Part shown: piece by piece, positions 1-64,000 of the stretch | Layout: every line of letters starts with the position of its first letter | Numbering within the stretch: the first letter of the stretch is position 1 | Assembly: GCA_017442825.1 (NCBI GenBank) | Contig: JAFRYZ010000005.1 | Location: 1-64,000 of the forward strand | Source of the DNA: Prevotella sp. | GTDB lineage: Bacteria > Bacteroidota > Bacteroidia > Bacteroidales > Bacteroidaceae | Reading direction: 5' to 3' | DNA: 64,000 nt | The notes under the pieces: generated by a model | Seen by the model: the letters and a program-made list of their open reading frames with translations, nothing else | Told to the model about the DNA's origin: nothing | Databases searched by the model: none | Translations under genes and position numbers: made by a program

Positions 1-171
1 AACTTTGTGCATTGGCATTGGTGTTATGAGTCTTTTTGTTTCGCACCTTAAAGTTACTCATTTCTTGCGACATACGCAAGTATCCAATGCCTTTTTTGTA
101 CCTATATATTCACGTTTTTATTAACACCCGAAACTTCAATACATAATTATAAACTCAAACCGACGTTACAA
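1..171. other. Upstream region of the first gene
   Basis: No gene is seen here. A perfect 6-bp hairpin (CTTGCG at 64-69, CGCAAG at 75-80) is followed by a short T-rich stretch at about 91-98 and could end a transcript entering from the left or act as an operator. No convincing TTTG/TAnnTTTG promoter pair was found, so the promoter of the large gene at 172 was not located. Confidence 0.4.
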
Positions 172-3100
172 ATGGAAAATCTTAAGAGATTCAAGACGAG
201 GTTCCTGCTTACCATGGTGATGATGGTGTTGGCAGGACAGAGTGTGTGGGCGCAAGAACCAGATTTTGCAACTAACGTACTGCAGATTGGTGCTTTGGAG
301 ACCCAGTATCAGGTGGTAGCTCCTGGATGGAAGAGCTTTAACAAACCTGTTGTCCGTGTTTATCATAGAGAAAGTGGACAGGATGTTGTAGAGACCAACA
401 AATATGTCCTCACTTACTTGATAAACGGATTATCTTCAACGGATGTTACGGTGGATCCTGTGACCAGTCGTAATATTACTACTGATCTCAAAACCAATAC
501 CAAGGTTGATTATAACTATGGTACAGTCAATGTAGGTAACAAAACGGAAGATGGCTATGACGAGACAACTGTAACCATTCAGGTTGTAGCGACTCCACTA
601 CCTGCTTATGCAAATACGCTAACGTCTTTAAATGGAACTTATTCTTTTAAGATTAAGAAAGAGTCGCCGACTGTTACGCTTTCGCAGAGTAGCCTGTCTA
701 TTCCCGTTTTCCATACAGAAGGTTCAAGTGAAGTAGATAATAAGACTTACTATTCTTTTAATAATACGACGGAAAAAGTTATAGTACCTACAGCGACGGT
801 TTCAGTAACGAATGGCTCTTATACACAGGATTTGACGGATGCCTTTGATGTATCTTATTCTGTGCAGAGTGGAACGATTGATTTGGTTGACGATGACACT
901 GCTATTAGTGCACATTTTAATGCAGGAGAGGATTATAATACTGCTCCATTAGAAACGGAAGAAGAAATTCAGAATCCATACAAGAACGATGACCCAAGTA
1001 ATCCCAATCCAAGATGTTCTGCAACTCTTCTGGTAACGCTGACGCCAAAGGCAGAGTTCGCAGATGCTTATACTACTGTAACAAAAGTTGTTGATGTAAC
1101 GATCTTCGTGATGGGAAATAATTTGCCTGCTGACGATGCCAGCAAACTTTCTGTTGACTTCACGATTGATACGCCGAGTGATGATACCTTCCATTGGAGT
1201 CGTTGGAATGCAAATCGTCATGGTGGTCTTGATTCACGTAGTAACCATGTTTTGCCGCGTCCTATCGTTACCGCCAGCAATGGTAATGATTTGACGCATA
1301 ACAATCAGTTCAGTGTGATTTACTTTGCAGTAAGCGATTCCACGTATCAGGACTATTGCATGTTGAACGAGATGAATATCAATGACTCTACTTCGCTGTT
1401 GTCAAGTGGTCATATCTGGCATGCAGGAATTCCAACTGATGGTTCAATTTCTGGAACTAAGTTCGTTAATCCGCGTTTGAATCAAGATGATAATGCTTTT
1501 CTCTATCAAAGTAATAAAGCAGGAAAGCTGAAAGTGGGTATGTTCGTCTATATCAATCAAAAGATGAATGAGGATGCCAAGAAATTGTATCAGTATCACA
1601 ATGATAATGTGATAGACCCCGTTAATAATGCGTACGATGCAGAGAATAACCCCACTGGTATCAAATGGGGTGTCAATCCGCAGACATGGACGACACCAGA
1701 TGATTACAGTGAAACAACTTTCCTGCGCGTGACACCAGTAAAATACTTCTATATTGATGTGATGCATCGTACACCGGAACTGACGCTTGACCCAGATCCA
1801 GATGAAATCACAGTCAGCACAGCAGACACCATTACCTTCAACAACCGTTTTGAATTGACAGGTCACATCACAGATGCCAACGATGGAACTGCTGGTGACA
1901 TGATTTTTGGTGCGCCTGATGCTAACTCCGACCATTTCAGCTACTCTTTTGAGTTTACGAAAGCTTCTGGAATTCAGATTCTGAATTGGCCTCACGGCCA
2001 GTATATCTTTGCGTTGGATGCTGATGGCAATATCGTAAAGCCTATCACACGTGACGCCAATGACATGCCGGTTTATACGGTTTATACAACAGAAAAGCAG
2101 AAGTATTATCCTGCTGGCAAGGATGTGAATCAATGGTGGTATGAATGGCGCGATGTTCCTACAACAACGCCGGAAACGCTGACAGCAGAGGAAGCTGCTG
2201 CTTGGAATACGAAATATGGAGTTGACATCTTCCATGAAGGCGATGCCAAGGATGTGACTCCTTTGATTCATACCTATAAGTATTTCTCAGTGAAAGGCTA
2301 TGGTACAGACAAAGAATGGGCAATGATCTTCACCAATGCGTCAACTGTTGAGGGTGGAAATAAAGTTCCTTACAATGTTACTTACACTATTTATCCGTAT
2401 AACCACGCTCGTTGGGACGTTGGAAGAAGTGTCGTCAAGAGCTATATCGTAGAAGAAGGAAAGACGCCAGTTTTGAAGATTGACCCGAAGTCATTGGTAG
2501 CTACGGTTAGTCAAGTAGGTTTCGTAGAGCCGGACGTATGGGTAGAAGATATGTCTGGACTTGAAGTAACTAAAGATTTCCAGTTCAAATATGAAATTGT
2601 TGATGCTGGTGGAACAGGAACAACAGTTGCGTCTCCATTTACAGACTATGGAACTCTGGGTAAGCCTGACCATGATATCAATATTGGTGGTACTGCAGGT
2701 GAGGTGACAGTTAAGGTGTATGCATATACAGAAAATGCAAGTTATACTACAGTTAACAATGCGATTTTTGACACTTATACTATTCGCATCCTTGATAATC
2801 CTGCCAGTGGTGCTCTGTATGAGATTATCAGTAGCCATGATGATGATGCAGGGAATATGCCGAATACAACTACTGTTGAGCAGTATGCAGCAGCAGCAGC
2901 AGCGAAGATGGGTAAGATGCACTTCATCAATACAGGTAGTGTATATGCAGGATACACCATCTCTGGCATACCAGGTCTTGAACTACGTTTAGGTAGTTTC
3001 GATGGTACCATTTGGGAAGTCAAACAAGACGATACCTCAGAAATCGGTGCAAAAGACAACGACCATGATAAGGCAGAGGATGAAAACCATGTCCTAACAG

Positions 3101-5796
3101 CAGGTTTGCATAACAAGTTCATCGGTGGTGATACTTCACCTGTTGTTTTGGATGAAAAAGGTATTGCTACTGGCGGCTGTTACTATGAGTTCTATGCTCA
3201 TACTAATGGATTACTGACTGTTGACGGTCGTTTTGAGGTAGGCAAAAAGTATGTATTGATTGACTATGACTATCCTTCTAATGTTCAGATTGTCGAACCG
3301 TCAGAATTAATAAAAGGTGAATTTACGTTTGAGAAACCGCTGTTGGAGGACCACAGCTACCATCTCTATTGCGCTACAGCGGGAAGTTCGCTGCACATGC
3401 ACGGCTTGCGTTTCGACCCTGTATTCTTGAATCCGGCAAACAATGCTGTTACGACTAAGGCAACTTCATTCATGAACGGATTTGGCAGTAACCCGTTGAT
3501 AACCGCTGCCAACCACGACATGGAGTATGATAGCTATACTTCTGTACTGGACGGTACTGCCACGGATGCTTCGGCTTATGCTGAGGTTGGAATACGGTCT
3601 GGTAAGGTGACGCCTAAGGCTTTGACATATCCATTGGTTAACCATAAGGTAAATATCCGTGCGAAAGTAACATCATCTATTACCTCGCCGAAGGGTAATC
3701 CGATTTATAAGTGGCCGAAATATGACCTAGTCATAGGTGACATTCCTACCTATCGTTTGGGTGACCAAAAGCGTGAAACTTATGCTTGGGCAAATGATGG
3801 ATTGAAAAAAGATGGTTTCGTCTCTTCTGGTACAGATGATGCTCAAAATGCAAAGGGAACGATTTATGTACCAGTGCCTGGTGATACGGTAAGTACCTAT
3901 AACATTCTGACTCCTATCCGTATGACTTACGGTGGCTGGCAAAATCAATACAAATATAAAGCCATAGGTGTTGATGGAAATGTGATTAAGTCGAAAGTGG
4001 CAGGTCAGACAGATCAAGACTCTATTGTTATAAGAAAGGACGAGTATCAAGCCAAGAGTAATGCTGAAGTCGCAGGTCTGACAGATACGGATACTCAGTT
4101 CAATAAGTATATTGACAACTTTACATGGAGTAACGTAGCCAAGCAGAACCCGTCTGACGAAAACAACTCACAAAACTATCGAAACTATATAACTGATCCG
4201 GCTTATATGCCAGAAGATGGTCAGAGGAGTGATGACTATCTTTATGGAATCAATGGTGTGATCAAAGACAACAGGCGTGGATTCTATAAGAATACCTTCA
4301 CTCTTCCTGCACATGGTGCATATTGGCGATTCGAGCCGCGAGTAAGTGGAACCTTGTTTGTCTATCTGGTTCAGAACGGTCTTTGCTCCTATACAGGTAA
4401 CCCGTCATTGTTAGGTTCAAATAGCAAGAACTATGAGCTGTTAGACTGGAAACCACTCTATATTGTCGATGAGACAGGTCAGAATGTTTCTACAGACATT
4501 GAATTGGGGGATGGTGCTATCAGCAGCTTCATGGAAGAGTCTGGAGCTTATACAGAAGGCTTGTTGCGTTGCGATAAGAACGATTCGTATATCCGTCAGA
4601 TTACGAATACCGACCCGGATAGTGAGACTTCTGACTTCACCTTCCTTTGGGAAAATGGTAAAACGGGTAATGACGCGAAAGGATTCTCTGTTGACTATCG
4701 CGGTGAAGACTCCAACTTGGAAAGTCTGAAGGAACAGATCATGGAAAAATGGACTGGTGCAGGTGATGTAGAACAAGTTGTTACCGACCCGGAAAGCAAT
4801 GGCCATATCTTAATCAGTAAGTCATATGTACGCTATGCTGTCAACGTGAAAGCTGGTAAGAGCTACTGGGTATTCCAGCATGGTAGCAAGCCGAACTTCT
4901 GTGGATTTGCATTCGTGCCGACTGGCTATCCTGATACGATGGGAGAAACTCCTGTTAGTGTAACCATAGACGATACAAACACTTTGGATCAGAGCCTTGC
5001 CGCAGTTTCTGGTGGTGCAGAAGCCGTTTATGGTAAAACCAGTAACGTCACCTATTCTGGTCGCACTTTCTATAATAATCGTTGGACATCACTCTGTCTG
5101 CCGTTCGCTGTCAGTGAGTATAACTTCAAGAAAGTGTTCGGCGAGAATGCAAAGATTGTCACCTTCGACCAGATTACCAAGGACTTGAGCTACATCCACT
5201 TCACCATGCACAACTATCACATGATGGAGGCTGGTCGTCCATACTTCGTATGTCCTGCTTTTGACGATAATAGTGAGAGTAAGACAAATCTTGTCTTCGA
5301 AGGTGTGACGATTGAAAAGATAGGAAATAGCTATGTTCCTGCTGCATCGGATGAAACAGTTCCTGTTCAAAAGCAGAGGATTATCAAAGACCCGAATGGT
5401 TCTGTATTCGAGTTTGTGGGAACTTATAATGGTGAGACCATGAACAAGTACTCATACTTCCTCAATGGCAATACTGGTAACTTGACGAGAAACGTATGGG
5501 ATAATGTCAAATGTGGCAATTATCGTGCTTACTTGAAGAATAGTACAAGCGATAGCAACCAAGCACGCCTGTTGAGTACCACATACAATGAACCTTATGA
5601 AGACAAGCCAGAACCTTCTGTTCCAACGACAATCGTCGGCATTCCTGATGGCGGAGTCATGGAAGCAATTGGTTCGGAGAGTGCAAAGGGTATCTATACC
5701 ATCGACGGTAAGAAACTCTCGGCAAGTGCTAAGGATAGGGCTACTCTCCCGGCAGGTGTCTATATAATCGACGGAAAGAAACAAGTGGTTAAATAA
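172..5796 (+). CDS. Giant secreted surface protein with C-terminal sorting tail
   Basis: 1874-residue protein of unknown function. Residues 1-28 form a signal peptide ending in VWAQ. The body is rich in Thr, Asp, Asn and Tyr and looks like a series of beta-sandwich modules; no enzymatic motif was recognised. Near residues 1640-1700 a segment with SLCLPFAV and RPYFVCPAF resembles the pre-terminal region seen in many large Prevotella surface proteins. The last 35 residues (GIYTIDGKKL ... GVYIIDGKKQVVK) have the form of a C-terminal sorting tail for type IX-like secretion, so the protein is probably exported to the cell surface or medium. It is followed after 38 bp by a small gene on the same strand, probably cotranscribed. 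The function is unknown; an adhesin or matrix role is only a guess. Confidence 0.85.
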   Translation: MENLKRFKTRFLLTMVMMVLAGQSVWAQEPDFATNVLQIGALETQYQVVAPGWKSFNKPVVRVYHRESGQDVVETNKYVLTYLINGLSSTDVTVDPVTSRNITTDLKTNTKVDYNYGTVNVGNKTEDGYDETTVTIQVVATPLPAYANTLTSLNGTYSFKIKKESPTVTLSQSSLSIPVFHTEGSSEVDNKTYYSFNNTTEKVIVPTATVSVTNGSYTQDLTDAFDVSYSVQSGTIDLVDDDTAISAHFNAGEDYNTAPLETEEEIQNPYKNDDPSNPNPRCSATLLVTLTPKAEFADAYTTVTKVVDVTIFVMGNNLPADDASKLSVDFTIDTPSDDTFHWSRWNANRHGGLDSRSNHVLPRPIVTASNGNDLTHNNQFSVIYFAVSDSTYQDYCMLNEMNINDSTSLLSSGHIWHAGIPTDGSISGTKFVNPRLNQDDNAFLYQSNKAGKLKVGMFVYINQKMNEDAKKLYQYHNDNVIDPVNNAYDAENNPTGIKWGVNPQTWTTPDDYSETTFLRVTPVKYFYIDVMHRTPELTLDPDPDEITVSTADTITFNNRFELTGHITDANDGTAGDMIFGAPDANSDHFSYSFEFTKASGIQILNWPHGQYIFALDADGNIVKPITRDANDMPVYTVYTTEKQKYYPAGKDVNQWWYEWRDVPTTTPETLTAEEAAAWNTKYGVDIFHEGDAKDVTPLIHTYKYFSVKGYGTDKEWAMIFTNASTVEGGNKVPYNVTYTIYPYNHARWDVGRSVVKSYIVEEGKTPVLKIDPKSLVATVSQVGFVEPDVWVEDMSGLEVTKDFQFKYEIVDAGGTGTTVASPFTDYGTLGKPDHDINIGGTAGEVTVKVYAYTENASYTTVNNAIFDTYTIRILDNPASGALYEIISSHDDDAGNMPNTTTVEQYAAAAAAKMGKMHFINTGSVYAGYTISGIPGLELRLGSFDGTIWEVKQDDTSEIGAKDNDHDKAEDENHVLTAGLHNKFIGGDTSPVVLDEKGIATGGCYYEFYAHTNGLLTVDGRFEVGKKYVLIDYDYPSNVQIVEPSELIKGEFTFEKPLLEDHSYHLYCATAGSSLHMHGLRFDPVFLNPANNAVTTKATSFMNGFGSNPLITAANHDMEYDSYTSVLDGTATDASAYAEVGIRSGKVTPKALTYPLVNHKVNIRAKVTSSITSPKGNPIYKWPKYDLVIGDIPTYRLGDQKRETYAWANDGLKKDGFVSSGTDDAQNAKGTIYVPVPGDTVSTYNILTPIRMTYGGWQNQYKYKAIGVDGNVIKSKVAGQTDQDSIVIRKDEYQAKSNAEVAGLTDTDTQFNKYIDNFTWSNVAKQNPSDENNSQNYRNYITDPAYMPEDGQRSDDYLYGINGVIKDNRRGFYKNTFTLPAHGAYWRFEPRVSGTLFVYLVQNGLCSYTGNPSLLGSNSKNYELLDWKPLYIVDETGQNVSTDIELGDGAISSFMEESGAYTEGLLRCDKNDSYIRQITNTDPDSETSDFTFLWENGKTGNDAKGFSVDYRGEDSNLESLKEQIMEKWTGAGDVEQVVTDPESNGHILISKSYVRYAVNVKAGKSYWVFQHGSKPNFCGFAFVPTGYPDTMGETPVSVTIDDTNTLDQSLAAVSGGAEAVYGKTSNVTYSGRTFYNNRWTSLCLPFAVSEYNFKKVFGENAKIVTFDQITKDLSYIHFTMHNYHMMEAGRPYFVCPAFDDNSESKTNLVFEGVTIEKIGNSYVPAASDETVPVQKQRIIKDPNGSVFEFVGTYNGETMNKYSYFLNGNTGNLTRNVWDNVKCGNYRAYLKNSTSDSNQARLLSTTYNEPYEDKPEPSVPTTIVGIPDGGVMEAIGSESAKGIYTIDGKKLSASAKDRATLPAGVYIIDGKKQVVK

Positions 5797-5834
5797 TTGG
5801 ATAGCACAGAAAATTTCAATAGGATAAAATGATA

Positions 5835-6056
5835 ATGAAAAAAGTATATTTCCAACCACAAGTAGAGATTGTATCATCAAGACCATTCGAAATATGTGCC
5901 GGGTCACCTCCGAGTGCTGGTTATGATGATAAGCAGAATCCAGATAATCCAGATAACCCCATCGGTGTGGAAGACCCTAATCCAGGTGACACCCCACCAC
6001 CAGTAGGTGCCCGCTACGATGCCTGGGCAACATGGGATGATATGGGTTGGGAGTAA
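5835..6056 (+). CDS. Small Pro/Gly/Asp-rich protein of the MKKxYxxP type
   Basis: 73-residue protein starting MKKVYFQPQVEIV. An upstream in-frame ATG at 5829 would add two residues; the internal ATG is preferred because short Bacteroidales proteins of this type commonly begin MKKxYxxP. The N-terminal 20 residues are followed by ICAGS, then a low-complexity Pro/Asn/Asp/Gly linker, and an aromatic end with W-x-T-W-x-x-M-G-W. It has no cleavable signal peptide that I can recognise. It lies 38 bp after the giant secreted protein and is followed by a strong terminator, so the two probably form a transcription unit. Function unknown; see the finding on a possible peptide precursor. Confidence 0.65.
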   Translation: MKKVYFQPQVEIVSSRPFEICAGSPPSAGYDDKQNPDNPDNPIGVEDPNPGDTPPPVGARYDAWATWDDMGWE

Positions 6057-6093
6057 TATAACGAACTAACATAAAAAGATTCTATATTGCAAG

Positions 6094-6124
6094 TGCGCCC
6101 GCAGCCGTGATGGTTGCGGGCGCA
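6094..6124 (+). terminator. Intrinsic terminator of the giant-protein operon
   Basis: Perfect 10-bp inverted repeat (TGCGCCCGCA at 6094-6103, TGCGGGCGCA at 6115-6124) with three further inner pairs, followed by a moderately T-rich stretch. It lies 38 bp after the stop of the small protein. Confidence 0.8.
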
Positions 6125-6390
6125 TTGTCTTTGTTCTACAATCCTTATGGAATTTTTCTTCGATAAAAAATGTCACTTCCTCACTCAATATGTCACAATC
6201 CCTGTGTTTATCGGCGTTGCGAGGAGTGAGGAAATAGTGAGGAAGTGAGGAAATAATTGAGTAAAAGCCGAAAATTAACGTATTTTTACGTATGAAAAGT
6301 AGGGGGACTTTCATTAGAGTTCCCATCTGTGTAGGGTCTTAGCTTGTCTGAGACCGCCGCATGCAAACACCTCCTTTATAATGGCTATTC
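6125..6390. other. Intergenic region with short GTGAGGAA repeats
   Basis: No gene is seen. At 6221-6255 the unit GTGAGGAA is repeated three times in direct orientation, and an inverted copy (CTTCCTCACT) lies at about 6176-6185, so this part can fold on itself. A short stem GGTCTTAG/CTGAGACC follows at about 6336-6356. Reading frames through this region look like shadows. Confidence 0.35.
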
Positions 6391-6544
6391 GGAAAACTTC
6401 TTCGATATTTCCGGAAAACTTCTTCGATATTTCCGGAGAACTTCTTCGATATTTTCGGAGAACTTATCCGAAGCCTCCGGAGAAAGTGTCCGAAGCCTCC
6501 GGAAAAAGTGTCCGAAGCCTCCGGAAAAAGTTTCCGAAGCCTCC
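6391..6544. repeat. Seven tandem 22-bp repeats next to a gene end
   Basis: Exactly seven 22-bp units start at 6391, 6413, 6435, 6457, 6479, 6501 and 6523. Units 1-3 share the middle CTTCTTCGATATTT; units 5-7 share GTCCGAAGCCTCC (unit 7 has TTCCGAAGCCTCC); unit 4 is a hybrid. All start GGAAAA or GGAGAA and end TCC or TTC, so most junctions create CCGGA palindromes such as TTTCCGGAAA. The array ends 12 bp beyond the stop codon of the reverse-strand gene at 6557. It has no spacers, so it is not a CRISPR array. Confidence 0.9.
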
Positions 6545-6556
6545 GGAAGGATTTGG

Positions 6557-8680
6557 TTATTGGAAGGCTGCGAGGACATCACACTTGGTGATGTATCGAG
6601 CCACGCGGTTGCGGTTCTGCTGATAGAAGGCTGCGAGGTTGGCAAGAGCTGTTTGGTCGCGGTTGTTGGCAACAGACTTCCAGTCGGGTTTGTCATCGCC
6701 CCATCCGCCATGCTCTCCTGTTGCCTCTTCAGGGATGAAGGCAAGGGCAAAGAGACTCTCCTGCCGAGTGTCGAAATCGCTGGAGGCGCTGCTCTCCTGC
6801 AGCAGTTTTCTGGCTGCATTGACAAAATCCATCTCTCCTTCTTTGGCGGTATCGCCCCAGCTGTGTCCGTAGTGGGTGATGTACCAGCAATCGCCGTTGT
6901 GCGACACCTGATAGTAGCGGCGTGCCAGTTGCAGGGCAAGGCGCTGGCGTTCGGTGCCTGTGGCAAGACTGTATTGTGCTTGCAGTTGCAGAATCTCCTC
7001 GCAGAAAGCTAGTTTGGGGTTGTGGTTGAGTTTGGCGAGATGAGGTCCTTCGGTCTGTACGTTCTTGCCAAACTTTTGTCTGCCGAACCATCGTCCGATG
7101 GTGTAGTTGCGTTTGGCGAGATAGAAGCTGATGTTCTGGCTCTCCATGAAGGTCAGCGGCACGGTTTTCAGCAACGGAATGGCTTTCTCGAACTTTCCTT
7201 CTGCGATGTAGCGTGTTCCTGCCATGTCGTTGAAGTAAGTCTGGTTGTCGTTGATGCGTTGTTTGACAAAACGCTCCATTTCATCGGAAGGATTCTGCTT
7301 CAACCATTTGGCGTAAGCCACGAGTTGGTCGCCGTTGAGTTCGCCGAGGGCGGTAGAGTAGCCTGCCCAGTCCTGGTAGTTGTCGTTCCAGTCTTGGTTC
7401 TGTTCCTGTTTAGCCACTCCTGTCCACAGGCGGTCGCCTTCGTTCATCATGCTGTAGAGCGAGGTCGCCATGCAGGTGTTGCCCTCTTTCTGGTACATCG
7501 GAATCATCTCCTCATAGACCAGGCGTTCCATAGCGCGGTGGTAGATGCTCTGGCTGTATTCGTTCTCCTTCTTGGCTTCGTTGCCTTTGGCAATAAGCCA
7601 GTTCATCTCGTTCACCATCCACTTAGAAAAATCCTTGTCGCTGCGCTTTCCCTTCACGGCAGCCACCAGGCGAATAACGCGGGCATTGTCCTGCATGCGC
7701 TGCGTACCCTTCATGCTCATGGCTTTGGTCAGAGTGCCGATGGCAGTCTTTGCGTCGCCGTTGAGGTATTGCAGTTCGCCGATGGCAGCCTGCCACATGG
7801 CGGGGTAGGGGTTCTTGCCTTCGTTGATGACCTGTTTGGCGAAGCGGATGAACTGTTCGCTGTCAGCCTTGCGCACGACGCGGGCGTTGATGGTCTTGAT
7901 CCAGTCCTCGTCTATGGTTTTGTCTTCACCCGTATTGTCGATGGTTTCCTGAGCGTTGTTCACGAAGTCCTGCACGAGGAAGAGCAGTGACGGTGATGTA
8001 GGGTCTTCATTATAGACACTGCGGATGCCCTCTACGTTGCGGGCTTTGCGCAAGAGCCAGCGCACGCTGGTGAAGTCGCCCTGCTGGGTGAACAGTTCTA
8101 CGGCAGCCTTGCGCTGTCCGGTATGCAGTAGCGCTCCGGCATAGATGTTCTCCATCATCTCCCGATAGACACTCTGCGGCAGTTTGCTGCCCGTGTTCTT
8201 CCAATAGTTGATGTTCGTCTGGTGCTTCTTCATCAGCATGTTGGCACGCATGTAGAGCAGAGCCCACTGACTCTTCAGCCGTGCTCCCTTATAGGCAAAC
8301 GCCTTGGCTGCCATCTGGCGCAATGTCTCCTGTCGTTGAGCCAGTTCCGCCTTGGTGGGATAGGTCCAGCTGTCGCCCAACTGCTCGCTGATGTCGAGGT
8401 ATTTGTTCAACTCCGTCATGTAGTTCATCAACTCGCGGTCGCCACGTTTCTTGGCAATCTCCATGACGGTCTCTTTGTTCCAGAGATAGTTGTTCACCTC
8501 GTTCTTGGTATAGTTCTGCCAGAACTGGTTGCACCGTTCGGTGATGCGCCGTTCTTTTGAGAAACTGCCGTCGAGGATGTCGAACAGGTAGTAGTTGTGC
8601 GTGCTGATACCGATGCAGGCACGGGTATCATTCGGTACGAGTGCCGCTGCCAGCAGGAGAAGGAAAAATAACTTTTTCAT
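6557..8680 (-). CDS. Exported protein of unknown function, helical-repeat-like
   Basis: 707-residue protein starting MKKLFFLLLLAAALVPNDTRAC, a clear signal peptide. A longer open frame begins at 8767, but the signal peptide decides the start at 8680. The mature protein is rich in Ala, Gln, Arg, Trp and Tyr, with segments such as YAGALLHTGQRKAAVELF and AIPLLKTVPLTF that look like TPR or helical hairpins; no catalytic motif was recognised. Its start lies inside the end of the upstream gene (53-bp overlap), so the two are probably translated from one message. A tandem 22-bp repeat array lies directly after its stop. It probably acts in the periplasm or outer envelope; function unknown. Confidence 0.75.
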   Translation of the reverse strand: MKKLFFLLLLAAALVPNDTRACIGISTHNYYLFDILDGSFSKERRITERCNQFWQNYTKNEVNNYLWNKETVMEIAKKRGDRELMNYMTELNKYLDISEQLGDSWTYPTKAELAQRQETLRQMAAKAFAYKGARLKSQWALLYMRANMLMKKHQTNINYWKNTGSKLPQSVYREMMENIYAGALLHTGQRKAAVELFTQQGDFTSVRWLLRKARNVEGIRSVYNEDPTSPSLLFLVQDFVNNAQETIDNTGEDKTIDEDWIKTINARVVRKADSEQFIRFAKQVINEGKNPYPAMWQAAIGELQYLNGDAKTAIGTLTKAMSMKGTQRMQDNARVIRLVAAVKGKRSDKDFSKWMVNEMNWLIAKGNEAKKENEYSQSIYHRAMERLVYEEMIPMYQKEGNTCMATSLYSMMNEGDRLWTGVAKQEQNQDWNDNYQDWAGYSTALGELNGDQLVAYAKWLKQNPSDEMERFVKQRINDNQTYFNDMAGTRYIAEGKFEKAIPLLKTVPLTFMESQNISFYLAKRNYTIGRWFGRQKFGKNVQTEGPHLAKLNHNPKLAFCEEILQLQAQYSLATGTERQRLALQLARRYYQVSHNGDCWYITHYGHSWGDTAKEGEMDFVNAARKLLQESSASSDFDTRQESLFALAFIPEEATGEHGGWGDDKPDWKSVANNRDQTALANLAAFYQQNRNRVARYITKCDVLAAFQ

Positions 8681-9668
8681 AGTGGTATTGTTTAATGCGT
8701 TGTATATTCTGTCGGCTGATGTCGTAGAGGATGACTTCGCGGTTGGCATCGGGTCGCAGGCTGTCAACAGCCTGTCGTGCCTGCCTCACCATATCGGGAG
8801 TAGGCTGCCGCACCACGATGGAGTCGTCGGGCAGGATGGGCAGGTAGTCGTCGCGGTGCAGGATGCCGATATAGCGCCATGCCCCCTCAGACCTTAGACC
8901 TTTGACCTTAGACCTTTGACCATCCCCCTTCCTGAACACTACTTGCCAAGCGAAGACGGGGTAGGCGGTGGAGAGCGGCAGGTCGTAGTCCTTCAAGTAG
9001 CGCAGGTAGGGCTTCACATCGTGCATGTCGAGGATGGGGTCGGTACCGTCGAACTTCGTCACGTCGCCCGTGTTGTACATCATCAGCACACCGCGGTCAA
9101 CGGGTGGGGTGGGCTGCGACAGCTGGTGCAGGCGGATGGTCGCCGACAGGCGTATGTTGTGAGCCTTAGCCCTTTCCTTCAACCTTTCCAACAAGGCGAA
9201 ATAGTTGCCGCACGTCTGCTTGGTCCAGTCGCAGTCAAGCTGTATCTCGCGGATGCGTCCCATGTCGTGTGTCTCGCTCATCTGCAAGATGCGGCTCAGC
9301 AGCAGCGAGTCCAAGTCCGTATGGTCTTGCTCCATGCAGTTGTTAAGGATGTATATGGTGGGAACAACCTCCACCCCGTCCGGCTTGTTGCCGGCAAACT
9401 GCACCGTAGCATTGGGCATCGGCATCCCGTCCTTCATCACCACGTCGAAATAGCGCAGGTAGATGCGCCCGACATGCTGTTCGCGGATGAACGCCAGCTG
9501 AGCACTGTCCAGGTCGAAGACCGTGCTCCAATAGTAGGCAGCATTCATCGGCTCTCCTCGTTCTCCCTTGTCGGCAGGAGAACACAGACAGAAAAGCATG
9601 CTTACCACTATGCCCCCTATTGCCGCCAACAGGGTGCGCCAGCCCCTGACAATACTACTTCCATTCAT
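8628..9668 (-). CDS. Exported TIM-barrel-like protein, possibly DUF3142-related
   Basis: 346-residue protein starting MNGSSIVRGWRTLLAAIGG with a hydrophobic export signal ending near VSMLFCLC. The open frame extends to 9854, but a promoter at 9679-9710 places transcription start near 9672 and so favours the ATG at 9668, giving an almost leaderless message. Segments such as RIYLRYFDV, EVVPTIYI, EIQLDCDW and RLSATIRLHQL look like successive beta strands of a glycosidase-like barrel; I lean to a DUF3142-like fold, unverified. Residues encoded at about 8889-8921 (GQRSKVKGLRSEG) come from a dispersed repeat that elsewhere in this window is intergenic. The 3' end overlaps the next gene by 53 bp. 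Confidence 0.65.
   Translation of the reverse strand: MNGSSIVRGWRTLLAAIGGIVVSMLFCLCSPADKGERGEPMNAAYYWSTVFDLDSAQLAFIREQHVGRIYLRYFDVVMKDGMPMPNATVQFAGNKPDGVEVVPTIYILNNCMEQDHTDLDSLLLSRILQMSETHDMGRIREIQLDCDWTKQTCGNYFALLERLKERAKAHNIRLSATIRLHQLSQPTPPVDRGVLMMYNTGDVTKFDGTDPILDMHDVKPYLRYLKDYDLPLSTAYPVFAWQVVFRKGDGQRSKVKGLRSEGAWRYIGILHRDDYLPILPDDSIVVRQPTPDMVRQARQAVDSLRPDANREVILYDISRQNIQRIKQYHYEKVIFPSPAGSGTRTE
8889..8921. repeat. GGTCTAAGGTCAAAGG-type repeat inside a coding region
   Basis: On the reverse strand this reads as alternating GGTCAAAGGTC and TAAGGTC units, the same short repeat found between genes at 47725-47835, 48410-48437 and 49030-49060. Here it is in frame within the exported protein at 8628-9668 and encodes about 11 residues. 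Confidence 0.8.
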
Positions 9669-9678
9669 TTTCCGAACG

Positions 9679-9710
9679 CAAATGTAATGCAATAGCAGAA
9701 AACTTCCAAA
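9679..9710 (-). promoter_or_regulatory. Promoter TTTG-N20-TACATTTG
   Basis: On the reverse strand TTTG (9707-9710) and TACATTTG (9679-9686) are separated by exactly 20 bp, matching the Bacteroidota sigma-ABfr -33/-7 consensus. Transcription would start near 9672, about 4 nt before the ATG at 9668. Confidence 0.75.
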
Positions 9711-9721
9711 TATTTCTACCG

Positions 9722-9765
9722 AAAAAAACAATAATGTAGGGCGCATCCCTGTCCGGAATGCGCCC
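9722..9765 (-). terminator. Terminator of the left SusC/SusD operon
   Basis: Reverse-strand hairpin with stem GGGCGCAT/ATGCGCCC (9739-9746 with 9758-9765) followed by a run of seven T on that strand (9722-9728 on the plus strand are A). It lies about 45 bp after the susD-like stop. Confidence 0.75.
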
Positions 9766-9810
9766 CCATTGCTGATGATGCTTAACAAGCCTGTAGGCTG
9801 TTTACAAACT

Positions 9811-11382
9811 TTATCGGGAACCTCCAGCCCACCATACCGGCTCGGTATAGACATACTGACCTGTGCCGAAAGCCTCCTTCACGTTCGGATTGGCTGTTGT
9901 ATCGCTGTTTCCGTAACCGTAGCGGAGTGGAAAGCGCGTGGCGTTCTTCGGATTTTCCAGCACAATGAAGTCCTCACCGAGAGCCTTCAGGCGGCGGATG
10001 TCGTTGTAAGCCTCCGTCGATTCACCGTTGGCACCATAGAAGGCAATGTATTTCTGCACCATAATCTCCTTCAGCAAGTCTGTTCCCGTCAGCGAAGCAA
10101 TGATGTTGTTGTAGTAAGCCTCTGCATCGGCTTCGGTCAGCGGTGTGTTCGTGTCGCCCTCATCCTCGTTGAACCAATAGCCAGTGTTGCCGGCATTGTC
10201 CAAGGCAGAAGTCAGCGAAGCCTCCGTATTGGCAAAGGCAGCTACGAGTGCTTTCTTCACACACTCCTTGGCAGCATCTTCCTGCCCTAAGCGAGCCAGT
10301 GCCTCAGCTTTGATGAACTGTACCTCGTGGTAGCTCAGCAGGTAGGTGGAAGCGGTCTGTGCCAGCGAATAGCAGTCGTAGGTATAGACCCACTGCATCT
10401 GCTCCGGCGTACCGTTAGGAACGGGGAGAAAGTCTTCGCTTTCCGGTGTGATGTGTGCATCATAGGGAAGGAAGAGGATGCGGCTGATACGCGGGTCGTT
10501 GCGCTCGATAAGCTTCTTGCACATGCTCTCGCTGACACCGAAGTAGTCGCGGCTGTACTGAAGGTCGAAAGTAGGATTCCAGTTGTTGGCATCATACGTG
10601 TTGTAAGCTGCCTGCTCGTTCGGACTTTCAAAGGAATTGTTGCAACATTCAACAATCTGCTGGTAGACAGCATTCTTGTCGGAAGCGCGGAAGATGGTGT
10701 GGAGCAGCAGACGTGCCTTCAGACCGTAGGCGAACTTCAGCCAGCTGGCGGTCTTTCCGCCGTAGATGAAGTCATAGCGTCCCAGTCCTGCATCGCCAGT
10801 GCATTGCAGGTCGGCAATAGCCTCGTCCAGTGTCTGCATGATGCTTTTATACACGTCCTCCTGCTTGTCTATTTTCGGGTTCATGTTGTCACTACCCCTG
10901 AAGGCTTCCGAATAAGGAATGTCGCCAAAGAGGTCGGTCAATATAGCGGCATTGTATGCCACATATACCTTGGCAATACCCCTGATGCCTGCATTGCCGG
11001 CATCAGAGCCTTCAGCATCGTCCTCTGTCTTTTCTACTACCTTGAGTGCGCTGTTCAGGTTGGCATAGGTAGCGTTCCACGCATTGTTGAAGGTGGACGA
11101 AACTGTCCACTCGCCCATGCGGGTCTCGGCATTGTACAGCTGGTTGAAGACACCACCCTCATGCTCTACTGCGATGGCTGCGTAGGTGTTGAAATCACCG
11201 CCCGACACACTGACAGCCGTAGCCGTAGCCAGGTCTGCCACCATGAACTTCGCATCAGCAGTCAACGGGTGGTTCGTATCTTTGTTCACACTGTCCATAG
11301 CATCCTCAGAACAACCTGCGAAAAGTGTCGCAACTGCCAGTGTGAAGAGCGTTGTCTGGAATATCTTGAATATCTTTTTCAT
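9811..11382 (-). CDS. SusD/RagB-like outer-membrane lipoprotein (SusD-like 2 type)
   Basis: 523-residue lipoprotein: signal peptide, then lipobox FAGC with the lipidated Cys at residue 24. The sequence has the features of the SusD-like_2 branch (NKDTNHPL near the N terminus, helical TPR-like pairs, a C-terminal EAYNDIRRL segment). SusD proteins cap the SusC channel on the cell surface and capture glycans or peptides. It starts 12 bp after the susC-like gene, so the two form one operon, read from the promoter at 14693-14724 in the present orientation. Substrate unknown; no degradative enzyme is linked directly to this pair. Confidence 0.9.
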   Translation of the reverse strand: MKKIFKIFQTTLFTLAVATLFAGCSEDAMDSVNKDTNHPLTADAKFMVADLATATAVSVSGGDFNTYAAIAVEHEGGVFNQLYNAETRMGEWTVSSTFNNAWNATYANLNSALKVVEKTEDDAEGSDAGNAGIRGIAKVYVAYNAAILTDLFGDIPYSEAFRGSDNMNPKIDKQEDVYKSIMQTLDEAIADLQCTGDAGLGRYDFIYGGKTASWLKFAYGLKARLLLHTIFRASDKNAVYQQIVECCNNSFESPNEQAAYNTYDANNWNPTFDLQYSRDYFGVSESMCKKLIERNDPRISRILFLPYDAHITPESEDFLPVPNGTPEQMQWVYTYDCYSLAQTASTYLLSYHEVQFIKAEALARLGQEDAAKECVKKALVAAFANTEASLTSALDNAGNTGYWFNEDEGDTNTPLTEADAEAYYNNIIASLTGTDLLKEIMVQKYIAFYGANGESTEAYNDIRRLKALGEDFIVLENPKNATRFPLRYGYGNSDTTANPNVKEAFGTGQYVYTEPVWWAGGSR

Positions 11383-11394
11383 TGTTGTTTGCTT

Positions 11395-14300
11395 TTAGAA
11401 GTTGAATGTAAGTCCGAAACCGTATGTAGAAGAACCGGGCAGTGAGAAGCGTTCGAAGCCGCCCGACATGTTGTTGTTGCCCTGTGATGCTTCGGGGTCG
11501 AAGCCTTTGATAGATGAGTAGAGCAGCAGGTTGCGGGCGAAAGCGCTCAAGGTGATATGCAACCAAGGTTTCTCCACAATGGGATAGCTCAGTGATAATT
11601 CGCGCAGTTTCAGGTAGGTGGAGCTGTGAATGAAGGATTCTGAGATGTCGTTCAATGCCGTGAAATAGGCATTGGCTGCGCTTCCGCTGATGTAGATGTC
11701 GTTAGGCGAATATGTTCCGTCGCCATTGTCCTTGACAGCAGGCTGTTCGAAGAGGAACTGGTCCTGGCTGCGCAGGTCGGCAGAGCGCTGGCTGGTGCCG
11801 TAGTAGTCCATCATGGTGTAGGTGCCGGCATACATCTTGCCGCCTTTCTTCCAATCGAAGGTGGCATTCAGTCGGAACTTGTACAGTTCGAGCGAGGTGT
11901 TGAAACCAATCTGGAAGTCGGGAGAGACATTTCCCAGCACTTTTTCCTCGCCTGGCATGGGGAGACCATTTTCATCGACAACGATGTCGCCGTTCTCGTT
12001 GCGCAGGTAGCTGATGCCATAGATGACAGGGAACTTATAGCCGATGCCGGCACGTATCTGCGGCTCGACAAAACCACCGAGGAAGATGCTCTCTACGCCC
12101 TCAGCCAAGTCATCGACATAGTTGTTCACCTTGGTGTAGTTCAGGCTCAAGTCCCACTTGACGTTCTTCGTGTTGACAGGGCGTGCACCAATCGTCAACT
12201 CATGGGTGTTGGTGTGGATGGAACCGCCGTTGGTGCGGAATTCATAGTAACCGGTGGAACCAGCCATAGGCACATCGAAGATCTGGTCTTTCACGTTCTG
12301 ACGGGAGAAGGTGTAGTTTAAGGTAAACAAGCCGTGGAGGAAAGCCAAGTCGAGGCCGAACTCGTAGGAACGGGTGTTCTGTGGCTTCAGGTTCGGGTCA
12401 TAGATACGCTCGTAGGGCTTGTATGCCACGATACCGTTGATAGGATACTGCATCGGGGTACCGCTGGAGAAGCCACCGCCGTATGTAGGAACTGCAAAAT
12501 AAGACTGGTAGTAAGTGCCAGCCATACCTACTTCGGCGTATGATGCGCGAATCTTACCATAGGTAAGGATGTTGTTCTTCAGCGGTTTCAGCTCGGTAAA
12601 GATAAATCCGAGAGAAACAGACGGGTAGAAGAACGAACGGTTGTTGCGCGGCATGGTCGATACCATGTCGTTGCGTCCCGTAACGTTCAGGAAGAGCATG
12701 TTCTTGAAGTCGATAGAGAGGTTGCCGAAGTTACCTACGGTACGTGTCTTGTAGTTATATTCTCTTCCTGTGTAAGAAGAGATGTTGTTCATGCTGTTCC
12801 AACCTGCAAAGTTGAAGCCTACTCCGAAAGACTCCAGCTCATGTCTCTTCTTCTGCACAATCTCGTTACCATAGAGAAAGTTGAGGTGCCAGTCCTTGTT
12901 AATCTTCCAGTCGAACGAAGCCGTCAGTAAGGAGTTCAACTCGTTGATGGTTATCGAGTTGTCATCAATCTCGCCACTGCCGCGACTGTTGTCGCCATAG
13001 GCGTACATGTCCTTATATTTAGTGGTATAGGCATCGTCACCCAACTGGTATTTGGCATCAATCTTCATCTTGTCGTTGATGGGGTATTCAAACTTCAGGT
13101 AAGCATTGCCGAAGAAACGCTGCGAACGCTCAGAGAATTCGTTGTTCTGTGTTGCCCAGTACGGATTGTTGAAGCTTCCCGGACGATAGAGCACCTGCGA
13201 GGTCGGGTCGTCAGGGGTGTGAGAAGGAATGCCTTTCAGGTCGTAGGACGATGGACAACCATACAGGGCAGCCATGATACCATCGTTGGCACCAGCCTGC
13301 TTGGTAATCTTCGAGGCAATGAAATTGCCGCTGAAGCCTGTAGTAAAGTACTTGTTGATTTTCAACGAGGCATTCAACTTGGCATTATAGCGTTGCATAC
13401 CCGTCTCCGGAACAATACCGTTTTGTGTGGTATTGCCGATAGAGAACGAGTAGTCTCCGCGACCGAGGTTCTGGGTGATGCTGACATTGTTGCTCCATGC
13501 TACGCCCGTCTGGAAGAAGTCACGCAGGTTGTCGTAGGTATCGGGTGCCGTCCACGGGTCGAGTCCGGCAGCCGCACGCTTGGAGCTGTAGTACTGACCT
13601 TCATGTATGCCGAAACGCTGTGTGTAGGAGTTGTCTGTTTTGCCACCGTAGGTGGGATCGTTGGGGAGTTCCGAAATTTTCGGACCCCATGCCAAGGAGG
13701 TGTTGGGATTGAAACGTCCACCAGCACCCTGAGCATACTCTTTCTGCACGTCGGGCAGTGTAGAAACGGTTGAAAAAGAGAGGCTGGTGTTGTAGGTAAT
13801 CTGTGGTTTCCCTTTGGCAACACCCTTGCCGCTCTTCGTGGTGATGATGATGACACCATTGGAGGCACGCATACCGTAGAGCGCACTGGCAGCCTGACCT
13901 TTCAGCACGTTGATGCTCTCAATGTCGTTCGGGTCGATGTCGAGTGCACGGTTAGCATAGTCGGAACCGGTAACGGACTGCTCGGTATCTATATCGGCAG
14001 TAGAGGCAATCGGCATACCATCGACAACATAGAGTGGGGTGTTGTCGCCGGTGAACGAGCGGGCGCCGCGAATGGTGATGTGCGATGAGGCACCAGGCAT
14101 ACCGGATGAAGGTGTGATGTTGATACCCGACAACTTACCCGACATGGCTGATGCCAAGTCGGTTCCCATGCCTTGTGTCAGCTTGTCGGCATCAATGTCC
14201 TGTGTGGCATAACCCAAGGATTTCTTCTCGCGCGAGATACCCATTGCCGTCACAACGACCTCATTCAGGTCGGTACTGCTGCTGCGTAGCACGATGCGCA

Positions 14301-14565
14301 TACCGTCTCTTGCAACAATCTCCACCGGTTCCATACCCAAGTAAGAGATGGTAATGTTTTTCTTACCTGCCGGAAGAGTAATGCTGAAAGCGCCGTTAAT
14401 GTCTGTAACAACGCCAGACTCCGTACCCGTCACACGTACTGCTGCGCCAACAATAGGCTCATTGTCTTCTTGCGAAACGACAGTACCCGTGATTCTGCTT
14501 TGAGCCAATGCCCCTCCCGCGAAGCAGAAGAGGGTGACTAAAATCATGGTTAGTTTTCTTTTCAT
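11395..14565 (-). CDS. SusC/RagA-family TonB-dependent receptor (left locus)
   Basis: 1056-residue outer-membrane receptor. Signal peptide MKRKLTMILVTLFCFAGGALAQ, then a carboxypeptidase-regulatory-like domain (GTVVSQEDNEPIVGAAV, about residues 25-100), a plug domain starting near LNEVVVTAMG with ITIRGARSF and ALYGMRASNGVIIITTKSG, and a long beta-barrel ending GLTFNF. It imports nutrients across the outer membrane using TonB energy together with the SusD partner downstream. Its 5' leader and first 60 or so coding bases are nearly identical, in inverted orientation, to those of the SusC gene at 16018. A Bacteroidota promoter at 14693-14724 points at it, so in this orientation it should be expressed. 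Confidence 0.93.
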   Translation of the reverse strand: MKRKLTMILVTLFCFAGGALAQSRITGTVVSQEDNEPIVGAAVRVTGTESGVVTDINGAFSITLPAGKKNITISYLGMEPVEIVARDGMRIVLRSSSTDLNEVVVTAMGISREKKSLGYATQDIDADKLTQGMGTDLASAMSGKLSGINITPSSGMPGASSHITIRGARSFTGDNTPLYVVDGMPIASTADIDTEQSVTGSDYANRALDIDPNDIESINVLKGQAASALYGMRASNGVIIITTKSGKGVAKGKPQITYNTSLSFSTVSTLPDVQKEYAQGAGGRFNPNTSLAWGPKISELPNDPTYGGKTDNSYTQRFGIHEGQYYSSKRAAAGLDPWTAPDTYDNLRDFFQTGVAWSNNVSITQNLGRGDYSFSIGNTTQNGIVPETGMQRYNAKLNASLKINKYFTTGFSGNFIASKITKQAGANDGIMAALYGCPSSYDLKGIPSHTPDDPTSQVLYRPGSFNNPYWATQNNEFSERSQRFFGNAYLKFEYPINDKMKIDAKYQLGDDAYTTKYKDMYAYGDNSRGSGEIDDNSITINELNSLLTASFDWKINKDWHLNFLYGNEIVQKKRHELESFGVGFNFAGWNSMNNISSYTGREYNYKTRTVGNFGNLSIDFKNMLFLNVTGRNDMVSTMPRNNRSFFYPSVSLGFIFTELKPLKNNILTYGKIRASYAEVGMAGTYYQSYFAVPTYGGGFSSGTPMQYPINGIVAYKPYERIYDPNLKPQNTRSYEFGLDLAFLHGLFTLNYTFSRQNVKDQIFDVPMAGSTGYYEFRTNGGSIHTNTHELTIGARPVNTKNVKWDLSLNYTKVNNYVDDLAEGVESIFLGGFVEPQIRAGIGYKFPVIYGISYLRNENGDIVVDENGLPMPGEEKVLGNVSPDFQIGFNTSLELYKFRLNATFDWKKGGKMYAGTYTMMDYYGTSQRSADLRSQDQFLFEQPAVKDNGDGTYSPNDIYISGSAANAYFTALNDISESFIHSSTYLKLRELSLSYPIVEKPWLHITLSAFARNLLLYSSIKGFDPEASQGNNNMSGGFERFSLPGSSTYGFGLTFNF

Positions 14566-14583
14566 AAATTTTTTACTTTAGTT

Positions 14584-14660
14584 AATATATTAGATGTGTA
14601 TTTATTAAGGCAGTGTTTCCTTACGAATCTATCGTTTTTGCACACCTCTGCGTCAGAGGT
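14584..14660 (-). repeat. Left inverted repeat (IR-L) of the invertible segment
   Basis: Two blocks are exactly matched in inverted orientation on the other side of the recombinase: a 35-bp block (14584-14618, matching 15965-15999) and the 17-bp palindrome-like core ACCTCTGCGTCAGAGGT (14644-14660, matching 15922-15938). The sequence between the blocks is diverged but of almost the same length. Similarity continues outward into the signal-peptide codons of susC. The core can also form a hairpin in the mRNA leader (ACACCTCTG/CAGAGGTGT). Confidence 0.92.
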
Positions 14661-14692
14661 GTAGCTTTTCATGCCCACAATTTAACAATTTG

Positions 14693-14724
14693 CAAAGATA
14701 ATGCAAACCTGTTAACTAAACAAA
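14693..14724 (-). promoter_or_regulatory. Outward promoter TTTG-N20-TATCTTTG inside the invertible segment
   Basis: On the reverse strand TTTG (14721-14724) and TATCTTTG (14693-14700) are separated by exactly 20 bp, a perfect Bacteroidota vegetative promoter. Transcription would start near 14686, cross the left inverted repeat and enter susC at 14565, giving a leader of about 120 nt that contains the ACACCTCTG hairpin. Confidence 0.85.
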
Positions 14725-14835
14725 GAAAGTTTAAAGCAAGCCCTGTTTTTTTACCTTTTTTAATACTTTATACCCTTTTCAGCCCCATTTTGCCTGCTTT
14801 ATACCATTATTTATTCCCTTCTCGATATCGGATAA

Positions 14836-15894
14836 TTATGGTTCCTGCATCAGCGGCACGGGGGTTAAGTCATCCAGCAGCTTCTTATTGGCATCATGCA
14901 GGCGCTTGTCGTTGATTCCTCTTATATATAATAAGGTGGTATGGGTGTCGGTATGCCCCAAAGCCTTAGAGATGACGGGGAGGTCAATATTCTTTTGGTA
15001 AGCCAAACTTGCCCAAGTATGGCGGCTGCAATAAGAGGTAAGGCGGCAATGGATACCCGCTTTCCTTGCCAACACTTTTAAGGCACGGTTGTACCGCCCC
15101 AACAGTCGGAGGTATTCGCGCGATGATTGTACTGAAACTTGGGAAGTAAGCAAGGGGAAGACATAAGGACTGTCAGGGTTATCGTATTTGTTGATGATCT
15201 CCCTCATGCACGGTTCTATCTGCATAGAGACACGTTGTCCCGTTTTTCTGCGGTCATAGGTCAGTTTGTTGTCAGACAGTTGTGACTTTTTCAGGAAGGC
15301 AAGATCGACAAACGGCATACCTAAGGCATAGCAACTGAAGAGAAACAAGTCGCGCGCAAGCGCCAGGAAGGTTCCTTCTTTCAGTTTAATCGCCATCATG
15401 CGCTTGATGTCATCCGTTTCTATGGCACGTTTCTCCGTCTGTGTACGTCCCGTGAAAGCCTTCTCGAAGGAGTTTTCTTTTACATAAAAGCCTTTCTTTG
15501 CCGCCACATGGCAAAGTGAACGCAACGACCTGACATAGCAAGAAGACGTGTTAAGGCATACTCCTTTCAGTCGAAGCCACTTTTGCCAAGCTCCTATCAG
15601 CTCAGCCGTGATGTCATGAAAGTCCAAGTCTGGCTCCCCGACATAAAGCAGTAGCGACCTGACGGCAGTTTCGTAATTATTTATGGTACTCTCACTACGC
15701 AGTTTTCTCATGCCGGCGACCTCTTGTTGCAGGAACTTTCGTATACCGAGGGTACGCTCACCGGCTTCTTGCCGACCTTCTTTCTCTGACGAGCGGTTCT
15801 TCTTACGAAAAAGAATCCTTCGTTTTTCGATGAAACCGCGCTTTTCTTCCGATTTGTACACGTTAATGTGCAATTCAAATTTAATTTTAATCAT
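14836..15894 (-). CDS. Tyrosine recombinase (candidate DNA invertase)
   Basis: 352-residue tyrosine recombinase of the Bacteroidota type. An N-terminal core-binding SAM-like domain (about 55-150, with RSESTINNYETAVRSLL) is followed by a catalytic domain (about 155-335). Visible catalytic elements are RRKTGQ with Lys217, SRHTWAS with Arg291, LGHTDTHTT with His314 and the nucleophile Tyr323 in LLYI. The position usually held by the first Arg reads ALGMPFVD (Leu191), and the box II His position is Tyr288; such departures are known among Bacteroides integrases, for example IntDOT. It lies alone between two inverted repeats, which fits a locus-specific invertase better than an element integrase. 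No clear promoter of its own was seen. Confidence 0.9.
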   Translation of the reverse strand: MIKIKFELHINVYKSEEKRGFIEKRRILFRKKNRSSEKEGRQEAGERTLGIRKFLQQEVAGMRKLRSESTINNYETAVRSLLLYVGEPDLDFHDITAELIGAWQKWLRLKGVCLNTSSCYVRSLRSLCHVAAKKGFYVKENSFEKAFTGRTQTEKRAIETDDIKRMMAIKLKEGTFLALARDLFLFSCYALGMPFVDLAFLKKSQLSDNKLTYDRRKTGQRVSMQIEPCMREIINKYDNPDSPYVFPLLTSQVSVQSSREYLRLLGRYNRALKVLARKAGIHCRLTSYCSRHTWASLAYQKNIDLPVISKALGHTDTHTTLLYIRGINDKRLHDANKKLLDDLTPVPLMQEP

Positions 15895-15921
15895 ATCCTT
15901 ATCTTTTGGTTATCAAATGCC

Positions 15922-15999
15922 ACCTCTGACGCAGAGGTAGGCAAAAAACAACAAAAATGTAAGAAAACACTGCCTTAATAAATACACATCTAATATATT
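15922..15999 (+). repeat. Right inverted repeat (IR-R) of the invertible segment
   Basis: Contains the core ACCTCTGACGCAGAGGT (15922-15938) and the 35-bp block (15965-15999), both exact inverted copies of sequence at 14584-14660. It forms most of the leader of the SusC gene at 16018. No TTTG-N20-TAnnTTTG pair is present between 15895 and 16017; the nearest resemblance, TATCTTTTG at 15900-15908, has one extra T and no -33 element. Confidence 0.92.
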
Positions 16000-16017
16000 T
16001 AACTTAAAAAAAGACTT

Positions 16018-19000
16018 ATGAAAAGAAGACTAACCATGATTTTAGTCAGCCTCTTCTGCTTTGTAGGAGGGGCGTTGGCTCAGATGCAAGTGAATGGTAC
16101 CGTCGTCTCACAGGAAGATAATCAGCCTGTGATCGGTGCGTCCATCGTTGTTCCCGGGACACAAGTCGGTGCAGCTACTGACATGAACGGTAAGTTCTCG
16201 CTGACTGTTCCGAAAGGAAAGAGCACACTGAGAATCTCATACGTTGGTATGGAGACACTGGAAGTCAGTGCACGTCCGAATATGAAGATTGTGCTGAGTA
16301 GCGACCAGAGTGCCCTCGACGAAGTAATGGTTGTTGCTTATGGTACCCAGAAGAAATCAGCTTTCACGGGTTCTGCAGCAGTCGTTAACTCTGAAGAGAT
16401 AGGCAAAGTACAGGTGACGAACGCCATCGACGCTTTGAGAGGTAAGGCATCTGGTGTGCAGATTACCAACCTGACAGGTGCTCCTGGTTCTACGCCGACC
16501 ATCCGCATTCGTGGTGTGAACTCTATTTCTGCCGGCAGCGACCCGCTGATCGTACTCGACGGTTCACCCTACGACGGTTCGTTGAACGATATCAACCCGG
16601 CTGACGTCGAGAGCATGACGGTGCTGAAGGATGCTGCTTCTACTGCCCTCTACGGTGCACGTGGTGGTAACGGTGTCATCTTGATTACCACGAAGAGTGC
16701 CAAGAAAGGCAAGGACGCCGTCGTTACCGTTGATGCCAAGTGGGGTGGTAACCACCGCGCTACTCCTCAGTATGAGGTCATCAACTCTCCTGCCAAGTAC
16801 TACGAAATGTGGTATCAGGGATTGTACAACTACGGACAGGACAAGTTAGGTTACAGTGCTCAGGATGCTTGGCAATATGCCAACAAGGCTATGTTCGATG
16901 CTGGTCAGGCAACCTCTTTGGGTTACAATGTTTATAATGTACCCGATGGCCAGTACCTGATTGGTCAGAACGGCAAACTGAACCCCAATGCCAGATTGGG
17001 TAACATCGTCAATGGATACTATCTCTATCCCGACGATTGGAACGATGCCATCTACAAGACCGGTTTGCGTCAGGAATATACTGTTTCAGCTACGGGTAGC
17101 ACCGACAAGGGAACCTTCTACGGTTCTGTCAACTACTTGAGCAACGACGGTATCACTACCAATTCTGACTACAAGCGTTTCTCTGCTCGTTTGAAGGCTG
17201 ACTATCAGCTGAAAGACTGGTTGAAGATTGGTGCCAACATGTCTTATGCACACTTCGACCGCAACTATCTTGGTGACGATGGTGAGAGTGGATCGTCGGG
17301 CAATATCTTTGCGCTGGGCTACATCGCTCCTATCTATCCGGTTTATATGCGCGACGCTTCTGGTCAGGTCATCTATGACGAAACGACTAAGATGCCACGC
17401 TACGACTATGGTGATGCTGGTTCTGTAGGTATTGTACGTCCGTACCTGAGCCAGTCTAACCCGTTGTCAGCAAACCGTCTGGACAAGAACAACTCTGAAG
17501 GTAACACCTTCAACGGTACAGGAACTTTGGAAGTACGCTTCCCCTATGGTTTCACCTTCACCTCTATCAACAACGTCTATCTGCGTGAATGGCGCTCTAC
17601 GAATACAACGAACCCCTACTATGGACAGTATGCCAACCTGAATGGTCAGGTTGTTAAAGAGCACCAGCGCTATTGGTCGTACAACTACCAGCAGCGTATC
17701 AACTGGAAACGACTCTTTGGCAAGCACGACATCGAGTTGATGGCTGCCCACGAGTACTATCGTCTGCGCGACTACGACCTGTATTACTACAAGAACAACC
17801 AGTTCTCACCCGAAAACGACGAGTTGGCTGGTGCCGTTGTTGCTGGTCAGGGTACCTCTACCCGTGGCGATTACAACACCGAGTCATGGCTCGGACGTGC
17901 CATGTATAACTTCGACGAGCGCTACTTCGCTCAGGCAAGCCTTGTGCGCCAAGCTTCTTCTCACTTCGCTCCTGGTCATCGCTGGGGTACCTTCTGGAGC
18001 TTCGGTGCTGGTTGGCTCATCAACAAGGAGAAGTTCATGGAGGATGCAACATGGATTGACGAGTTGAAACTGAAGATTTCTTATGGTGAGAACGGTAACG
18101 ACCAGATTGGTTCATACCGCTACATTAACTATTTTTCTATTGTCAACTCTAACGACAACGCCGCCTTGATTCCTTCTGCTTTGGGTAATCCTGACATCAC
18201 ATGGGAGAAGAACGGTAAGTTCAACGTTGGTTTCGACTTCTCGTTCTGGAACGGACGACTCACTGGTGGATTCGAGTACTACTCTAACACCACAAAGGAC
18301 ATGCTCTCCTACTTCACGCTGCCTAACAGCTTTGGTTACGGAGGCTACTATGCCAATATCGGTAACATGCGCAACAGTGGTCTGGAATTCCAGGTTGCCG
18401 GCGACATGATCCGCAACAAGAACCTGAAGTGGTCTGCCTACTTGAACCTTACAACCAACCACAATGAAGTGACCAAGTTGCCAGAAGAGCGCAAGACACA
18501 GTGGACTGGCGATGGTCAGCACAGAGGATATCGCTCAGGAAACTTCTTCTACACCGAAGGCGAGTCTCGCTATTCTTACTATACCAAGAGCTATGCCGGT
18601 GTTGATCCTGAAACGGGTGAGTCGCTGTGGTACAAATACCAATACAAACAGAAAGAAGACGGTACTGGCAACGAACTCGATGCTAATGGCAATCCTATCG
18701 TTGAGAGTGTAGGTACAACCAAGACTTATTCTGAAGCTGACTACTTCATCGTTGGCGACGTTCTGCCCGATGTCTACGGTGGTTTCGGTACCAGCATCAG
18801 CTGGCAGGGCATTGACTTCTCTGTTGACTTCCAGTATCAGTTGGGTGGCAAGGTCTATGACTCACAATATGCCTCACTCATGACTCTTGGCAATTCCGGA
18901 GGTTACGGTCTGCATGTTGACCTGCTGAACGCATGGTCTGCAACGAATGCCAATTCCAACATTCCACGTCTCCAGTATGGTGACACTTACATGGCAGGTT

Positions 19001-19251
19001 CTTCCGACCGATTCCTGACCAGTGCTTCTTATCTCTCTCTTCAGAACATCACGTTAGGTTATACCTTCCCGAAGAAGTGGACCATGAAACTGGGTATCCA
19101 GAAGGTACGCGTCTATTGTGTTGCCGACAACGTATGGGTATGGTCTAAGCGTCAAGGTCTCGACCCGCGTGTTTCTATTACCAGTAACAGTGGTCAGGGC
19201 TACTATTCACCCATCCGTACCATCTCAGGTGGTATTACGGTTACGTTCTAA
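16018..19251 (+). CDS. SusC/RagA-family TonB-dependent receptor (right locus)
   Basis: 1077-residue receptor with signal peptide MKRRLTMILVSLFCFVGGALAQ, regulatory-like domain (GTVVSQEDNQPVIGASI), plug domain (LDEVMVVAYGTQKKSAFTGSA, IRIRGVNSI, ALYGARGGNGVILITTKS) and a beta-barrel ending GGITVTF. It starts an operon with a SusD partner, a lipoprotein and possibly an M6 protease, suggesting uptake of peptides or protein-bound nutrients, by analogy with RagA/RagB. Its leader and signal-peptide codons mirror those of the SusC at 14565. No clear promoter precedes it in this orientation, so it may be silent until the neighbouring segment inverts. Confidence 0.93.
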   Translation: MKRRLTMILVSLFCFVGGALAQMQVNGTVVSQEDNQPVIGASIVVPGTQVGAATDMNGKFSLTVPKGKSTLRISYVGMETLEVSARPNMKIVLSSDQSALDEVMVVAYGTQKKSAFTGSAAVVNSEEIGKVQVTNAIDALRGKASGVQITNLTGAPGSTPTIRIRGVNSISAGSDPLIVLDGSPYDGSLNDINPADVESMTVLKDAASTALYGARGGNGVILITTKSAKKGKDAVVTVDAKWGGNHRATPQYEVINSPAKYYEMWYQGLYNYGQDKLGYSAQDAWQYANKAMFDAGQATSLGYNVYNVPDGQYLIGQNGKLNPNARLGNIVNGYYLYPDDWNDAIYKTGLRQEYTVSATGSTDKGTFYGSVNYLSNDGITTNSDYKRFSARLKADYQLKDWLKIGANMSYAHFDRNYLGDDGESGSSGNIFALGYIAPIYPVYMRDASGQVIYDETTKMPRYDYGDAGSVGIVRPYLSQSNPLSANRLDKNNSEGNTFNGTGTLEVRFPYGFTFTSINNVYLREWRSTNTTNPYYGQYANLNGQVVKEHQRYWSYNYQQRINWKRLFGKHDIELMAAHEYYRLRDYDLYYYKNNQFSPENDELAGAVVAGQGTSTRGDYNTESWLGRAMYNFDERYFAQASLVRQASSHFAPGHRWGTFWSFGAGWLINKEKFMEDATWIDELKLKISYGENGNDQIGSYRYINYFSIVNSNDNAALIPSALGNPDITWEKNGKFNVGFDFSFWNGRLTGGFEYYSNTTKDMLSYFTLPNSFGYGGYYANIGNMRNSGLEFQVAGDMIRNKNLKWSAYLNLTTNHNEVTKLPEERKTQWTGDGQHRGYRSGNFFYTEGESRYSYYTKSYAGVDPETGESLWYKYQYKQKEDGTGNELDANGNPIVESVGTTKTYSEADYFIVGDVLPDVYGGFGTSISWQGIDFSVDFQYQLGGKVYDSQYASLMTLGNSGGYGLHVDLLNAWSATNANSNIPRLQYGDTYMAGSSDRFLTSASYLSLQNITLGYTFPKKWTMKLGIQKVRVYCVADNVWVWSKRQGLDPRVSITSNSGQGYYSPIRTISGGITVTF

Positions 19252-19287
19252 TTTCATTGAAAACTGAATCACAGAAAATCAAGAATT

Positions 19288-20928
19288 ATGAAAAGATATA
19301 TCAGATTAATGACAACGGCTGGTCTCTTTGCCCTTGTACTTGCCAACACAAGCTGTATTGACGAGACCGAGCCGACAAGCGTGGCTACACAGGCACAGGC
19401 TGAACGTTCCTCTTCTGCCACCAAAGCTCAGGCGATGGCTATGCCGGCTCAGTTGAACGCGATGGACGAAGATTATACTGACAATTACAACTGGCATGCT
19501 CCCTTCGGTTATCCTGCCATGATGATCATTCGTGACATGATGTGTAACGATATGGGATTCCCTACTAGTGATTATGCCAGTCACTTCTATTATTTCGGTG
19601 CTGATAAGTATTTAGGCGGACAGTATATCTATTTGGCCTACATTTGGGAATATTACTACAAACTCATTCAAACAGCCAATGCTGTTATCGGTGTGGTTAA
19701 TCCAGAATCTGCTACCAAGGAGCAGCTGGGCTTCCTCGGTGCTGCCTACGCTTTCCGTGCAATGGCTTATCTTGACCTTGCCCGTATGTATGAGTTCCTG
19801 CCCAATGAAATGACCAAGAGCGTCAATGCCGACAATAACGATGTTACAGGTCTGACTGTTCCTATCGTGAAGCCGGGTATGACCGAGCAGGAGGCTCGTA
19901 ACAACCCACGTGCCAAGAAGGAAGATATGGTTGAATTTATCAAGGGCGACCTGGAACTGGCTAAGCAGTATATTCCTAATATTACTGACCGCATCAGCCG
20001 CACGCTGCCTAACCTGGCTTGTGTTTATGGTTTGGAGGCACGTTTCGATATGTGGATTGAGGACTATTCCGCTGCCGCCGCAGCTGCAGAACATGCTATT
20101 GCCGAATCGGGCATGACTCCGCTGTCAGAGGCTGTCGCTCTGGATAAGGCTTCTGGTATGAATACTCCGTCACAGTTCATGTGGTGCTGTAACCTCGTGA
20201 AAGAAGATGCTGCCGTACAGTCGGGTATTGTCAACTTCGTATCTTGGATGTCTAACCAGACTACCTATGGTTACACCGGTACTGCTACAGGTCAGTATAT
20301 GATTTGCGACAAGAAGTTCTACAATCGCATCTCTCCTACCGACTGGCGTATCAAGTGGTGGCAAGCTCCCGAAGGTTCCGACCTCCGCAACCAGAAGGCT
20401 AAGAACCATATTGAATACCTGATAGCTTCCGCCGCTGAAGATATGCCAGAACTGGCATCCCTCAAGTTCCGTCCCGGACAGGGTAATACGGAAGACTACA
20501 ATGTGGGTAGCGCCGTAGCTGTTCCTCTCATGCGTGTAGAAGAAATGTATTTCATCAAGGCTGAAGCTGAAGCACATACCGATGCAGCCAAGGGCCTTGC
20601 TACATTGACCGACTTCATGGTTCAGTATCGTGATCCTAACTTCGCAAAGAAAGTTTCTACGGTGGAAGCTGCCATCGACGAAATCATCTTCCAGAAGCGT
20701 GTTGAGCTTTGGGGCGAAGGTCAACTTTTCTTTGACTACAAACGTCTGAATATGAGTGTAAACCGTGGTTATGAAGGAACACCATTCTTCAACTTGATGC
20801 GTCTGAATTCTAACGGACGTCCGGCTTGGATGAATCTTGTCATCTCCGTCAGCGAGTATCAGGACAACCAAGCTGTCAACCACTGGAACAACCCAGACCC
20901 GTCAGACCTTTATACTCCATGGGAATAA
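19288..20928 (+). CDS. SusD/RagB-family outer-membrane lipoprotein (right locus)
   Basis: 546-residue lipoprotein with lipobox ANTSC (Cys23) after a signal peptide. SusD-type features include an N-terminal helical-repeat core (FRAMAYLDLARMYEF), and a C-terminal part with VPLMRVEEMYFIKAEAEA and RVELWGEGQLFFDYKRLN, the typical end of RagB/SusD proteins. It lies 36 bp after its SusC partner and 24 bp before the next lipoprotein gene. It would bind the ligand at the surface and hand it to the SusC channel. It differs strongly in sequence from the left-locus SusD, so the two loci probably take up different substrates. Confidence 0.92.
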   Translation: MKRYIRLMTTAGLFALVLANTSCIDETEPTSVATQAQAERSSSATKAQAMAMPAQLNAMDEDYTDNYNWHAPFGYPAMMIIRDMMCNDMGFPTSDYASHFYYFGADKYLGGQYIYLAYIWEYYYKLIQTANAVIGVVNPESATKEQLGFLGAAYAFRAMAYLDLARMYEFLPNEMTKSVNADNNDVTGLTVPIVKPGMTEQEARNNPRAKKEDMVEFIKGDLELAKQYIPNITDRISRTLPNLACVYGLEARFDMWIEDYSAAAAAAEHAIAESGMTPLSEAVALDKASGMNTPSQFMWCCNLVKEDAAVQSGIVNFVSWMSNQTTYGYTGTATGQYMICDKKFYNRISPTDWRIKWWQAPEGSDLRNQKAKNHIEYLIASAAEDMPELASLKFRPGQGNTEDYNVGSAVAVPLMRVEEMYFIKAEAEAHTDAAKGLATLTDFMVQYRDPNFAKKVSTVEAAIDEIIFQKRVELWGEGQLFFDYKRLNMSVNRGYEGTPFFNLMRLNSNGRPAWMNLVISVSEYQDNQAVNHWNNPDPSDLYTPWE

Positions 20929-20952
20929 TAATCAATTAAAACGAAAAGAACT

Positions 20953-22962
20953 ATGAACAAGATATTTAAAAGTGCATTCGTAGCCCTTCTTGCCGTATTA
21001 GGGCTGACGTTGACCGCCTGTGTCAACAAATACGAGTACGACGGTGCCTTGGCTGAAGGTTCGAAAGTGTATTTCAGCAAGGATTTGGATGCTACGGTCG
21101 AGGTTTCTTTTGACGAAAGTAGTTTCACCGTTACCGTCAATCGTACCGATACGCAGGGTGAACTGACTGTTCCGCTGACGGTTACCATGAGCGATGGTAG
21201 CATCTTCACGCCGCAAGGAACGTCTGTAACTTTTGCCGATGGCGAATCTACAGCTAAACTCGTTTTTGCCTATAATCCTGCAGATGTAGAATATGGTCAT
21301 TATGATGACATCACCGTCACCATCAACGATGAGTCGCTGACCAGTAACTATGGTGCGGCATCCTATGCTTTCAAGGCTGGAAAGACAGAGTGGAAGCTCA
21401 TGGATACTTCTCTGGGTAAGGCTTCCTATCGTGACGACATCATGTCTGGTCTTATGGGTATATCCAATGAGATTTGGAATGTTGAAATCTACGAGAGTGT
21501 GGCTACACCAGGACGTTATATGGTGAAAGATCCTTATGGACTTGATGCTTATAGAAAGAGTAGTTTGTGGAGTACCGAAGATGAAATTGAAGAATATTAT
21601 GGCTTGACAACTGGTGTGACACCCAACATCGTGGTTAATGCACAGGATCCCAATTTCGTTTGGATTGAGGAGTTTGAGATGCCTTATGCTTCTATTTTTG
21701 GATTCAATATGACCATCATAAGTTATGTTGACTACTTCTTGAATACCAGAGGTATGACTTTGGATGCCGTGAAGGCTAAATATCCAGAAAGTTTCGGTAC
21801 GCTTGAAGATGGCGTTATTTCTATGCCTGCCAGCGAATTAATATTCACTCGTGACGGACAGCTATGGAACTACGTCAACAACAACGGTCTCTTTGCCATT
21901 GCTTTGCCAGGTGCTACCATTGGCGACTTCTCCATTGAGGCTGATTACCTGGGTATTTTCACCAATGTTTCTGAAAAACCGTTTGCAGTTGTTGAAACTA
22001 AGTTGGGTGAAGACGCTTCCGATGTCAAGGCTGTAGTCGTTGAAGGAGATGCCGATGCAGGAGCTGTAGCTGACGCTATTGCTGCTGGTGAACTGGAAGG
22101 CATCGAAATCCTCGACGGACAGAACAATGTGCCTATCGCTGATGGCTTGGAAGGCAAGTTGCAGGTTGTCCTCGTTGTTCTCAACGGTGGCAAGGTGAAG
22201 ACAGTAACAGCTCTTCCGTTCGAGTACTTTGGTGGAGGCAGTCCTTGGCAGACCTTAGGTATTGGTTACTATACTGAAGACTTTATCGTATCACACTACG
22301 GTTATGATCCTGTAACTTATGAGGTGGAGATTCAGGAGAGCACTTCTACTCCGGGCGTGTATCGCATCAAGAACGCCTATGCTCCGCTCTGTGGCATGTT
22401 CGGTATGAGTGGTGGCGAAGAAGACATCATCGTCCATGCTGAGAATCCTGCCGGTGTATATGTCTTGACTCAGACTACTGGATTTGTTGCAGATTATGGT
22501 AATTTCGCCATCAGTACATACGGTGGTAACGATGTAGAATATTTGGTTGCTAAATACAGTGTAACCCCAGAGCAAGTCATCGCTGCATATCCAGGTGATT
22601 TCGGTCAGTTAGAAAATGGCGTCATCACCTTCCCGCTGATTGGTGCTGAAGATGCAGAAGGTCCTATTATCGATGAAAGTACTGGTCAACAGTTGATGTT
22701 CCAAGGTTATCTGTTTGGCGGTGAGGAATACTGGTTTGAAGGAAGGAATGGAGCTGTTAAACTCGTATTGCCTGGTGCTCCCGAAGCTGTCAAAGCCCAG
22801 GCACGCAAGGCTGCTGCTGCTACCAAGGGACGCCACTTCAATCGTAGCGTGAAGGCATCTGCAAGTAAGTCTGTTTCCAAGAATATCAAGCGCCAGATGC
22901 TCCGTAAAAAAGCTTCGAAGTTGATCCAACTCGCTCCGCAAGCAAAAAAATTAGCATTCTAA
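20953..22962 (+). CDS. Surface lipoprotein with two repeated domains and a basic tail
   Basis: 669-residue lipoprotein, lipobox LTAC with Cys near residue 23. An N-terminal Calx-beta-like beta-sandwich (about 30-140, with VYFSKDLDATVEVS) is followed by two related domains (about 150-330 and 425-620). These share openings such as LGKASYRDDI/LGIGYYTEDF and motifs NVEIYESVATPGRY/EVEIQESTSTPGVY. The last 55 residues are strongly basic (RKAAAATKGRHFNRS, NIKRQMLRKK), unusual for an anchored surface protein. As the third gene of the right Sus operon it probably acts as an accessory surface binding protein, like SusE/F in position but not in recognisable sequence. A hairpin terminator follows. Confidence 0.8.
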   Translation: MNKIFKSAFVALLAVLGLTLTACVNKYEYDGALAEGSKVYFSKDLDATVEVSFDESSFTVTVNRTDTQGELTVPLTVTMSDGSIFTPQGTSVTFADGESTAKLVFAYNPADVEYGHYDDITVTINDESLTSNYGAASYAFKAGKTEWKLMDTSLGKASYRDDIMSGLMGISNEIWNVEIYESVATPGRYMVKDPYGLDAYRKSSLWSTEDEIEEYYGLTTGVTPNIVVNAQDPNFVWIEEFEMPYASIFGFNMTIISYVDYFLNTRGMTLDAVKAKYPESFGTLEDGVISMPASELIFTRDGQLWNYVNNNGLFAIALPGATIGDFSIEADYLGIFTNVSEKPFAVVETKLGEDASDVKAVVVEGDADAGAVADAIAAGELEGIEILDGQNNVPIADGLEGKLQVVLVVLNGGKVKTVTALPFEYFGGGSPWQTLGIGYYTEDFIVSHYGYDPVTYEVEIQESTSTPGVYRIKNAYAPLCGMFGMSGGEEDIIVHAENPAGVYVLTQTTGFVADYGNFAISTYGGNDVEYLVAKYSVTPEQVIAAYPGDFGQLENGVITFPLIGAEDAEGPIIDESTGQQLMFQGYLFGGEEYWFEGRNGAVKLVLPGAPEAVKAQARKAAAATKGRHFNRSVKASASKSVSKNIKRQMLRKKASKLIQLAPQAKKLAF

Positions 22963-22983
22963 CGCAATAGAATTGTTACCAAG

Positions 22984-23018
22984 AGGCGTGGGTCACAGCA
23001 ATATGTGGCTTCACGCCT
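22984..23018 (+). terminator. Hairpin between the lipoprotein and M6 protease genes
   Basis: Stem AGGCGTG/CACGCCT (22984-22990 with 23012-23018) with an inner GTCACA/TGTGGC stem, followed by TTTCGGTTGTTTT. It may end or weaken transcription before the protease gene. Confidence 0.6.
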
Positions 23019-23069
23019 TTCGGTTGTTTTAAAACCTACGGTAATATTTCTTAACTCAACCATATAGAA

Positions 23070-25514
23070 ATGAAGACAAGAATACTATTGATTGCCGCGA
23101 TGGCAATAACAGCCCTGACGGCATCTGCCGTTCCTGCCAAGCGAGTGACGAAGAAGGTGAAGCAAGCCGATGGCACTATCTTGGAACTAACCTTGCGGGG
23201 TGACGAGCATTTTTCCTTCTATACAGACAAGGACGGTACGCCCTTCCTGTTGGATGCAACAGGGAAAGCTCGCCAGATTACCATGCAGAAAGCAAAGCAA
23301 GCATGGACGGAGCAGAAGCAGGCAAGGCTGGCAAAGGTGCGCCGCAAGGCATCAGGAAAGCAAAGCAGAAAGCTGGCACCGAACGAAGTGGGCAAACCCA
23401 AGTCATCGACAACGGGAAACCACCGCGGACTGGTCATTCTGATGCAGTTCCCCGACGTGCCGTTTTCTACAGCCGACCCCAAAGCCACCTTCCAACGTTT
23501 CTTTAACGAGACGGGTTATAGCGACTTCGGCATGTCTGGATCGGTGAAAGACTATTTCCTCAAGCAGAGCTACAACCAACTCCATATTGACTTCGACGTT
23601 GTTGGTCCCTATACCACCAAGAACAACATGGAATACTACGGTAAACCTTACACCGACGAGCAGGACTACAGTCACAACGACAGACATCCAGCCCTGATGG
23701 TGGCAGAAGGTGTTGATGCTGCAGCTGAGGAGGTTGATTTCAGCAACTACGACTGGGACAAAGACGGTGAAGTCGATCAGGTATTCGTTGTCTATGCAGG
23801 CTATGCTCAGGCACAAGGCGCCGATGAGAACACCATCTGGCCGCACGAATACAGTCTGGCTGGTGAAGGTGCTACACGCACCTATAATAACTGCACCATC
23901 GACACCTACGGTTGCGCATCTGAGTTGAGTGGCGATGGAGTTCATGATATTGGCATTCTGGATGGTATCGGTACGGCATGTCACGAGTTCAGCCACTGTA
24001 TGGGTCTGCCTGACATGTACGACACAGCAGACTTAGCGTTTGGTATGGGCGACTGGGATGTGATGTGTTCTGGAAACTATAATAACAACTCGCGCACACC
24101 AGCTGGATACACTTCTTATGAGCGTATGTTCTCGGGGTGGCTGCAACCCACGGAAATCAACACCATGACCCGCATCAATGGCATGAAACCGTTGGCTAAT
24201 AACCAAGAGGCATATATCCTGTATAACGAGAAAAACAAAGACGAATACTACCTGTTGGAAAACAGACAGCCCGTAGAATTCGACAGTGCCTTGCCTGGAC
24301 ACGGACTGCTCGTGCTCCATGTGGATTATAACGAGGGGGCTTGGAATACCAATAGTGTCAATGTTGAAGCCGGTCATCAGCGTATGACGATTATACCTGC
24401 AGACAACAAAGACTCTTATCCCACTGAGGCTGGTGACCCATTCCCAGGAACCAGTGGTGTTACCTCACTGACCAACTATACCACACCGGCGGCTATTGTT
24501 TATACCGGTCAGTTCATGAACAAGCCTATCGACAATATTACCGAAGACAATGAGAACAAAACGGTGTCGTTTGTGCTCTGCCGCCCGGAATTGGCTATTC
24601 CCGAACCTGACAATGGCAAGCAGGTAGAGAACGAGAATGCCTTCTCGGTGATGTGGCAGGCAATCTCCGGAGCTGTCGGCTACGAACTGGAACTGACAGA
24701 AATCGGCAAGGCATCGGACGATCCTGCCGAAGCACTGCTGAATTCTTTTGACTTTAGCGGTTGTTACAGCAAAACAAACGGATTTACCGACATCTCTTCA
24801 AAGATGTCGGACTACGGACTTCCCGGATGGTCGGGCAGTAAGTTGTTTACTACTCCCGAAAAGTTGCGCTTAGGAACCTCCAGTGCGACAGGTAAGGTGC
24901 GCACGCCGACTTGGAAGGTGCCGCAATCGTCGGATATGACTATCGTGATGGGTGCCAAAGTCTTCAAAGCAGGTACACCAGTGGCAGGTGACATTCAGAT
25001 CGCTTTCGGAAACGAAGGCGAACAGGCTACTTTCGAAAGTCAGAGTTTCACTGTTACTGCCGATGAAAAGTTGGTCTTCAACTTCTCGGTTACCAAGAAT
25101 CTGTTCTGGATTAACATTTTGCCGAAGGCGCAGATGTATCTGAACTATCTCGCTCTTTACGATGGCAAGTGGACAGCCGAGCAACTGGGACTGAACGCCA
25201 ACAATGCCAAGGCTGACGGTCCGCGCTACGCTGCAGAGAAGCAGACGATGACGACGACGGATAATAGCTATACCTTCACGGGTCTGAATACCAACAAACG
25301 CTATATCTATCGCGTGCGAGCACTGGGTGAGGAAAGTACTTTCTCGCAGTGGAGCGAAGAGAAGACTTTTGAGTTCCCGGGTTCTACCGCCATTAACGTG
25401 GTGAAAGCCGATGCTACCCATACTCCTTCAGACATGTATAACCTGCAAGGTCAGCGTGTCAACAACGGCTATCGCGGTATTGTGATTCGCAACGGAAGGA
25501 AGTATGTGAAATAA
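23070..25514 (+). CDS. Secreted M6-family zinc metalloprotease
   Basis: 814-residue secreted protease. Signal peptide about 1-20; a propeptide-like segment follows, rich in Lys and Arg (to about 115). The catalytic domain (about 118-420) contains the zinc motif HEFSH at 305-309 in CHEFSHCMGLPDMYD, typical of the immune-inhibitor-A (M6) family. A beta-rich C-terminal part (about 530-780) contains a fibronectin-like segment (YTFTGLNTNKRYIYRVRALG), and the last 30 residues (MYNLQGQRV ... GIVIRNGRKYVK) form a sorting tail for type IX-like secretion. It lies 108 bp after the lipoprotein gene, beyond a hairpin, so it may belong to the right Sus operon only in part. Its peptides could be the substrate of that operon. 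Confidence 0.9.
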   Translation: MKTRILLIAAMAITALTASAVPAKRVTKKVKQADGTILELTLRGDEHFSFYTDKDGTPFLLDATGKARQITMQKAKQAWTEQKQARLAKVRRKASGKQSRKLAPNEVGKPKSSTTGNHRGLVILMQFPDVPFSTADPKATFQRFFNETGYSDFGMSGSVKDYFLKQSYNQLHIDFDVVGPYTTKNNMEYYGKPYTDEQDYSHNDRHPALMVAEGVDAAAEEVDFSNYDWDKDGEVDQVFVVYAGYAQAQGADENTIWPHEYSLAGEGATRTYNNCTIDTYGCASELSGDGVHDIGILDGIGTACHEFSHCMGLPDMYDTADLAFGMGDWDVMCSGNYNNNSRTPAGYTSYERMFSGWLQPTEINTMTRINGMKPLANNQEAYILYNEKNKDEYYLLENRQPVEFDSALPGHGLLVLHVDYNEGAWNTNSVNVEAGHQRMTIIPADNKDSYPTEAGDPFPGTSGVTSLTNYTTPAAIVYTGQFMNKPIDNITEDNENKTVSFVLCRPELAIPEPDNGKQVENENAFSVMWQAISGAVGYELELTEIGKASDDPAEALLNSFDFSGCYSKTNGFTDISSKMSDYGLPGWSGSKLFTTPEKLRLGTSSATGKVRTPTWKVPQSSDMTIVMGAKVFKAGTPVAGDIQIAFGNEGEQATFESQSFTVTADEKLVFNFSVTKNLFWINILPKAQMYLNYLALYDGKWTAEQLGLNANNAKADGPRYAAEKQTMTTTDNSYTFTGLNTNKRYIYRVRALGEESTFSQWSEEKTFEFPGSTAINVVKADATHTPSDMYNLQGQRVNNGYRGIVIRNGRKYVK

Positions 25515-25689
25515 TTTTTGCGTTGCTTCGCTTTTAAGCACAATGCGATGGTTTGCTTCGCGTAGCAAGCACTACACGATGGCTTGTACCACTTGGCTCT
25601 GGATGAGAGCCAATTCAAATCAAGGAGGTGAGGATTTTGTTCCTCACTTCCTTTTTTTTCTTTTATTTTTTGATTTCCTACCCTAAAAA
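25515..25689 (+). terminator. Terminator region after the M6 protease
   Basis: The 302-bp gap before the next gene holds GCTTCGC-rich short repeats (25524-25570), a perfect hairpin TTGGCTCT/AGAGCCAA (25593-25600 with 25606-25613), and a strong intrinsic terminator. The terminator stem pairs 25622-25634 with 25641-25653 (13 bp with one G.U) and runs into eight T. Confidence 0.8.
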
Positions 25690-25721
25690 TTTGGTAGAAA
25701 AAAACTATTGTTTTACCTTTG
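25690..25721 (+). promoter_or_regulatory. Promoter TTTG-N20-TACCTTTG
   Basis: TTTG at 25690-25693 and TACCTTTG at 25714-25721 with a 20-bp spacer. It should drive the first pectate-lyase-like gene with a leader of about 90 nt. Confidence 0.8.
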
Positions 25722-25816
25722 TGCCCAAAGTTGCCTTTTCGTGTCATAATGAGGGCGATGGATACTTAAACAAAATCAAAAATAACTAATCAATTTAATA
25801 ATAATCTACAAAACTC

Positions 25817-28261
25817 ATGTCTATGAACAGAATTACGAAAAGCTTTCTCTCCGTGAGAAAGATGTTGGCTATGCTGGCTTTGTCAGCATGTGCAACGAGT
25901 GTTTATGCTACTGACATTCACGTCGCTACTACAGGTAGCGACAACAATGACGGTTCGGAAGCAGCTCCTTTGGCAACTATCCACAAGGCCTTGGAACTGG
26001 TTAAGGCAGGTGACCGCATCCTCATTCACGAGGGTACATACGTCATCAGCGAGCGCCTGAAGATTCCAGAATTACCTACTAGTCCTGACAATCGTTGCGA
26101 GATGCGTGCTTGGCCGGAGGATGCTGTAGGCAAGGTCATCATCGATGGTTCTGCTATGAACCATACTAAGTCTGCTGGCTATTCGAATCACAATGCCTTT
26201 AAAATGGGGCGTTGTATTTATGTGAACCACTTGGCAAACTACTGGACTTTCTACGGTCTGACTCTCCAGAATGCCGAGGACAACGGTATGAAGGTGGAAG
26301 GTTCTTACAACATCATCGAGCGTTGCGTCTTCCGTTGGAACAACGACACAGGTCTGCAAATCGGTATGTTTAAGGATTTCAGCATTGAGGAAACCAAGTC
26401 GTTCCCCATCAGCGGTCAACCTCAGTTCAACCCGGGCTATACCTATTGTCGCGGCAACAAGGTCATCAACTGCGACGCTTACGAGAATGCTGATGCCAAA
26501 ACGTTCGACGGTAGCGATGACTACGGTGATGCCGACGGTTTCGCTTGTAAGTTGTTCCCCGGACCGGGTACCGAGTTCCACGGCTGCCGCGCTTGGACCA
26601 ACTCCGACGACAACTGGGACCTCTATATGGTTTACCATCCTGTAGTGATTGACCATTGCTGGGCTTACAATGCCGGTCGTACTACTGACGGACGCGACGT
26701 AGGTAACGGTAACGGCTTCAAGCTCGGTGGCGGTGGAACCTCTGGTGGTGCTGCCTTCGCACAGTCTGTAGGTGCTCACGTAGTCACCAACTGTGTAGCT
26801 TTCGGCAACCTGAAGAAAGGTTTCGACCAGAACAATGCCTACGAGGGCATGTACATCCTCAACTGTGTTAGTTTCAACAACGCATACAACTACCGTTTCT
26901 CTACTGAGTTTAAGTATGGTCTGATGGACATTCACAACTGTATCGGATGGGGTGCTGAAAACAACAACCACGAATTCCTCTCCAGCGGTCCTGAGCATAA
27001 CACCGACTACAACTCTTGGACCACCATCGACGGCTGCGAGCCCATCAAGGACAAGAAAATCAAGACCAAGGACTACAGCGGTGAATTCCAGTCACTCTCT
27101 GTTGCCGACTTCCAGGCACCGCGTGAGGCTGACGGCTCACTGCCCAATAACGGTTTCGCGCGTCTGAAGACTACCAGCACCGTCTTCCATGATAAGGGTA
27201 TGCCTATCATCGGCTATACCCCGACTCGCAAGATGACCCAGGCACAGGCTTCATCAGCAGGCATTGAGTTGATTACTGCCGACGACATCTATATTCCTTA
27301 TAACGATGCAGCTCCTGAGTTTGGAGCTTTCGAACAGGATGGCGTACCTTATACCGACTATGTCATTCCTGATCCTATTGAACTGGTTTGTAAGACTGCT
27401 AACTCTTCTCAGGAAGTTGTTGCCGGTCAGCCTATCGAAGACATCGTATATGAATGGAATGAAGTGGCTACCAATGGTACTGTCGAGAACCTGCCCGACG
27501 GTCTGAGCTATTTAGTTCAAGGCAATACCCTGACGATTTCTGGTACACCTGCAGCTGGCGGCACATTCACCGTGACAGCCTCTGGTGATGCCGGTTCTTC
27601 TGTGAAACCTCGTTCTACAACGGGTAGCATCATTGTTGTAACTCCTTACAAAGTGCTCACCGGTGACTGGTATCACTTCCAGGATGCTCCCGAAGCATTG
27701 CCCGAAGACATCGCGAATGTTGTTTCTGTTGTAAAGGCTTCTTCTTCCGATGAGTATTCTAAGATTGATCCTGCATACACAGAGCCGAAGGATGGTTCTA
27801 TTCCTGGTGGTTGCACGCAGGGTGCTCTCGTCATGGGACGTAGCGGCGGCGGTGCCAAGTGGACCTTCACCAATGGTGTGCTGCAGCTGAAGATTAACTT
27901 GCACTTCACAGGTGGTCGTACATTCAAGATTCTCTATCAGTTGGATGGTGAGTCAGAGCAGACCGTTAATATTTCTTCTATCTCTAAGGGAACTTACTGC
28001 GAATGGGATGTTATCGGACAGGCTGGTCTGACCGAAGCTCAAGCCAAGAAATTGAAGAGCATCTCTCTGCTCAACACTGCAAGTGGCGGTGAGTGCCGTA
28101 TCTACGACATGTACATCCGCGTACCGGCTGAGACCACTGGCATCAATGCTGTGACGACTCAGAAGGCTAACACCAGCAAGGTGGTGAAGTTCATGCAGAA
28201 TGGCAAGCTCGTCATCATGAAGAATGGTGTGAAGTACAATGCTTTAGGACAGCAGATGTAA
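25817..28261 (+). CDS. Secreted pectate lyase-like protein, polysaccharide lyase family 9 (1 of 3)
   Basis: 814 residues; ATG at 25823 would give MNRITKSFL and is an alternative start. Export signal to about residue 32 (SVYAT). The lyase domain (about 33-500) is a right-handed parallel beta-helix with the family 9 pattern: HVATTGSDNNDGSEAAPLAT near the start, DNGMKVEGSYN, calcium-ligand-rich DADGFACK at 238-245 and NSDDNWD, then GNGFKLGGGG with the probable catalytic Lys near 302. A C-terminal beta-sandwich (about 600-770) may bind carbohydrate. The last residues (NGKLVIMKNGVKYNALGQQM) are a variant secretion tail. It probably cleaves polygalacturonate or related uronans outside the cell. First of three paralogues with its own promoter. 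Confidence 0.87.
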   Translation: MSMNRITKSFLSVRKMLAMLALSACATSVYATDIHVATTGSDNNDGSEAAPLATIHKALELVKAGDRILIHEGTYVISERLKIPELPTSPDNRCEMRAWPEDAVGKVIIDGSAMNHTKSAGYSNHNAFKMGRCIYVNHLANYWTFYGLTLQNAEDNGMKVEGSYNIIERCVFRWNNDTGLQIGMFKDFSIEETKSFPISGQPQFNPGYTYCRGNKVINCDAYENADAKTFDGSDDYGDADGFACKLFPGPGTEFHGCRAWTNSDDNWDLYMVYHPVVIDHCWAYNAGRTTDGRDVGNGNGFKLGGGGTSGGAAFAQSVGAHVVTNCVAFGNLKKGFDQNNAYEGMYILNCVSFNNAYNYRFSTEFKYGLMDIHNCIGWGAENNNHEFLSSGPEHNTDYNSWTTIDGCEPIKDKKIKTKDYSGEFQSLSVADFQAPREADGSLPNNGFARLKTTSTVFHDKGMPIIGYTPTRKMTQAQASSAGIELITADDIYIPYNDAAPEFGAFEQDGVPYTDYVIPDPIELVCKTANSSQEVVAGQPIEDIVYEWNEVATNGTVENLPDGLSYLVQGNTLTISGTPAAGGTFTVTASGDAGSSVKPRSTTGSIIVVTPYKVLTGDWYHFQDAPEALPEDIANVVSVVKASSSDEYSKIDPAYTEPKDGSIPGGCTQGALVMGRSGGGAKWTFTNGVLQLKINLHFTGGRTFKILYQLDGESEQTVNISSISKGTYCEWDVIGQAGLTEAQAKKLKSISLLNTASGGECRIYDMYIRVPAETTGINAVTTQKANTSKVVKFMQNGKLVIMKNGVKYNALGQQM

Positions 28262-28296
28262 AGAGACCCTTCTCTAACTCAGAGACCCTCTCCTAA

Positions 28297-28441
28297 CCTC
28301 CCCCTGTTTAGGGGGAGGAACTCGGAAAACACTTCTTTCCGTTCCTTCAACAAAGGAGGAATATAGAATGAAAACAAACAAACCATAACAACCCTTTCCT
28401 TCCCCTCCCTAAACAGGGAGGGTTAGGGAGGGTCTTTTTTT
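28297..28441. repeat. GACCCT...CCCTGTTTAGGGAGGG repeat pair
   Basis: Hairpin CCTCCCCC/GGGGGAGG around TGTTTA (28297-28318) and an inverted partner, CCCTCCCT/AGGGAGGG (28402-28421), the latter followed by GGGTC and eight T. The two units are inverted copies of one repeat, and a third copy lies at 30536-30566 after the next gene. They probably act as terminators or mRNA 3' ends between the tandem lyase genes. Confidence 0.75.
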
Positions 28442-28448
28442 TACGTTT

Positions 28449-30533
28449 ATGAAGAAAATATTTGTATCATTGATGCTGCTATGCAGCGCATTTGCAGCAC
28501 AGGCGCAAGACAAGTTCTCTGAAGATTTCTCTTCACTACCCAGTGGATCACTCAGTGGCACTAAGGTATTGCCCAGTGGTGAGTGGAGTTTCAGTAGTGT
28601 AAATGTTCAGAGTGATAAGAGCCTGAAGTTCTCCAGTGGCGGTACAGTCATCACCCCTGCGTTGGACAATGTCGGCAAGATTTCCTTTGGCTATCGTTCT
28701 GGTGGTAGCAACAAGACCATAGAGATTAGCTATTCTACCGATAACGGTGCATCATGGACAACCATCGAGACGCTTACTATCAAGAGTAGTTCTTCAACTT
28801 TTAGCACATACACTAAAAAGACAGAAACGGATGAACTGACTGGCGTAAAATTCCGCATGAAAGGTTCAGATAACGCCTACATGAAAACTTTTACAGCCAC
28901 ATATTCTACTGGTAGTGTCACTCCGACCGACCCCGACGACCCGACGTATGTCACCGATGGCGAATGGGTACCGTACAAGCCCTTCCCAACAGCCAAGAAT
29001 ACGTATTACATTTCTCCTTCTGGCAACGACCAGACTGGTGACGGTTCCGAGGCAAAGCCTTGGTACAACATTGCTGTAGCCTATGCCGCAGCACAGCCTG
29101 GCGACCACATCATTTGCAAGGGTGGAACCTATAAGATTAGCAAGTACGGCACCGATGGCAAACTGACCGTCCGCATGAACAAGATCGCTACGGCAGATGC
29201 GCCTATCGTCATCACCTGTGCTCCTAACGAAAAACCTGTCTTCGACTTCGAACAGCAGTTGCTCGACTGCAACAAGTCAACACAGAAAGTCGGCGACCGT
29301 GGTATTGCCCTTACCGGTGACTACCACATCATCTTCGGTATCCACATCATGCACGCTGCCGACAACGGTATCAAATTGGAAGGCAGCCACAACCGCATTG
29401 AGCGTTGCGAGTTCTCCTACAACCTTGACACCGGCATCCAACTGGGCTTCGGACACAAGTTTGAAGACACCCACCCCGGTATCAGCAAAAACGATGGTAG
29501 CTACTGCTCTTACAACGACATCATCGACTGCGACTCTCACCACAACTGCGACTGCGATGCCAACTATGGTTCTGATGCCGACGGCTTCGCCTGCAAGATG
29601 CACAACGGTAAGGGTAACCGCTTCATCCGCTGCCGTGCATGGCGCAACAGCGATGATGCATGGGACCTCTACGAGACCGACTACGACGTCATCTTGGCTG
29701 AATGCTGGGCATGGAAGTCTGGCGAGGCAAGCGACCATACTTGGGTGAAAGAGTATCTGAACACCTCTGCTTCCTTCTCAGGCAACGGTAACGGCATCAA
29801 GCTCGGCGGTAATGGTACCGGCGGTTCTTCAGTCGGTGTACACTACGCCTTCAACTGCATTGCCTTCGGCTGTAACAAGAGCGGTTCTACCAAGGGCTTC
29901 GACTGCAACAGCCATAAGGACGGTCACGTATTGGTAGGCTGCTTAGGCTTCGACAATGGCTATGACTACATGTTCGAGAGCGGTGGTTCCGATGCCAAGA
30001 CGTTCTATTACAACAATATCTGTTTGGGAAGCCAAGAAATCAGCGTTGGTAGCGATGATTACAATGGAGTTGCAGAGCAGGGATCTAAACTTTGTTGGAC
30101 AAATCACCTCGTAACAGGTATCGGTGCAGATAACTTTGTTTCTTTGGATGAAGACGACGCCTTGATGCCACGTGACATCCATGGCGGTCTGCCGCGTCGC
30201 TTCGGAAGACTCGTTCCGCCAAGTTCTTATGTTGACAAATGGGGAGTTACTATTGAAGAACCTAACCCTCTGGTTGATGCCGGCAACGCCAGCCTCGACA
30301 ATGTGAACAATGTGTGGGAAGGTCTCGTTGCAGAGTTCCCCTTCCTGGCACGTACCATCACTGGCACTGCCCGCGACCTCGGTCCTTACGAGCTTAGAGA
30401 CAACACCGCAACCGCTATCAAGGCTGTCAATGTAGCACAGAAGGAAGTGAAGACACGCAAGTACTTCTTGGACGGACAGCTCATCATCGTGAAGAACGGT
30501 GAACGCTACAACGCATTGGGACAGAAATTGTAA
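28449..30533 (+). CDS. Secreted pectate lyase-like protein, polysaccharide lyase family 9 (2 of 3)
   Basis: 694 residues. Signal peptide to AFAAQAQ (about residue 20), then an N-terminal beta-sandwich (about 22-155, DFSSLPSGSLSG, ISYSTDNGASWTTIETLTI) resembling a carbohydrate-binding or anchor-type domain. The family 9 parallel beta-helix follows (about 185-600): YYISPSGNDQTGDGSEAKP, DNGIKLEGSHN, GSDADGFACKMHNGKGN, RNSDDAWDLYE and GNGIKLGGNGTG, the last carrying the likely catalytic Lys. The C terminus FLDGQLIIVKNGERYNALG matches the tail type of the first paralogue. Repeat elements on both sides suggest it arose by duplication. No TAnnTTTG promoter was seen before it, so it may be read through from the first lyase gene. 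Confidence 0.87.
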   Translation: MKKIFVSLMLLCSAFAAQAQDKFSEDFSSLPSGSLSGTKVLPSGEWSFSSVNVQSDKSLKFSSGGTVITPALDNVGKISFGYRSGGSNKTIEISYSTDNGASWTTIETLTIKSSSSTFSTYTKKTETDELTGVKFRMKGSDNAYMKTFTATYSTGSVTPTDPDDPTYVTDGEWVPYKPFPTAKNTYYISPSGNDQTGDGSEAKPWYNIAVAYAAAQPGDHIICKGGTYKISKYGTDGKLTVRMNKIATADAPIVITCAPNEKPVFDFEQQLLDCNKSTQKVGDRGIALTGDYHIIFGIHIMHAADNGIKLEGSHNRIERCEFSYNLDTGIQLGFGHKFEDTHPGISKNDGSYCSYNDIIDCDSHHNCDCDANYGSDADGFACKMHNGKGNRFIRCRAWRNSDDAWDLYETDYDVILAECWAWKSGEASDHTWVKEYLNTSASFSGNGNGIKLGGNGTGGSSVGVHYAFNCIAFGCNKSGSTKGFDCNSHKDGHVLVGCLGFDNGYDYMFESGGSDAKTFYYNNICLGSQEISVGSDDYNGVAEQGSKLCWTNHLVTGIGADNFVSLDEDDALMPRDIHGGLPRRFGRLVPPSSYVDKWGVTIEEPNPLVDAGNASLDNVNNVWEGLVAEFPFLARTITGTARDLGPYELRDNTATAIKAVNVAQKEVKTRKYFLDGQLIIVKNGERYNALGQKL

Positions 30534-30535
30534 AG

Positions 30536-30607
30536 ACCCCCTCTAACTCCCCCTGTTTAGGGGGAGAACGCAAGGAAGCCACCTCAAAGAGTGGCTTCCT
30601 TTTTTTT
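30536..30607 (+). terminator. Repeat hairpin plus intrinsic terminator after lyase 2
   Basis: First a copy of the CCCCCTGTTTAGGGGG repeat (30547-30566), then a strong terminator: AAGGAAGCCAC (30572-30582) pairs with GTGGCTTCCTT (30591-30601), followed by T7. Confidence 0.88.
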
Positions 30608-30643
30608 GAATAAGATACTCTCGCTCGGAAAAGTCCAAATAAA

Positions 30644-30675
30644 TTTGGCTTTTCTCTCGCTTAATCGTATCTTTG
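30644..30675 (+). promoter_or_regulatory. Promoter TTTG-N20-TATCTTTG of lyase 3
   Basis: TTTG (30644-30647) and TATCTTTG (30668-30675) with a 20-bp spacer. A block of about 24 bp around the -7 element (CTCGCTTAATCG then TATCTTTGCAAA) is repeated exactly, on the other strand, before the DUF2207 gene at 35.74 kb. Confidence 0.85.
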
Positions 30676-30715
30676 CAAACAGAAACCTATATTCTATAAC
30701 AAACTACAAACAACA

Positions 30716-32938
30716 ATGCAAAAAATTATTTCAATGTTATTGCTGACCTGCTGCGCATGCGCAGTACAGGCAGCCAGCCTGACGGAGAACTTCGAGAGCG
30801 GACTGCCCTCGTCTGCCCCTTCGTCAGAAACAAAGGCTACGCTCAGTTCCGGAGAATGGACCTTGAAGGGAGTCTATGGAAAGAAAGACAACAACAGCAT
30901 GCGTGCTACGATGGGCTCTACCGACAGCTATATCATCACGCCTGCGCTTGACCGTCCTGGAAGCATTACCTTCATCCATCGCGCCAGCGGCAGCGGTAAG
31001 AAACTTATCGTAGAGAAGTCTATTGATGGCGGTACCACATGGACTCAGCTGGGCGAAGTCACGGTGTCTTCCAGCACACCCTATGCCACTTCTAATTTCA
31101 ATGCTAATTCCGCTGAAGATGACACACAGGTGCTGATTAAGTTTACCTGTAAAAATGCCACCATCTACATCGACGACATCAACATCACTACTGGTGCTTC
31201 AGGCAGTGCTGAAGGTGGCGGTGAAGGTGGCGACGAGCCGACGAACCCCGCCCCACAGCCAGAGATAGAATGGACAGGTCCGCACAGTGTGGAGCATTGT
31301 ATCTACGTAGCCCCCTGGGCACCCGACGACAGTGGAGACGGTTCGTGGGAGCATCCCTATTACAACCTGCAGAAAGCCATCAACGAGGCACAGCCCGGCG
31401 ACTCTATCTATGTGCGCGGCGGTCTCTACTATCCCAGTGCTTGGCGCGACAAAATGTCCGATGGCAAACTGCTCAAGACCAACAAGATACTCATCGACAA
31501 GAAAGGTGATGCCGACCATTGGTACACCATCAAGACCTTCCCCGGCGAATTCCCCGTGCTCAACTTCAAAGACCAACCTAAGGGTACCAACAAGTCAACC
31601 ACCTATGGCGGCATACAACTGTCGGGCGACTACTGGCACATATACGGTCTGCACATTACCCAGGCGGGCGACAACGGCATCAAGGTAGAAGGCTCCCACA
31701 ACAAGGTGGAGCGTTGCACCTTCAGCTACAACGACGACACGGGCTTGCAATTGGGCTTTGGTCATCATTTTGAAGACAGCCACCCGGGCATCAGCAGCAA
31801 TGACGGTACGTATTGCGCCTACAACGACATCATTGATTGCGACTCTTATCTGAACTACGACAGCGACAACCGTGGCTCCGATGCCGACGGCTTCGCCTGC
31901 AAGATGCACAACGGCATCGGCAACCGCTTCATCCGCTGCCGTTCATGGCATAACGCCGACGATGCCTGGGACCTCTTCGAGACCGACTACGGCGTGAAAC
32001 TCATCGAGTGCTGGGCATGGGCTTCAGCCATAAAAGAAGATTTCTCGTGGGGCGAGAATATCAGTGGTGGTTCCTTCCAAGGCAACGGCAACGGCTTCAA
32101 GCTCGGTGGCAACGGCGAAGGCGGCAGTTCAAAGGGAGTACACGAAGCTTGGTTCTGTGTCATCTTCGACTGCAACAAGACGGGCTCAGTGAAAGGCTTC
32201 GACCAAAATAGTCATAGCGGCGGCATCAAGCTGTATGGTTGTCTGTCTTTCAACAACGGATACAACTACAACATCAGCGGTTCCAATAATTATTTCTATA
32301 ATAATGTGTCTTTGGGAACCATCCATTCCATTGGCAGCAACCGGACGGTCAACCAGATGTCGGTTGGCGGCACAGAAAGCAACAATGCTACCCTCGTGGG
32401 CGGCAAAGGATGGACCAACAGCGTTGTATCTTCGGGCTTCTCTGAGAGCGACTATGTCAGTCTGGCGGAAGAAGACGCCATTGCTCCAAGAGCAGCCGAC
32501 GGCAGCCTGCCTACACGTTTTGCCCGACTGAAGAGCAGTTCCGTACTCGTTGGCAAGGGTAAGGACATTACAGCAGATTTGCAGGCATCCTTCCCTGACA
32601 TCTATGAGCAGTTTGTCAATCGTTGCGGTCACGACATTGGTCCGTACGACTATAAGTCGTCGGCAACGACCGGTGCTCAGCTCGTCCTGACCAATAACAA
32701 ACAATTGTCGCTGCAGGTTGTCAATGGCAACATCCAGTTTACTGCTCCTGACAACGGCAAGGCTAACGTTGCCCTCTTCTCGGCACAGGGGGCACAGGTG
32801 GCAACCATAGCTAACCTGTTGGCAACGGCAGGAGGTCAATACACCATTCCTGTTAACGTTCAGTTGCAACCAGGCGTCTATATCGCACGATTGAACTTCA
32901 ATGGCGAAACGAAGAGCGTGAAGTTCATGGTAAGATAA
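30716..32938 (+). CDS. Secreted pectate lyase-like protein, polysaccharide lyase family 9 (3 of 3)
   Basis: 740 residues. Signal peptide to AVQAAS (about residue 19), N-terminal beta-sandwich (about 22-160, similar in plan to paralogue 2), a Gly/Glu/Pro linker (GSAEGGGEGGDEPTNPAP), then the family 9 beta-helix (about 190-640): IYVAPWAPDDSGDGSWEHP, DNGIKVEGSHN, GSDADGFACKMHNGIGN, HNADDAWDLFE and GNGFKLGGNGEG. The last 85 residues form a complete type A sorting domain (ANVALFSAQGAQV, QPGVYIARLNFNGETKSVKFMVR), unlike the short tails of the other two. It has its own promoter and is flanked by strong terminators, so it is an independent unit. Likely a cell-surface or secreted pectin-degrading enzyme. 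Confidence 0.88.
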   Translation: MQKIISMLLLTCCACAVQAASLTENFESGLPSSAPSSETKATLSSGEWTLKGVYGKKDNNSMRATMGSTDSYIITPALDRPGSITFIHRASGSGKKLIVEKSIDGGTTWTQLGEVTVSSSTPYATSNFNANSAEDDTQVLIKFTCKNATIYIDDINITTGASGSAEGGGEGGDEPTNPAPQPEIEWTGPHSVEHCIYVAPWAPDDSGDGSWEHPYYNLQKAINEAQPGDSIYVRGGLYYPSAWRDKMSDGKLLKTNKILIDKKGDADHWYTIKTFPGEFPVLNFKDQPKGTNKSTTYGGIQLSGDYWHIYGLHITQAGDNGIKVEGSHNKVERCTFSYNDDTGLQLGFGHHFEDSHPGISSNDGTYCAYNDIIDCDSYLNYDSDNRGSDADGFACKMHNGIGNRFIRCRSWHNADDAWDLFETDYGVKLIECWAWASAIKEDFSWGENISGGSFQGNGNGFKLGGNGEGGSSKGVHEAWFCVIFDCNKTGSVKGFDQNSHSGGIKLYGCLSFNNGYNYNISGSNNYFYNNVSLGTIHSIGSNRTVNQMSVGGTESNNATLVGGKGWTNSVVSSGFSESDYVSLAEEDAIAPRAADGSLPTRFARLKSSSVLVGKGKDITADLQASFPDIYEQFVNRCGHDIGPYDYKSSATTGAQLVLTNNKQLSLQVVNGNIQFTAPDNGKANVALFSAQGAQVATIANLLATAGGQYTIPVNVQLQPGVYIARLNFNGETKSVKFMVR

Positions 32939-32948
32939 TCCACTGAAT

Positions 32949-32978
32949 AAAAAAGCCTTCCCGCGGGAAGGCTTTTTT
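32949..32978. terminator. Bidirectional terminator
   Basis: Perfect palindrome GCCTTCCCGCGGGAAGGC flanked by A6 and T6, 11 bp after the third lyase gene. It can end transcription in both directions. Confidence 0.88.
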
Positions 32979-32999
32979 CATTCGGTCAAAGGTCTATAG

Positions 33000-33200
33000 T
33001 TTATAGTTGAGAGTTTATAGTTTATAGGTTATAGTTTATAGTTGAGAGTTTATAGTTTAAAGTTGAGAGTTTATAGTTGAGAGTTTATAGTTTAAAGTTG
33101 AGAGTTTATAGTTTATAGTTGAGAGTTTATAGTTTGTAGTCTCTAGTCTCTCAACTCTAGTCTCTAAACTCTCGTCTCTAGTCTCTCAACTCTCGTCTCT
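33000..33200. repeat. Low-complexity GAGAGTTTATAGTTTATAG repeat with inverted end
   Basis: About 130 bp of alternating TTTATAG, TTTAAAG and TTGAGAG units in direct orientation (33000-33137), then about 60 bp of CTCTAGTCTCTCAACTCT-type units that are degenerate inverted copies. The block sits between convergent genes and could form a long imperfect hairpin. No coding potential is seen. Confidence 0.85.
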
Positions 33201-33203
33201 TCT

Positions 33204-33929
33204 TTACTTCTTCTTCAACCTCGCATATTCCTTCTTTGCCTTTTCCAACTGTTTGCGGAAAGCATCGTTGCCAGCTAAGGCTCCCAGCACGGAGGCAGCA
33301 AGGATGGCAGACGCATCAATGTCGCTCTTGTAGTGATGACCGGCAACCACGCGACCGAGCGCATAGTCGTAGGCACGCTTCATCAGCACGTTGGCAGAGT
33401 CGGGTTCAATCAGCGCGAGTGTCATCGCATAGACATAGCCGCGAGTGGCATGCCCCGAAGGATAGCTGTAGGTCTTGGTTTCAGCCTCGTCCTCGGCAGG
33501 CTCTATCGACGGCTCGCCAAACTGTGCAAACGGACGCTTGCGCTGGTAGAAGTTCTTCACACGCTTGTTGGCACGATGGGCATCGCTGCTGGCACCACCG
33601 GCAAGTTTGTCAATCTCCGGTGTCAGCGCAGGACTAATCTTCAGTCCGAAGGTAGAAGAGAAGACATCGTACAGTTCCAAGGGATTGTCCTTCTTTGCTT
33701 GAGCACCGAACGCCGTGTTGCGCTGCTGCTTGCCCCACTGATAGTAGTAGAAGTCGTTGCAGAAAGCTGGGTCGGAAGTCTCCAGCGGTGCCGGCAGGAA
33801 AAGCACTCCGTCGGGACGACTCTTGTCGTCGAGGAACGGGTCGGGATAAGTCACTACGGCTTGCGCCTGAGCTAACACACCGCAGAGGATAAGGATGGCG
33901 GTGAGCATCCATGAACGGAATTGTTTCAT
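33204..33929 (-). CDS. Exported class A acid phosphatase (PAP2 superfamily)
   Basis: 241 residues with a signal peptide (to about AQAQA, residue 24). The three PAP2 phosphatase motifs are present: K-x6-RP in KNFYQRKRP, PSGH in YSYPSGHATRG, and R-x5-H-x3-D in GRVVAGHHYKSD. This arrangement matches periplasmic class A non-specific acid phosphatases (PhoN type), which release phosphate from organic phosphoesters. The C terminus is Lys-rich. It lies 56 bp after the DUF2207 gene and may be cotranscribed; it converges with the lyase cluster across a repeat block. Confidence 0.88.
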   Translation of the reverse strand: MKQFRSWMLTAILILCGVLAQAQAVVTYPDPFLDDKSRPDGVLFLPAPLETSDPAFCNDFYYYQWGKQQRNTAFGAQAKKDNPLELYDVFSSTFGLKISPALTPEIDKLAGGASSDAHRANKRVKNFYQRKRPFAQFGEPSIEPAEDEAETKTYSYPSGHATRGYVYAMTLALIEPDSANVLMKRAYDYALGRVVAGHHYKSDIDASAILAASVLGALAGNDAFRKQLEKAKKEYARLKKK

Positions 33930-33985
33930 TGTTTTTGATATATTAAAATGAGAAGTTTTTTGCGATAAAAAGGGGAATAATTTTG

Positions 33986-35731
33986 CTATCTTCCTCCTCC
34001 TCCTCCTCCGGAGAATCCTCCTCCTCCACTGAACGACGAGAAGCTGCTGAAGCCGCTGCTGCCTCTCGATGAGGAGGTACGGGCGGCGGTGCGCTCAACA
34101 GCATTGGTTGTGGCGGTATAGATGGAGCTGCTGAAAGAGCTGACGATAGCCCCTTCGGTAGCCGTCTCCAATGACTTTGCAATCTTCGACATTTTGCGGT
34201 ATTCGGGCCACAGTTGCTCCATGTTGCGGCTCACCTGTTCGGCAATGCCGAAGAAGGCGGCATACATCATATATTGATCCCATAGCTTCACCTCCCTAAT
34301 CAGTCGCTCATCCAGAAGCGAGAAATCTTTCAGGTAGGCTTTCAGTCCGAACAGGTTGGCGGCATGCTGTTGTAGGTATGGTTTGTCATATTTCGTTTCT
34401 AACAGTTTCATGAAATTCTTGATGATGGTTGCATTTTTCCTTTGCTTGCACCATTCGTCAAACTCGTTGGGTTGCAAGATGAGATCTTTGCCAGAAGCCA
34501 ACGTCAGCAGTTTCAGCAGGTGTTGGCACAGTTGCTCGTCGCCTTTATGGTCAGTCTCAATCTCTGTTGTCGGCTTGTCAATCTTCAGCATGTCGTGCAT
34601 CTTTCTTTTATATTTCTCGCGTGTAATGCTCACGTCTCCGCGCGCTATCAGTTTCAAGAGGAGTGCAGCGATGATATTTTTGTCGTTCATGCCATAAAAA
34701 TATGCCATTTCATCGACAATCATCTTATTTTTCGTCAACGACCATTCAGGGCTTACCGTCCGCCAGTAGTTGCCTTTGGCAATGCCCGCTTTGCGTCGGC
34801 GTCGGTAGGTGCGCAACGGTGACAGGGAGACAATCCACCAGACAACTCCTAAGAAGACGAGCAACAAGGGTGTAAAAATGGAGAGGAGAAGCGTAGCGAT
34901 GAGGTCTGCACAGAAGTAAAACACGATACAAAGGACGATGAACCCTATCAGCAGCAGCCAATCGGTCAGACTCCATTCTTCCTCTTCGAAGTCGCTGCCG
35001 TCTAATGCTCGTTGCTTGCGGTCTGCCCAAGGTTCGTCGGCTTTTACGGTAGGGTGGAAGACCCCCTTGTCGAACTCCAGCATCACGATGATGCGTTCAC
35101 CGCTGTCGAGTCCGTTAGTTGGTTTTACCACCAACTTGTTGTTTCCTTCAAAGATGATGGTGCCTTGGTGTCAAAACGACCAGCGACGGGTATTAGCTTC
35201 TGAGAGGCTGATGGTATCGGCTCCGCTGATGGTCAGTTGCATTTGTTCAATTTGGCAGTTCATGTCCACGAAACAATGGTTGAAGCCGTCGTTGGTGTCA
35301 TAAGCCTTCACCAGTCCCGTCAGCACATAGCTCACTTCATATTGATGTCTTCCCCAATTGCCGAAGCCCCAGCAAATCTCTTGACCGCCGTTGTTCAGTC
35401 CGCATTTGCCCGTTTTCTCCTTGCGGCTTGCATCAACGTCCCATTCTTCAAGTGTCTCGAAAGGTTGCATCCCCGTTTTGTCGGGAATGAAGCCCTGTAT
35501 ATGCAACTGCGTTATCTTCATGCCTTGCAGCCCTGTGTGAGCCACATACCATTCAGTTTTCGCATCACTGTCATCGAGGTCGATGTCCCACAACTCCCGT
35601 ATGGCAGCACTGCCGTCATCGTGAAGGACTACGTTTATGTCGAGCCGTTTTACAGTACTTGCCACAGCTGTTGTTGCCGATAATACCGTCAACAACAGCA
35701 TAAGCCTTAATCCTTTCCAAACTCTTGTCAT
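33986..35731 (-). pseudogene. DUF2207 membrane protein interrupted by an in-frame TGA
   Basis: Two reading frames in the same frame, separated by one stop (TGA, plus strand 35171-35173), together make one DUF2207-type protein. The N-terminal part (35171-35731) has a signal peptide and an extracellular beta-domain (HDDGSAAIRELWDI). It stops after NTRRWSF. The same frame continues with HQGTIIFEGNNKLVVKP, then KADEPWADRKQR, membrane segments (WLLLIGFIVLCIVFYF, LLLSIFTPLLLVFLGVV), a cytoplasmic domain (VDEMAYFYGMNDKNIIAALLLKL) and the Gly-rich end (GGGGFSGGGGGG) usual in the family. The second part alone could start at 35134. The start at 35731 is chosen because the promoter at 35745-35775 puts transcription start after the ATG at 35740. 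A CGA-to-TGA mutation is a simple explanation; stop readthrough or sequencing error are alternatives. Confidence 0.8.
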
Positions 35732-35744
35732 CGCAAACATTTTG

Positions 35745-35775
35745 CAAAGATACGATTAAGCGAGAACAAAACAAA
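35745..35775 (-). promoter_or_regulatory. Promoter TTTG-N19-TATCTTTG of the DUF2207 gene
   Basis: On the reverse strand TATCTTTG (35745-35752) follows TTTG (35772-35775). The block around the -7 element is an exact copy of that before the third lyase gene. The predicted start near 35738 makes a very short leader. Confidence 0.75.
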
Positions 35776-35818
35776 GAACTTGTTCTTTTTTTGTCGAGCG
35801 TATAAAACTAAAAAAAAC

Positions 35819-35915
35819 ATCATAATATCATTTTTCTACTTAACCATCTGGTTATTAGCGGATTGGTGAGTGATATTAAGAAGGCGGAAGTGATATTTAA
35901 AACATCACTTCCGCC
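35819..35915. promoter_or_regulatory. ATCATAATATCATTTTT motif and GGCGGAAGTGAT hairpin
   Basis: ATCATAATATCATTTTT (35819-35835) is an exact inverted copy of 17 bp at 38591-38607. Nearby, GGCGGAAGTGAT (35883-35894) pairs perfectly with ATCACTTCCGCC (35904-35915), with a T run on the plus-strand side at 35925-35933. The hairpin follows the VirE-like gene and may end its transcript; GTGATATT is repeated around it. Confidence 0.6.
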
Positions 35916-35935
35916 CTCTTCTTAGTTTTTTTTGC

Positions 35936-37777
35936 TTATTTCTGACGGACGAGGTACGCAACACCCTGGCTGGTACGTTTGCTCTGCAACTGTGAAATCT
36001 GACTGAGCAGTCTGCCGAAACCACGCACGCTGTTCACCTTGAGTGCGCTGCCGCAATGCTCGCGCAACACATTGAAGATGGCAGCTGCCGACATATAGGT
36101 GCCGCTCTTCTCGTCGGCGGCAATCTCGAAGTATTCGTAGAAAAACATTTCTGTTGGCGACTGTCTGCGGAAGCGCTCGTTGCTCTGCATGATGAGCGAC
36201 GTCTGTTCGGCATCAAACCAGTAGGGTTCGTCGCGCTCGATCATTTCTTGTGCCTGTGCAAAGAGCTGTGGGTGGTCGATGCGGTGGCTGATGTCGATGG
36301 GGCCGGTCAGCTCTATTCCGATGAAACGGCGGTTTCCTGACGGGTCGCTCAGAATGTCGCTCATGTTCGCCGTGGCGATGAACGATGCCAAACGGGGGAA
36401 TTCCTCCACGTGTTTGCCGTAGGGACGTTTCACCTTGACCGATGCCAGTTGTATGAGATTCTTGAGGAACCCCTCTTGCAGGTTGGGTGAGATGGCGTTG
36501 AACTCGTCAAGGTTGATCAGCAGGAACTGGCTCATGGCTTGCAACACCGACTTGCGTTCGGACAGTACGAGGTTGTCGTTATAGCCCCATTGCAACTCCC
36601 TCGGGATGAGAAGCTTGCAGAAGGTGGACTTGTTGTAGCCTTGTCGCGAGATGAGCAGCGGAGCCACAGCGTTGCCGTAGCGGCGGTTTTTGCCTAACCA
36701 CTGTGCCACCATGGCGAGGAACCACGTGCGGAACCATTTCTGCCAGTGTGGGTTGTCGGTGGGAACGGTGCGTGCAAGATTGCCGATATGGTCTTTGCCG
36801 TCCCATGTGCCACGCACTTTCCATAGATATTCCATGACGGGGTTGTATTCAGGAATCTTGTCCGACATGACGTACCGGTTGATGTCTTTGTCCCAGATGT
36901 CGAGACCTGCCGATCGGATGTCTATCGCCATGCGATTCTTCACCCGCTCGTCAACGGGCATCCAGCTCAACGTGTAACGACCTTTGGGGCGATATTCGGT
37001 GTAGCCCATGACAGTGTTGAAGCGGAATTCGTAGCGGCAGTCCATGAACTGCAACAGCTGGCGTGTCTCCTTGCCTACGGCTGTGGGCTTGTCGCTTATG
37101 GGTGCGGCTTCGGCGGCATTGTCGTCTGCCGACATGGGGGCTGGGATGAGTGCCTCTACCTCGTTCGTGTCGATACGGAAAAATGCGGGTTTCGCTTCGA
37201 AATATGCCATTTCATCGTGGGTGATGCGAAAACCGCGCATCAGCGGAGAGACCTCCGTCTGCTCTGTCTGTCTCTTCTCCCGCCTGTTCACGACGAGTCC
37301 CAGTCCCTCGTAGCTGCGAGCTGCCACTCGTTCTGCTGCCCTCATGAAGCGTTCTGCCTCCTCTTCCGTCTGCGGCAACGAACCGTCGGTGCGACACACT
37401 CTCACCAGAATCTTCACACTATGGCCGCTGCTACCCTTGAAGGCTGCCATCGTCGTAGGCATGATGGCGGCAATCCGCTTGACGCGCTCCACGTCGCTGT
37501 CATCCCGGAGGTCGTTCACCGAGAGGGTTACGATGCCGTTGAACTCCTTCATCACGGCGTTGCCGTTGGCATCGAGTCGCATGTTCACCGCCGGACAGAC
37601 CACCGGTAGCCGCTGGGCGTCGTCGCTGTCGTAGCCGTAGTAGTACAGACGGTTGCGGAAGCGTTCTACATCTCCTTCCTTCGTACCCGTCTTGATGCGC
37701 TCCATGAGGTTCTCGAAAGAGCGCACAGACAGATGTCTGCCTTGCATGCTGTCTGTTCTCAATAATGTAATCTTCAT
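35936..37777 (-). CDS. VirE/VapE-like protein: BT4734-type N-terminal domain plus P-loop domain
   Basis: 613 residues. The N-terminal part (about 1-230) resembles the BT4734/BF3469 or VirE_N domain (FRNRLYYYGYDSDDAQRLPVVCPA, FKGSSGHSVKILVRV), a primase-like fold in related proteins. The C-terminal part (about 300-530) resembles the VapE/DUF3874 P-loop domain: Walker A-like RQGYNKSTF, Walker B-like LLINLDEFN, sensor-like FIATANMSDIL and DPSGNRRFIGIEL. Such pairs occur on Bacteroidota mobile elements and in chromosomal remnants and suggest a primase-helicase role in DNA replication. The far C terminus (RGFGRLLSQISQLQSKRTSQG) looks like a small DNA-binding domain. No integrase or mobilisation gene is adjacent. 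Confidence 0.85.
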   Translation of the reverse strand: MKITLLRTDSMQGRHLSVRSFENLMERIKTGTKEGDVERFRNRLYYYGYDSDDAQRLPVVCPAVNMRLDANGNAVMKEFNGIVTLSVNDLRDDSDVERVKRIAAIMPTTMAAFKGSSGHSVKILVRVCRTDGSLPQTEEEAERFMRAAERVAARSYEGLGLVVNRREKRQTEQTEVSPLMRGFRITHDEMAYFEAKPAFFRIDTNEVEALIPAPMSADDNAAEAAPISDKPTAVGKETRQLLQFMDCRYEFRFNTVMGYTEYRPKGRYTLSWMPVDERVKNRMAIDIRSAGLDIWDKDINRYVMSDKIPEYNPVMEYLWKVRGTWDGKDHIGNLARTVPTDNPHWQKWFRTWFLAMVAQWLGKNRRYGNAVAPLLISRQGYNKSTFCKLLIPRELQWGYNDNLVLSERKSVLQAMSQFLLINLDEFNAISPNLQEGFLKNLIQLASVKVKRPYGKHVEEFPRLASFIATANMSDILSDPSGNRRFIGIELTGPIDISHRIDHPQLFAQAQEMIERDEPYWFDAEQTSLIMQSNERFRRQSPTEMFFYEYFEIAADEKSGTYMSAAAIFNVLREHCGSALKVNSVRGFGRLLSQISQLQSKRTSQGVAYLVRQK

Positions 37778-37996
37778 ATTATTGCTTTTTGTTTTTTATG
37801 GTTGTCTTTTTGTAGATAAGGTTGTATTCTTCTGACCGATGGTGGGTAAACACGTAACCACTTGATGGTAAACTTGTTACAGAATATCGGTAAGGCGCAT
37901 ACCGCACTTTTGTAATGTGTTTCCCAATCGCTTGGTAATCGAGTTACCAAAGAGTGGTAATCGGATTGGTAATCCATACACTTCCGTACGTTTGAC
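37778..37996. repeat. GGTAATC / GTTACC repeats between the VirE-like and DUF6078-like genes
   Basis: Direct GGTAATC copies at 37934-37940, 37956-37962 and 37968-37974, an inverted GTTACC at 37943-37948, and weaker relatives (GGTAAAC, GTTAC, GGTAAGG) at 37867-37893. The pattern recalls iterons or operator clusters. An open frame crossing the region (37774-38052, reverse) overlaps the neighbouring gene and is judged a shadow. Confidence 0.5.
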
Positions 37997-38434
37997 TTAT
38001 CCTTGGAAGTCATACGCCGTTTCGTAGGCATCAAACACCACCTGGTCGGCATAGCCGTAGCGCGAGAACAACTGGCGAATCCACTCCTGCTGCTTCGGCG
38101 TTAAGGGTTTCTCGCCGTGCAGGTAACGGTAGTACGTGCCGTTGCCACCAAGATAATCCTTCACCTTCTCGCGCAACAGCGCCGTGTGACGAGCCAGCAG
38201 GTTGTAGAAAATATGGCTGAAGCCACGCGCCATGCGTACTGTCCGCATCTCGCAAAAAGCCTTGCAGTCACCCTTCTGCCATGCCGAGGGCAAGACGGCA
38301 TTACCCGTCAGCATCTGTTCAGGAACATGCCTGCCGGCGAAAAAGCGCATACACGTTTCTCGTCTCTCGCAAGCTGAGTTGAAACACAAAGCCCATCTGT
38401 TGGGTACATCTTTAAATCTGAATACTTTTTCCAT
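37997..38434 (-). CDS. Small Cys-containing protein, DUF6078-like
   Basis: 145-residue cytoplasmic protein without export signal. The N-terminal half has Cys residues in CFNSACERRETCMRFFAG and KGDCKAFCEM, suggestive of a metal site; the C-terminal half has YYRYLHGEKPLTPKQQEWIRQLFSRYGY, helical and possibly DNA- or protein-binding. I associate this layout with the Bacteroidales DUF6078 family, without proof. It has its own promoter (38471-38502) with palindromic AT-rich sequence just upstream, and precedes the VirE-like gene on the same strand, a pairing that could be functional. Confidence 0.75.
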   Translation of the reverse strand: MEKVFRFKDVPNRWALCFNSACERRETCMRFFAGRHVPEQMLTGNAVLPSAWQKGDCKAFCEMRTVRMARGFSHIFYNLLARHTALLREKVKDYLGGNGTYYRYLHGEKPLTPKQQEWIRQLFSRYGYADQVVFDAYETAYDFQG

Positions 38435-38470
38435 ACTTTTACCTTTTAATTCTTGTTTTTAATTACCCTA

Positions 38471-38502
38471 CAAAGATAATAATAATTCAGCAAAAATCCA
38501 AA
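38471..38502 (-). promoter_or_regulatory. Promoter TTTG-N20-TATCTTTG of the DUF6078-like gene
   Basis: On the reverse strand TTTG (38499-38502) and TATCTTTG (38471-38478), 20-bp spacer. Start near 38464 gives a leader of about 30 nt. Confidence 0.8.
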
Positions 38503-38514
38503 TGTTTCTTCCCT

Positions 38515-38607
38515 AAAATGATGTTTTAAATATCATTTTTACACGAAAAATATCATACTCTAACTACCTATTCTTCAAAAGGTTACATCTAAAAATGATA
38601 TTATGAT
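38515..38607. promoter_or_regulatory. AT-rich palindromes between divergent genes
   Basis: The 318-bp divergent gap holds an imperfect palindrome at 38515-38539 (AAAATGATGTTT with AAATATCATTTT, one mismatch) immediately upstream of the reverse promoter, and AAAAATGATATTATGAT at 38591-38607, which recurs inverted at 35819-35835. Further TATCAT copies lie between. They look like operator half-sites for one regulator. Confidence 0.5.
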
Positions 38608-38722
38608 ATTTATTTTTGCAAAAAAATATATGTATAGCTTCATCACTTGATAACTTCAATAGATTCATCACTTCAGAACGATAATATTCAACATGAAGTT
38701 GGGAAGTTTTACAAATAATGTT

Positions 38723-38730
38723 TATCTTTG
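38723..38730 (+). promoter_or_regulatory. -7 element TATCTTTG
   Basis: TATCTTTG 22 bp before the ATG at 38753; the -33 region holds only TTG (38699-38701). It supports the start at 38753, since the longer frame from 38693 would begin before transcription starts. Confidence 0.6.
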
Positions 38731-38752
38731 TACCCGATCAAACAAAATAGCT

Positions 38753-39349
38753 ATGAAACCATTATCCTACAGCAAAACCGTATTGTTCCTGATGGGGGCG
38801 CTCCTCCTTTGTGCATCAACTGCTTCGGCACAGCCTGCTTCTCCGTCGCCCGTCAGCACCACAGAGCGAACCATCAACGACCTGCTCTACTTCCCCTTCG
38901 CCTGCCTGCCCCAGCATATCAGTTCACAAGAGGAAGCGCAAGAACAGCTGACCGCCCTGTTCGGTTCCTACGAGATTGTCAACGGCAATATCGGCTTGCA
39001 TGCCAACGATGCTTACCATTTCACCTATCGGGGCATTCCCATCGGAGTCAGCGACTGGGACTGGTCTGACAACCGGCAGTGGTACCATTTCTATTTCTCT
39101 CAGAAGAAGGATGCCAACATCTTCTACAACCAGCTTGCTGCCGACATCAAGAAAGCCGGCATCCCCCTCACCCCCGACAAGATATACGGAGGATTATCCA
39201 ACCGCCGCCGTCCCGTCTCCATCTTCCGCTGGGTCTATCTCACACCTCCTGCCCTTGTCAAAGAAGCAGACCACAGCAACCTCGACCGCGAAGACGTTGT
39301 CGGCATGTATAAAGTGGAACTGGGAGTGTATAAGAGGAAGAAGAAATAA
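38753..39349 (+). CDS. Exported protein of unknown function
   Basis: 198 residues starting MKPLSYSKTVLFLMGALLLCASTASAQ, a clear signal peptide. The longer frame from 38693 is rejected because the -7 element at 38723-38730 lies inside it. The mature part contains LLYFPFACLPQHISSQEEAQEQL, HFTYRGIPIGVSDWDWSDNRQWYHFYF and a Lys/Arg-rich end. No family was recognised. It probably acts in the periplasm and precedes a small membrane protein by 9 bp. Confidence 0.7.
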   Translation: MKPLSYSKTVLFLMGALLLCASTASAQPASPSPVSTTERTINDLLYFPFACLPQHISSQEEAQEQLTALFGSYEIVNGNIGLHANDAYHFTYRGIPIGVSDWDWSDNRQWYHFYFSQKKDANIFYNQLAADIKKAGIPLTPDKIYGGLSNRRRPVSIFRWVYLTPPALVKEADHSNLDREDVVGMYKVELGVYKRKKK

Positions 39350-39358
39350 TACCCAACT

Positions 39359-39697
39359 ATGTTTGAATACTTTGGCATATTTTGTTTTTGTGTCGTAATC
39401 GTAGCGCTATGTGCAGCCCTCCTGAAGACGAAGAGTGGTGCTGTGGGGTGTCTGATTGTTTTTGTAATATTCCTATTCGTTCTAATTCGTTCATGCAACG
39501 AGATGCAAAAAGAGGAAGAAGAGAAGAAAGAATGGAATAAAAATTTTCAGAAACAAATAGAGAAGGAAAAAGCAATTTACGACGAGTACTCAAAGCAGCT
39601 GCCTGAAAACTACCAAGAACGAAGGGATTTCCTTGAAAGCGAAGAAGGCAAAAGGTTCTTGGAAGACAGGGACAGGGCATTAAAGAATATAGAATGA
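39359..39697 (+). CDS. Small membrane protein with charged coiled-coil tail
   Basis: 112 residues. Two hydrophobic segments (about 4-22 FGIFCFCVVIVALCAALL and 29-45 CLIVFVIFLFVLIRSC), then a highly charged helical tail rich in Glu and Lys (MQKEEEEKKEWNKNF, EKEKAIYDEYSKQL, EEGKRFLEDRDRAL). It starts 9 bp after the preceding exported protein. No family was recognised; a membrane-anchored coiled coil is what can be seen. Confidence 0.65.
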   Translation: MFEYFGIFCFCVVIVALCAALLKTKSGAVGCLIVFVIFLFVLIRSCNEMQKEEEEKKEWNKNFQKQIEKEKAIYDEYSKQLPENYQERRDFLESEEGKRFLEDRDRALKNIE

Positions 39698-39799
39698 ATA
39701 TACTTAAATCCCTTTATATTACATCTTAAAAGTATTTGTCTTATTTTGATCTTATTTGTTAAGTTTTGATCTCTTGCCAAAATAGTAACTCTTTTTGCG

Positions 39800-39807
39800 T
39801 ATCTTTG
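39800..39807 (+). promoter_or_regulatory. -7 element TATCTTTG of the DpnD-like gene
   Basis: TATCTTTG 8 bp before the ATG at 39816; a TTG at 39774-39776 is 23 bp upstream. Start would fall within about 3 nt of the ATG, so the message is nearly leaderless. Two GATC sites lie just upstream (about 39748 and 39768). Confidence 0.65.
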
Positions 39808-39815
39808 CTGTGCGT

Positions 39816-39983
39816 ATGACGAAGTACAAAATAGAAGTGAGAGAGTTACTGAGCCGCATCATAGAGACGGAAGCAGAAAATGAAGATGATGCTGTTGAAA
39901 TGGTAAGGCGGATGTATCACAATTGCGACATTGTTCTAGATGCTTCTGACTACCAAGAAACAGAAATCGGCGCAAAAAGATGA
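39816..39983 (+). CDS. DpnD/PcfM-like small protein
   Basis: 55 residues starting MTKYKIEVRELLSRIIETEA, with EDDAVEMVRRMYHNCDIVLDASDYQETEI. This matches the short beta-alpha-beta pattern of the DpnD/PcfM family. DpnD is the second protein of the pneumococcal DpnI system; PcfM is encoded by conjugative plasmids. A frame from 39795 adds seven residues but would begin before the -7 element ends, so the internal ATG is chosen. It lies about 320 bp before a DpnII-type methylase/nuclease cassette on the same strand. The biochemical role of the family is unknown. Confidence 0.75.
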   Translation: MTKYKIEVRELLSRIIETEAENEDDAVEMVRRMYHNCDIVLDASDYQETEIGAKR

Positions 39984-40023
39984 AAGGGCAAAGCAAATTA
40001 TAAGTTTTGTTATGAGAATTTAT

Positions 40024-40031
40024 TATCTTTG
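40024..40031 (+). promoter_or_regulatory. -7 element TATCTTTG before a structured leader
   Basis: Exact TATCTTTG; the nearest TTTG (40006-40009) is only 14 bp upstream, so the -33 element is weak or atypical. Start near 40038. Confidence 0.65.
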
Positions 40032-40037
40032 CACCTG

Positions 40038-40300
40038 CTAATTGCTAAGATTCTTAAGCGTCGGCAAGACATTGTGGAATTAGATAGTAGTATCTAAGTT
40101 TCTAAGAGACTTTAACGAAAACAGTCCACCAAACTAATAGTAGTTACAGAGAGTCTCTGGGGATGAGGATACGCCTATGCAGTATAGGCGTACCCCTTCC
40201 TTTCACCTCTCTGTATAGGCTTCTGTGGTGGACGGCCTTCGTTAAGTGGTGAATCGGAAGAGGGTACGCTTTCTTTTGTCCGCAAGCAAAACGGCAAAAG
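40038..40300 (+). ncRNA. Structured leader or 6S-like RNA before dam
   Basis: The 321-bp gap before dam folds extensively. Paired segments are AAGCGT (40056-40061) with ACGCTT (40266-40271), TTAGATA/TATCTAA (40080-40097), AACGAA (40114-40119) with TTCGTT (40238-40243), GTCCACCA (40124-40131) with TGGTGGAC (40226-40233), TACAGAGAG (40145-40153) with CTCTCTGTA (40207-40215), and ACGCCTAT/ATAGGCGT (40171-40191). The result is a long rod with a large central internal loop (about 13 and 10 nt). A last hairpin (40273-40300) ends 4 nt before the dam ATG. It may be an independent RNA or a regulatory leader; no known family was assigned. Confidence 0.6.
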
Positions 40301-40304
40301 AATA

Positions 40305-41201
40305 ATGAGCACTGAGGCAAAACCATTTTTGAAGTGGGCTGGCGGTAAGGGACAATTGTTGAGTCAGTTGGCGAAACATCTGCCCAAACAGATTAGCGTA
40401 GAACCGTTTGTTTACATCGAACCGTTTGTTGGTGGCGGTGCGATGCTGTTTTATATGTTGCACCATTTTGATAACATCGAGAAAACCATCATCAACGATG
40501 TCAACGAGGATTTGATTCTTGCCTATCGAACCATCAAGAGTGATGTAGAGAAACTTATCTACAAACTTGGAGAGATGGAGAAAGAGTATTTGGACATTGC
40601 CGATCAAAACGGACGAAGTGAACTGTTCTATGAGATAAGAGAACGATATAATCAACGTATTGGTGATAGTATTGAACGCATATCGCAACTTTTATTTCTG
40701 AACAAGACCTGCTTCAACGGTTTATATCGTGTTAACAAGAAAGGGTTATTTAATGTCCCTTTTGGTAAATATTCCAACCCAGCCATCTGTAATGCAGAGG
40801 TGTTGAAAGCCGACAGCCAACTATTGCAATCGGCGAAGGTTGAAATCTATCATGGCGACTATGCTCAAACCCTGCAATATGTGAATGGGCTAACATTTTT
40901 CTACCTTGACCCTCCATATCGTCCATTAGATGCCACGTCGAGTTTTACGGCATATGCAAAAGGTGATTTCAATGATGACGATCAACGTTCCTTGGCTGAT
41001 TTTTGCCATCAACTTTCAGACCGTGGAATTTTATGGATGGAAAGCAATGCAGATTGTTCTGCCAAGAATCCCGAAGACACTTTCTTCGAGGAATTGTATA
41101 GGAACTCTCGGATAGAACGTGTCTATGCCTCGCGTTCTATCAACGCCAATCCAAGTAAGCGTGGTAAATTAACTGAACTATTAATCAAGAATTATGAATA
41201 A
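40305..41201 (+). CDS. dam: DNA adenine methyltransferase, Dam/DpnM type
   Basis: 298 residues, class alpha N6-adenine methyltransferase. Motif order is alpha-type: substrate and SAM segments PFLKWAGGKGQLL (7-19) and FVGGGA (41-46), with DPPY at 202-205. The family methylates adenine in GATC. It is followed by a DpnII-like endonuclease overlapping by 8 bp and then a second methyltransferase, the DpnM/DpnB/DpnA set. In Streptococcus DpnM modifies duplex DNA and so protects the host from the nuclease. A structured RNA and a hairpin directly before its ATG suggest control of its synthesis. Confidence 0.93.
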   Translation: MSTEAKPFLKWAGGKGQLLSQLAKHLPKQISVEPFVYIEPFVGGGAMLFYMLHHFDNIEKTIINDVNEDLILAYRTIKSDVEKLIYKLGEMEKEYLDIADQNGRSELFYEIRERYNQRIGDSIERISQLLFLNKTCFNGLYRVNKKGLFNVPFGKYSNPAICNAEVLKADSQLLQSAKVEIYHGDYAQTLQYVNGLTFFYLDPPYRPLDATSSFTAYAKGDFNDDDQRSLADFCHQLSDRGILWMESNADCSAKNPEDTFFEELYRNSRIERVYASRSINANPSKRGKLTELLIKNYE

Positions 41202-42030
41202 GGATTTTGCTCTCTTTATGTCTCAACTAAAAGAGACAAATCAGACACTTGACTTTTTCTGCGACTTCGGCAAGATATCCGCCAATGTTGCAGATGTAGA
41301 AATGAGTCTGAACACACTCAACTATCTCATTGGCAGGGAGGATTTATCTAAGGGCGTGAAAGATATATGGTTGCGCGACCCTAAAGTTTTTGAAGTTCTG
41401 AGTATTCTGATTGCCGTCAGAGATGAAGGAAAAAAGCCTGTTGTTGACTGCAACGGTAATGTTGTGTTGTTAAAGAGTTACTTCGAGTCAGCCGAAAAAG
41501 TTGAGGAGTTTTTATACGGAACGGGATTGGCAGAAGTGTTCCAGTCGCGTCGTATTAAAAATCTGGTGGATTATGTATTCGGCATTGAGACAGGTCTTGA
41601 CACTAACGCGCGAAAAAATCGTAGCGGTCATATCATGGAAGGAACCGTTGCCCGGATTCTGAACGAGAATGATATCGCGTTCCGTCAGGAAGTCTATTCA
41701 TCAGAGTTCTCAGAGTTGTCAATACTTGGAACGGATGAAAAACGTTTTGACTTTTTCATAGAAACGACCAACAGGAAATATCTGATAGAGGTAAATTTCT
41801 ATAGCGGTGGCGGTTCTAAACTTAACGAAGTGGCACGTGCCTACACAGAACTGGCTCCAAAGGTCAACTCCTTGACAGGCTTCGAGTTCGTTTGGATTAC
41901 TGATGGCATAGGTTGGAAGTCGGCACGCAACAAATTGGAAGAGGCCTACAACACTATCCCCAGCGTTTATAATCTGACTAATATCAGCTCTTTCGTTGAA
42001 TTGCTGAAAAATGATAACCCCATACTATAA
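41194..42030 (+). CDS. Type II restriction endonuclease, DpnII/MboI-like
   Basis: 278 residues. It resembles the DpnII endonuclease family over its length (DFALFMSQLKETNQTLDFFCDFGKI, GIETGLDTNARKNRSG, VNFYSGGGSKLNEVARAY, FVWITDGIGW). The probable active site is in EGTVARILNEND and FIETTNRKYLIEVNFY, where E-x-N/K residues follow a beta strand. The enzyme should cut unmethylated GATC. It starts 8 bp inside dam and ends 20 bp inside the next methyltransferase gene, so all three are translationally coupled. Confidence 0.92.
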   Translation: MNKDFALFMSQLKETNQTLDFFCDFGKISANVADVEMSLNTLNYLIGREDLSKGVKDIWLRDPKVFEVLSILIAVRDEGKKPVVDCNGNVVLLKSYFESAEKVEEFLYGTGLAEVFQSRRIKNLVDYVFGIETGLDTNARKNRSGHIMEGTVARILNENDIAFRQEVYSSEFSELSILGTDEKRFDFFIETTNRKYLIEVNFYSGGGSKLNEVARAYTELAPKVNSLTGFEFVWITDGIGWKSARNKLEEAYNTIPSVYNLTNISSFVELLKNDNPIL

Positions 42031-43297
42031 ATCCCACACCCACGACTTCAACCTGCTCTGCGGCGATACGTTTGAGTTGCTACCGCAGTTCAATTTCCAG
42101 TTCGACATGATATTTGCCGACCCGCCTTATTTCTTATCAAATGGGGGAATATCTGTGCAGAGCGGCAAGGTGGTCTGTGTGGACAAGGGCGACTGGGACA
42201 AGAGTATGTCCCAGGATGACATCAACGCCTTCAACATCAAATGGCTATCGCTTTGCAGGGATAAACTGAAGAAGAATGGTACGATTTGGATTTCGGGAAC
42301 ATACCATAACATCTTCTCCGTGGCCAATGCCCTGACGCAACTTGGCTATAAGATTCTGAACGTGATAACATGGGCTAAGACGAACCCGCCGCCCAACATT
42401 TCGTGCCGCTATTTCACCTATTCCACGGAGTTCATTATCTGGGCTCGCAAGAGTGAGAAGGTGGCACATTATTATAATTATGATCTTATGAAGCATATCA
42501 ACGGCGACAAGCAGATGACAGACGTATGGCGACTGCCTGCCATTGCTCCGTGGGAAAAGTCCTGCGGCAAGCACCCCACGCAAAAGCCACTTGGACTGTT
42601 GAGCCGCATCATCCTTGCATCAACAAGAGCAGGTTCATGGATACTTGACCCCTTTGCCGGAAGCAGCACAACGGGCATTGCAGCCAACCTGTTAGGTCGC
42701 CGTTTCCTTGGCATAGAGCGCAAAGAAGATTTTGCTGCTATAAGCAAGGCCCGCCGTGAGGAGATTGAGAACGACAAAACATTTGCAACATTTCGGCATA
42801 AAATACCCGATATTTTAAAAGCAGATGATACGCAAATGGACATTTTTATGTGCGATGAAAACAGCCAAATTGAACCACTACCTTTCTTAAAGGATAAAAA
42901 CTCAAATGATGCTTCTTTTGTACTAATGTACGCAATAGGCTCAGTTTCTCGTAAGAAAACTGAGCCAGTTGGCAAGTTGGCGATCGGCATTAAGTCTGGA
43001 ATGTTGAATAATATAGAAATTAGTAATATTGACTACATTATGTTTCACTATTGGAATAATGAGAAGGCAATACTACATCGTATCATAAAACCATTGAGAA
43101 CTGTAGAAATACATGACATACCTAGTTGCTATCTTATTCGCATGGCAACGGGTTCCCAGAAGTTTTTACTAATAGATTATGATACAGATAAGTTTGTTGA
43201 TGTCGATGATATTGACATTAGGAATGTTCAACGTAAGGGAAACGGGCGTTATTTACCTTTTATAACTTCTTTGAATAGCATTAGAAAATCACTATAA
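42011..43297 (+). CDS. DNA methyltransferase, DpnA-like, with C-terminal extension
   Basis: 428 residues. The N-terminal part (about 1-250) is a class beta N6/N4 methyltransferase: catalytic DPPY at 37-40 precedes SAM motif DPFAGS at 213-218, with KHPTQKP at about 188-194. It would correspond to DpnA, which modifies single-stranded GATC DNA. DpnA-type proteins are usually near 270 residues. Here about 175 residues follow (MDIFMCDENSQIEPLPFL, AIGSVSRKKTEPVGKLAIGI, FLLIDYDTDKFVDVDDIDI); they are unrecognised and more AT-rich at DNA level than the methylase part, which suggests fusion with another gene. It overlaps the nuclease gene by 20 bp. Confidence 0.88.
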   Translation: MITPYYKSHTHDFNLLCGDTFELLPQFNFQFDMIFADPPYFLSNGGISVQSGKVVCVDKGDWDKSMSQDDINAFNIKWLSLCRDKLKKNGTIWISGTYHNIFSVANALTQLGYKILNVITWAKTNPPPNISCRYFTYSTEFIIWARKSEKVAHYYNYDLMKHINGDKQMTDVWRLPAIAPWEKSCGKHPTQKPLGLLSRIILASTRAGSWILDPFAGSSTTGIAANLLGRRFLGIERKEDFAAISKARREEIENDKTFATFRHKIPDILKADDTQMDIFMCDENSQIEPLPFLKDKNSNDASFVLMYAIGSVSRKKTEPVGKLAIGIKSGMLNNIEISNIDYIMFHYWNNEKAILHRIIKPLRTVEIHDIPSCYLIRMATGSQKFLLIDYDTDKFVDVDDIDIRNVQRKGNGRYLPFITSLNSIRKSL

Positions 43298-43333
43298 TCC
43301 TTCAGAACTGACGAATTCATCCTGAAGATTACA

Positions 43334-43681
43334 GTGCCAAAGGTAGCAGAAAACGTACAGAAGCAAACTGGAAACGTAACAGAAAACGGTGGAAAGGTAG
43401 CAGAAAACCATAATGGGGTAGCAGAAAAGGTAGCAGAAAATCATGGCAAGGTAACAGAAAAGTTGAGAGAAAAGGCTGCTGCATTGGGAGAGACATTAAC
43501 AGCTAATAGAATCAAGATACTTGAACTGATGATAGAAGATCCGTATATATCGAGAGCTGACTTGGCAAATAATGTTGGAATTAGCGAAACTTCAATTTAC
43601 CGTAATATCGAAGCCATGCGTGGTAAATATCTCCGTCGAGTAGGTCCAGACAAAGGTGGTTTCTGGGAGGTTATAGTCTGA
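43334..43681 (+). CDS. Winged-helix protein with VAEN repeats, possibly a fragment
   Basis: 115 residues with GTG start at 43334; no in-frame ATG was found. The N-terminal 45 residues consist of repeats of the type VAEN/VTEN/KVTEK, from DNA repeats of GGTARCAGAAAA. The C-terminal 65 residues (LTANRIKILELMIEDPYISRADLANNVGISETSIYRNIEAMR ... RVGPDKGGFWEV) form a winged helix like the C-terminal domain of AlbA_2/divergent-AAA regulators. Such domains normally end a protein of about 400 residues, so this may be a stand-alone remnant. It sits 37 bp after the second methyltransferase and could regulate the island. Confidence 0.6.
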   Translation: MPKVAENVQKQTGNVTENGGKVAENHNGVAEKVAENHGKVTEKLREKAAALGETLTANRIKILELMIEDPYISRADLANNVGISETSIYRNIEAMRGKYLRRVGPDKGGFWEVIV

Positions 43682-43753
43682 TTTGTTGCACCTATGTTCC
43701 ACAAAAAAAGAAGTGTATTGAGCTAACTGATTGCCAATACGCTGAGAGGAAAC

Positions 43754-44848
43754 ATGTCGGCAAGCGACTTCATGTACTTCTCTCTTGGCTTCATCTTCTA
43801 CAAATACCTGTCGGAAAAGATAGAGTTGTACGTCAATGACGAGTTAGAGGCTGACGAGACCACCTTCCAAAAGGTTTGGCAGAGCGATGACGAGGCGATG
43901 AAAGAGGAGATAAAGGCGATGTGCGTTGATAATCTGGGGTATTTTGTTGAGCCGGACTTCCTTTTCTCCACCATCATAGATGCTATCTGGCGTAAGGAGA
44001 TTATTCTGCCCCAACTGGAACGGTCATTGAAAAAGATTGAGGACAGCACCATCGGACAGGAAAGCGAAGATGATTTTGGAGGCCTGTTCTCTGATATTGA
44101 CCTTGCTTCTCCCAAACTTGGCAAGACGGCTGATGACAAGAACCGACTTATCAGTGACGTACTGGTAGCACTGAATGGCATTGACTTCGGACTGGAAGAT
44201 GCCAGTGACATTGACATCCTCGGTGCTGCCGCCAAGTTCAACAACGACGACCGTTTCAGCAAGGCTGGTGTGCTGGCTCCCAAGTCAAAAGCCGACTATG
44301 CCTTTATCCTCCACATGATTTATCACCTCAACGATGGTGGCACGATGGCTTGCGTGGCTCCGCACGGTGTGTTGTTCCGTGGCTCTGCCGAGGGAAAGAT
44401 ACGTCAGTTCTTGATAGAAAAGCGTAACTATATTGATGCCATCATCGGCTTGCCTGCCAATATCTTCTATGGTACAAGCATTCCGACGTGTATCATTGTC
44501 ATCAAGAAATGCCGCAAGGAGGGTGACAATGTACTCTTCATAGATGCCAGCAAAGAGTTTGAGAAGGTAAAGACCCAGAACAAACTTCGTCCTGAGCATA
44601 TACAGAAGATTATCGATACATACAGGGAACGAAAGGAGATTGAGAAGTATAGCCATCTGGCAACGATGCAGGAAATCATCGACAACGACTACAACCTCAA
44701 TATCCCACGGTATGTTGACACCTTTGAGGAAGAAGCACCCATCGACATTCATGCCGTGATGGGCGAGATCAAGGAACTGGAAGCCAAACGCGCAGACCTT
44801 GACAAGCAGATTGAGGTGTACCTGAAAGAATTGGGAATTGTAGAATAG
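43754..44848 (+). pseudogene. hsdM: Type I restriction HsdM with catalytic core deleted in frame
   Basis: 364 residues against about 500 in the family. Sequence before and after is typical HsdM (SASDFMYFSLGFIFYKYLSEK at the start, LAPKSKADYAFILHMIYHL, PHGVLFRGSAEGKIRQFL, GLPANIFYGTSIPTCIIV). In intact proteins DILG is followed by the FYTP, DPTCGSG and NPPF segments before DDRFSKYGVLAPKSKAD; here SDIDILG runs directly into AAAKFNNDDRFSK. SAM binding and catalysis must be lost. Upstream of the ATG the codons LIANTLRGN still match the family, but a TAA at 43724-43726 cuts them off, so the N terminus is also truncated. No hsdS or hsdR is present. Confidence 0.88.
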
Positions 44849-44856
44849 GGAATCAC

Positions 44857-45234
44857 ATGGCAAAGAAGACAATAAAGACTGCGAATAACCAACCCGTCGC
44901 AAATTGCGACCAGTCCACGAATTTTGAAGTCGCAAATTGCGACCTCAAAACTATGAGGATAGAATCACTTATAAGGTTCATTAGGGAGAAGCAAGTGATA
45001 CTTGATACAGACTTAGCTATGCTATATGGTGTAGAAACTAGGCGCTTAAATGAGCAGGTTAGACGTAACACTGAGAGGTTCCCCGAAGATTTCATGTTCC
45101 AACTGACAAAAGATGAAGCACTTTCTTCAAGGTCGCAATTTGCGATCTTGAAGAGTGGCCGAATCATGAAAAAGATAATCGTGATGGTGGTCACGATGCT
45201 TCCTGTAATCTATTGGAAAGTCAGCACAAAGTAA
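44857..45234 (+). pseudogene. Truncated ORF6N-domain protein
   Basis: 125 residues. The ORF6N domain is clear ([59 protein letters not shown]). The usual continuation (YLPYAFTEQGVAML and a further 60-100 residues) is missing and replaced by [25 protein letters not shown], which looks unrelated. The frame ends 14 bp inside the 3' end of the convergent gene at 45221, as if a deletion joined the restriction island to core sequence here. GTCGCAAATTGCGAC occurs twice within the N-terminal part (44894-44908, 44928-44942), with a related GTCGCAATTTGCGAT at 45132-45146. Confidence 0.75.
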
Positions 45235-46375
45235 ATTCCAGTAGTAACTCGCGATGATGACCAGGCAGAATGATGTGGTGGTTGCCTATCGGCTCGGTCA
45301 GGAAATAACTCATGCGGCTGGGATTGTTGAAGCGGATGACTTGCTGGGTGCGGCATAGGTCGGGTTCCGACTGGTTGCGAACGAGATAGCCTTCTTCGAT
45401 GAAATGGTGGGAAAGATCTCCTGAAACCTTGAAAATGGTGACGGGTCCTTCTTTCATGTAACCGCGGATGGCTACGCCGATGCCCGACTCGAAATGGGTG
45501 TCGAAATCATAGCGTTCAACCATATTCAAAGGGATGGTGCAATGGGCAAAAAGCATTTCACCGGTTTGTGGGTTGATGCGGGCAGGGTTGGCTTGGAAGC
45601 CGGAAACTCCTGTCAAAGCGCGGACTATCATCATGGACAGCATGGCTGGCACATCGCCCTCGCAGCCGGCAACGATGCCGTCGCTGTTGAGCCGAGCTAA
45701 AGCCAGGCAACCCGTATTGTGGACGGCACTGAGGAGGTCGAAGCAACGGATGGTTAGTCCTTGCAGCTGATGGCGCTCTACCAAGACACGCAATCCTCGT
45801 TCTATCTCTTCTGCTCCAGGAATTCCGTCAGGTACCTGCTGCAAGATATCGAGGAGTTCGCACATGGGGATGTCCTGCAATTCGACACCCAATTTCGACC
45901 GTACTTGTTCGCTATCGTATTCGCTGGAGATGAGCCAGTCTGACGGTTTGCCGATGATGCCCAACTTGCAACCTTGTAAAACCTTGCGGGCACGTCCCAC
46001 CTGTGACAAGATGTCAATTCTGTTTAGGATGTAGTGGTTGTCGCCATGGATGATTTCTCCCTTTAGCCCATGTTGGCGCAGAAAGGAAAGTATCTCCATC
46101 GATGCAGCCAAGGAATTGCTCTTACCCGAAGTCAACAGGTAGAACGGACGTGACGACTGTGCCTGCAGGGTGGGGAGAAGCCTGCGGAACAGGCCTTCTG
46201 TGCCACCTGTACACACATAGATGAGGTCCAGCGCATGTTGTCCGTAGTCACTATAGTCTGCACCTTTCAGCTCGTACGGCATGTTTAGTGTCTGTAGAAA
46301 AGCGGTGGTCGATTGGTTGACTGCCTCTTGGTTTTGGAGTTCTGATGTCAGCGTGTAAATGGCAATGTTTTTCAT
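45221..46375 (-). CDS. L-fucose isomerase-like protein
   Basis: 384 residues. The open frame extends through the tRNA to 46468, but [13 protein letters not shown] at 46375 is the natural start. The protein resembles the fucose/arabinose isomerase-like superfamily found in Bacteroidales ([75 protein letters not shown]). Such enzymes interconvert aldose and ketose sugars using a metal ion; conserved Glu, Asp and His residues are visible but the substrate cannot be told. It lies just downstream of tRNA-Leu on the same strand, beyond the tRNA terminator. Confidence 0.75.
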
Positions 46376-46394
46376 GGTGTTATTGCGATGATTG

Positions 46395-46427
46395 GTAAAA
46401 AAATAGGCGAGGATGTTATCCCCGCCT
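46395..46427 (-). terminator. Terminator of tRNA-Leu
   Basis: On the reverse strand AGGCGGGGAT pairs with ATCCTCGCCT (46405-46414 with 46418-46427, one G.U), then ATTTTTTT. It starts 3 nt after the tRNA. Confidence 0.88.
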
Positions 46428-46429
46428 TG

Positions 46430-46511
46430 TACCCAGAGCCGGGGTCGAACCGGCACGGGTTGCCCCACTGGTGTTTGAGACCAGCGCGTCTACCGATTCC
46501 GCCATCTGGGC
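46430..46511 (-). tRNA. tRNA-Leu (anticodon CAA)
   Basis: 82 nt on the reverse strand without encoded CCA. Acceptor stem GCCCAGA/TCTGGGT with G1.U72 as in E. coli tRNA-Leu, D arm GGCGGAATCGGTAGACGC, anticodon stem CTGGT/ACCAG with loop CTCAAAC (anticodon CAA, reads UUG), class II variable arm TGGGGCAACCCG, T arm GCCGGTTCGACCCCGGC. Confidence 0.96.
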
Positions 46512-46581
46512 TTCTAAGCGGGTGCAAAGGTACACTAATTTTCTGAATTGCCAAATATTTTGTTGAAAAAACTATAAAACA

Positions 46582-46613
46582 TTTGTAGGTGTCGCAAGGA
46601 ATATGTACCTTCG
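46582..46613 (+). promoter_or_regulatory. Promoter TTTG-N20-TACCTTCG of manC
   Basis: TTTG (46582-46585) and TACCTTCG (46606-46613), 20-bp spacer, one mismatch in the -7 element. Start near 46620 excludes the upstream ATG at 46603 and supports 46624 or 46633 as manC start. Confidence 0.7.
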
Positions 46614-46632
46614 TCGGCGAAAAATGCAATCT

Positions 46633-47724
46633 ATGACTACGGAAAACAAAAATTATTGTGTGATGCTTGCTGGCGGAATGGGACGCAGACTGTGGCCTGT
46701 GAGCCGCGAACGGTTACCCAAACAGTTTATTGACTTCTTCGGTGTGGGGCGTACGCAGTTGCAACAGACCTTCGACCGCTTTGCACGGCTGTTGCCGGCA
46801 AACCATATCTTTGTCAGTACTAACGAGGACTATGCTGCATTGATTCGCGAACAACTGCCCGAACTGCCGGAACAGAACGTATTGCTGGAACCGATCTTCA
46901 GGAATACGGCTCCGAGTGTGGCATGGGCGTGCTACCGTATTTCGCATTTGTGTGCCGACGCCCGCATCATCGTGACACCATCGGACCATGCTGTGGTAAA
47001 CGAGGATGCTTTTGCTGAGGACGTGGAACGGGGGTTCGACTTCGTGTCGGGTCGTGACGGAATGTTGACACTGGGTGTGAAACCGACACGACCGGAACCT
47101 GGCTATGGTTATGTGCAGTTGGGCGAGGAGGTGCAACATGGTGAGGTGTTCCGCATCAAATCGTTTACGGAAAAACCCGAACGTGAGTTTGCACGGCTGT
47201 TCATGGAGAGCGGTGAGTTCTATTGGAACACGGGCATCTTCTTCTTTAACGTAACTTATATGATCAAGAGTCTGAAGGAGTTGTTGCCCGACGTGATGCG
47301 GCGTATCGACTACGAGGGTGCCGACGTGTCGTGGGAGGAAGAGCTGGAATATGTGCGCAAGAATTTTCCGCGCTATCCCAACCTCTCGATAGACCACGGT
47401 ATATTAGAACGCTTGCAGGATGTATATGTGATGCGGGGTGATTTTGGATGGGCCGACCTTGGCACGTGGCATTCGGCATTTGAGGCGATAAGCACGAGTG
47501 CCGACGACAATGTGGTGATAGACTCGGAGGTGATGATTGAGGAAAGCAAGGGCAACATCATCAAGATACCGCACGACCACCTTGCCGTCATCAACGGACT
47601 GGAGGGTTATATCGTGGCAGAGCAGGGTAATGTGCTGTTTATCTGTAAAAAGGAAGATTCATCGGCATTGGTACGAAAGTATATCAATGAGGTGAAACTG
47701 AAATATGGAGAGGGGTTTGTTTAG
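46633..47724 (+). CDS. manC: Mannose-1-phosphate guanylyltransferase
   Basis: 363 residues starting MTTENKNYCVMLAGG; ATG at 46624 would add three residues. Makes GDP-mannose from GTP and mannose-1-phosphate for capsule, glycan or fucose synthesis. The nucleotidyltransferase signature LAGGMGRRLWPVSRERLPKQF lies at residues 11-31; further conserved parts are FRNTAPSVAWA, TPSDHAV, GYGYVQLG, FTEKP and NTGIFFFN. The C-terminal phosphomannose isomerase domain of long ManC proteins is absent, so this is the monofunctional form. Its stop codon is followed within 5 bp by the GGTCTAAGG repeat. Confidence 0.93.
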   Translation: MTTENKNYCVMLAGGMGRRLWPVSRERLPKQFIDFFGVGRTQLQQTFDRFARLLPANHIFVSTNEDYAALIREQLPELPEQNVLLEPIFRNTAPSVAWACYRISHLCADARIIVTPSDHAVVNEDAFAEDVERGFDFVSGRDGMLTLGVKPTRPEPGYGYVQLGEEVQHGEVFRIKSFTEKPEREFARLFMESGEFYWNTGIFFFNVTYMIKSLKELLPDVMRRIDYEGADVSWEEELEYVRKNFPRYPNLSIDHGILERLQDVYVMRGDFGWADLGTWHSAFEAISTSADDNVVIDSEVMIEESKGNIIKIPHDHLAVINGLEGYIVAEQGNVLFICKKEDSSALVRKYINEVKLKYGEGFV

Positions 47725-47835
47725 ATAAGGGTCTAAGGTCTAAGGTCAAAGGTCAAAGGACTAATCGCGAAGCGCTTTTACCAAGCGAAGCGACTAAAAG
47801 AAAGGTCAAAGGTCGAAGGACTAAGGTCAAAGGTA
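47725..47835. repeat. GGTCTAAGGTCAAAGG repeats between manC and nadD
   Basis: Units GGTCTAA, GGTCAAA and GGACTAA alternate over about 110 bp between two convergent genes. In the middle (about 47761-47800) lies a different short repeat with GCGAAGCG twice around TTTTACCAA. The last copies touch the nadD stop codon. Confidence 0.85.
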
Positions 47836-48396
47836 GAGTTTTTCCTTTATGATGGTACGGTAAACGCGTGGTGGCACGAGGTGACGGAAGGGTTGCCCCG
47901 TGGCAATGCGTTGACGGATGTCGGTACTGCTGATGTCGAGCAGGTCGGCATGGAGACATTGTACGTTAGGGGGTAGCGTGGAGGCGTCTATAGGGTCGTC
48001 GCGACGCGGATAGACGGCAATAGGGTAGTGGTCGAGGATGTCGTTGGCATGATACCAACGGCTGAAACTCGTCCAGTTGTCGCCACCAATGAGGAGCATG
48101 AACTCTTTGTCGGGGTGGGTGGCGGAGAGCTGCTGTAGCGTGTTCCACATGTAAGAGGGCTTAGGAAGGTGGAACTCCACATCGCAGGCACTCATCTGCG
48201 GTTCGTCTTGCAGGGCTTGTTGGACAAGTTGAAGACGCTTGTCGTCGTCGAGAAGGCTGTCGTTGACCTTGAACGGATTCTGCGGGGAGACGACAAACCA
48301 TACTTCGTCCAGCCCGACAGTCTGGAGAAACTGCCGTGCCAAGGCGATATGCCCGTTGTGGATGGGGTTGAAGGAGCCGCCGTAGATGCCGATCAT
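47827..48396 (-). CDS. nadD: Nicotinate-nucleotide adenylyltransferase
   Basis: 189 residues starting MIGIYGGSFNPIHNGH; the open frame to 48594 runs through the intergenic repeat and is not coding there. It transfers AMP to nicotinate mononucleotide in NAD synthesis. Visible motifs are GGSFNPIHNGH (ATP binding, residues 6-16), FVVSPQNPFK, LLIGGDNWTSFSRWY and ISSTDIRQRIATGQ (the ISSTxIR motif). It follows gmk and yicC on the same strand in an order common to Bacteroidales, with repeat sequence in the gap to gmk. Confidence 0.95.
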   Translation of the reverse strand: MIGIYGGSFNPIHNGHIALARQFLQTVGLDEVWFVVSPQNPFKVNDSLLDDDKRLQLVQQALQDEPQMSACDVEFHLPKPSYMWNTLQQLSATHPDKEFMLLIGGDNWTSFSRWYHANDILDHYPIAVYPRRDDPIDASTLPPNVQCLHADLLDISSTDIRQRIATGQPFRHLVPPRVYRTIIKEKLYL

Positions 48397-48440
48397 CGTT
48401 TTTATGGTCAAAGGTCTAAAGTCAAAGGTCAAAGGTCTAA
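48397..48440. repeat. GGTCAAAGGTCTAA repeat between gmk and nadD
   Basis: About 30 bp of the repeat fill the gap; on the reverse strand the gmk stop TAG is part of CCTTAGACC, i.e. the repeat supplies the stop codon. Confidence 0.8.
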
Positions 48441-49012
48441 GGTTGCAGGAAGGCTGTGATGAGCTGCAGGGTCTCGGCTTTGGCTGTGTCGAGATCGTCG
48501 TTGACAACGATATGGTCGAACTGTGGGGCAAAGGAGAGTTCGTAGGAGGCTTTTGCCAGACGGTCGTGGATGGCTTCGGGACTGTCGGTTGCACGGCTTT
48601 CGAGTCGGTGGCGCAGTTCTTCCACCGAGGGCGGCTGGATGAAGATACTCATTGCCTCGTCGCCATAATACTGTTTGATATTGATTCCCCCTTTGACATC
48701 GACATCGAAGACGACATTTTGCCCTGCTTCGCGCTGGCGTTCCACCTGTTCTTTCAAGGTGCCGTAGAATCGGTTTTCATAGACTTCCTCATATTCAAGG
48801 AAGGCATCGGCAGCAATATTCTCACGGAAGGCTTCTGCCGTGATGAAGAAGTATTCCACACCGTCTTGCTCGGTGCCGCGGGGTGGACGACTAGTGCAAC
48901 TGATGGAGAAATGAAGGTGCAGCTCGGGATGTTGCTGCATGAGCCAACTGATGATAGTGGACTTTCCGCTACCAGATGGGGCTGAGAAGATGAGGAGTTT
49001 GCCTTTTTTCAT
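48437..49012 (-). CDS. gmk: Guanylate kinase
   Basis: 191 residues. Phosphorylates GMP to GDP with ATP. P-loop SAPSGSGKST at about 10-19; the GMP-binding region includes SCTSRPPRGTEQDGVEYFF and DAFLEYEEVYENRFYGT; DVDVKGG and RLESRATDSPE complete the family pattern. Length is standard. It lies between yicC and nadD. Its last residues ITAFLQP end exactly where the dispersed GGTC repeat begins, so the present C terminus may have been trimmed or set by repeat insertion. Confidence 0.96.
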   Translation of the reverse strand: MKKGKLLIFSAPSGSGKSTIISWLMQQHPELHLHFSISCTSRPPRGTEQDGVEYFFITAEAFRENIAADAFLEYEEVYENRFYGTLKEQVERQREAGQNVVFDVDVKGGINIKQYYGDEAMSIFIQPPSVEELRHRLESRATDSPEAIHDRLAKASYELSFAPQFDHIVVNDDLDTAKAETLQLITAFLQP

Positions 49013-49019
49013 GGGTTGT

Positions 49020-49084
49020 GGGTTTATGATCTAAGGTCAAAAAGCCTGAGGCCTAAGGTCTTCTATTTTTCAATATTCTATAGG
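49020..49084. repeat. Degenerate GGTCTAAGG repeat between yicC and gmk
   Basis: ATCTAAGGTCAAAAAGCCTG and GGCCTAAGGTC units, then an AT-rich piece with CTATAGGTTATAGGG resembling the repeat type at 33.0 kb. No gene. Confidence 0.7.
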
Positions 49085-49960
49085 TTATAGGGCGTTGAGT
49101 ACTTGTTCTTTGATTTGCTCCAGTTCGTCTTTCATTTTGACGACGATGTTTTGCATCTCTGCCAAGTTGCTCTTGGAACCCGTTGTATTGATCTCGCGTC
49201 CCATCTCTTGTGCGATGAAACCGAGCTTTTTGCCCTGTGAATGTCCTTCTTCCATGGTTTCACGGAAATATTTCAGGTGGTTGGTGAGCCTTTGTTTTTC
49301 TTCACTGATATCTAGTTTCTCGATATAGTAAATCAACTCTTGTTCCAGCCTGTTCTTGTCGTATTCCACTTCGGGGATGGCTTTCAGACCTTCCACGATG
49401 CGGGCTTTGATTTTTTCTACACGGAGTTTCTCGTAGGGCTCGATGCTGTCGAGAAGGGCTGCGATGTTGTCGATTTTCTCTGTGAACATCTTTTGCAGGG
49501 CTGCTCCTTCCTGAATGCGGAATTCTTGCAACTGTGCCAGTGCCAACAGTACGGCTTTGCGGGCAGCTTCCCATTCTTCATTGCTGAGTACTTCCATTTC
49601 GGTGCGTGTAGTGACATCGGGCAAACGAAGGAGGGTGGCATACCAGTCTTCGGGTTCGGGGATGCCCGTCTTGCTGGAGATGTCCTTCAGCTGATGGTAG
49701 TAGTTTTCTACCAAAGCACTATTGATGGGGGTGGCATCGGCACCAGCTTCTTTCTCTATCCAAATAGCGAAATCAACCTTACCGCGCTCCAGCGACTTGG
49801 CAATCAGTTGGCGCAGCTCCATTTCCTTTTCGCGATAGAGGGGGGCTATGCGCGTCTGGATGTCTAACTGCTTACTGTTCAGCGATTTGACTTCTGCTGT
49901 TATCTTCTTCTCTTGGAAGGTTACCACGGCTTTTCCGTAGCCTGTCATGGATTGTATCAT
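49085..49960 (-). CDS. yicC: YicC-family endoribonuclease
   Basis: 291 residues starting MIQSMTGYGKAVV, the characteristic YicC start; the frame upstream to 50056 is not needed. YicC_N (about 1-155, VKSLNSKQLDIQTRIAP, LERGKVDFAIWIEKE) and the DUF1732 C-terminal domain (about 205-291, EVEYDKNRLEQELIYYIEKLDISEE, GKKLGFIAQEMGREINTTGSKS) are both complete. The family includes RNases that take part in RNA turnover. A -7 element TACTTTTG (49983-49990, reverse) lies upstream, back to back with the tsaB promoter. Confidence 0.93.
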   Translation of the reverse strand: MIQSMTGYGKAVVTFQEKKITAEVKSLNSKQLDIQTRIAPLYREKEMELRQLIAKSLERGKVDFAIWIEKEAGADATPINSALVENYYHQLKDISSKTGIPEPEDWYATLLRLPDVTTRTEMEVLSNEEWEAARKAVLLALAQLQEFRIQEGAALQKMFTEKIDNIAALLDSIEPYEKLRVEKIKARIVEGLKAIPEVEYDKNRLEQELIYYIEKLDISEEKQRLTNHLKYFRETMEEGHSQGKKLGFIAQEMGREINTTGSKSNLAEMQNIVVKMKDELEQIKEQVLNAL

Positions 49961-49982
49961 GGTCTTTTCAGTTAATTTTCTG

Positions 49983-50021
49983 CAAAAGTAATCATTTTGA
50001 ATGAGAAATGTGCTACCTTTG
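49983..50021. promoter_or_regulatory. Divergent -7 elements for yicC and tsaB
   Basis: TACTTTTG on the reverse strand (49983-49990) for yicC and TACCTTTG on the forward strand (50014-50021) for tsaB. The -33 elements are weak (a forward TTTG at 49996-49999 is only 14 bp away). Confidence 0.55.
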
Positions 50022-50038
50022 TAGCCAAAATAAAAGAA

Positions 50039-50746
50039 ATGTCTTGTATATTGCATATTGAGACCACTACTGACGTGTGCTCAGTGGCGGTGAGTCAGGA
50101 TGGAATGTGCCTCTTTCAGCAGGAAGACCATGGCGGTCCTAACCATGCTGTTAAGCTGGGGTCTTTTGTTGACGAAGCCTTGGCATTTGTTGAGCAGAGA
50201 GACATACCGCTCGATGCGGTAGCGGTAAGCAGTGGTCCGGGCTCTTATACAGGATTGCGCATCGGGGTATCGATGGCTAAGGGCGTGTGTTATGGACGGG
50301 GAGTGAAGCTGATAGCTGTCCCCACGTTGGCATTGTTATGTGTGCCCGTGCTTCTCGGTCATGCTGACGAACTGGAGGAAAACGCATTGCTTTGTCCGAT
50401 GCTCGATGCAAGGCGCATGGAGGTCTATGCGCAACTCTTCGACCGTTCGCTGAAGGAAGTTCGCCCCATACAGGCTGATGTGGTTGATGCTGAAACCTAT
50501 CGGGAATACCTCGACCGCGGACCGGTGTATTTCTTCGGTAACGGAGCTGCAAAGTGTATGGAGCAGATTGCTCATCCGAATGCCCACCTGATTGCCGACA
50601 TTGAGCCGCTGGCACGGAATATGATGCCGCTGGCAGAGCAGCGTCTGGCAAAGGAGCAGTTTGAGGATGTGGCATATTTCGTGCCTTTCTACTTGAAAGA
50701 CTTCGTCGCTAAGGCACCAAAAGACTTGTTGGGAACAGCGAAGTAA
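50039..50746 (+). CDS. tsaB: tRNA threonylcarbamoyladenosine biosynthesis protein TsaB
   Basis: 235 residues starting MSCILHIETTT; the upstream ATG at 49997 lies before the -7 element and is rejected. TsaB partners TsaD in making t6A37 of tRNAs that read ANN codons. The ASKHA-type signature is visible (LHIETTTDVCSVAV, HAVKLGSFVDEAL, VAVSSGPGSYTGLRIGVSMAKG). It begins a long cotranscribed set with DUF4290, murA, rimM, dxr, rseP and a capA-like gene. Confidence 0.94.
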   Translation: MSCILHIETTTDVCSVAVSQDGMCLFQQEDHGGPNHAVKLGSFVDEALAFVEQRDIPLDAVAVSSGPGSYTGLRIGVSMAKGVCYGRGVKLIAVPTLALLCVPVLLGHADELEENALLCPMLDARRMEVYAQLFDRSLKEVRPIQADVVDAETYREYLDRGPVYFFGNGAAKCMEQIAHPNAHLIADIEPLARNMMPLAEQRLAKEQFEDVAYFVPFYLKDFVAKAPKDLLGTAK

Positions 50747-50748
50747 AA

Positions 50749-51402
50749 GTGTCTGTAGGAAAGAGAAAAGAAGAAACAAAGAATCATCATAATACGAAAA
50801 AAGTGAATATAGAAGGATTAGACTACAACACACAACGCGAGAAGCTGGTGCTGCCAGAGTATGGACGTGAAGTGCAGAAAATGGTTGACCATGCCGTTGC
50901 TATTCCTGACAAGGAAGAACGTCAGCGTTGTGCAGAGACGATTATCGGAATTATGGACAGAATGTTCCCGCAGAACCATGAAGGGGCTGACTACAAGCAG
51001 AAACTGTGGGACCATCTGGCATTGATGAGCAACTTCAAACTTGATATTGATTATCCATACGACGTGACGCAAGCATTGAAGATTGCCAGTAAGCCGGAAC
51101 CGATGAAGTACCCGATGACCCATATTCCCGTGCGCCACTACGGAAAAATGCTGTTTGAGGCTTTTGAACAGTTGAAGACCATGTCGGAGGGACCTGAACG
51201 CGACGAATTGGCACGTATCACCGCCAACCAGATGAAACGGTCGCTGTTGCAGTGGAGTCATGGTTCGGCTGACGACGAGAAGGTCATCTCCGACCTTGCC
51301 CGCTTCACCGATGGTAAGATTCAGTTGGATCCTGCTACGTTTAAGTTTGCTAAAATCAACGAGCGTGAACTCAACGAGACGCGCAAGAAGAGAAGGGGAT
51401 AG
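50749..51402 (+). CDS. DUF4290-family protein
   Basis: 217 residues from GTG at 50749, 3 nt after tsaB; a second GTG at 50803 would give VNIEGLDYNTQREKL, closer to where homologues usually begin, so the true start is uncertain. The conserved core (DYNTQREKLVLPEYGREVQKMVDHA, RMFPQNHEGADYKQKLWDHLALMSNF, YPMTHIPVRHYGKMLFEAF) is typical of the Bacteroidota DUF4290 family. It is all-helical and cytoplasmic, and its function is unknown. It is usually found just before murA, as here. Confidence 0.85.
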   Translation: MSVGKRKEETKNHHNTKKVNIEGLDYNTQREKLVLPEYGREVQKMVDHAVAIPDKEERQRCAETIIGIMDRMFPQNHEGADYKQKLWDHLALMSNFKLDIDYPYDVTQALKIASKPEPMKYPMTHIPVRHYGKMLFEAFEQLKTMSEGPERDELARITANQMKRSLLQWSHGSADDEKVISDLARFTDGKIQLDPATFKFAKINERELNETRKKRRG

Positions 51403-51405
51403 AAA

Positions 51406-52716
51406 GTGGAGTCGTTTATCATTGAGGGCGGTCATCCGCTACAAGGTACTATTACGCCGCAGGGAGCCAAGAACGAGGCTTTGGAAGTTATCTGTGCCAC
51501 GTTGCTGACCAGCGACCCTGTGCGCATCAAGAATATTCCCGATATCCTGGATGTCAACAACCTGATTAAGTTGTTGCAGGACATGGGTGTGAAAGTGCAG
51601 AAGAACGGGCACGGAGACTACACGTTCCAAGCTGACGAATTGAATCTGGACTACTTGAGCAGTGATGAGTTTGTCAGGAATTGTTCATCGCTTCGTGGCA
51701 GTGTGCTGACCATCGGTCCGCTCTTGGGACGATTTGGAATGGCTACCGTTGCTAAACCAGGTGGTGACAAGATTGGACGCCGCCGACTGGATACGCACTT
51801 CCTCGGATTCAAATATCTTGGTGCCAAGTTTGATCATATTGAAGATCGTAATGTTTATGAGATACACGCCAAGAAGTTGAAAGGCGCATACATGCTTCTC
51901 GATGAAGCATCGGTGACGGGTACTGCCAATATCATTATGGCGGCAGTGTTGGCGAAAGGGACGACAACGGTGTATAATGCAGCTTGCGAACCTTATATCC
52001 AGCAACTGTGCCATCTACTGAACCGCATGGGTGCTCAGATAAGCGGTATTGCTTCCAATCTGTTGACGATTGTAGGAGTTGATGCCTTGCATGGGGCAGA
52101 ACATACGGTGTTGCCCGATATGATAGAAGTGGGATCGTTCATCGGCATGGCTGCTATGATAGGCGACGGCATTCGCATCAAAGATGTGTCGGTGAAGGAC
52201 TTAGGAATCATTCCTGATGCTTTCCGACGGCTGGGGGTGAAGGTGAAAGTTGAGGGTGACGATTTGTTTATTCCGAAACAGGCTCACTATGCCGTTGATT
52301 CCTTTATCGATGGGACAATCATGACGCTTGCCGATGCTCCATGGCCGGGATTGACACCCGACTTGATTTCTGTGCTCATCGTTGTAGCAACGCAGGCTCG
52401 TGGCAGTGTACTCTTCCATCAAAAGATGTTTGAGAGCCGCTTGTTCTTTACCGACAAGTTGATTGATATGGGTGCGCAGATTACACTTTGTGACCCTCAC
52501 CGCGCAGTCGTTGTCGGTCATGACCGTAAGATAACCTTGCGTGCAGGACGCATGACCAGTCCTGATATTCGAGCTGGAATAGCCTTGTTGATAGCTGCTC
52601 TCAGTGCCAAGGGAACGAGCCGTATCGCTAATATTGCACAGATAGACCGTGGATATGAAGATATAGAAGGTCGTCTGAATGCTCTGGGAGCAAGAATTAC
52701 GCGTGTGGATGATTAA
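51406..52716 (+). CDS. murA: UDP-N-acetylglucosamine 1-carboxyvinyltransferase, Cys-to-Asp form
   Basis: 436 residues from GTG at 51406. Catalyses the first committed step of peptidoglycan synthesis, adding enolpyruvate from PEP to UDP-GlcNAc. Lys22-Asn23 in GAKNEAL and the inside-out alpha/beta barrel pattern are conserved. The flexible-loop residue that is Cys115 in E. coli (GGCTIGARPVD) is Asp121 here (KPGGDKIGRRRLD). Asp at this place keeps activity but prevents covalent fosfomycin attack, as known from Mycobacterium and Chlamydia enzymes. It starts 4 nt after the DUF4290 gene. Confidence 0.95.
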   Translation: MESFIIEGGHPLQGTITPQGAKNEALEVICATLLTSDPVRIKNIPDILDVNNLIKLLQDMGVKVQKNGHGDYTFQADELNLDYLSSDEFVRNCSSLRGSVLTIGPLLGRFGMATVAKPGGDKIGRRRLDTHFLGFKYLGAKFDHIEDRNVYEIHAKKLKGAYMLLDEASVTGTANIIMAAVLAKGTTTVYNAACEPYIQQLCHLLNRMGAQISGIASNLLTIVGVDALHGAEHTVLPDMIEVGSFIGMAAMIGDGIRIKDVSVKDLGIIPDAFRRLGVKVKVEGDDLFIPKQAHYAVDSFIDGTIMTLADAPWPGLTPDLISVLIVVATQARGSVLFHQKMFESRLFFTDKLIDMGAQITLCDPHRAVVVGHDRKITLRAGRMTSPDIRAGIALLIAALSAKGTSRIANIAQIDRGYEDIEGRLNALGARITRVDD

Positions 52717-52718
52717 CT

Positions 52719-53231
52719 ATGATAAAGCAGGAAGAAGTCTATAAGATTGGTCGCATCGGGAAACCACACGGTGTGAAAGGTGAGGTAAACCTGATGTTTA
52801 CGGATGATGTCTTCGACAGGGTAGATGCTGAATATCTCGTGTTGATGGTCGATGGCATTCTTGTACCCTTCTTCATGGAGGAATATCGTTTTCGCGGTGA
52901 CGAGACGGCTTTGGTTAGGTTTTGTGACATTGACACACAGGATAGGGCTCGTGAACTGACAGGTTGCGACGTCTATTTCCCCCATCGTCTTGCCGACCAT
53001 AGTGAGGATGATTTGTCATGGGCTGCCATCATCGGTTTTCATATTGTGGACAATGGTACGCAACAGACGATAGGCGCAATTACAGAGGTTGACGACAGTA
53101 CGGAGAACGTCCTTTTTGTTGTTGACGCACATAATGAAGAACTGCTGATTCCCGCATCTGAAGAACTGATTACAGGTGTTGATTACGATAGCAGAACCAT
53201 ACAAATGAACATTCCTGAAGGATTGATATGA
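52719..53231 (+). CDS. rimM: 16S rRNA processing protein RimM
   Basis: 170 residues. Assists maturation of the 30S head by binding ribosomal protein S19. N-terminal barrel with VYKIGRIGKPHGVKGEVNLMF (7-27), the usual RimM start; the C-terminal PRC-like barrel has TIGAITEVDDSTENVLFVV and ELLIPASEELI. It starts 3 nt after murA and its end overlaps dxr by 4 bp (ATGA). Confidence 0.94.
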   Translation: MIKQEEVYKIGRIGKPHGVKGEVNLMFTDDVFDRVDAEYLVLMVDGILVPFFMEEYRFRGDETALVRFCDIDTQDRARELTGCDVYFPHRLADHSEDDLSWAAIIGFHIVDNGTQQTIGAITEVDDSTENVLFVVDAHNEELLIPASEELITGVDYDSRTIQMNIPEGLI

Positions 53232-54391
53232 AACAACAGATATGTATTCTCGGCTCTACCGGTAGCATCGGAACGCAGGCGTTGGATGTCATCCGTCAGC
53301 ATAGCGACCGCTATGAGGTCTATTGCCTGACTGCAAACAATCGCTGGCAGCAGTTGGTGGAGCAGGCTCGACAATATCAGCCGGCTGCTGTTGTCATTGC
53401 CAACGAAGACCATTATAGTGCCGTTCGCGACGCACTCAGCGACATGCCCGACATCAAAGTATATGCTGGTAAAGAGGCTCTCGACCAGATTGTTGAAGCA
53501 GAACCGATAGACATGGTGCTCACGGCGATGGTGGGCTTTGCCGGATTGTCACCTACGGTGCATGCCATTCAAGCTAAGAAGAAGATTTGTCTTGCCAACA
53601 AGGAGACGTTGGTGGTGGCAGGAGAACTGATTTGTCAGCTGGCACAAGAACATCATGTTCCGATTCTTCCTGTTGACAGTGAACATTCAGCTATATTCCA
53701 GAGTATTGTGGGCGAAGGTGACAATGCTATAGAGAAGATTCTGTTGACTTGTTCTGGCGGCCCCTTCCGCAACTTCTCTCATGAACAGTTGCAGACGGTT
53801 ACCGCCGCTGATGCCTTACGTCATCCCACTTGGGATATGGGCGCGAAGATAACTATCGACTCGGCATCGCTGATGAACAAAGGTTTTGAAGTGATTGAAG
53901 CCAAATGGCTCTTCGGTGTTCCGGCAGAGCAGATACAGGTGCTCATCCATCCACAAAGCATTGTACATAGTGCCGTGCAGTTTTGCGATGGATCGGTGAA
54001 AGCACAGTTGGGTGTGCCCGATATGAGGTTGCCTATCCAATATGCGTTTTCGTTCCCTGAACGCCTGCCGTTGGACGGAGAGCGTCTGAACCTCTTTAAG
54101 AGTCAGAAATTGGAGTTCTTTGAACCTGATTTGAAGAAGTTCCGCTGTCTGGAGCTGGCTTTCGAATCGTTGAAGCAAGGCGGTAACATGCCTTGTATTG
54201 TCAATGCAGCCAATGAGGTGGTCAATGCAGCCTTCCGAAGGAATGAGTGCTCGTTCTTGCAAATGGGCGAAGTCATCGAAAAAACCATGCAGCGTGCCAC
54301 CTTCAACAGCCATCCTTCGCTCGACACTTACTTCAACACCGATGCCGAAGCGCGTCGTATAGCTGAGGAATGTCTGCGTGGAGTTCATTAA
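53228..54391 (+). CDS. dxr: 1-deoxy-D-xylulose 5-phosphate reductoisomerase
   Basis: 387 residues. Converts DXP to MEP in isoprenoid synthesis with NADPH. N-terminal Rossmann motif LGSTGSIGTQALDVI (8-22); the catalytic and metal region includes ANKETLVVAGE, PVDSEHSAIFQ and LLTCSGGPFRNF; GAKITIDSASLMNKGFEVIEA and the C-terminal helical domain with NAANEVVNAAF are standard. It overlaps rimM by 4 bp and is followed by rseP after 51 bp. Confidence 0.96.
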   Translation: MKQQICILGSTGSIGTQALDVIRQHSDRYEVYCLTANNRWQQLVEQARQYQPAAVVIANEDHYSAVRDALSDMPDIKVYAGKEALDQIVEAEPIDMVLTAMVGFAGLSPTVHAIQAKKKICLANKETLVVAGELICQLAQEHHVPILPVDSEHSAIFQSIVGEGDNAIEKILLTCSGGPFRNFSHEQLQTVTAADALRHPTWDMGAKITIDSASLMNKGFEVIEAKWLFGVPAEQIQVLIHPQSIVHSAVQFCDGSVKAQLGVPDMRLPIQYAFSFPERLPLDGERLNLFKSQKLEFFEPDLKKFRCLELAFESLKQGGNMPCIVNAANEVVNAAFRRNECSFLQMGEVIEKTMQRATFNSHPSLDTYFNTDAEARRIAEECLRGVH

Positions 54392-54442
54392 AAGAATAAT
54401 AGTAGAAAGGTAAAAAGATACAAATCGTAAACAAAAGAAACA

Positions 54443-55822
54443 ATGGAAGTATTTCTGATTAGACTATTACAATTCATGTTATCCATCTCGTTGCTCGTAT
54501 TGTTGCACGAAGGTGGTCACTTCTTCTTCTCCCGTCTCTTCGGCGTGCGTGTAGAGAAGTTCTATCTGTTTTTTGATCCTTGGTTCCACCTGTTTGAGTG
54601 GAAACCCAAAAAGAGCGAAACGACATACGGCATCGGATGGCTTCCGTTGGGAGGCTATTGTAAGATTGCCGGTATGATAGACGAGAGCTTTGATACCGAG
54701 CAAATGAAACAACCTGAACAACCGTGGGAGTTTCGTAGTAAACCTGCGTGGCAGCGTCTGCTGATTATGATTGGTGGAGTGCTGGTTAACTTCCTTCTGG
54801 CATTGTTCATCTATGCGATGGTGCTCTTTACCTGGGGCAATGACTATATTCGTACGCAGGATATGTCTATGGGTATGAAGTTCAACAGCGAAGCTAAGGC
54901 GTTGGGATTCCAAGACCATGACATCCTTGTCGGCACGGACAATACAACCTTCGAAGCGTATGGCGTAGATGTGTTCCGCGAGATGGCAAAAGCTAGTCGT
55001 GTTGATGTGTTGCGCAATGGAAAGAAGGTCAGCATTGATCTTCCGGTAGAGTTGAACCTGCTGGACATGTTGAAACAGACACCACAGTTTATGAGTCCTT
55101 TTATGCCAGCACGTGTTGATAGTGTTATCCCACGTACTACGGCAGCTCGGTTGGACATGCGCAAGGGCGATGAGTTGTTGGCTGTCAACGGTGTTAAAGT
55201 CGATTCTTATAACGAGTTCCAGAACGAGATGGGCAAACTGACGGATGTGCTTGCTGCGGCCCAGACGCGGGCTGATAGTTTGAAGGCACGTCACATCAGC
55301 GTCACTTTCCGCCATGAAGGTAGCAATCAGGCTTATACTGCTACACTGACAATGCCGGAAGACATGAAGTTCGGCTTCTTCCCCAAGCTCTATACCGATT
55401 ATTATAAGGTTACTCACCAGGAATATGGCTTTTTCGAGAGCATTCCCGCAGGCATTGCCTACGGCTGGAACCAGCTGCGTGGTTATGTAGGCGACTTGAA
55501 ATACCTGTTCTCTGCTGACGGAGCGAAATCTCTGGGAGGCTTTGGTGCCATTGGCAGTCTCTTCCCACCCACATGGGACTGGCATGCCTTCTGGCTGATG
55601 ACGGCTTGGCTGAGCATCATCCTTGCCTTTATGAACATACTGCCTATACCGGCATTAGACGGTGGTCACGTGTTGTTCCTTCTCTATGAAATAATATTCC
55701 GTCGTAAACCCGGTGAGAAGTTCCTGGTTCGTGCGGAGTATATCGGTTTCACCATCCTTATTTTATTGATGCTTGTCGCCAACCTCAACGATGTCTTACG
55801 TTGGTTGGGAATCATGTATTAA
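54443..55822 (+). CDS. rseP: RseP-type site-2 membrane metalloprotease
   Basis: 459 residues. Intramembrane zinc protease (M50) that cuts membrane-bound anti-sigma factors or remnant signal peptides. HEGGH at 22-26 in the first membrane segment, PDZ-like region (about 130-330, RKGDELLAVNGVKVDSYNEF), and the second metal motif PALDGGHVLFLL near 410. Membrane segments also at about 110-130 and 430-450. It is located between dxr and a capA-like gene, as usual in Bacteroidales. Confidence 0.94.
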   Translation: MEVFLIRLLQFMLSISLLVLLHEGGHFFFSRLFGVRVEKFYLFFDPWFHLFEWKPKKSETTYGIGWLPLGGYCKIAGMIDESFDTEQMKQPEQPWEFRSKPAWQRLLIMIGGVLVNFLLALFIYAMVLFTWGNDYIRTQDMSMGMKFNSEAKALGFQDHDILVGTDNTTFEAYGVDVFREMAKASRVDVLRNGKKVSIDLPVELNLLDMLKQTPQFMSPFMPARVDSVIPRTTAARLDMRKGDELLAVNGVKVDSYNEFQNEMGKLTDVLAAAQTRADSLKARHISVTFRHEGSNQAYTATLTMPEDMKFGFFPKLYTDYYKVTHQEYGFFESIPAGIAYGWNQLRGYVGDLKYLFSADGAKSLGGFGAIGSLFPPTWDWHAFWLMTAWLSIILAFMNILPIPALDGGHVLFLLYEIIFRRKPGEKFLVRAEYIGFTILILLMLVANLNDVLRWLGIMY

Positions 55823-55848
55823 AGAGAATAAAACGTTAGAAAAAGATT

Positions 55849-56964
55849 ATGAAAACTTTGCTTTTTGTTGCGTTGCTGGCTGTTGGTCAGGGCGCATGTA
55901 AGTCTGAAAAGGCACCTCAAGTAGGGAATGTCGAGTCAGAGCGGACAACTGTTGAGGCTGCGGCATCAACAGCGTCACCGACAGGTCAGCGACGTACAAC
56001 TCCTATTACCATTGCTATGACTGGTGACATTATGATGGGAACGACCTTCCCTTCGCGCATGTTGCCACCGAATGATGGTCGCGACTTGTTCTGCGATACG
56101 AAGGAATTGACACAAAAAGCTGACATTGCAGTAGGTAATCTTGAGGGTGCTGTCTGTGATGGTGGTACCAGCACGAAGGGAACGGGACCGAACAGTTATG
56201 CCTTCCGTATGCCGACGAGTTATGCTCCTTTGCTGAAGGATGCAGGCTACGACTTCCTGAGTATGGCAAACAACCATGCGCGCGACTTCGGTGATGTGGG
56301 TATAGCCTCTACCGAGCGTGTGCTGAAGGAACAAGGTATTGCCTTCTGCGGTATCAAGGGGCACGAACAGTCTGCTGTCGTTACGCTTGGTGGTGTACGC
56401 TACGGTATCTGCGCCTTCGGTCATAATTCCTATACACTGAAGCATACTGACCTCAATCTGGTAAAAAGTATATTGACAGACTTGCGTTCGAAGGCAGATA
56501 TCGTCATCGTGTCGTTTCATGGTGGTGCTGAAGGACGTACGCGTAACCACTTGCCGTATGGACCAGAATCGTTTCTTGGTGAGAACCGAGGCGACTTGCG
56601 CAACTTTGCCCACTTCTGCATTGATAATGGTGCCGATGTCGTCTATGGTCACGGACCACATGTTGTTCGCGCCATGGAAGTATATAACGGTCGTTTCATC
56701 GCCTACAGTCTCGGCAATTTCTGTACACCTTACGGAATCTCTCTTGCCGGCATAAGTGGCTATTCGCCTGTGGTGACCATTCGTATCAAGCCCGATGGAA
56801 CATTCATGGACGGTAAGATACACTCGTTCATCCAGACCAAAGGTGTCGGTCCGCGTAAAGATGCCAATAACAGTGTGGCAAAGGAAATCAAGATGCTTAC
56901 GGAAAGTGATATCAAAAACTCGCCCATTCATATTGATGGCGAGGGAAATATCACCGTAAAATAG
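55849..56964 (+). CDS. CapA-family (PGA_cap) metallophosphatase-like lipoprotein
   Basis: 371 residues. Signal peptide with possible lipobox GQGAC (Cys17). The PGA_cap domain (about 50-300) shows MTGDIMMGT, VGNLEGAVCD, DFLSMANNHARDFG, CAFGHNSYTL, IVSFHGGAEGRTRN, VYGHGPHVVRAMEVY and YSLGNFC, the residues that hold metals in calcineurin-like enzymes. Family members are named for CapA of poly-gamma-glutamate capsule synthesis, but most are uncharacterised. It is the last gene of the tsaB-rseP row and is followed by a bidirectional terminator. Confidence 0.88.
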   Translation: MKTLLFVALLAVGQGACKSEKAPQVGNVESERTTVEAAASTASPTGQRRTTPITIAMTGDIMMGTTFPSRMLPPNDGRDLFCDTKELTQKADIAVGNLEGAVCDGGTSTKGTGPNSYAFRMPTSYAPLLKDAGYDFLSMANNHARDFGDVGIASTERVLKEQGIAFCGIKGHEQSAVVTLGGVRYGICAFGHNSYTLKHTDLNLVKSILTDLRSKADIVIVSFHGGAEGRTRNHLPYGPESFLGENRGDLRNFAHFCIDNGADVVYGHGPHVVRAMEVYNGRFIAYSLGNFCTPYGISLAGISGYSPVVTIRIKPDGTFMDGKIHSFIQTKGVGPRKDANNSVAKEIKMLTESDIKNSPIHIDGEGNITVK

Positions 56965-56991
56965 GAATAGCGTTTCATAAATGATAAAAGA

Positions 56992-57025
56992 AAAAGGAGT
57001 TCTTGTAAGAAAAGAACTCCTTTTA
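56992..57025. terminator. Bidirectional terminator between capA-like and HIT genes
   Basis: AAAGGAGTTCTT (56993-57004) pairs perfectly with AAGAACTCCTTT (57012-57023), with A-rich and T-rich flanks for both directions. Confidence 0.88.
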
Positions 57026-57029
57026 TTTG

Positions 57030-57428
57030 TTACAATTTGCAGAAAGCAGTGTAGATGCTGTCCGCTATCTGCTTGAACTCTTTTTCGGAAAGTTCAACTT
57101 TTGGTTTGCGGAAATCGACGTCGCTCTCCTGATTCATCGGGATGAGGTGGATATGTGCATGCGGCACTTCCAATCCAAGTACGATTTGCGCAATCTTCTT
57201 GCACTCAAACACCTGTTTCATCGCTGTTGCCACCTTCTTGGCAAAGACCTGGAAAGCAGCAATTTCCTCGTCACTCATATCGAAGATGTAATCAACTTCA
57301 CGACGAGGAATGACAAGGGTGTGTCCTTTTCCTACAGGGTTAATGTCGAGAAAGGCGTAGAACTGTTCGTTCTCAGCACATTTGTAGCTGGGAATCTCAC
57401 CAGCAGCGATCTTGCTGAATATGTCCAT
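57030..57428 (-). CDS. HIT-family nucleotide-binding hydrolase
   Basis: 132 residues starting MDIFSKIAAGEIPSYK; the frame upstream to 57536 overlaps greA and is rejected. The histidine triad HAHIHLIP lies near residues 93-100 (catalytic His in the middle). Other family parts are CAENEQFYAFLDINPVGKGHTLVIPRREVDYIFDM. Enzymes of this group hydrolyse nucleoside phosphoramidates or dinucleotides. It starts 34 bp after greA on the same strand. Confidence 0.92.
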   Translation of the reverse strand: MDIFSKIAAGEIPSYKCAENEQFYAFLDINPVGKGHTLVIPRREVDYIFDMSDEEIAAFQVFAKKVATAMKQVFECKKIAQIVLGLEVPHAHIHLIPMNQESDVDFRKPKVELSEKEFKQIADSIYTAFCKL

Positions 57429-57462
57429 AATAAAATGTGTTATTTGTAATACGTGACGTAAA

Positions 57463-57933
57463 CTAAGCATCAAGGCTGATGCTGTCAATGCGCATTTTGA
57501 TGGTGCCGCGAGGAATCTTGATTTCTGCAATGTCACCGACCTTTTTGTTGAGCAGTCCTTGTGCGATAGGTGTTTTAATGGAAATCTTTCCCTCTTTCAA
57601 GTTCGCCTCTGTCTCGCTCACGATGGTATAGACCATCTTCTGGTTGGTCGTCATATTCGTCATCTCTACCTTTGACATGATTTGCACAGCATCAGTACTC
57701 AGACGTGAGGTGTCAACAATCTTCGCATCGGCAATGGTGAGCTTCATCTGAGCGATTTTTGCCTCGAGGTGTGCCTGTGCTTCTTTGGCGGCATCATACT
57801 CGCTGTTTTCACTTAAGTCGCCCTTGTCTCGAGCCTCGGCAATGGCAGCCGAAGCCTTCGGGCGTTCTACAGACTCCAGTCTTTGGAGTTCGGCTACTAG
57901 TTTGTCGTAGCCTTCTTGTGACATGTAAGCCAT
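57463..57933 (-). CDS. greA: Transcription elongation factor GreA
   Basis: 156 residues starting MAYMSQEGYDKLVAELQRLE. It stimulates RNA polymerase to cleave backtracked transcripts. The N-terminal coiled coil carries SAAIAEARDKGDLSENSEYDAAKEAQ with the acidic tip DLSENSEY; the C-terminal FKBP-like domain ends GDIAEIKIPRGTIKMRIDSISLD. Its -7 element TACCTTTG (58057-58064, reverse) is about 120 bp upstream; the leader can form a stem AAGAAAG/CTTTCTT with two direct CGGGATTC copies, which may control it. Confidence 0.94.
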   Translation of the reverse strand: MAYMSQEGYDKLVAELQRLESVERPKASAAIAEARDKGDLSENSEYDAAKEAQAHLEAKIAQMKLTIADAKIVDTSRLSTDAVQIMSKVEMTNMTTNQKMVYTIVSETEANLKEGKISIKTPIAQGLLNKKVGDIAEIKIPRGTIKMRIDSISLDA

Positions 57934-58056
57934 ATAATATTCTTTTATTTTATTGTTATTTTCTCGTTGTTGAAGATGCAAAAAAGAAAGAATCCCGACA
58001 TTATACGTGTCAGAATCCCGTATCCTTTCTTGATCTTTTTATCTTATTTACCAGCG

Positions 58057-58093
58057 CAAAGGTACACAATAAAAAATCTTTTTACTATTTTTG
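58057..58093. promoter_or_regulatory. Divergent -7 elements for greA and dsbD
   Basis: TACCTTTG on the reverse strand (58057-58064) for greA, and TATTTTTG on the forward strand (58086-58093) only 4 bp before the dsbD ATG at 58098, so the dsbD message would be leaderless or nearly so. No clear -33 elements. Confidence 0.5.
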
Positions 58094-58097
58094 CAGC

Positions 58098-60194
58098 ATG
58101 AATTTAGATATTTTTAAGCAATTTGCCATAGCGACTCTGTTTGTTGTTGTCGCCAACTTGCCATCATACGGTCAGCAACCCGTTTCGTTTACAGTGCAAC
58201 AGAAGCAGGTTTCTCCCAATTCTATGGAGGTAGTCTTCACTGGAAAGATTGCCGATGGATGGCATGTCTATTCTACCGGATTGCCTGCTGGCGGTCCTAC
58301 ATCGGCAACCTTGCATGTGGAGCAAGTACAAGGGGCGAAACCTGAAGGCGGTTTGCGTACTCAAGGGAAGGAGATTAATGCCTATGATCCCACTTTTGGA
58401 ATGCAGTTGCGCTACTTTGAAAAACAAGTAGTTTTTATACAACGCTTTCAATTGACAGGTCAGCCTGCTAAGGTGAAGGGTTATTTGGAGTATGGCACTT
58501 GCAACGACCAGATGTGTATGCCGCCGCAGACGGTGGAATTTGAGGCTGTAGGAAAAGCGTCCGTTCCCGCTCAAAAAGAGGAGAATGAGAAAGAAAGTAC
58601 AAACAATATCTTTCCTGCCGATCAACAAAAGGCTGTTGAAGTGGTTGAAAAGCCTGTAGCAGCCGACACGCTTCTTTCTGATTCTGCAGCAAGCCAGACT
58701 CCAGACTCTCTCTCTTCTGCAGCTTCAATTCTTTCCTCGCCAACTGGGGAGAATGGGAGTGAAGCATCTGGTGTCTGGAGTCTGTTCCTCATGGGTTTCC
58801 TCGGAGGCCTGTTAGCCTTGTTCACACCTTGTGTGTGGCCAGTGATACCCATGACAGTCAGTTTCTTCTTGAAGCGGTCGAAAGGCAAGCGTAAAGGTGT
58901 TCGAGATGCGTTTATCTACGGTTTCTCCATTATTGCTATCTTCCTGCTGTTGGGATCCATAGTAACCGCATTCGCACGTCCAGAAGCTCTTAACGCGCTT
59001 GCTACGAACGCATGGTTTAACCTGTTCTTCTTTGCCATGCTCATCGTTTTTGCCCTGTCGTTGTTTGGCTGGTTTGAGTTGTCACTGCCGTCAAGATGGG
59101 CAGATCGTGTTGACAAGAAAGCGGATGAACTGACTGCCAGCCCTTCTGCATCTAGTGAGCAACCTGCATTCTTCTCTGGTTTGCTCTCCATTTTCCTCAT
59201 GGCATTTACCTTGGTGCTTGTTTCATTTTCCTGTACGGCACCTATTGTGGGCTTGTTGCTTGTAGAAGCGGTGACAACGGGCAGCCGTATCGGTCCGTTG
59301 CTCGGTATGACAGGCTTTGCTCTTGCCTTGGCATTACCCTTCACGCTCTTTGCCCTCTTTCCTTCGTGGCTAAAGCAAGCACCGAAGTCAGGTGCATGGA
59401 TGAACACGTTGAAGGTGACGTTGGGTTTCCTGGAACTAGCTTTTGCGTTGAAGTTCTTCTCCGTTGCAGACCTTGCCTACGGTTGGGGCTTGCTCAGTCG
59501 TGACGTCTTCTTTGCTTTGTGGATAACCATCTTCCTTTTGTTAGGCTTATATTTAATAGGTGTCTATCGTTTCCAAAGCGATGGTGATAGAAAGGCGCAA
59601 CCCGTTCCGTGTATTCTGTTGGGACTTTGTTCCATAGCTTTCGCTTTCTATATGATACCAGGACTATGGGGCGCACCTTGTAAGGCTGTATCAGCATTCG
59701 CCCCACCTATCTATACACAACAGTTCAATATGAACAAGAATGAGGTGCGGGCTGCCTATACCGACTACGATGCGGGCATGCAGGCTGCACGCGCTCAAGG
59801 AAAACCCGTACTGATAGATTTTACAGGCTATGGTTGTGTAAACTGTAGGAAAATGGAGGCTGCTGTATGGACGGACCCGCGTGTTGCAGAACGCTTGACG
59901 CGTGATTTTGTGCTTATCTCACTCTATGTCGATGACAAACAGCCTTTGCCCGAGCCGTTTAAAGTAATGGGTGCCGATGGCAAGGAAAAAACTTTGCGTA
60001 CGGTGGGTGACAAATGGTCACACTTACAACAGACTAAGTTTGGCTATCTGGCACAACCTTTCTATGTTGCCGTTGATGCTGACGGCAATTTGCTCACTAG
60101 TCCGTATGCATACAATGAAGATGTGGATGCTTACCTGCGATTTCTGGATAGCGCACTGAAGGTGAGTAAGGGCGCACAGCGTACAGTCGAATAA
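58098..60194 (+). CDS. dsbD: Thiol:disulfide interchange protein DsbD
   Basis: 698 residues; the open frame from 57759 overlaps greA, and the signal peptide MNLDIFKQFAIATLFVVVANLPSYG decides the start. DsbD carries electrons from cytoplasmic thioredoxin to periplasmic proteins. The N-terminal domain (about 25-160) has Cys135 and Cys140 in GTCNDQMC. The membrane domain (about 225-490, eight hydrophobic segments) has FTPCVWPVIPM and FSCTAPIVGLLL with the Cys pair used in transport. The C-terminal thioredoxin domain has GCVNC (Cys580, Cys583) and ends VDADGNLLTSPYAYNEDVDAYLRFL. A Glu/Ser-rich linker lies at about 155-220. Confidence 0.94.
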   Translation: MNLDIFKQFAIATLFVVVANLPSYGQQPVSFTVQQKQVSPNSMEVVFTGKIADGWHVYSTGLPAGGPTSATLHVEQVQGAKPEGGLRTQGKEINAYDPTFGMQLRYFEKQVVFIQRFQLTGQPAKVKGYLEYGTCNDQMCMPPQTVEFEAVGKASVPAQKEENEKESTNNIFPADQQKAVEVVEKPVAADTLLSDSAASQTPDSLSSAASILSSPTGENGSEASGVWSLFLMGFLGGLLALFTPCVWPVIPMTVSFFLKRSKGKRKGVRDAFIYGFSIIAIFLLLGSIVTAFARPEALNALATNAWFNLFFFAMLIVFALSLFGWFELSLPSRWADRVDKKADELTASPSASSEQPAFFSGLLSIFLMAFTLVLVSFSCTAPIVGLLLVEAVTTGSRIGPLLGMTGFALALALPFTLFALFPSWLKQAPKSGAWMNTLKVTLGFLELAFALKFFSVADLAYGWGLLSRDVFFALWITIFLLLGLYLIGVYRFQSDGDRKAQPVPCILLGLCSIAFAFYMIPGLWGAPCKAVSAFAPPIYTQQFNMNKNEVRAAYTDYDAGMQAARAQGKPVLIDFTGYGCVNCRKMEAAVWTDPRVAERLTRDFVLISLYVDDKQPLPEPFKVMGADGKEKTLRTVGDKWSHLQQTKFGYLAQPFYVAVDADGNLLTSPYAYNEDVDAYLRFLDSALKVSKGAQRTVE

Positions 60195-60244
60195 GCATAA
60201 TCGCAAGTAGCAAGCGTAGTTACATGAAATAATTGTCATAATCC

Positions 60245-60276
60245 TTTGGCAATTTTCGGTGTATTGCTTATCTTTG
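60245..60276 (+). promoter_or_regulatory. Promoter TTTG-N20-TATCTTTG of a non-coding RNA
   Basis: TTTG (60245-60248) and TATCTTTG (60269-60276) with a 20-bp spacer; start near 60282. No open frame follows before the terminator at 60490-60524. Confidence 0.85.
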
Positions 60277-60281
60277 CATCA

Positions 60282-60524
60282 TAAATGATATTGTGAAATC
60301 TTATATACAGACCGCCAATGAGATAAGAACATTCTTTTGAAGATACGGAAGCGTTAACTTTTAATTCTTGCTTTCAGACGAATTGGGGAATTTGGAGAAA
60401 GCCGCAAGAGTAGAAGTTGATGCTCACGTCAATTCGACGTGGGCTTTTACTCGTAAATGCGGCAAAAGGTTATCCCCAATACCATCTGAAAGCGTGAACG
60501 AAGTAGATAGTCCACGCTTTTTTT
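60282..60524 (+). ncRNA. Candidate 6S-like non-coding RNA
   Basis: A perfect promoter and a terminator define a transcript of about 240 nt without a gene. Its 3' half forms a long rod: GCTTTCAGA (60370-60378) with TCTGAAAGC (60485-60493); ATTGGGGA (60382-60389) with TCCCCAAT (60473-60480); a central internal loop of about 11 and 9 nt; GCCGCA (60401-60406) with TGCGGC (60458-60463); GAGTAGAAG (60408-60416) with CTTTTACTC (60444-60452); and GCTCACGTC/GACGTGGGC closing a 5-nt loop (60422-60444). A rod with a central bubble is the 6S RNA plan; Bacteroidales-1 RNA is a named candidate family. Assignment by shape only. The first helix shares bases with the terminator stem. Confidence 0.65.
60490..60524 (+). 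terminator. Intrinsic terminator of the candidate 6S-like RNA
   Basis: AAAGCGTG pairs with CACGCTTT (about 60490-60496 with 60513-60520), followed by T7 including stem T. AAAGC also pairs upstream with GCTTT in the rod, so the two folds exclude each other. Confidence 0.8.
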
Positions 60525-60568
60525 GTGCTTAGTCAAAACATTATTCATCTTTATAATCATCAACAACT

Positions 60569-63061
60569 ATGAAAAGAACATTACTATTAGTCATGACGGC
60601 ACTGCTGACGATAGCGGCAAGTGCCGAAGAAATGGTCATCAACCAAGTACACTTCCCCGACCGCAACTTTCGTGAGTGGCTCCTTCAGCAACCGTATGGG
60701 GCAGACGGAGTGATTACCGATGCCGAGATCAATGCGATTACCAGCCTGTCCGTGCAGTCATTGGGCATCAAGAGCTTGAAGGGTATCGGGAATTTCACTG
60801 CCTTGACCGAACTGTATTGCTACGGCAACCAGCTTGATGGTAATGCCATGATTCAACTCAGTGGCGAGTTGCCATCCTCTGTGGGTGAAACTACGTTCAA
60901 TCTCTATGCCATCGACAGCAAAGACAGTGGGGAAGGAAACGTTCTTACTACCTCTATAGCCTATTTATTTAATAATAAAGGCTGCAAAGTGTATGACATG
61001 AATGGAGGTGAAGCTGTAGAAATCATCGGAGCATTGCCTGACAAGTCTACTTGGCTGACGCTGGACGACTGGGCAACCAAGTCTCAAAGGATGCCGTTAG
61101 ATACGACCTATACCGATGCTACGGGTACCCTCAAGGTAAAAGTCAATAACCAAGAGAATAAAATGAAATGGGATATTGATAGGAGATTTTGGTTCGAAAA
61201 CCCTCTTGGTATTGCTGAATTATGGGAAGGAACGCGATTGAATACAAATACGAAAGTCACTACTACTAATATGGTTGTTACCACTCCCACTGCAGGCTAT
61301 CTGTATGTATATGCTTATACAGGTGTACCAGGACGAACATTAAGGGCGATTGGGAAGAGGTACATCAAGCAGGTAGAACTTCCTAATAGTAAGGTAGATA
61401 TGCAAGATGCAGACGGGACGATGCGTGGTTCTTATCCCAACACGTGCATTCCTGTATCAGTTGAGAATGCTGCGGCAGGAGTAGAACTTACCTCGCCATA
61501 CGGATCCATCTATATTTGTAGTATCATCTTCGTTCCTATTGAGTTTGAATCATCTTCAACACCAAAGACTACTACCTTTACGACCGAAGAGGGGACGAAA
61601 CTAACTTTGCAAGTCATCAGCGAAGACGAAAAGACGGCTATTATTACTGCTGCCGATGTAGCAATGGGGCAGACGGAATTGACCATCCCCGAAACCGCTA
61701 ACGGATATACCATTACTGGTATTGGCGATTATGCATTCTATTGGAATAGTATTTTTGATCTCTTGGAGCGGATAACTCTTCCTGAGACGATAGAAGAGAT
61801 TGGAGAATGGGGATTCGGCGCATGCTCTAAACTGAAAGAAATCAACATGCCTGCTGCCTTGAAGAGTATTGGTAATAGTGCTTTTATCAATTCTCGTGAG
61901 TTGACTTCGTTCAATATTCCCAAAAGCACATTGTATATCGGTGACAACTGCTTTAGCAACTGCACAAAATTAGCATCCTTCACAGTCGATGCTGCCAATA
62001 CTCACTTCACCGTACAGGATGGCATACTCTATGGTACTGAAAACGGTGTGCCGACTACGCTGGTGATGTATCCGATGCCCAAGAACGATGTAACTGACTT
62101 TGTCGTTCCCAGTACTGTAAAGAAGATACAGACCTTGAAGAATATAACATCCTTGGAAACGATTACCTTGCCCGACGGTATTGAAGAGATTGTCGATATG
62201 GGATTGGGATGCAGGTCTCTGAAAGCTATCTATTTGCATCAGGATAATCCATACTACACCAAACAAGATGGTGTCCTTTACGACAAAAGTATGCAGACGT
62301 TGATGTTGATTCCTGAAGGGCATCAGATGGAAACGTTCACCGTACCGAATGGGGTGACAAGAATAGAAAGCGGTGCCATTGCTTACCTACAGCAGCTGAA
62401 GGTGCTGAATATCCCGACATCAGTGGAATCCTTAACCCTTTCTGATTTTTATAACTATCCATGTCCTGCACTACAGGCAATTAACGTTGATGAATATAAC
62501 AACAAGTATTCGTCTATAGACGGATTGCTGTATGAAAAAGGGAATGGTCAATATTACCTTAATTGTTGTCCGCCAGCCAGAACTGGCGATGTTACGATAC
62601 CAGATACAGGTATCAGAATAAGTTGTGCTTTCCGCAATTGCCAGCATTTAGGGACAGTAGAGATTCCCGCTTCGGCGATTTGTTCCTCACGATTAGTAGT
62701 CAATGGCAATTACTATCTTGGCATTTTCAATAATACGAAGATTGAAAAACTGGTTATCTACAGTGATGACATTCTTAACTATGATATCTATCCTGAAAGG
62801 GCGGCACAGTATCTCGACCTCAGTACTGTTATTTATGTGCCGGAAAACCGCGTAGAGGCTTGCAAAGCAAGTGCTGGTTGGGGACAATATACGATTAAAT
62901 CGATAGATGAACTGACGACGGGCATTAGCAGCGCTTCGCTAAATGATAATGTGCAAACGGCAAATGATAATGCGCCGGCATATAACCTCAGCGGACAGCG
63001 GGTAGGACAGAGCTATAAGGGCATTGTCATCAGGAACGGGCGAAAGATTGTTGTGAGGTGA
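60569..63061 (+). CDS. BspA-like leucine-rich-repeat secreted protein
   Basis: 830 residues. Signal peptide to TIAASAE (about residue 20). The region 22-110 (VHFPDRNFREWLLQQPYGADGVITDAEINAITSL) is the calcium/dockerin-like or LRR-cap start seen in related proteins. A central beta-domain (about 145-330) follows. From about 345 to 760 run BspA/TpLRR repeats with the pattern LxxIxLPxxxxxIxxxAFxxCxxL (for example ITLPETIEEIGEWGFGACSKL). The end YNLSGQRV ... GIVIRNGRKIVVR is a sorting tail nearly the same as in the M6 protease. BspA-type proteins bind host matrix or other bacteria; the ligand here is unknown. It follows the 6S-like RNA by 44 bp; no separate promoter was identified. Confidence 0.88.
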   Translation: MKRTLLLVMTALLTIAASAEEMVINQVHFPDRNFREWLLQQPYGADGVITDAEINAITSLSVQSLGIKSLKGIGNFTALTELYCYGNQLDGNAMIQLSGELPSSVGETTFNLYAIDSKDSGEGNVLTTSIAYLFNNKGCKVYDMNGGEAVEIIGALPDKSTWLTLDDWATKSQRMPLDTTYTDATGTLKVKVNNQENKMKWDIDRRFWFENPLGIAELWEGTRLNTNTKVTTTNMVVTTPTAGYLYVYAYTGVPGRTLRAIGKRYIKQVELPNSKVDMQDADGTMRGSYPNTCIPVSVENAAAGVELTSPYGSIYICSIIFVPIEFESSSTPKTTTFTTEEGTKLTLQVISEDEKTAIITAADVAMGQTELTIPETANGYTITGIGDYAFYWNSIFDLLERITLPETIEEIGEWGFGACSKLKEINMPAALKSIGNSAFINSRELTSFNIPKSTLYIGDNCFSNCTKLASFTVDAANTHFTVQDGILYGTENGVPTTLVMYPMPKNDVTDFVVPSTVKKIQTLKNITSLETITLPDGIEEIVDMGLGCRSLKAIYLHQDNPYYTKQDGVLYDKSMQTLMLIPEGHQMETFTVPNGVTRIESGAIAYLQQLKVLNIPTSVESLTLSDFYNYPCPALQAINVDEYNNKYSSIDGLLYEKGNGQYYLNCCPPARTGDVTIPDTGIRISCAFRNCQHLGTVEIPASAICSSRLVVNGNYYLGIFNNTKIEKLVIYSDDILNYDIYPERAAQYLDLSTVIYVPENRVEACKASAGWGQYTIKSIDELTTGISSASLNDNVQTANDNAPAYNLSGQRVGQSYKGIVIRNGRKIVVR

Positions 63062-63084
63062 ATCTCTCTTCCGACTGAAAACAG

Positions 63085-63117
63085 AACCGTCGAAACTCCA
63101 TCGAAGTTTCGGCGGTT
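63085..63117 (+). terminator. Intrinsic terminator of the BspA-like gene
   Basis: AACCGTCGAAACT (63085-63097) pairs with AGTTTCGGCGGTT (63105-63117) with one G.U pair, followed by GCTTTTGTT. Confidence 0.85.
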
Positions 63118-63214
63118 GCTTTTGTTATGCTATATTTATACCATAGGATAATAAAAAACATCGTGTCATGCGACGCAAAATCTGTATGTCGCTATTTCTT
63201 AGGTGCTTACAAAT

Positions 63215-63469
63215 TTATTAGCGAAGAAAGACGAGCGCAATTGAGCGCAAGTCGTACTCTCCTCTTTTTTCCCTATTTCCCCTTCTGTTTTCAAAGGCAT
63301 AGCTTTCCGACGCGAAAGGCATAGCGTTTGAACGGCAAAAGCTATGCGTTTGAAACGCAAAAGCAATGCGTTTTGAGCGCAAGCCCGTTTATGCTATCCG
63401 GAAATGTAGGGAAAAGTGCCGTTTGCGCTCAATTTGCGCTCAATTGCGCTCGTCTTTCTTCGCTAATAA
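63215..63469. repeat. Palindromic element: 36-bp inverted repeats around a 22-bp array
   Basis: Perfect 36-bp inverted repeats at 63215-63250 and 63434-63469, with a further TTACA/TGTAA match 3 bp outside. The right arm contains three TTGCGCTCAA-like units. Between the arms lies a T/C-rich part, the 22-bp tandem array (63293-63380) and about 50 bp of unique sequence. No open frame in the 510-bp gap (63062-63571) looks real, so this may be a non-autonomous mobile or structural repeat. Confidence 0.85.
63293..63380. repeat. Four tandem 22-bp repeats
   Basis: Units start at 63293, 63315, 63337 and 63359. Pattern AAA(A/G)G, then ATGCG or ATAGC, then TTTGAA, then CGC or GGC; units 2-4 fit AAA(A/G)-N6-GCGTTTG or GCGTTTT. 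Unit 3 has an internal GCGTTTGAAACGC palindrome. Period and A-rich start match the array at 6391-6544. Confidence 0.85.
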
Positions 63470-63571
63470 GTCTGTAAACGGCTGTAAAACAGATAGTTAA
63501 AGTGTTTGCGTCGCAATGCTCAATAAAACATTTTCTTTCCTGGTATAGGGCAAACGCTTCGTCATGCAGTG

Positions 63572-64000
63572 CTACTTATAGAAGTTGTGCTCGAAAGCAG
63601 TAAATTCGTCCTGCTTTAAAACGCATCGTTTCCACCAGGATTCGATAAAACCGAAGCCGTAGCCCATGAGTTGGACGAAGGCGGCTGGAATGGAGAGAAT
63701 GCCCACTTTTACACTTTTGTTCTGGCGACTGGAGTCGATACAAAGCAGCAGACTATAGAGTAATAATGGGGAGAGGAACAATATAGCCCATAGATAATTG
63801 ACAATTGACAATGATGCTAGAACGGCGAAGAGAAGACACAACAAACAACAGCCGAGGACACCGATAGTGAAAATGGTTGGCAAGAGATGCACAAGCTTCA
63901 GTGTGCCAGGATGTCTTTTCTCCAAATTGATGCGGGCAATACCACTGTTATAAACCTGTCGGAAAAACTTGCGGAAGTCAGTACGTCGCTTGTGCCATAC
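63572..64000 (-). CDS. Glycosyltransferase family 2 protein, C-terminal part (runs off the window)
   Basis: The frame continues past the right edge; about 142 residues are inside the window, and the TTG at 63925 is not a start. It begins VWHKRRTDFRKFFRQVYNSG and IARINLEKRHPGTLKLVHLLP, the typical region after the catalytic domain of membrane glycosyltransferases, then two or three hydrophobic segments (FTIGVLGCCLLCLLFAVLASL, LWAILFLSPLLLYSLLL) and IPAAFVQLMGYGFGFIESWWKR. Such enzymes add sugars during polysaccharide assembly at the inner membrane. Donor and acceptor cannot be told from this part. Confidence 0.8.
   Translation of the reverse strand, partial: VWHKRRTDFRKFFRQVYNSGIARINLEKRHPGTLKLVHLLPTIFTIGVLGCCLLCLLFAVLASLSIVNYLWAILFLSPLLLYSLLLCIDSSRQNKSVKVGILSIPAAFVQLMGYGFGFIESWWKRCVLKQDEFTAFEHNFYK

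What the first reader, a model, noticed from the sequence alone, without database searches (positions are those of the whole stretch)
14522..16080. Two-way DNA-inversion switch between two SusC/SusD operons
A tyrosine recombinase gene is bracketed by inverted repeats (35-bp and 17-bp blocks exactly identical) that form the leaders of two divergent SusC genes. The only good Bacteroidota promoter (TTTG-N20-TATCTTTG, 14693-14724) lies inside the bracket and faces the left SusC. Inversion would make it face the right SusC, whose present leader has no promoter of this form. So one promoter would serve one or the other complete uptake operon, never both. Inversion control of SusC/SusD proteins is known in Bacteroides; a reciprocal switch carrying its own recombinase between two different uptake systems is the notable point.
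Basis: partly seen in the sequence, partly recalled or inferred. Interest (0 to 1): 0.93.

Follow-up and report, generated by a model that had tools for sequence, protein, structure and literature searches.

The report
Self-flipping switch between uptake operons
In a Prevotella genome a recombinase gene and a single predicted promoter sit between two matching recombination sites and two back-to-back nutrient-uptake operons, so that flipping this piece would likely turn one operon on and the other off; the recombinase lies between two such operons in 28 other Prevotella loci, and two pairs of relatives carry the piece in opposite orientations.

Summary
Between two divergent SusC/SusD operons lies a 1.3-kb bracket (sites 14645-14659 and 15923-15937) with a tyrosine recombinase gene and one Bacteroidota promoter, which faces the left SusC. 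The right SusC has no such promoter. The design recurs: in 29 of 62 loci examined (window included) the recombinase lies between divergent SusC genes, all 29 in Prevotella. In 18 of the 29 the sites are an inverted pair YCTC-N7-GAGR whose 7-bp core is the same at both ends, 16 different cores in all; eight more have variant pairs or a longer bracket. In 25 of 26 loci with mapped sites exactly one end carries an outward promoter (15 with strict TTTG, 10 with a TTCG variant admitted afterwards). Two pairs of relatives show the bracket in opposite orientations; in one it is 95.0% identical inverted and 49.1% uninverted. Operon partners are exchanged between loci, and several loci carry secreted-protease genes, which suggests peptide uptake. 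Flipping in this strain, transcription and recombinase activity are inferred, not shown. Closest published relatives: Bacteroides SusC/SusD shufflons and the B. thetaiotaomicron BT2263-BT2269 locus. I file it as a new variant of a known kind.

The parts
14836..15894 (-). Tyrosine recombinase gene, 352 aa, inside the bracket; predicted to invert it
   Evidence: Pfam Phage_int_SAM_5 4.7e-13 and Phage_integrase 2.5e-8; R291, H314 and Y323 invariant in all 62 aligned rows, window included
14645..14659 (-). Left recombination site; on the - strand it reads CCTC-TGACGCA-GAGG
   Evidence: Inverted pair with 15923-15937 and identical 7-bp core
15923..15937 (+). Right recombination site CCTC-TGACGCA-GAGG
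14693..14724 (-). Only consensus Bacteroidota promoter of the bracket (TTTG-N20-TATCTTTG), facing the left SusC
   Evidence: -7 element 33 bp from the site, within the 26-37 bp seen in 20 of 25 loci
14584..14624 (-). Leader of the left SusC, 40 of 41 bases as in the right leader
15959..15999 (+). Leader of the right SusC, the inverted copy
11395..14565 (-). Left SusC/RagA-type TonB-dependent transporter, predicted on in this orientation
   Evidence: TIGR04056 2.1e-177; nearest solved chain BT_2264, 1.2e-107
9811..11382 (-). Left SusD-like lipoprotein
   Evidence: SusD-like_2 7.4e-49
6557..9854 (-). Two further genes, likely of the left operon (8628-9854, 408 aa; 6557-8767, 736 aa), no known family
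   Evidence: operon membership inferred from strand and spacing
16018..19251 (+). Right SusC/RagA-type transporter, predicted off in this orientation
   Evidence: TIGR04056 3.6e-244; nearest solved chain RagA, 1.5e-112, others close behind
19288..20928 (+). Right SusD-like lipoprotein
   Evidence: SusD-like_3 7.2e-12 and SusD_RagB 6.6e-9
20953..25514 (+). Two further genes, likely of the right operon: a 669-aa protein of no known family (20953-22962) and an 814-aa protein with an M6-type metalloprotease domain (23070-25514)
   Evidence: TIGR03296 3.2e-57; Pfam; operon membership inferred from strand and spacing

Best explanation
It is most likely a two-way DNA-inversion switch: a recombinase gene and one predicted promoter lie between two inverted sites with the same 7-bp core, and the recombinase would flip this 1.3-kb piece so that the promoter drives either the left or the right SusC/SusD uptake operon, not both. 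Shown here: the layout, the sites, the single promoter match, its recurrence in related Prevotella loci, and opposite orientations in two pairs of relatives. Inferred: that this recombinase acts on these sites, that the promoter is active, that the unfaced operon is silent, and that the operons import peptides or protein fragments. In the assembled orientation the left operon is predicted on. The promoter lies beyond the 3' end of the recombinase gene and points away from it, so it would not read the recombinase, whose 5' end abuts the leader predicted to be silent in either orientation.
For: 29 of 62 related recombinase loci sit between divergent SusC genes. 18 of the 29 have an inverted YCTC-N7-GAGR pair with exactly the same core, 16 distinct cores in all, and L097 has one mismatch. 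L045 has such a pair over a longer bracket, and seven others have exact inverted pairs of 19-59 bp with variant arms or core length. Of 26 loci with mapped sites, 25 have an outward promoter within 150 bp inside exactly one end, 0 at both, 1 at neither. Controls: inside but pointing inward 1 of 26; outside pointing inward 1 of 26; outside pointing to SusC 1 of 26 at 150-200 bp and 0 of 26 at 80-120 bp; shuffles 0.36 of 52 ends. L090/L093: bracket 95.0% identical inverted and 49.1% uninverted; the identical promoter faces the shared right SusC (90.8% protein identity) in one and away from it in the other. L091/L094: both SusC orthologous (90.0 and 91.2%), bracket flipped relative to both.
Against: No flipped copy of this very window was found; the nearest other recombinase is only 56% identical, and no reads were available. 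With strict TTTG only 15 of 26 loci have a promoter at one end (0 both, 11 neither); the other 10 use TTCG, which I admitted after seeing it in relatives. With any one mismatch allowed in the -33 element two loci (L081, L106) have matches at both ends, and within 100 bp of the sites the count is 23 of 26. L083 and L086 show no site pair, L051 no promoter, and L087 has a promoter match outside the bracket facing its right SusC. In L090/L093 the left operons differ (31% partner identity), and the leaders are alike enough that homologous recombination could also have flipped the bracket. The canonical first catalytic Arg is Pro in this recombinase and the His of HxxR is Tyr. The recombinase's own promoter was not found.
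Confidence: 0.84

Rival explanations
1. The bracket is inverted, but by homologous recombination between the near-identical leaders and 5' gene ends, with the recombinase a passenger.
For: The 60-base leaders and first 22 codons are 85% and 94% alike within a locus, against 68% and 73% between loci (medians), so recombination likely acts there; in L090/L093 the outer flanks are alike enough to hide the crossover point.
Against: In 18 of 29 loci the 7-bp core is matched within the locus while it varies between loci, the recombinase lies beside it, and in the window the longest exact block is only 35 bp.
Confidence: 0.06
2. A multi-site shufflon of the Bacteroides type, in which uptake genes rather than the promoter are moved.
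For: Known for B. fragilis SusC/SusD (PMC4747536, PMC5729914, passages); the related locus L045 has a bracket of about 8.7 kb that also carries a whole SusC/SusD operon.
Against: The window genome (79% complete) has only two exact copies of the site, and the bracket holds no uptake gene.
Confidence: 0.03
3. A former switch, now frozen: the left operon is permanently on and the right one dead or separately regulated.
For: No second orientation of this window seen; two relatives (L083, L086) have no recognisable site pair.
Against: Recombinase open and R291, H314, Y323 kept, both sites exact, both SusC and SusD frames open.
Confidence: 0.07

Closest known systems
Bacteroides thetaiotaomicron BT2263-BT2269 (MAFF) locus with the invertase homologue BT2267
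   Same: Two SusC/SusD pairs in reverse orientation with a DNA-invertase homologue in the locus; expression of the pairs moved in opposite directions in vivo, and the authors suggested promoter inversion (PMC6080902, passages and the Discussion section). The window's left SusC has BT_2264 as nearest solved relative.
   Different: There the inversion was proposed, not mapped, in what I read. Kinship of the window recombinase to BT2267 was not tested, nor whether a single promoter serves both pairs there.
B. fragilis SusC/SusD shufflons under Tsr0667
   Same: A recombinase varies which SusC/SusD pair is expressed (PMC4747536, passages).
   Different: There large segments carrying the genes are inverted behind an invertible promoter (PMC5729914, passages) and Tsr0667 serves three clusters and nine other regions. 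Here the promoter moves, with a recombinase inside the bracket and a site found only twice in the genome. The Tsr0667 site consensus AGTYYYN4GDACT (recalled) is absent from the bracket.
Simple invertible promoters of Bacteroidales
   Same: Promoter between inverted repeats, recombinase nearby. Ten of 33 related non-dual loci look like this.
   Different: One target, on or off; in those ten the recombinase gene lies outside the repeats or overlaps one of them.
Campylobacter fetus sapA promoter inversion, Salmonella Hin, phage Mu G segment (all recalled)
   Same: One invertible segment chooses between two surface-protein states.
   Different: Unrelated genes and hosts; from recollection only.

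Membership tests
Tyrosine recombinase family | Catalytic domain with conserved R, H and Y | tested here: met
   Pfam hits; R291, H314, Y323 and K217 invariant in 62 rows; but the canonical Arg I is Pro194 and HxxR reads YxxR
Two-way promoter-inversion switch | Inverted recombination sites with identical core around a promoter | tested here: met
Two-way promoter-inversion switch | Outward promoter at one end only, a gene at each end | tested here: met
   by consensus match only
Two-way promoter-inversion switch | Both orientations occur | tested here: inconclusive
   Yes in two pairs of relatives; not seen for this window
Two-way promoter-inversion switch | Expression follows orientation | not testable with these tools
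   no transcript data
Bacteroides SusC/SusD shufflon (Tsr0667 type) | Inverted segment carries uptake genes | tested here: not met
   Of the assigned genes only the recombinase lies in the bracket
Bacteroides SusC/SusD shufflon (Tsr0667 type) | Repeat consensus AGTYYYN4GDACT (recalled) | tested here: not met
   The only place in the window is 8512-8526, far from the bracket
BT2263-BT2269 type locus | Recombinase homologous to BT2267 | not tested
   No BT2267 sequence was fetched
BT2263-BT2269 type locus | SusC/SusD pairs in reverse orientation with an invertase in the locus | tested here: met

The most novel reading that the evidence does not exclude
Prevotella carry a genus-wide family of self-flipping two-slot sockets: one promoter with its own recombinase and a private 7-bp address expresses one of two transporter-protease cassettes at a time, and cassettes are exchanged between sockets of different species at the shared leader, so that the genus draws on a common library of interchangeable peptide-uptake systems.
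Probability: 0.5. Interest if true: 0.8.

Novelty: new variant of a known kind. Interest (0 to 1): 0.7.

Why it matters
If right, single cells of a common gut and rumen genus (recalled) hold one of two mutually exclusive outer-membrane uptake systems and swap by a DNA flip that could be read from ordinary metagenomes. SusC proteins are nutrient receptors and can be immune targets (PMC10939037, passages), so such a switch could shape diet use, phage entry and immune recognition. The promoter end gives a testable prediction of the expressed operon in each assembled genome, and the locus-specific core sequences would allow flips to be counted locus by locus.

Tried and rejected
Flipped copy of the window: searched the own genome, 149 genomes, 398 genomes of the genus, 393 genomes of the order, these sets overlapping, and genome contigs. 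No other recombinase above 56% identity was found, so the window could not be compared with its own inverted form.

More sites in the genome (a shufflon): rejected, only the two exact copies in a 79% complete genome.

Spread outside Prevotella: of 38 further loci, 36 are from outside the genus, and of the 20 loci seven are; none of the 58 lies between divergent SusC genes in the stretch held. 25 of the 36 have at most 1.5 kb of flank. In L173 and L175 a SusC gene lies on one side.

One origin of the dual form: the recombinase tree neither shows nor rules out a single clade.

Recombinase promoter: no consensus promoter found in front of it in the window; among 26 loci one has a match inside pointing inward and one outside pointing inward; unresolved.

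The left operon's 736-aa gene: no family, and no solved relative better than E 0.7.

Genus by rpoB: neither the window's genome nor that of L038 has a match, so GyrB was used instead.

Papers: Nakayama-Imaohji 2009, Kuwahara 2004 and Porter 2020 were not held and are known to me only by recall or as cited in others. The searches listed no paper that I recognised as describing a two-way SusC/SusD promoter switch in Prevotella; most listed papers I saw only as titles and abstract starts, and subscription papers are mostly outside that library. One search (Campylobacter fetus) gave nothing usable.
Full report
WHAT IS THERE. The window lies on contig C65 (115 kb) of a genome of 2.3 Mb, 69 contigs, 79% complete. 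Its genus is not named by the tools. I call it Prevotella because GyrB of the named genome behind L038 (Prevotella sp. isolate Tb.RUG.522) is 91.8% identical to that of the window's genome and 88.3 and 92.8% to two others of its genus, against 73.6-77.7% for three genomes of two sister genera (one of the ten rows, G117, gave no comparable frame). Left operon (-): SusC 11395-14565, SusD 9811-11382, then probably 8628-9854 and 6557-8767. Right operon (+): SusC 16018-19251, SusD 19288-20928, then probably 20953-22962 and 23070-25514, the last with an M6-type metalloprotease domain. Between the two SusC starts is a tyrosine recombinase gene, 14836-15894 (-).

SITES AND PROMOTER. The SusC starts and leaders are inverted copies of each other in three blocks: 66 of 74, 40 of 41 and 25 of 27 bases. 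The innermost block holds CACCTCTGACGCAGAGGT, found exactly twice in the genome. The only TTTG-N17..23-TAnnTTTG match of the region is 14693-14724 (-), inside the bracket and facing left; nothing of the kind faces the right SusC.

A RECURRING DESIGN. With the window and L038 this makes 62 loci. They were chosen by similarity: they include 53 of the 63 matches listed, one more of which was looked at later (L130, no SusC found in its stretch), plus weaker hits. In 29 of the 62 the recombinase lies between divergent SusC genes, and 55 of these 58 SusC genes have a SusD behind them. Four loci have SusC on one side only; two of these (L039, L050) are cut by a contig end. Twenty-nine have no SusC beside them. 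Of 36 loci from outside the genus (25 with short flanks) and seven none was dual; nor were the 13 same-genus loci and the two.

THE SITES CARRY A PRIVATE ADDRESS. In 18 of 29 dual loci an inverted pair YCTC-N7-GAGR has exactly the same 7-bp core at both ends; L097 has one mismatch. The 18 loci use 16 distinct cores, and the two shared cores belong to pairs of close relatives (L043/L099, L090/L093). Seven others (L038, L051, L081, L082, L087, L088, L092) have exact inverted pairs of 19-59 bp with variant arms or core length. L045 has a matching pair around a longer bracket with an extra SusC/SusD operon. L083 and L086 show no pair. Matching within a locus and variation between loci is what a tyrosine recombinase that needs core identity would leave (inference from the known mechanism of the family).

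ONE PROMOTER, ONE END. For the 26 loci with mapped sites (L045, L083 and L086 left out), I looked for -33 TTTG or TTCG, spacing 19-21, -7 TAnnTTTG. Within 150 bp inside the sites, 25 have an outward promoter at exactly one end, 0 at both, 1 (L051) at neither; within 100 bp it is 23, 0 and 3. Controls: inside pointing inward 1 of 26; outside pointing inward 1 of 26 (at both ends); between site and annotated SusC start 1 of 26 (L087); dinucleotide shuffles 0.36 of 52 ends. In five loci the site-to-SusC interval was empty or short on one side because the annotated frame reaches the site, so I repeated that control at fixed distance: 0 of 26 within 80 or 120 bp, 1 of 26 within 150 or 200 bp. TTCG was admitted after seeing it in relatives; with TTTG alone the counts are 15 one end, 0 both, 11 neither. 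A looser rule (any one mismatch at -33, spacing 18-22, 400 bp) gives 23 one end, 2 both (L081, L106), 1 neither. L045 also has a promoter at one end only. The -7 element lies 26-37 bp from the site in 20 of the 25. In 22 of 25 the promoter points the way the recombinase gene points; the three exceptions (L046, L098, L101) form one supported clade. In those 22 the promoter does not read the recombinase, whose 5' end faces the leader predicted to be silent.

OPPOSITE ORIENTATIONS IN RELATIVES. L090 and L093: the right operon is collinear (88.7% DNA, SusC 90.8% protein, recombinase 96.0%), but the bracket matches inverted at 95.0% and uninverted at 49.1%. The left site of L090 with the next 61 bases inward is identical to the right site of L093 with its inner flank (76 bases); at the other end the match is 88.5% over 78 columns, against 61.4% uninverted. 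The identical promoter faces the right SusC in L090 and the left one in L093. Their left SusC proteins are only 31.1% identical. L091 and L094: both SusC are orthologous (90.0 and 91.2%), the arms are collinear, and the bracket is flipped relative to both, though the recombinases are only 63.6% alike. These show flips in evolution, not in one culture.

PARTNERS ARE SWAPPED. At 70% protein identity the 58 SusC arms fall into 41 clusters, 10 with more than one member. Only the L091/L094 pair of clusters keeps its partner; in the other eight the partner differs in every member. One cluster occurs in seven loci with seven partners; for one of these, L045, the partner counted lies inside its long bracket, so six is the safe number. 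At a stricter 80% there are 15 pairs of arms; in 13 the partners are 25-50% identical, some over part of their length, and in 2 (both L091/L094) 90-91%. Without the three pairs that involve L045 it is 10 of 12. L049 and L108 share 6.3 kb of left operon at 82.6% up to the leader, and L045 and L049 share 6.1 kb at 96.0%; L043 and L099 share the bracket (92.3%) and right operon (97.9%) but not the left operon. Leaders and first 22 codons are more alike within a locus (medians 85% and 94%) than between loci (68% and 73%). In four loci (L041, L083, L090, L118) my rule set the start codon of one or both arms inside the gene, so their values are not true leader comparisons.

WHAT THE OPERONS MAY DO. 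The nearest solved relative of the left SusC is BT_2264 (364 bits, next 146), whose structure held peptide (PMC7782687 and PMC11817032, passages). That of the right SusC is the peptide transporter RagA (381 bits), but SusC homologues are close behind (359 and 337 bits), one of them sharing its sequence with the fructo-oligosaccharide transporter entry 6z8i, so its substrate is open. Proteins similar to M6 or C10 peptidases occur in the fetched stretches of 17 of 29 dual loci (L092 only at 27 bits) and of 5 of 33 non-dual ones; stretches are often too short to be complete, and I did not check that each lies in the operon. Of ten downstream proteins scanned from L038, L083 and L098, four are peptidases (two M6, two C10) and six match nothing. 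Peptide or protein uptake is the best guess for the function, not shown.

COMPARISON WITH WHAT IS KNOWN. Inversion control of SusC/SusD is known in B. fragilis (PMC4747536, PMC5729914, PMC12632263, passages). The nearest published layout is BT2263-BT2269 of B. thetaiotaomicron, where reverse-oriented SusC/SusD pairs with an invertase homologue changed in opposite directions and promoter inversion was suggested (PMC6080902, passages and Discussion). New here, as far as my searches go: mapped sites with locus-specific cores, a promoter at one end only in 25 of 26 loci, opposite orientations in relatives, the recombinase carried inside the bracket, and partner exchange. I call it a new variant of a known kind.

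Noticed in passing
window 14836-15894, residues 194, 215, 288: The canonical first catalytic Arg of tyrosine recombinases is Pro in all 29 dual-locus recombinases and 26 of 33 others, and the His of HxxR is Tyr in all 62; an Arg at 215 is invariant and might stand in.
   Followed up: partly
L045 328-9030: A switch of the same type whose bracket spans about 8.7 kb and contains a whole extra SusC/SusD operon besides the recombinase.
   Followed up: partly
L042, L047, L048, L052, L054, L057, L102, L104, L105, L115: Related recombinases beside a lone promoter between inverted repeats 130-231 bp apart: likely simple on/off switches from which the two-way form may derive.
   Followed up: partly
window 25817-32938: Three consecutive genes for large proteins with right-handed beta-helix domains (Pel9A-like) follow the right operon.
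   Followed up: no
G000:C58:92130-92987 (L055): A second related recombinase (34% identity) in the same genome with a consensus promoter about 130-160 bp beyond its 3' end, facing back towards it; no paired YCTC-N7-GAGR site found.
   Followed up: no
L083, L086: Dual loci without a recognisable site pair, perhaps frozen after an operon swap.
   Followed up: partly
L038 genome, G789:C61:4467-5399: The named Prevotella genome behind L038 has a second recombinase of this family (44% identity to the window's) whose surroundings I did not examine.
   Followed up: no
window 172-5796: 1874-aa open frame without a Pfam match.
   Followed up: no
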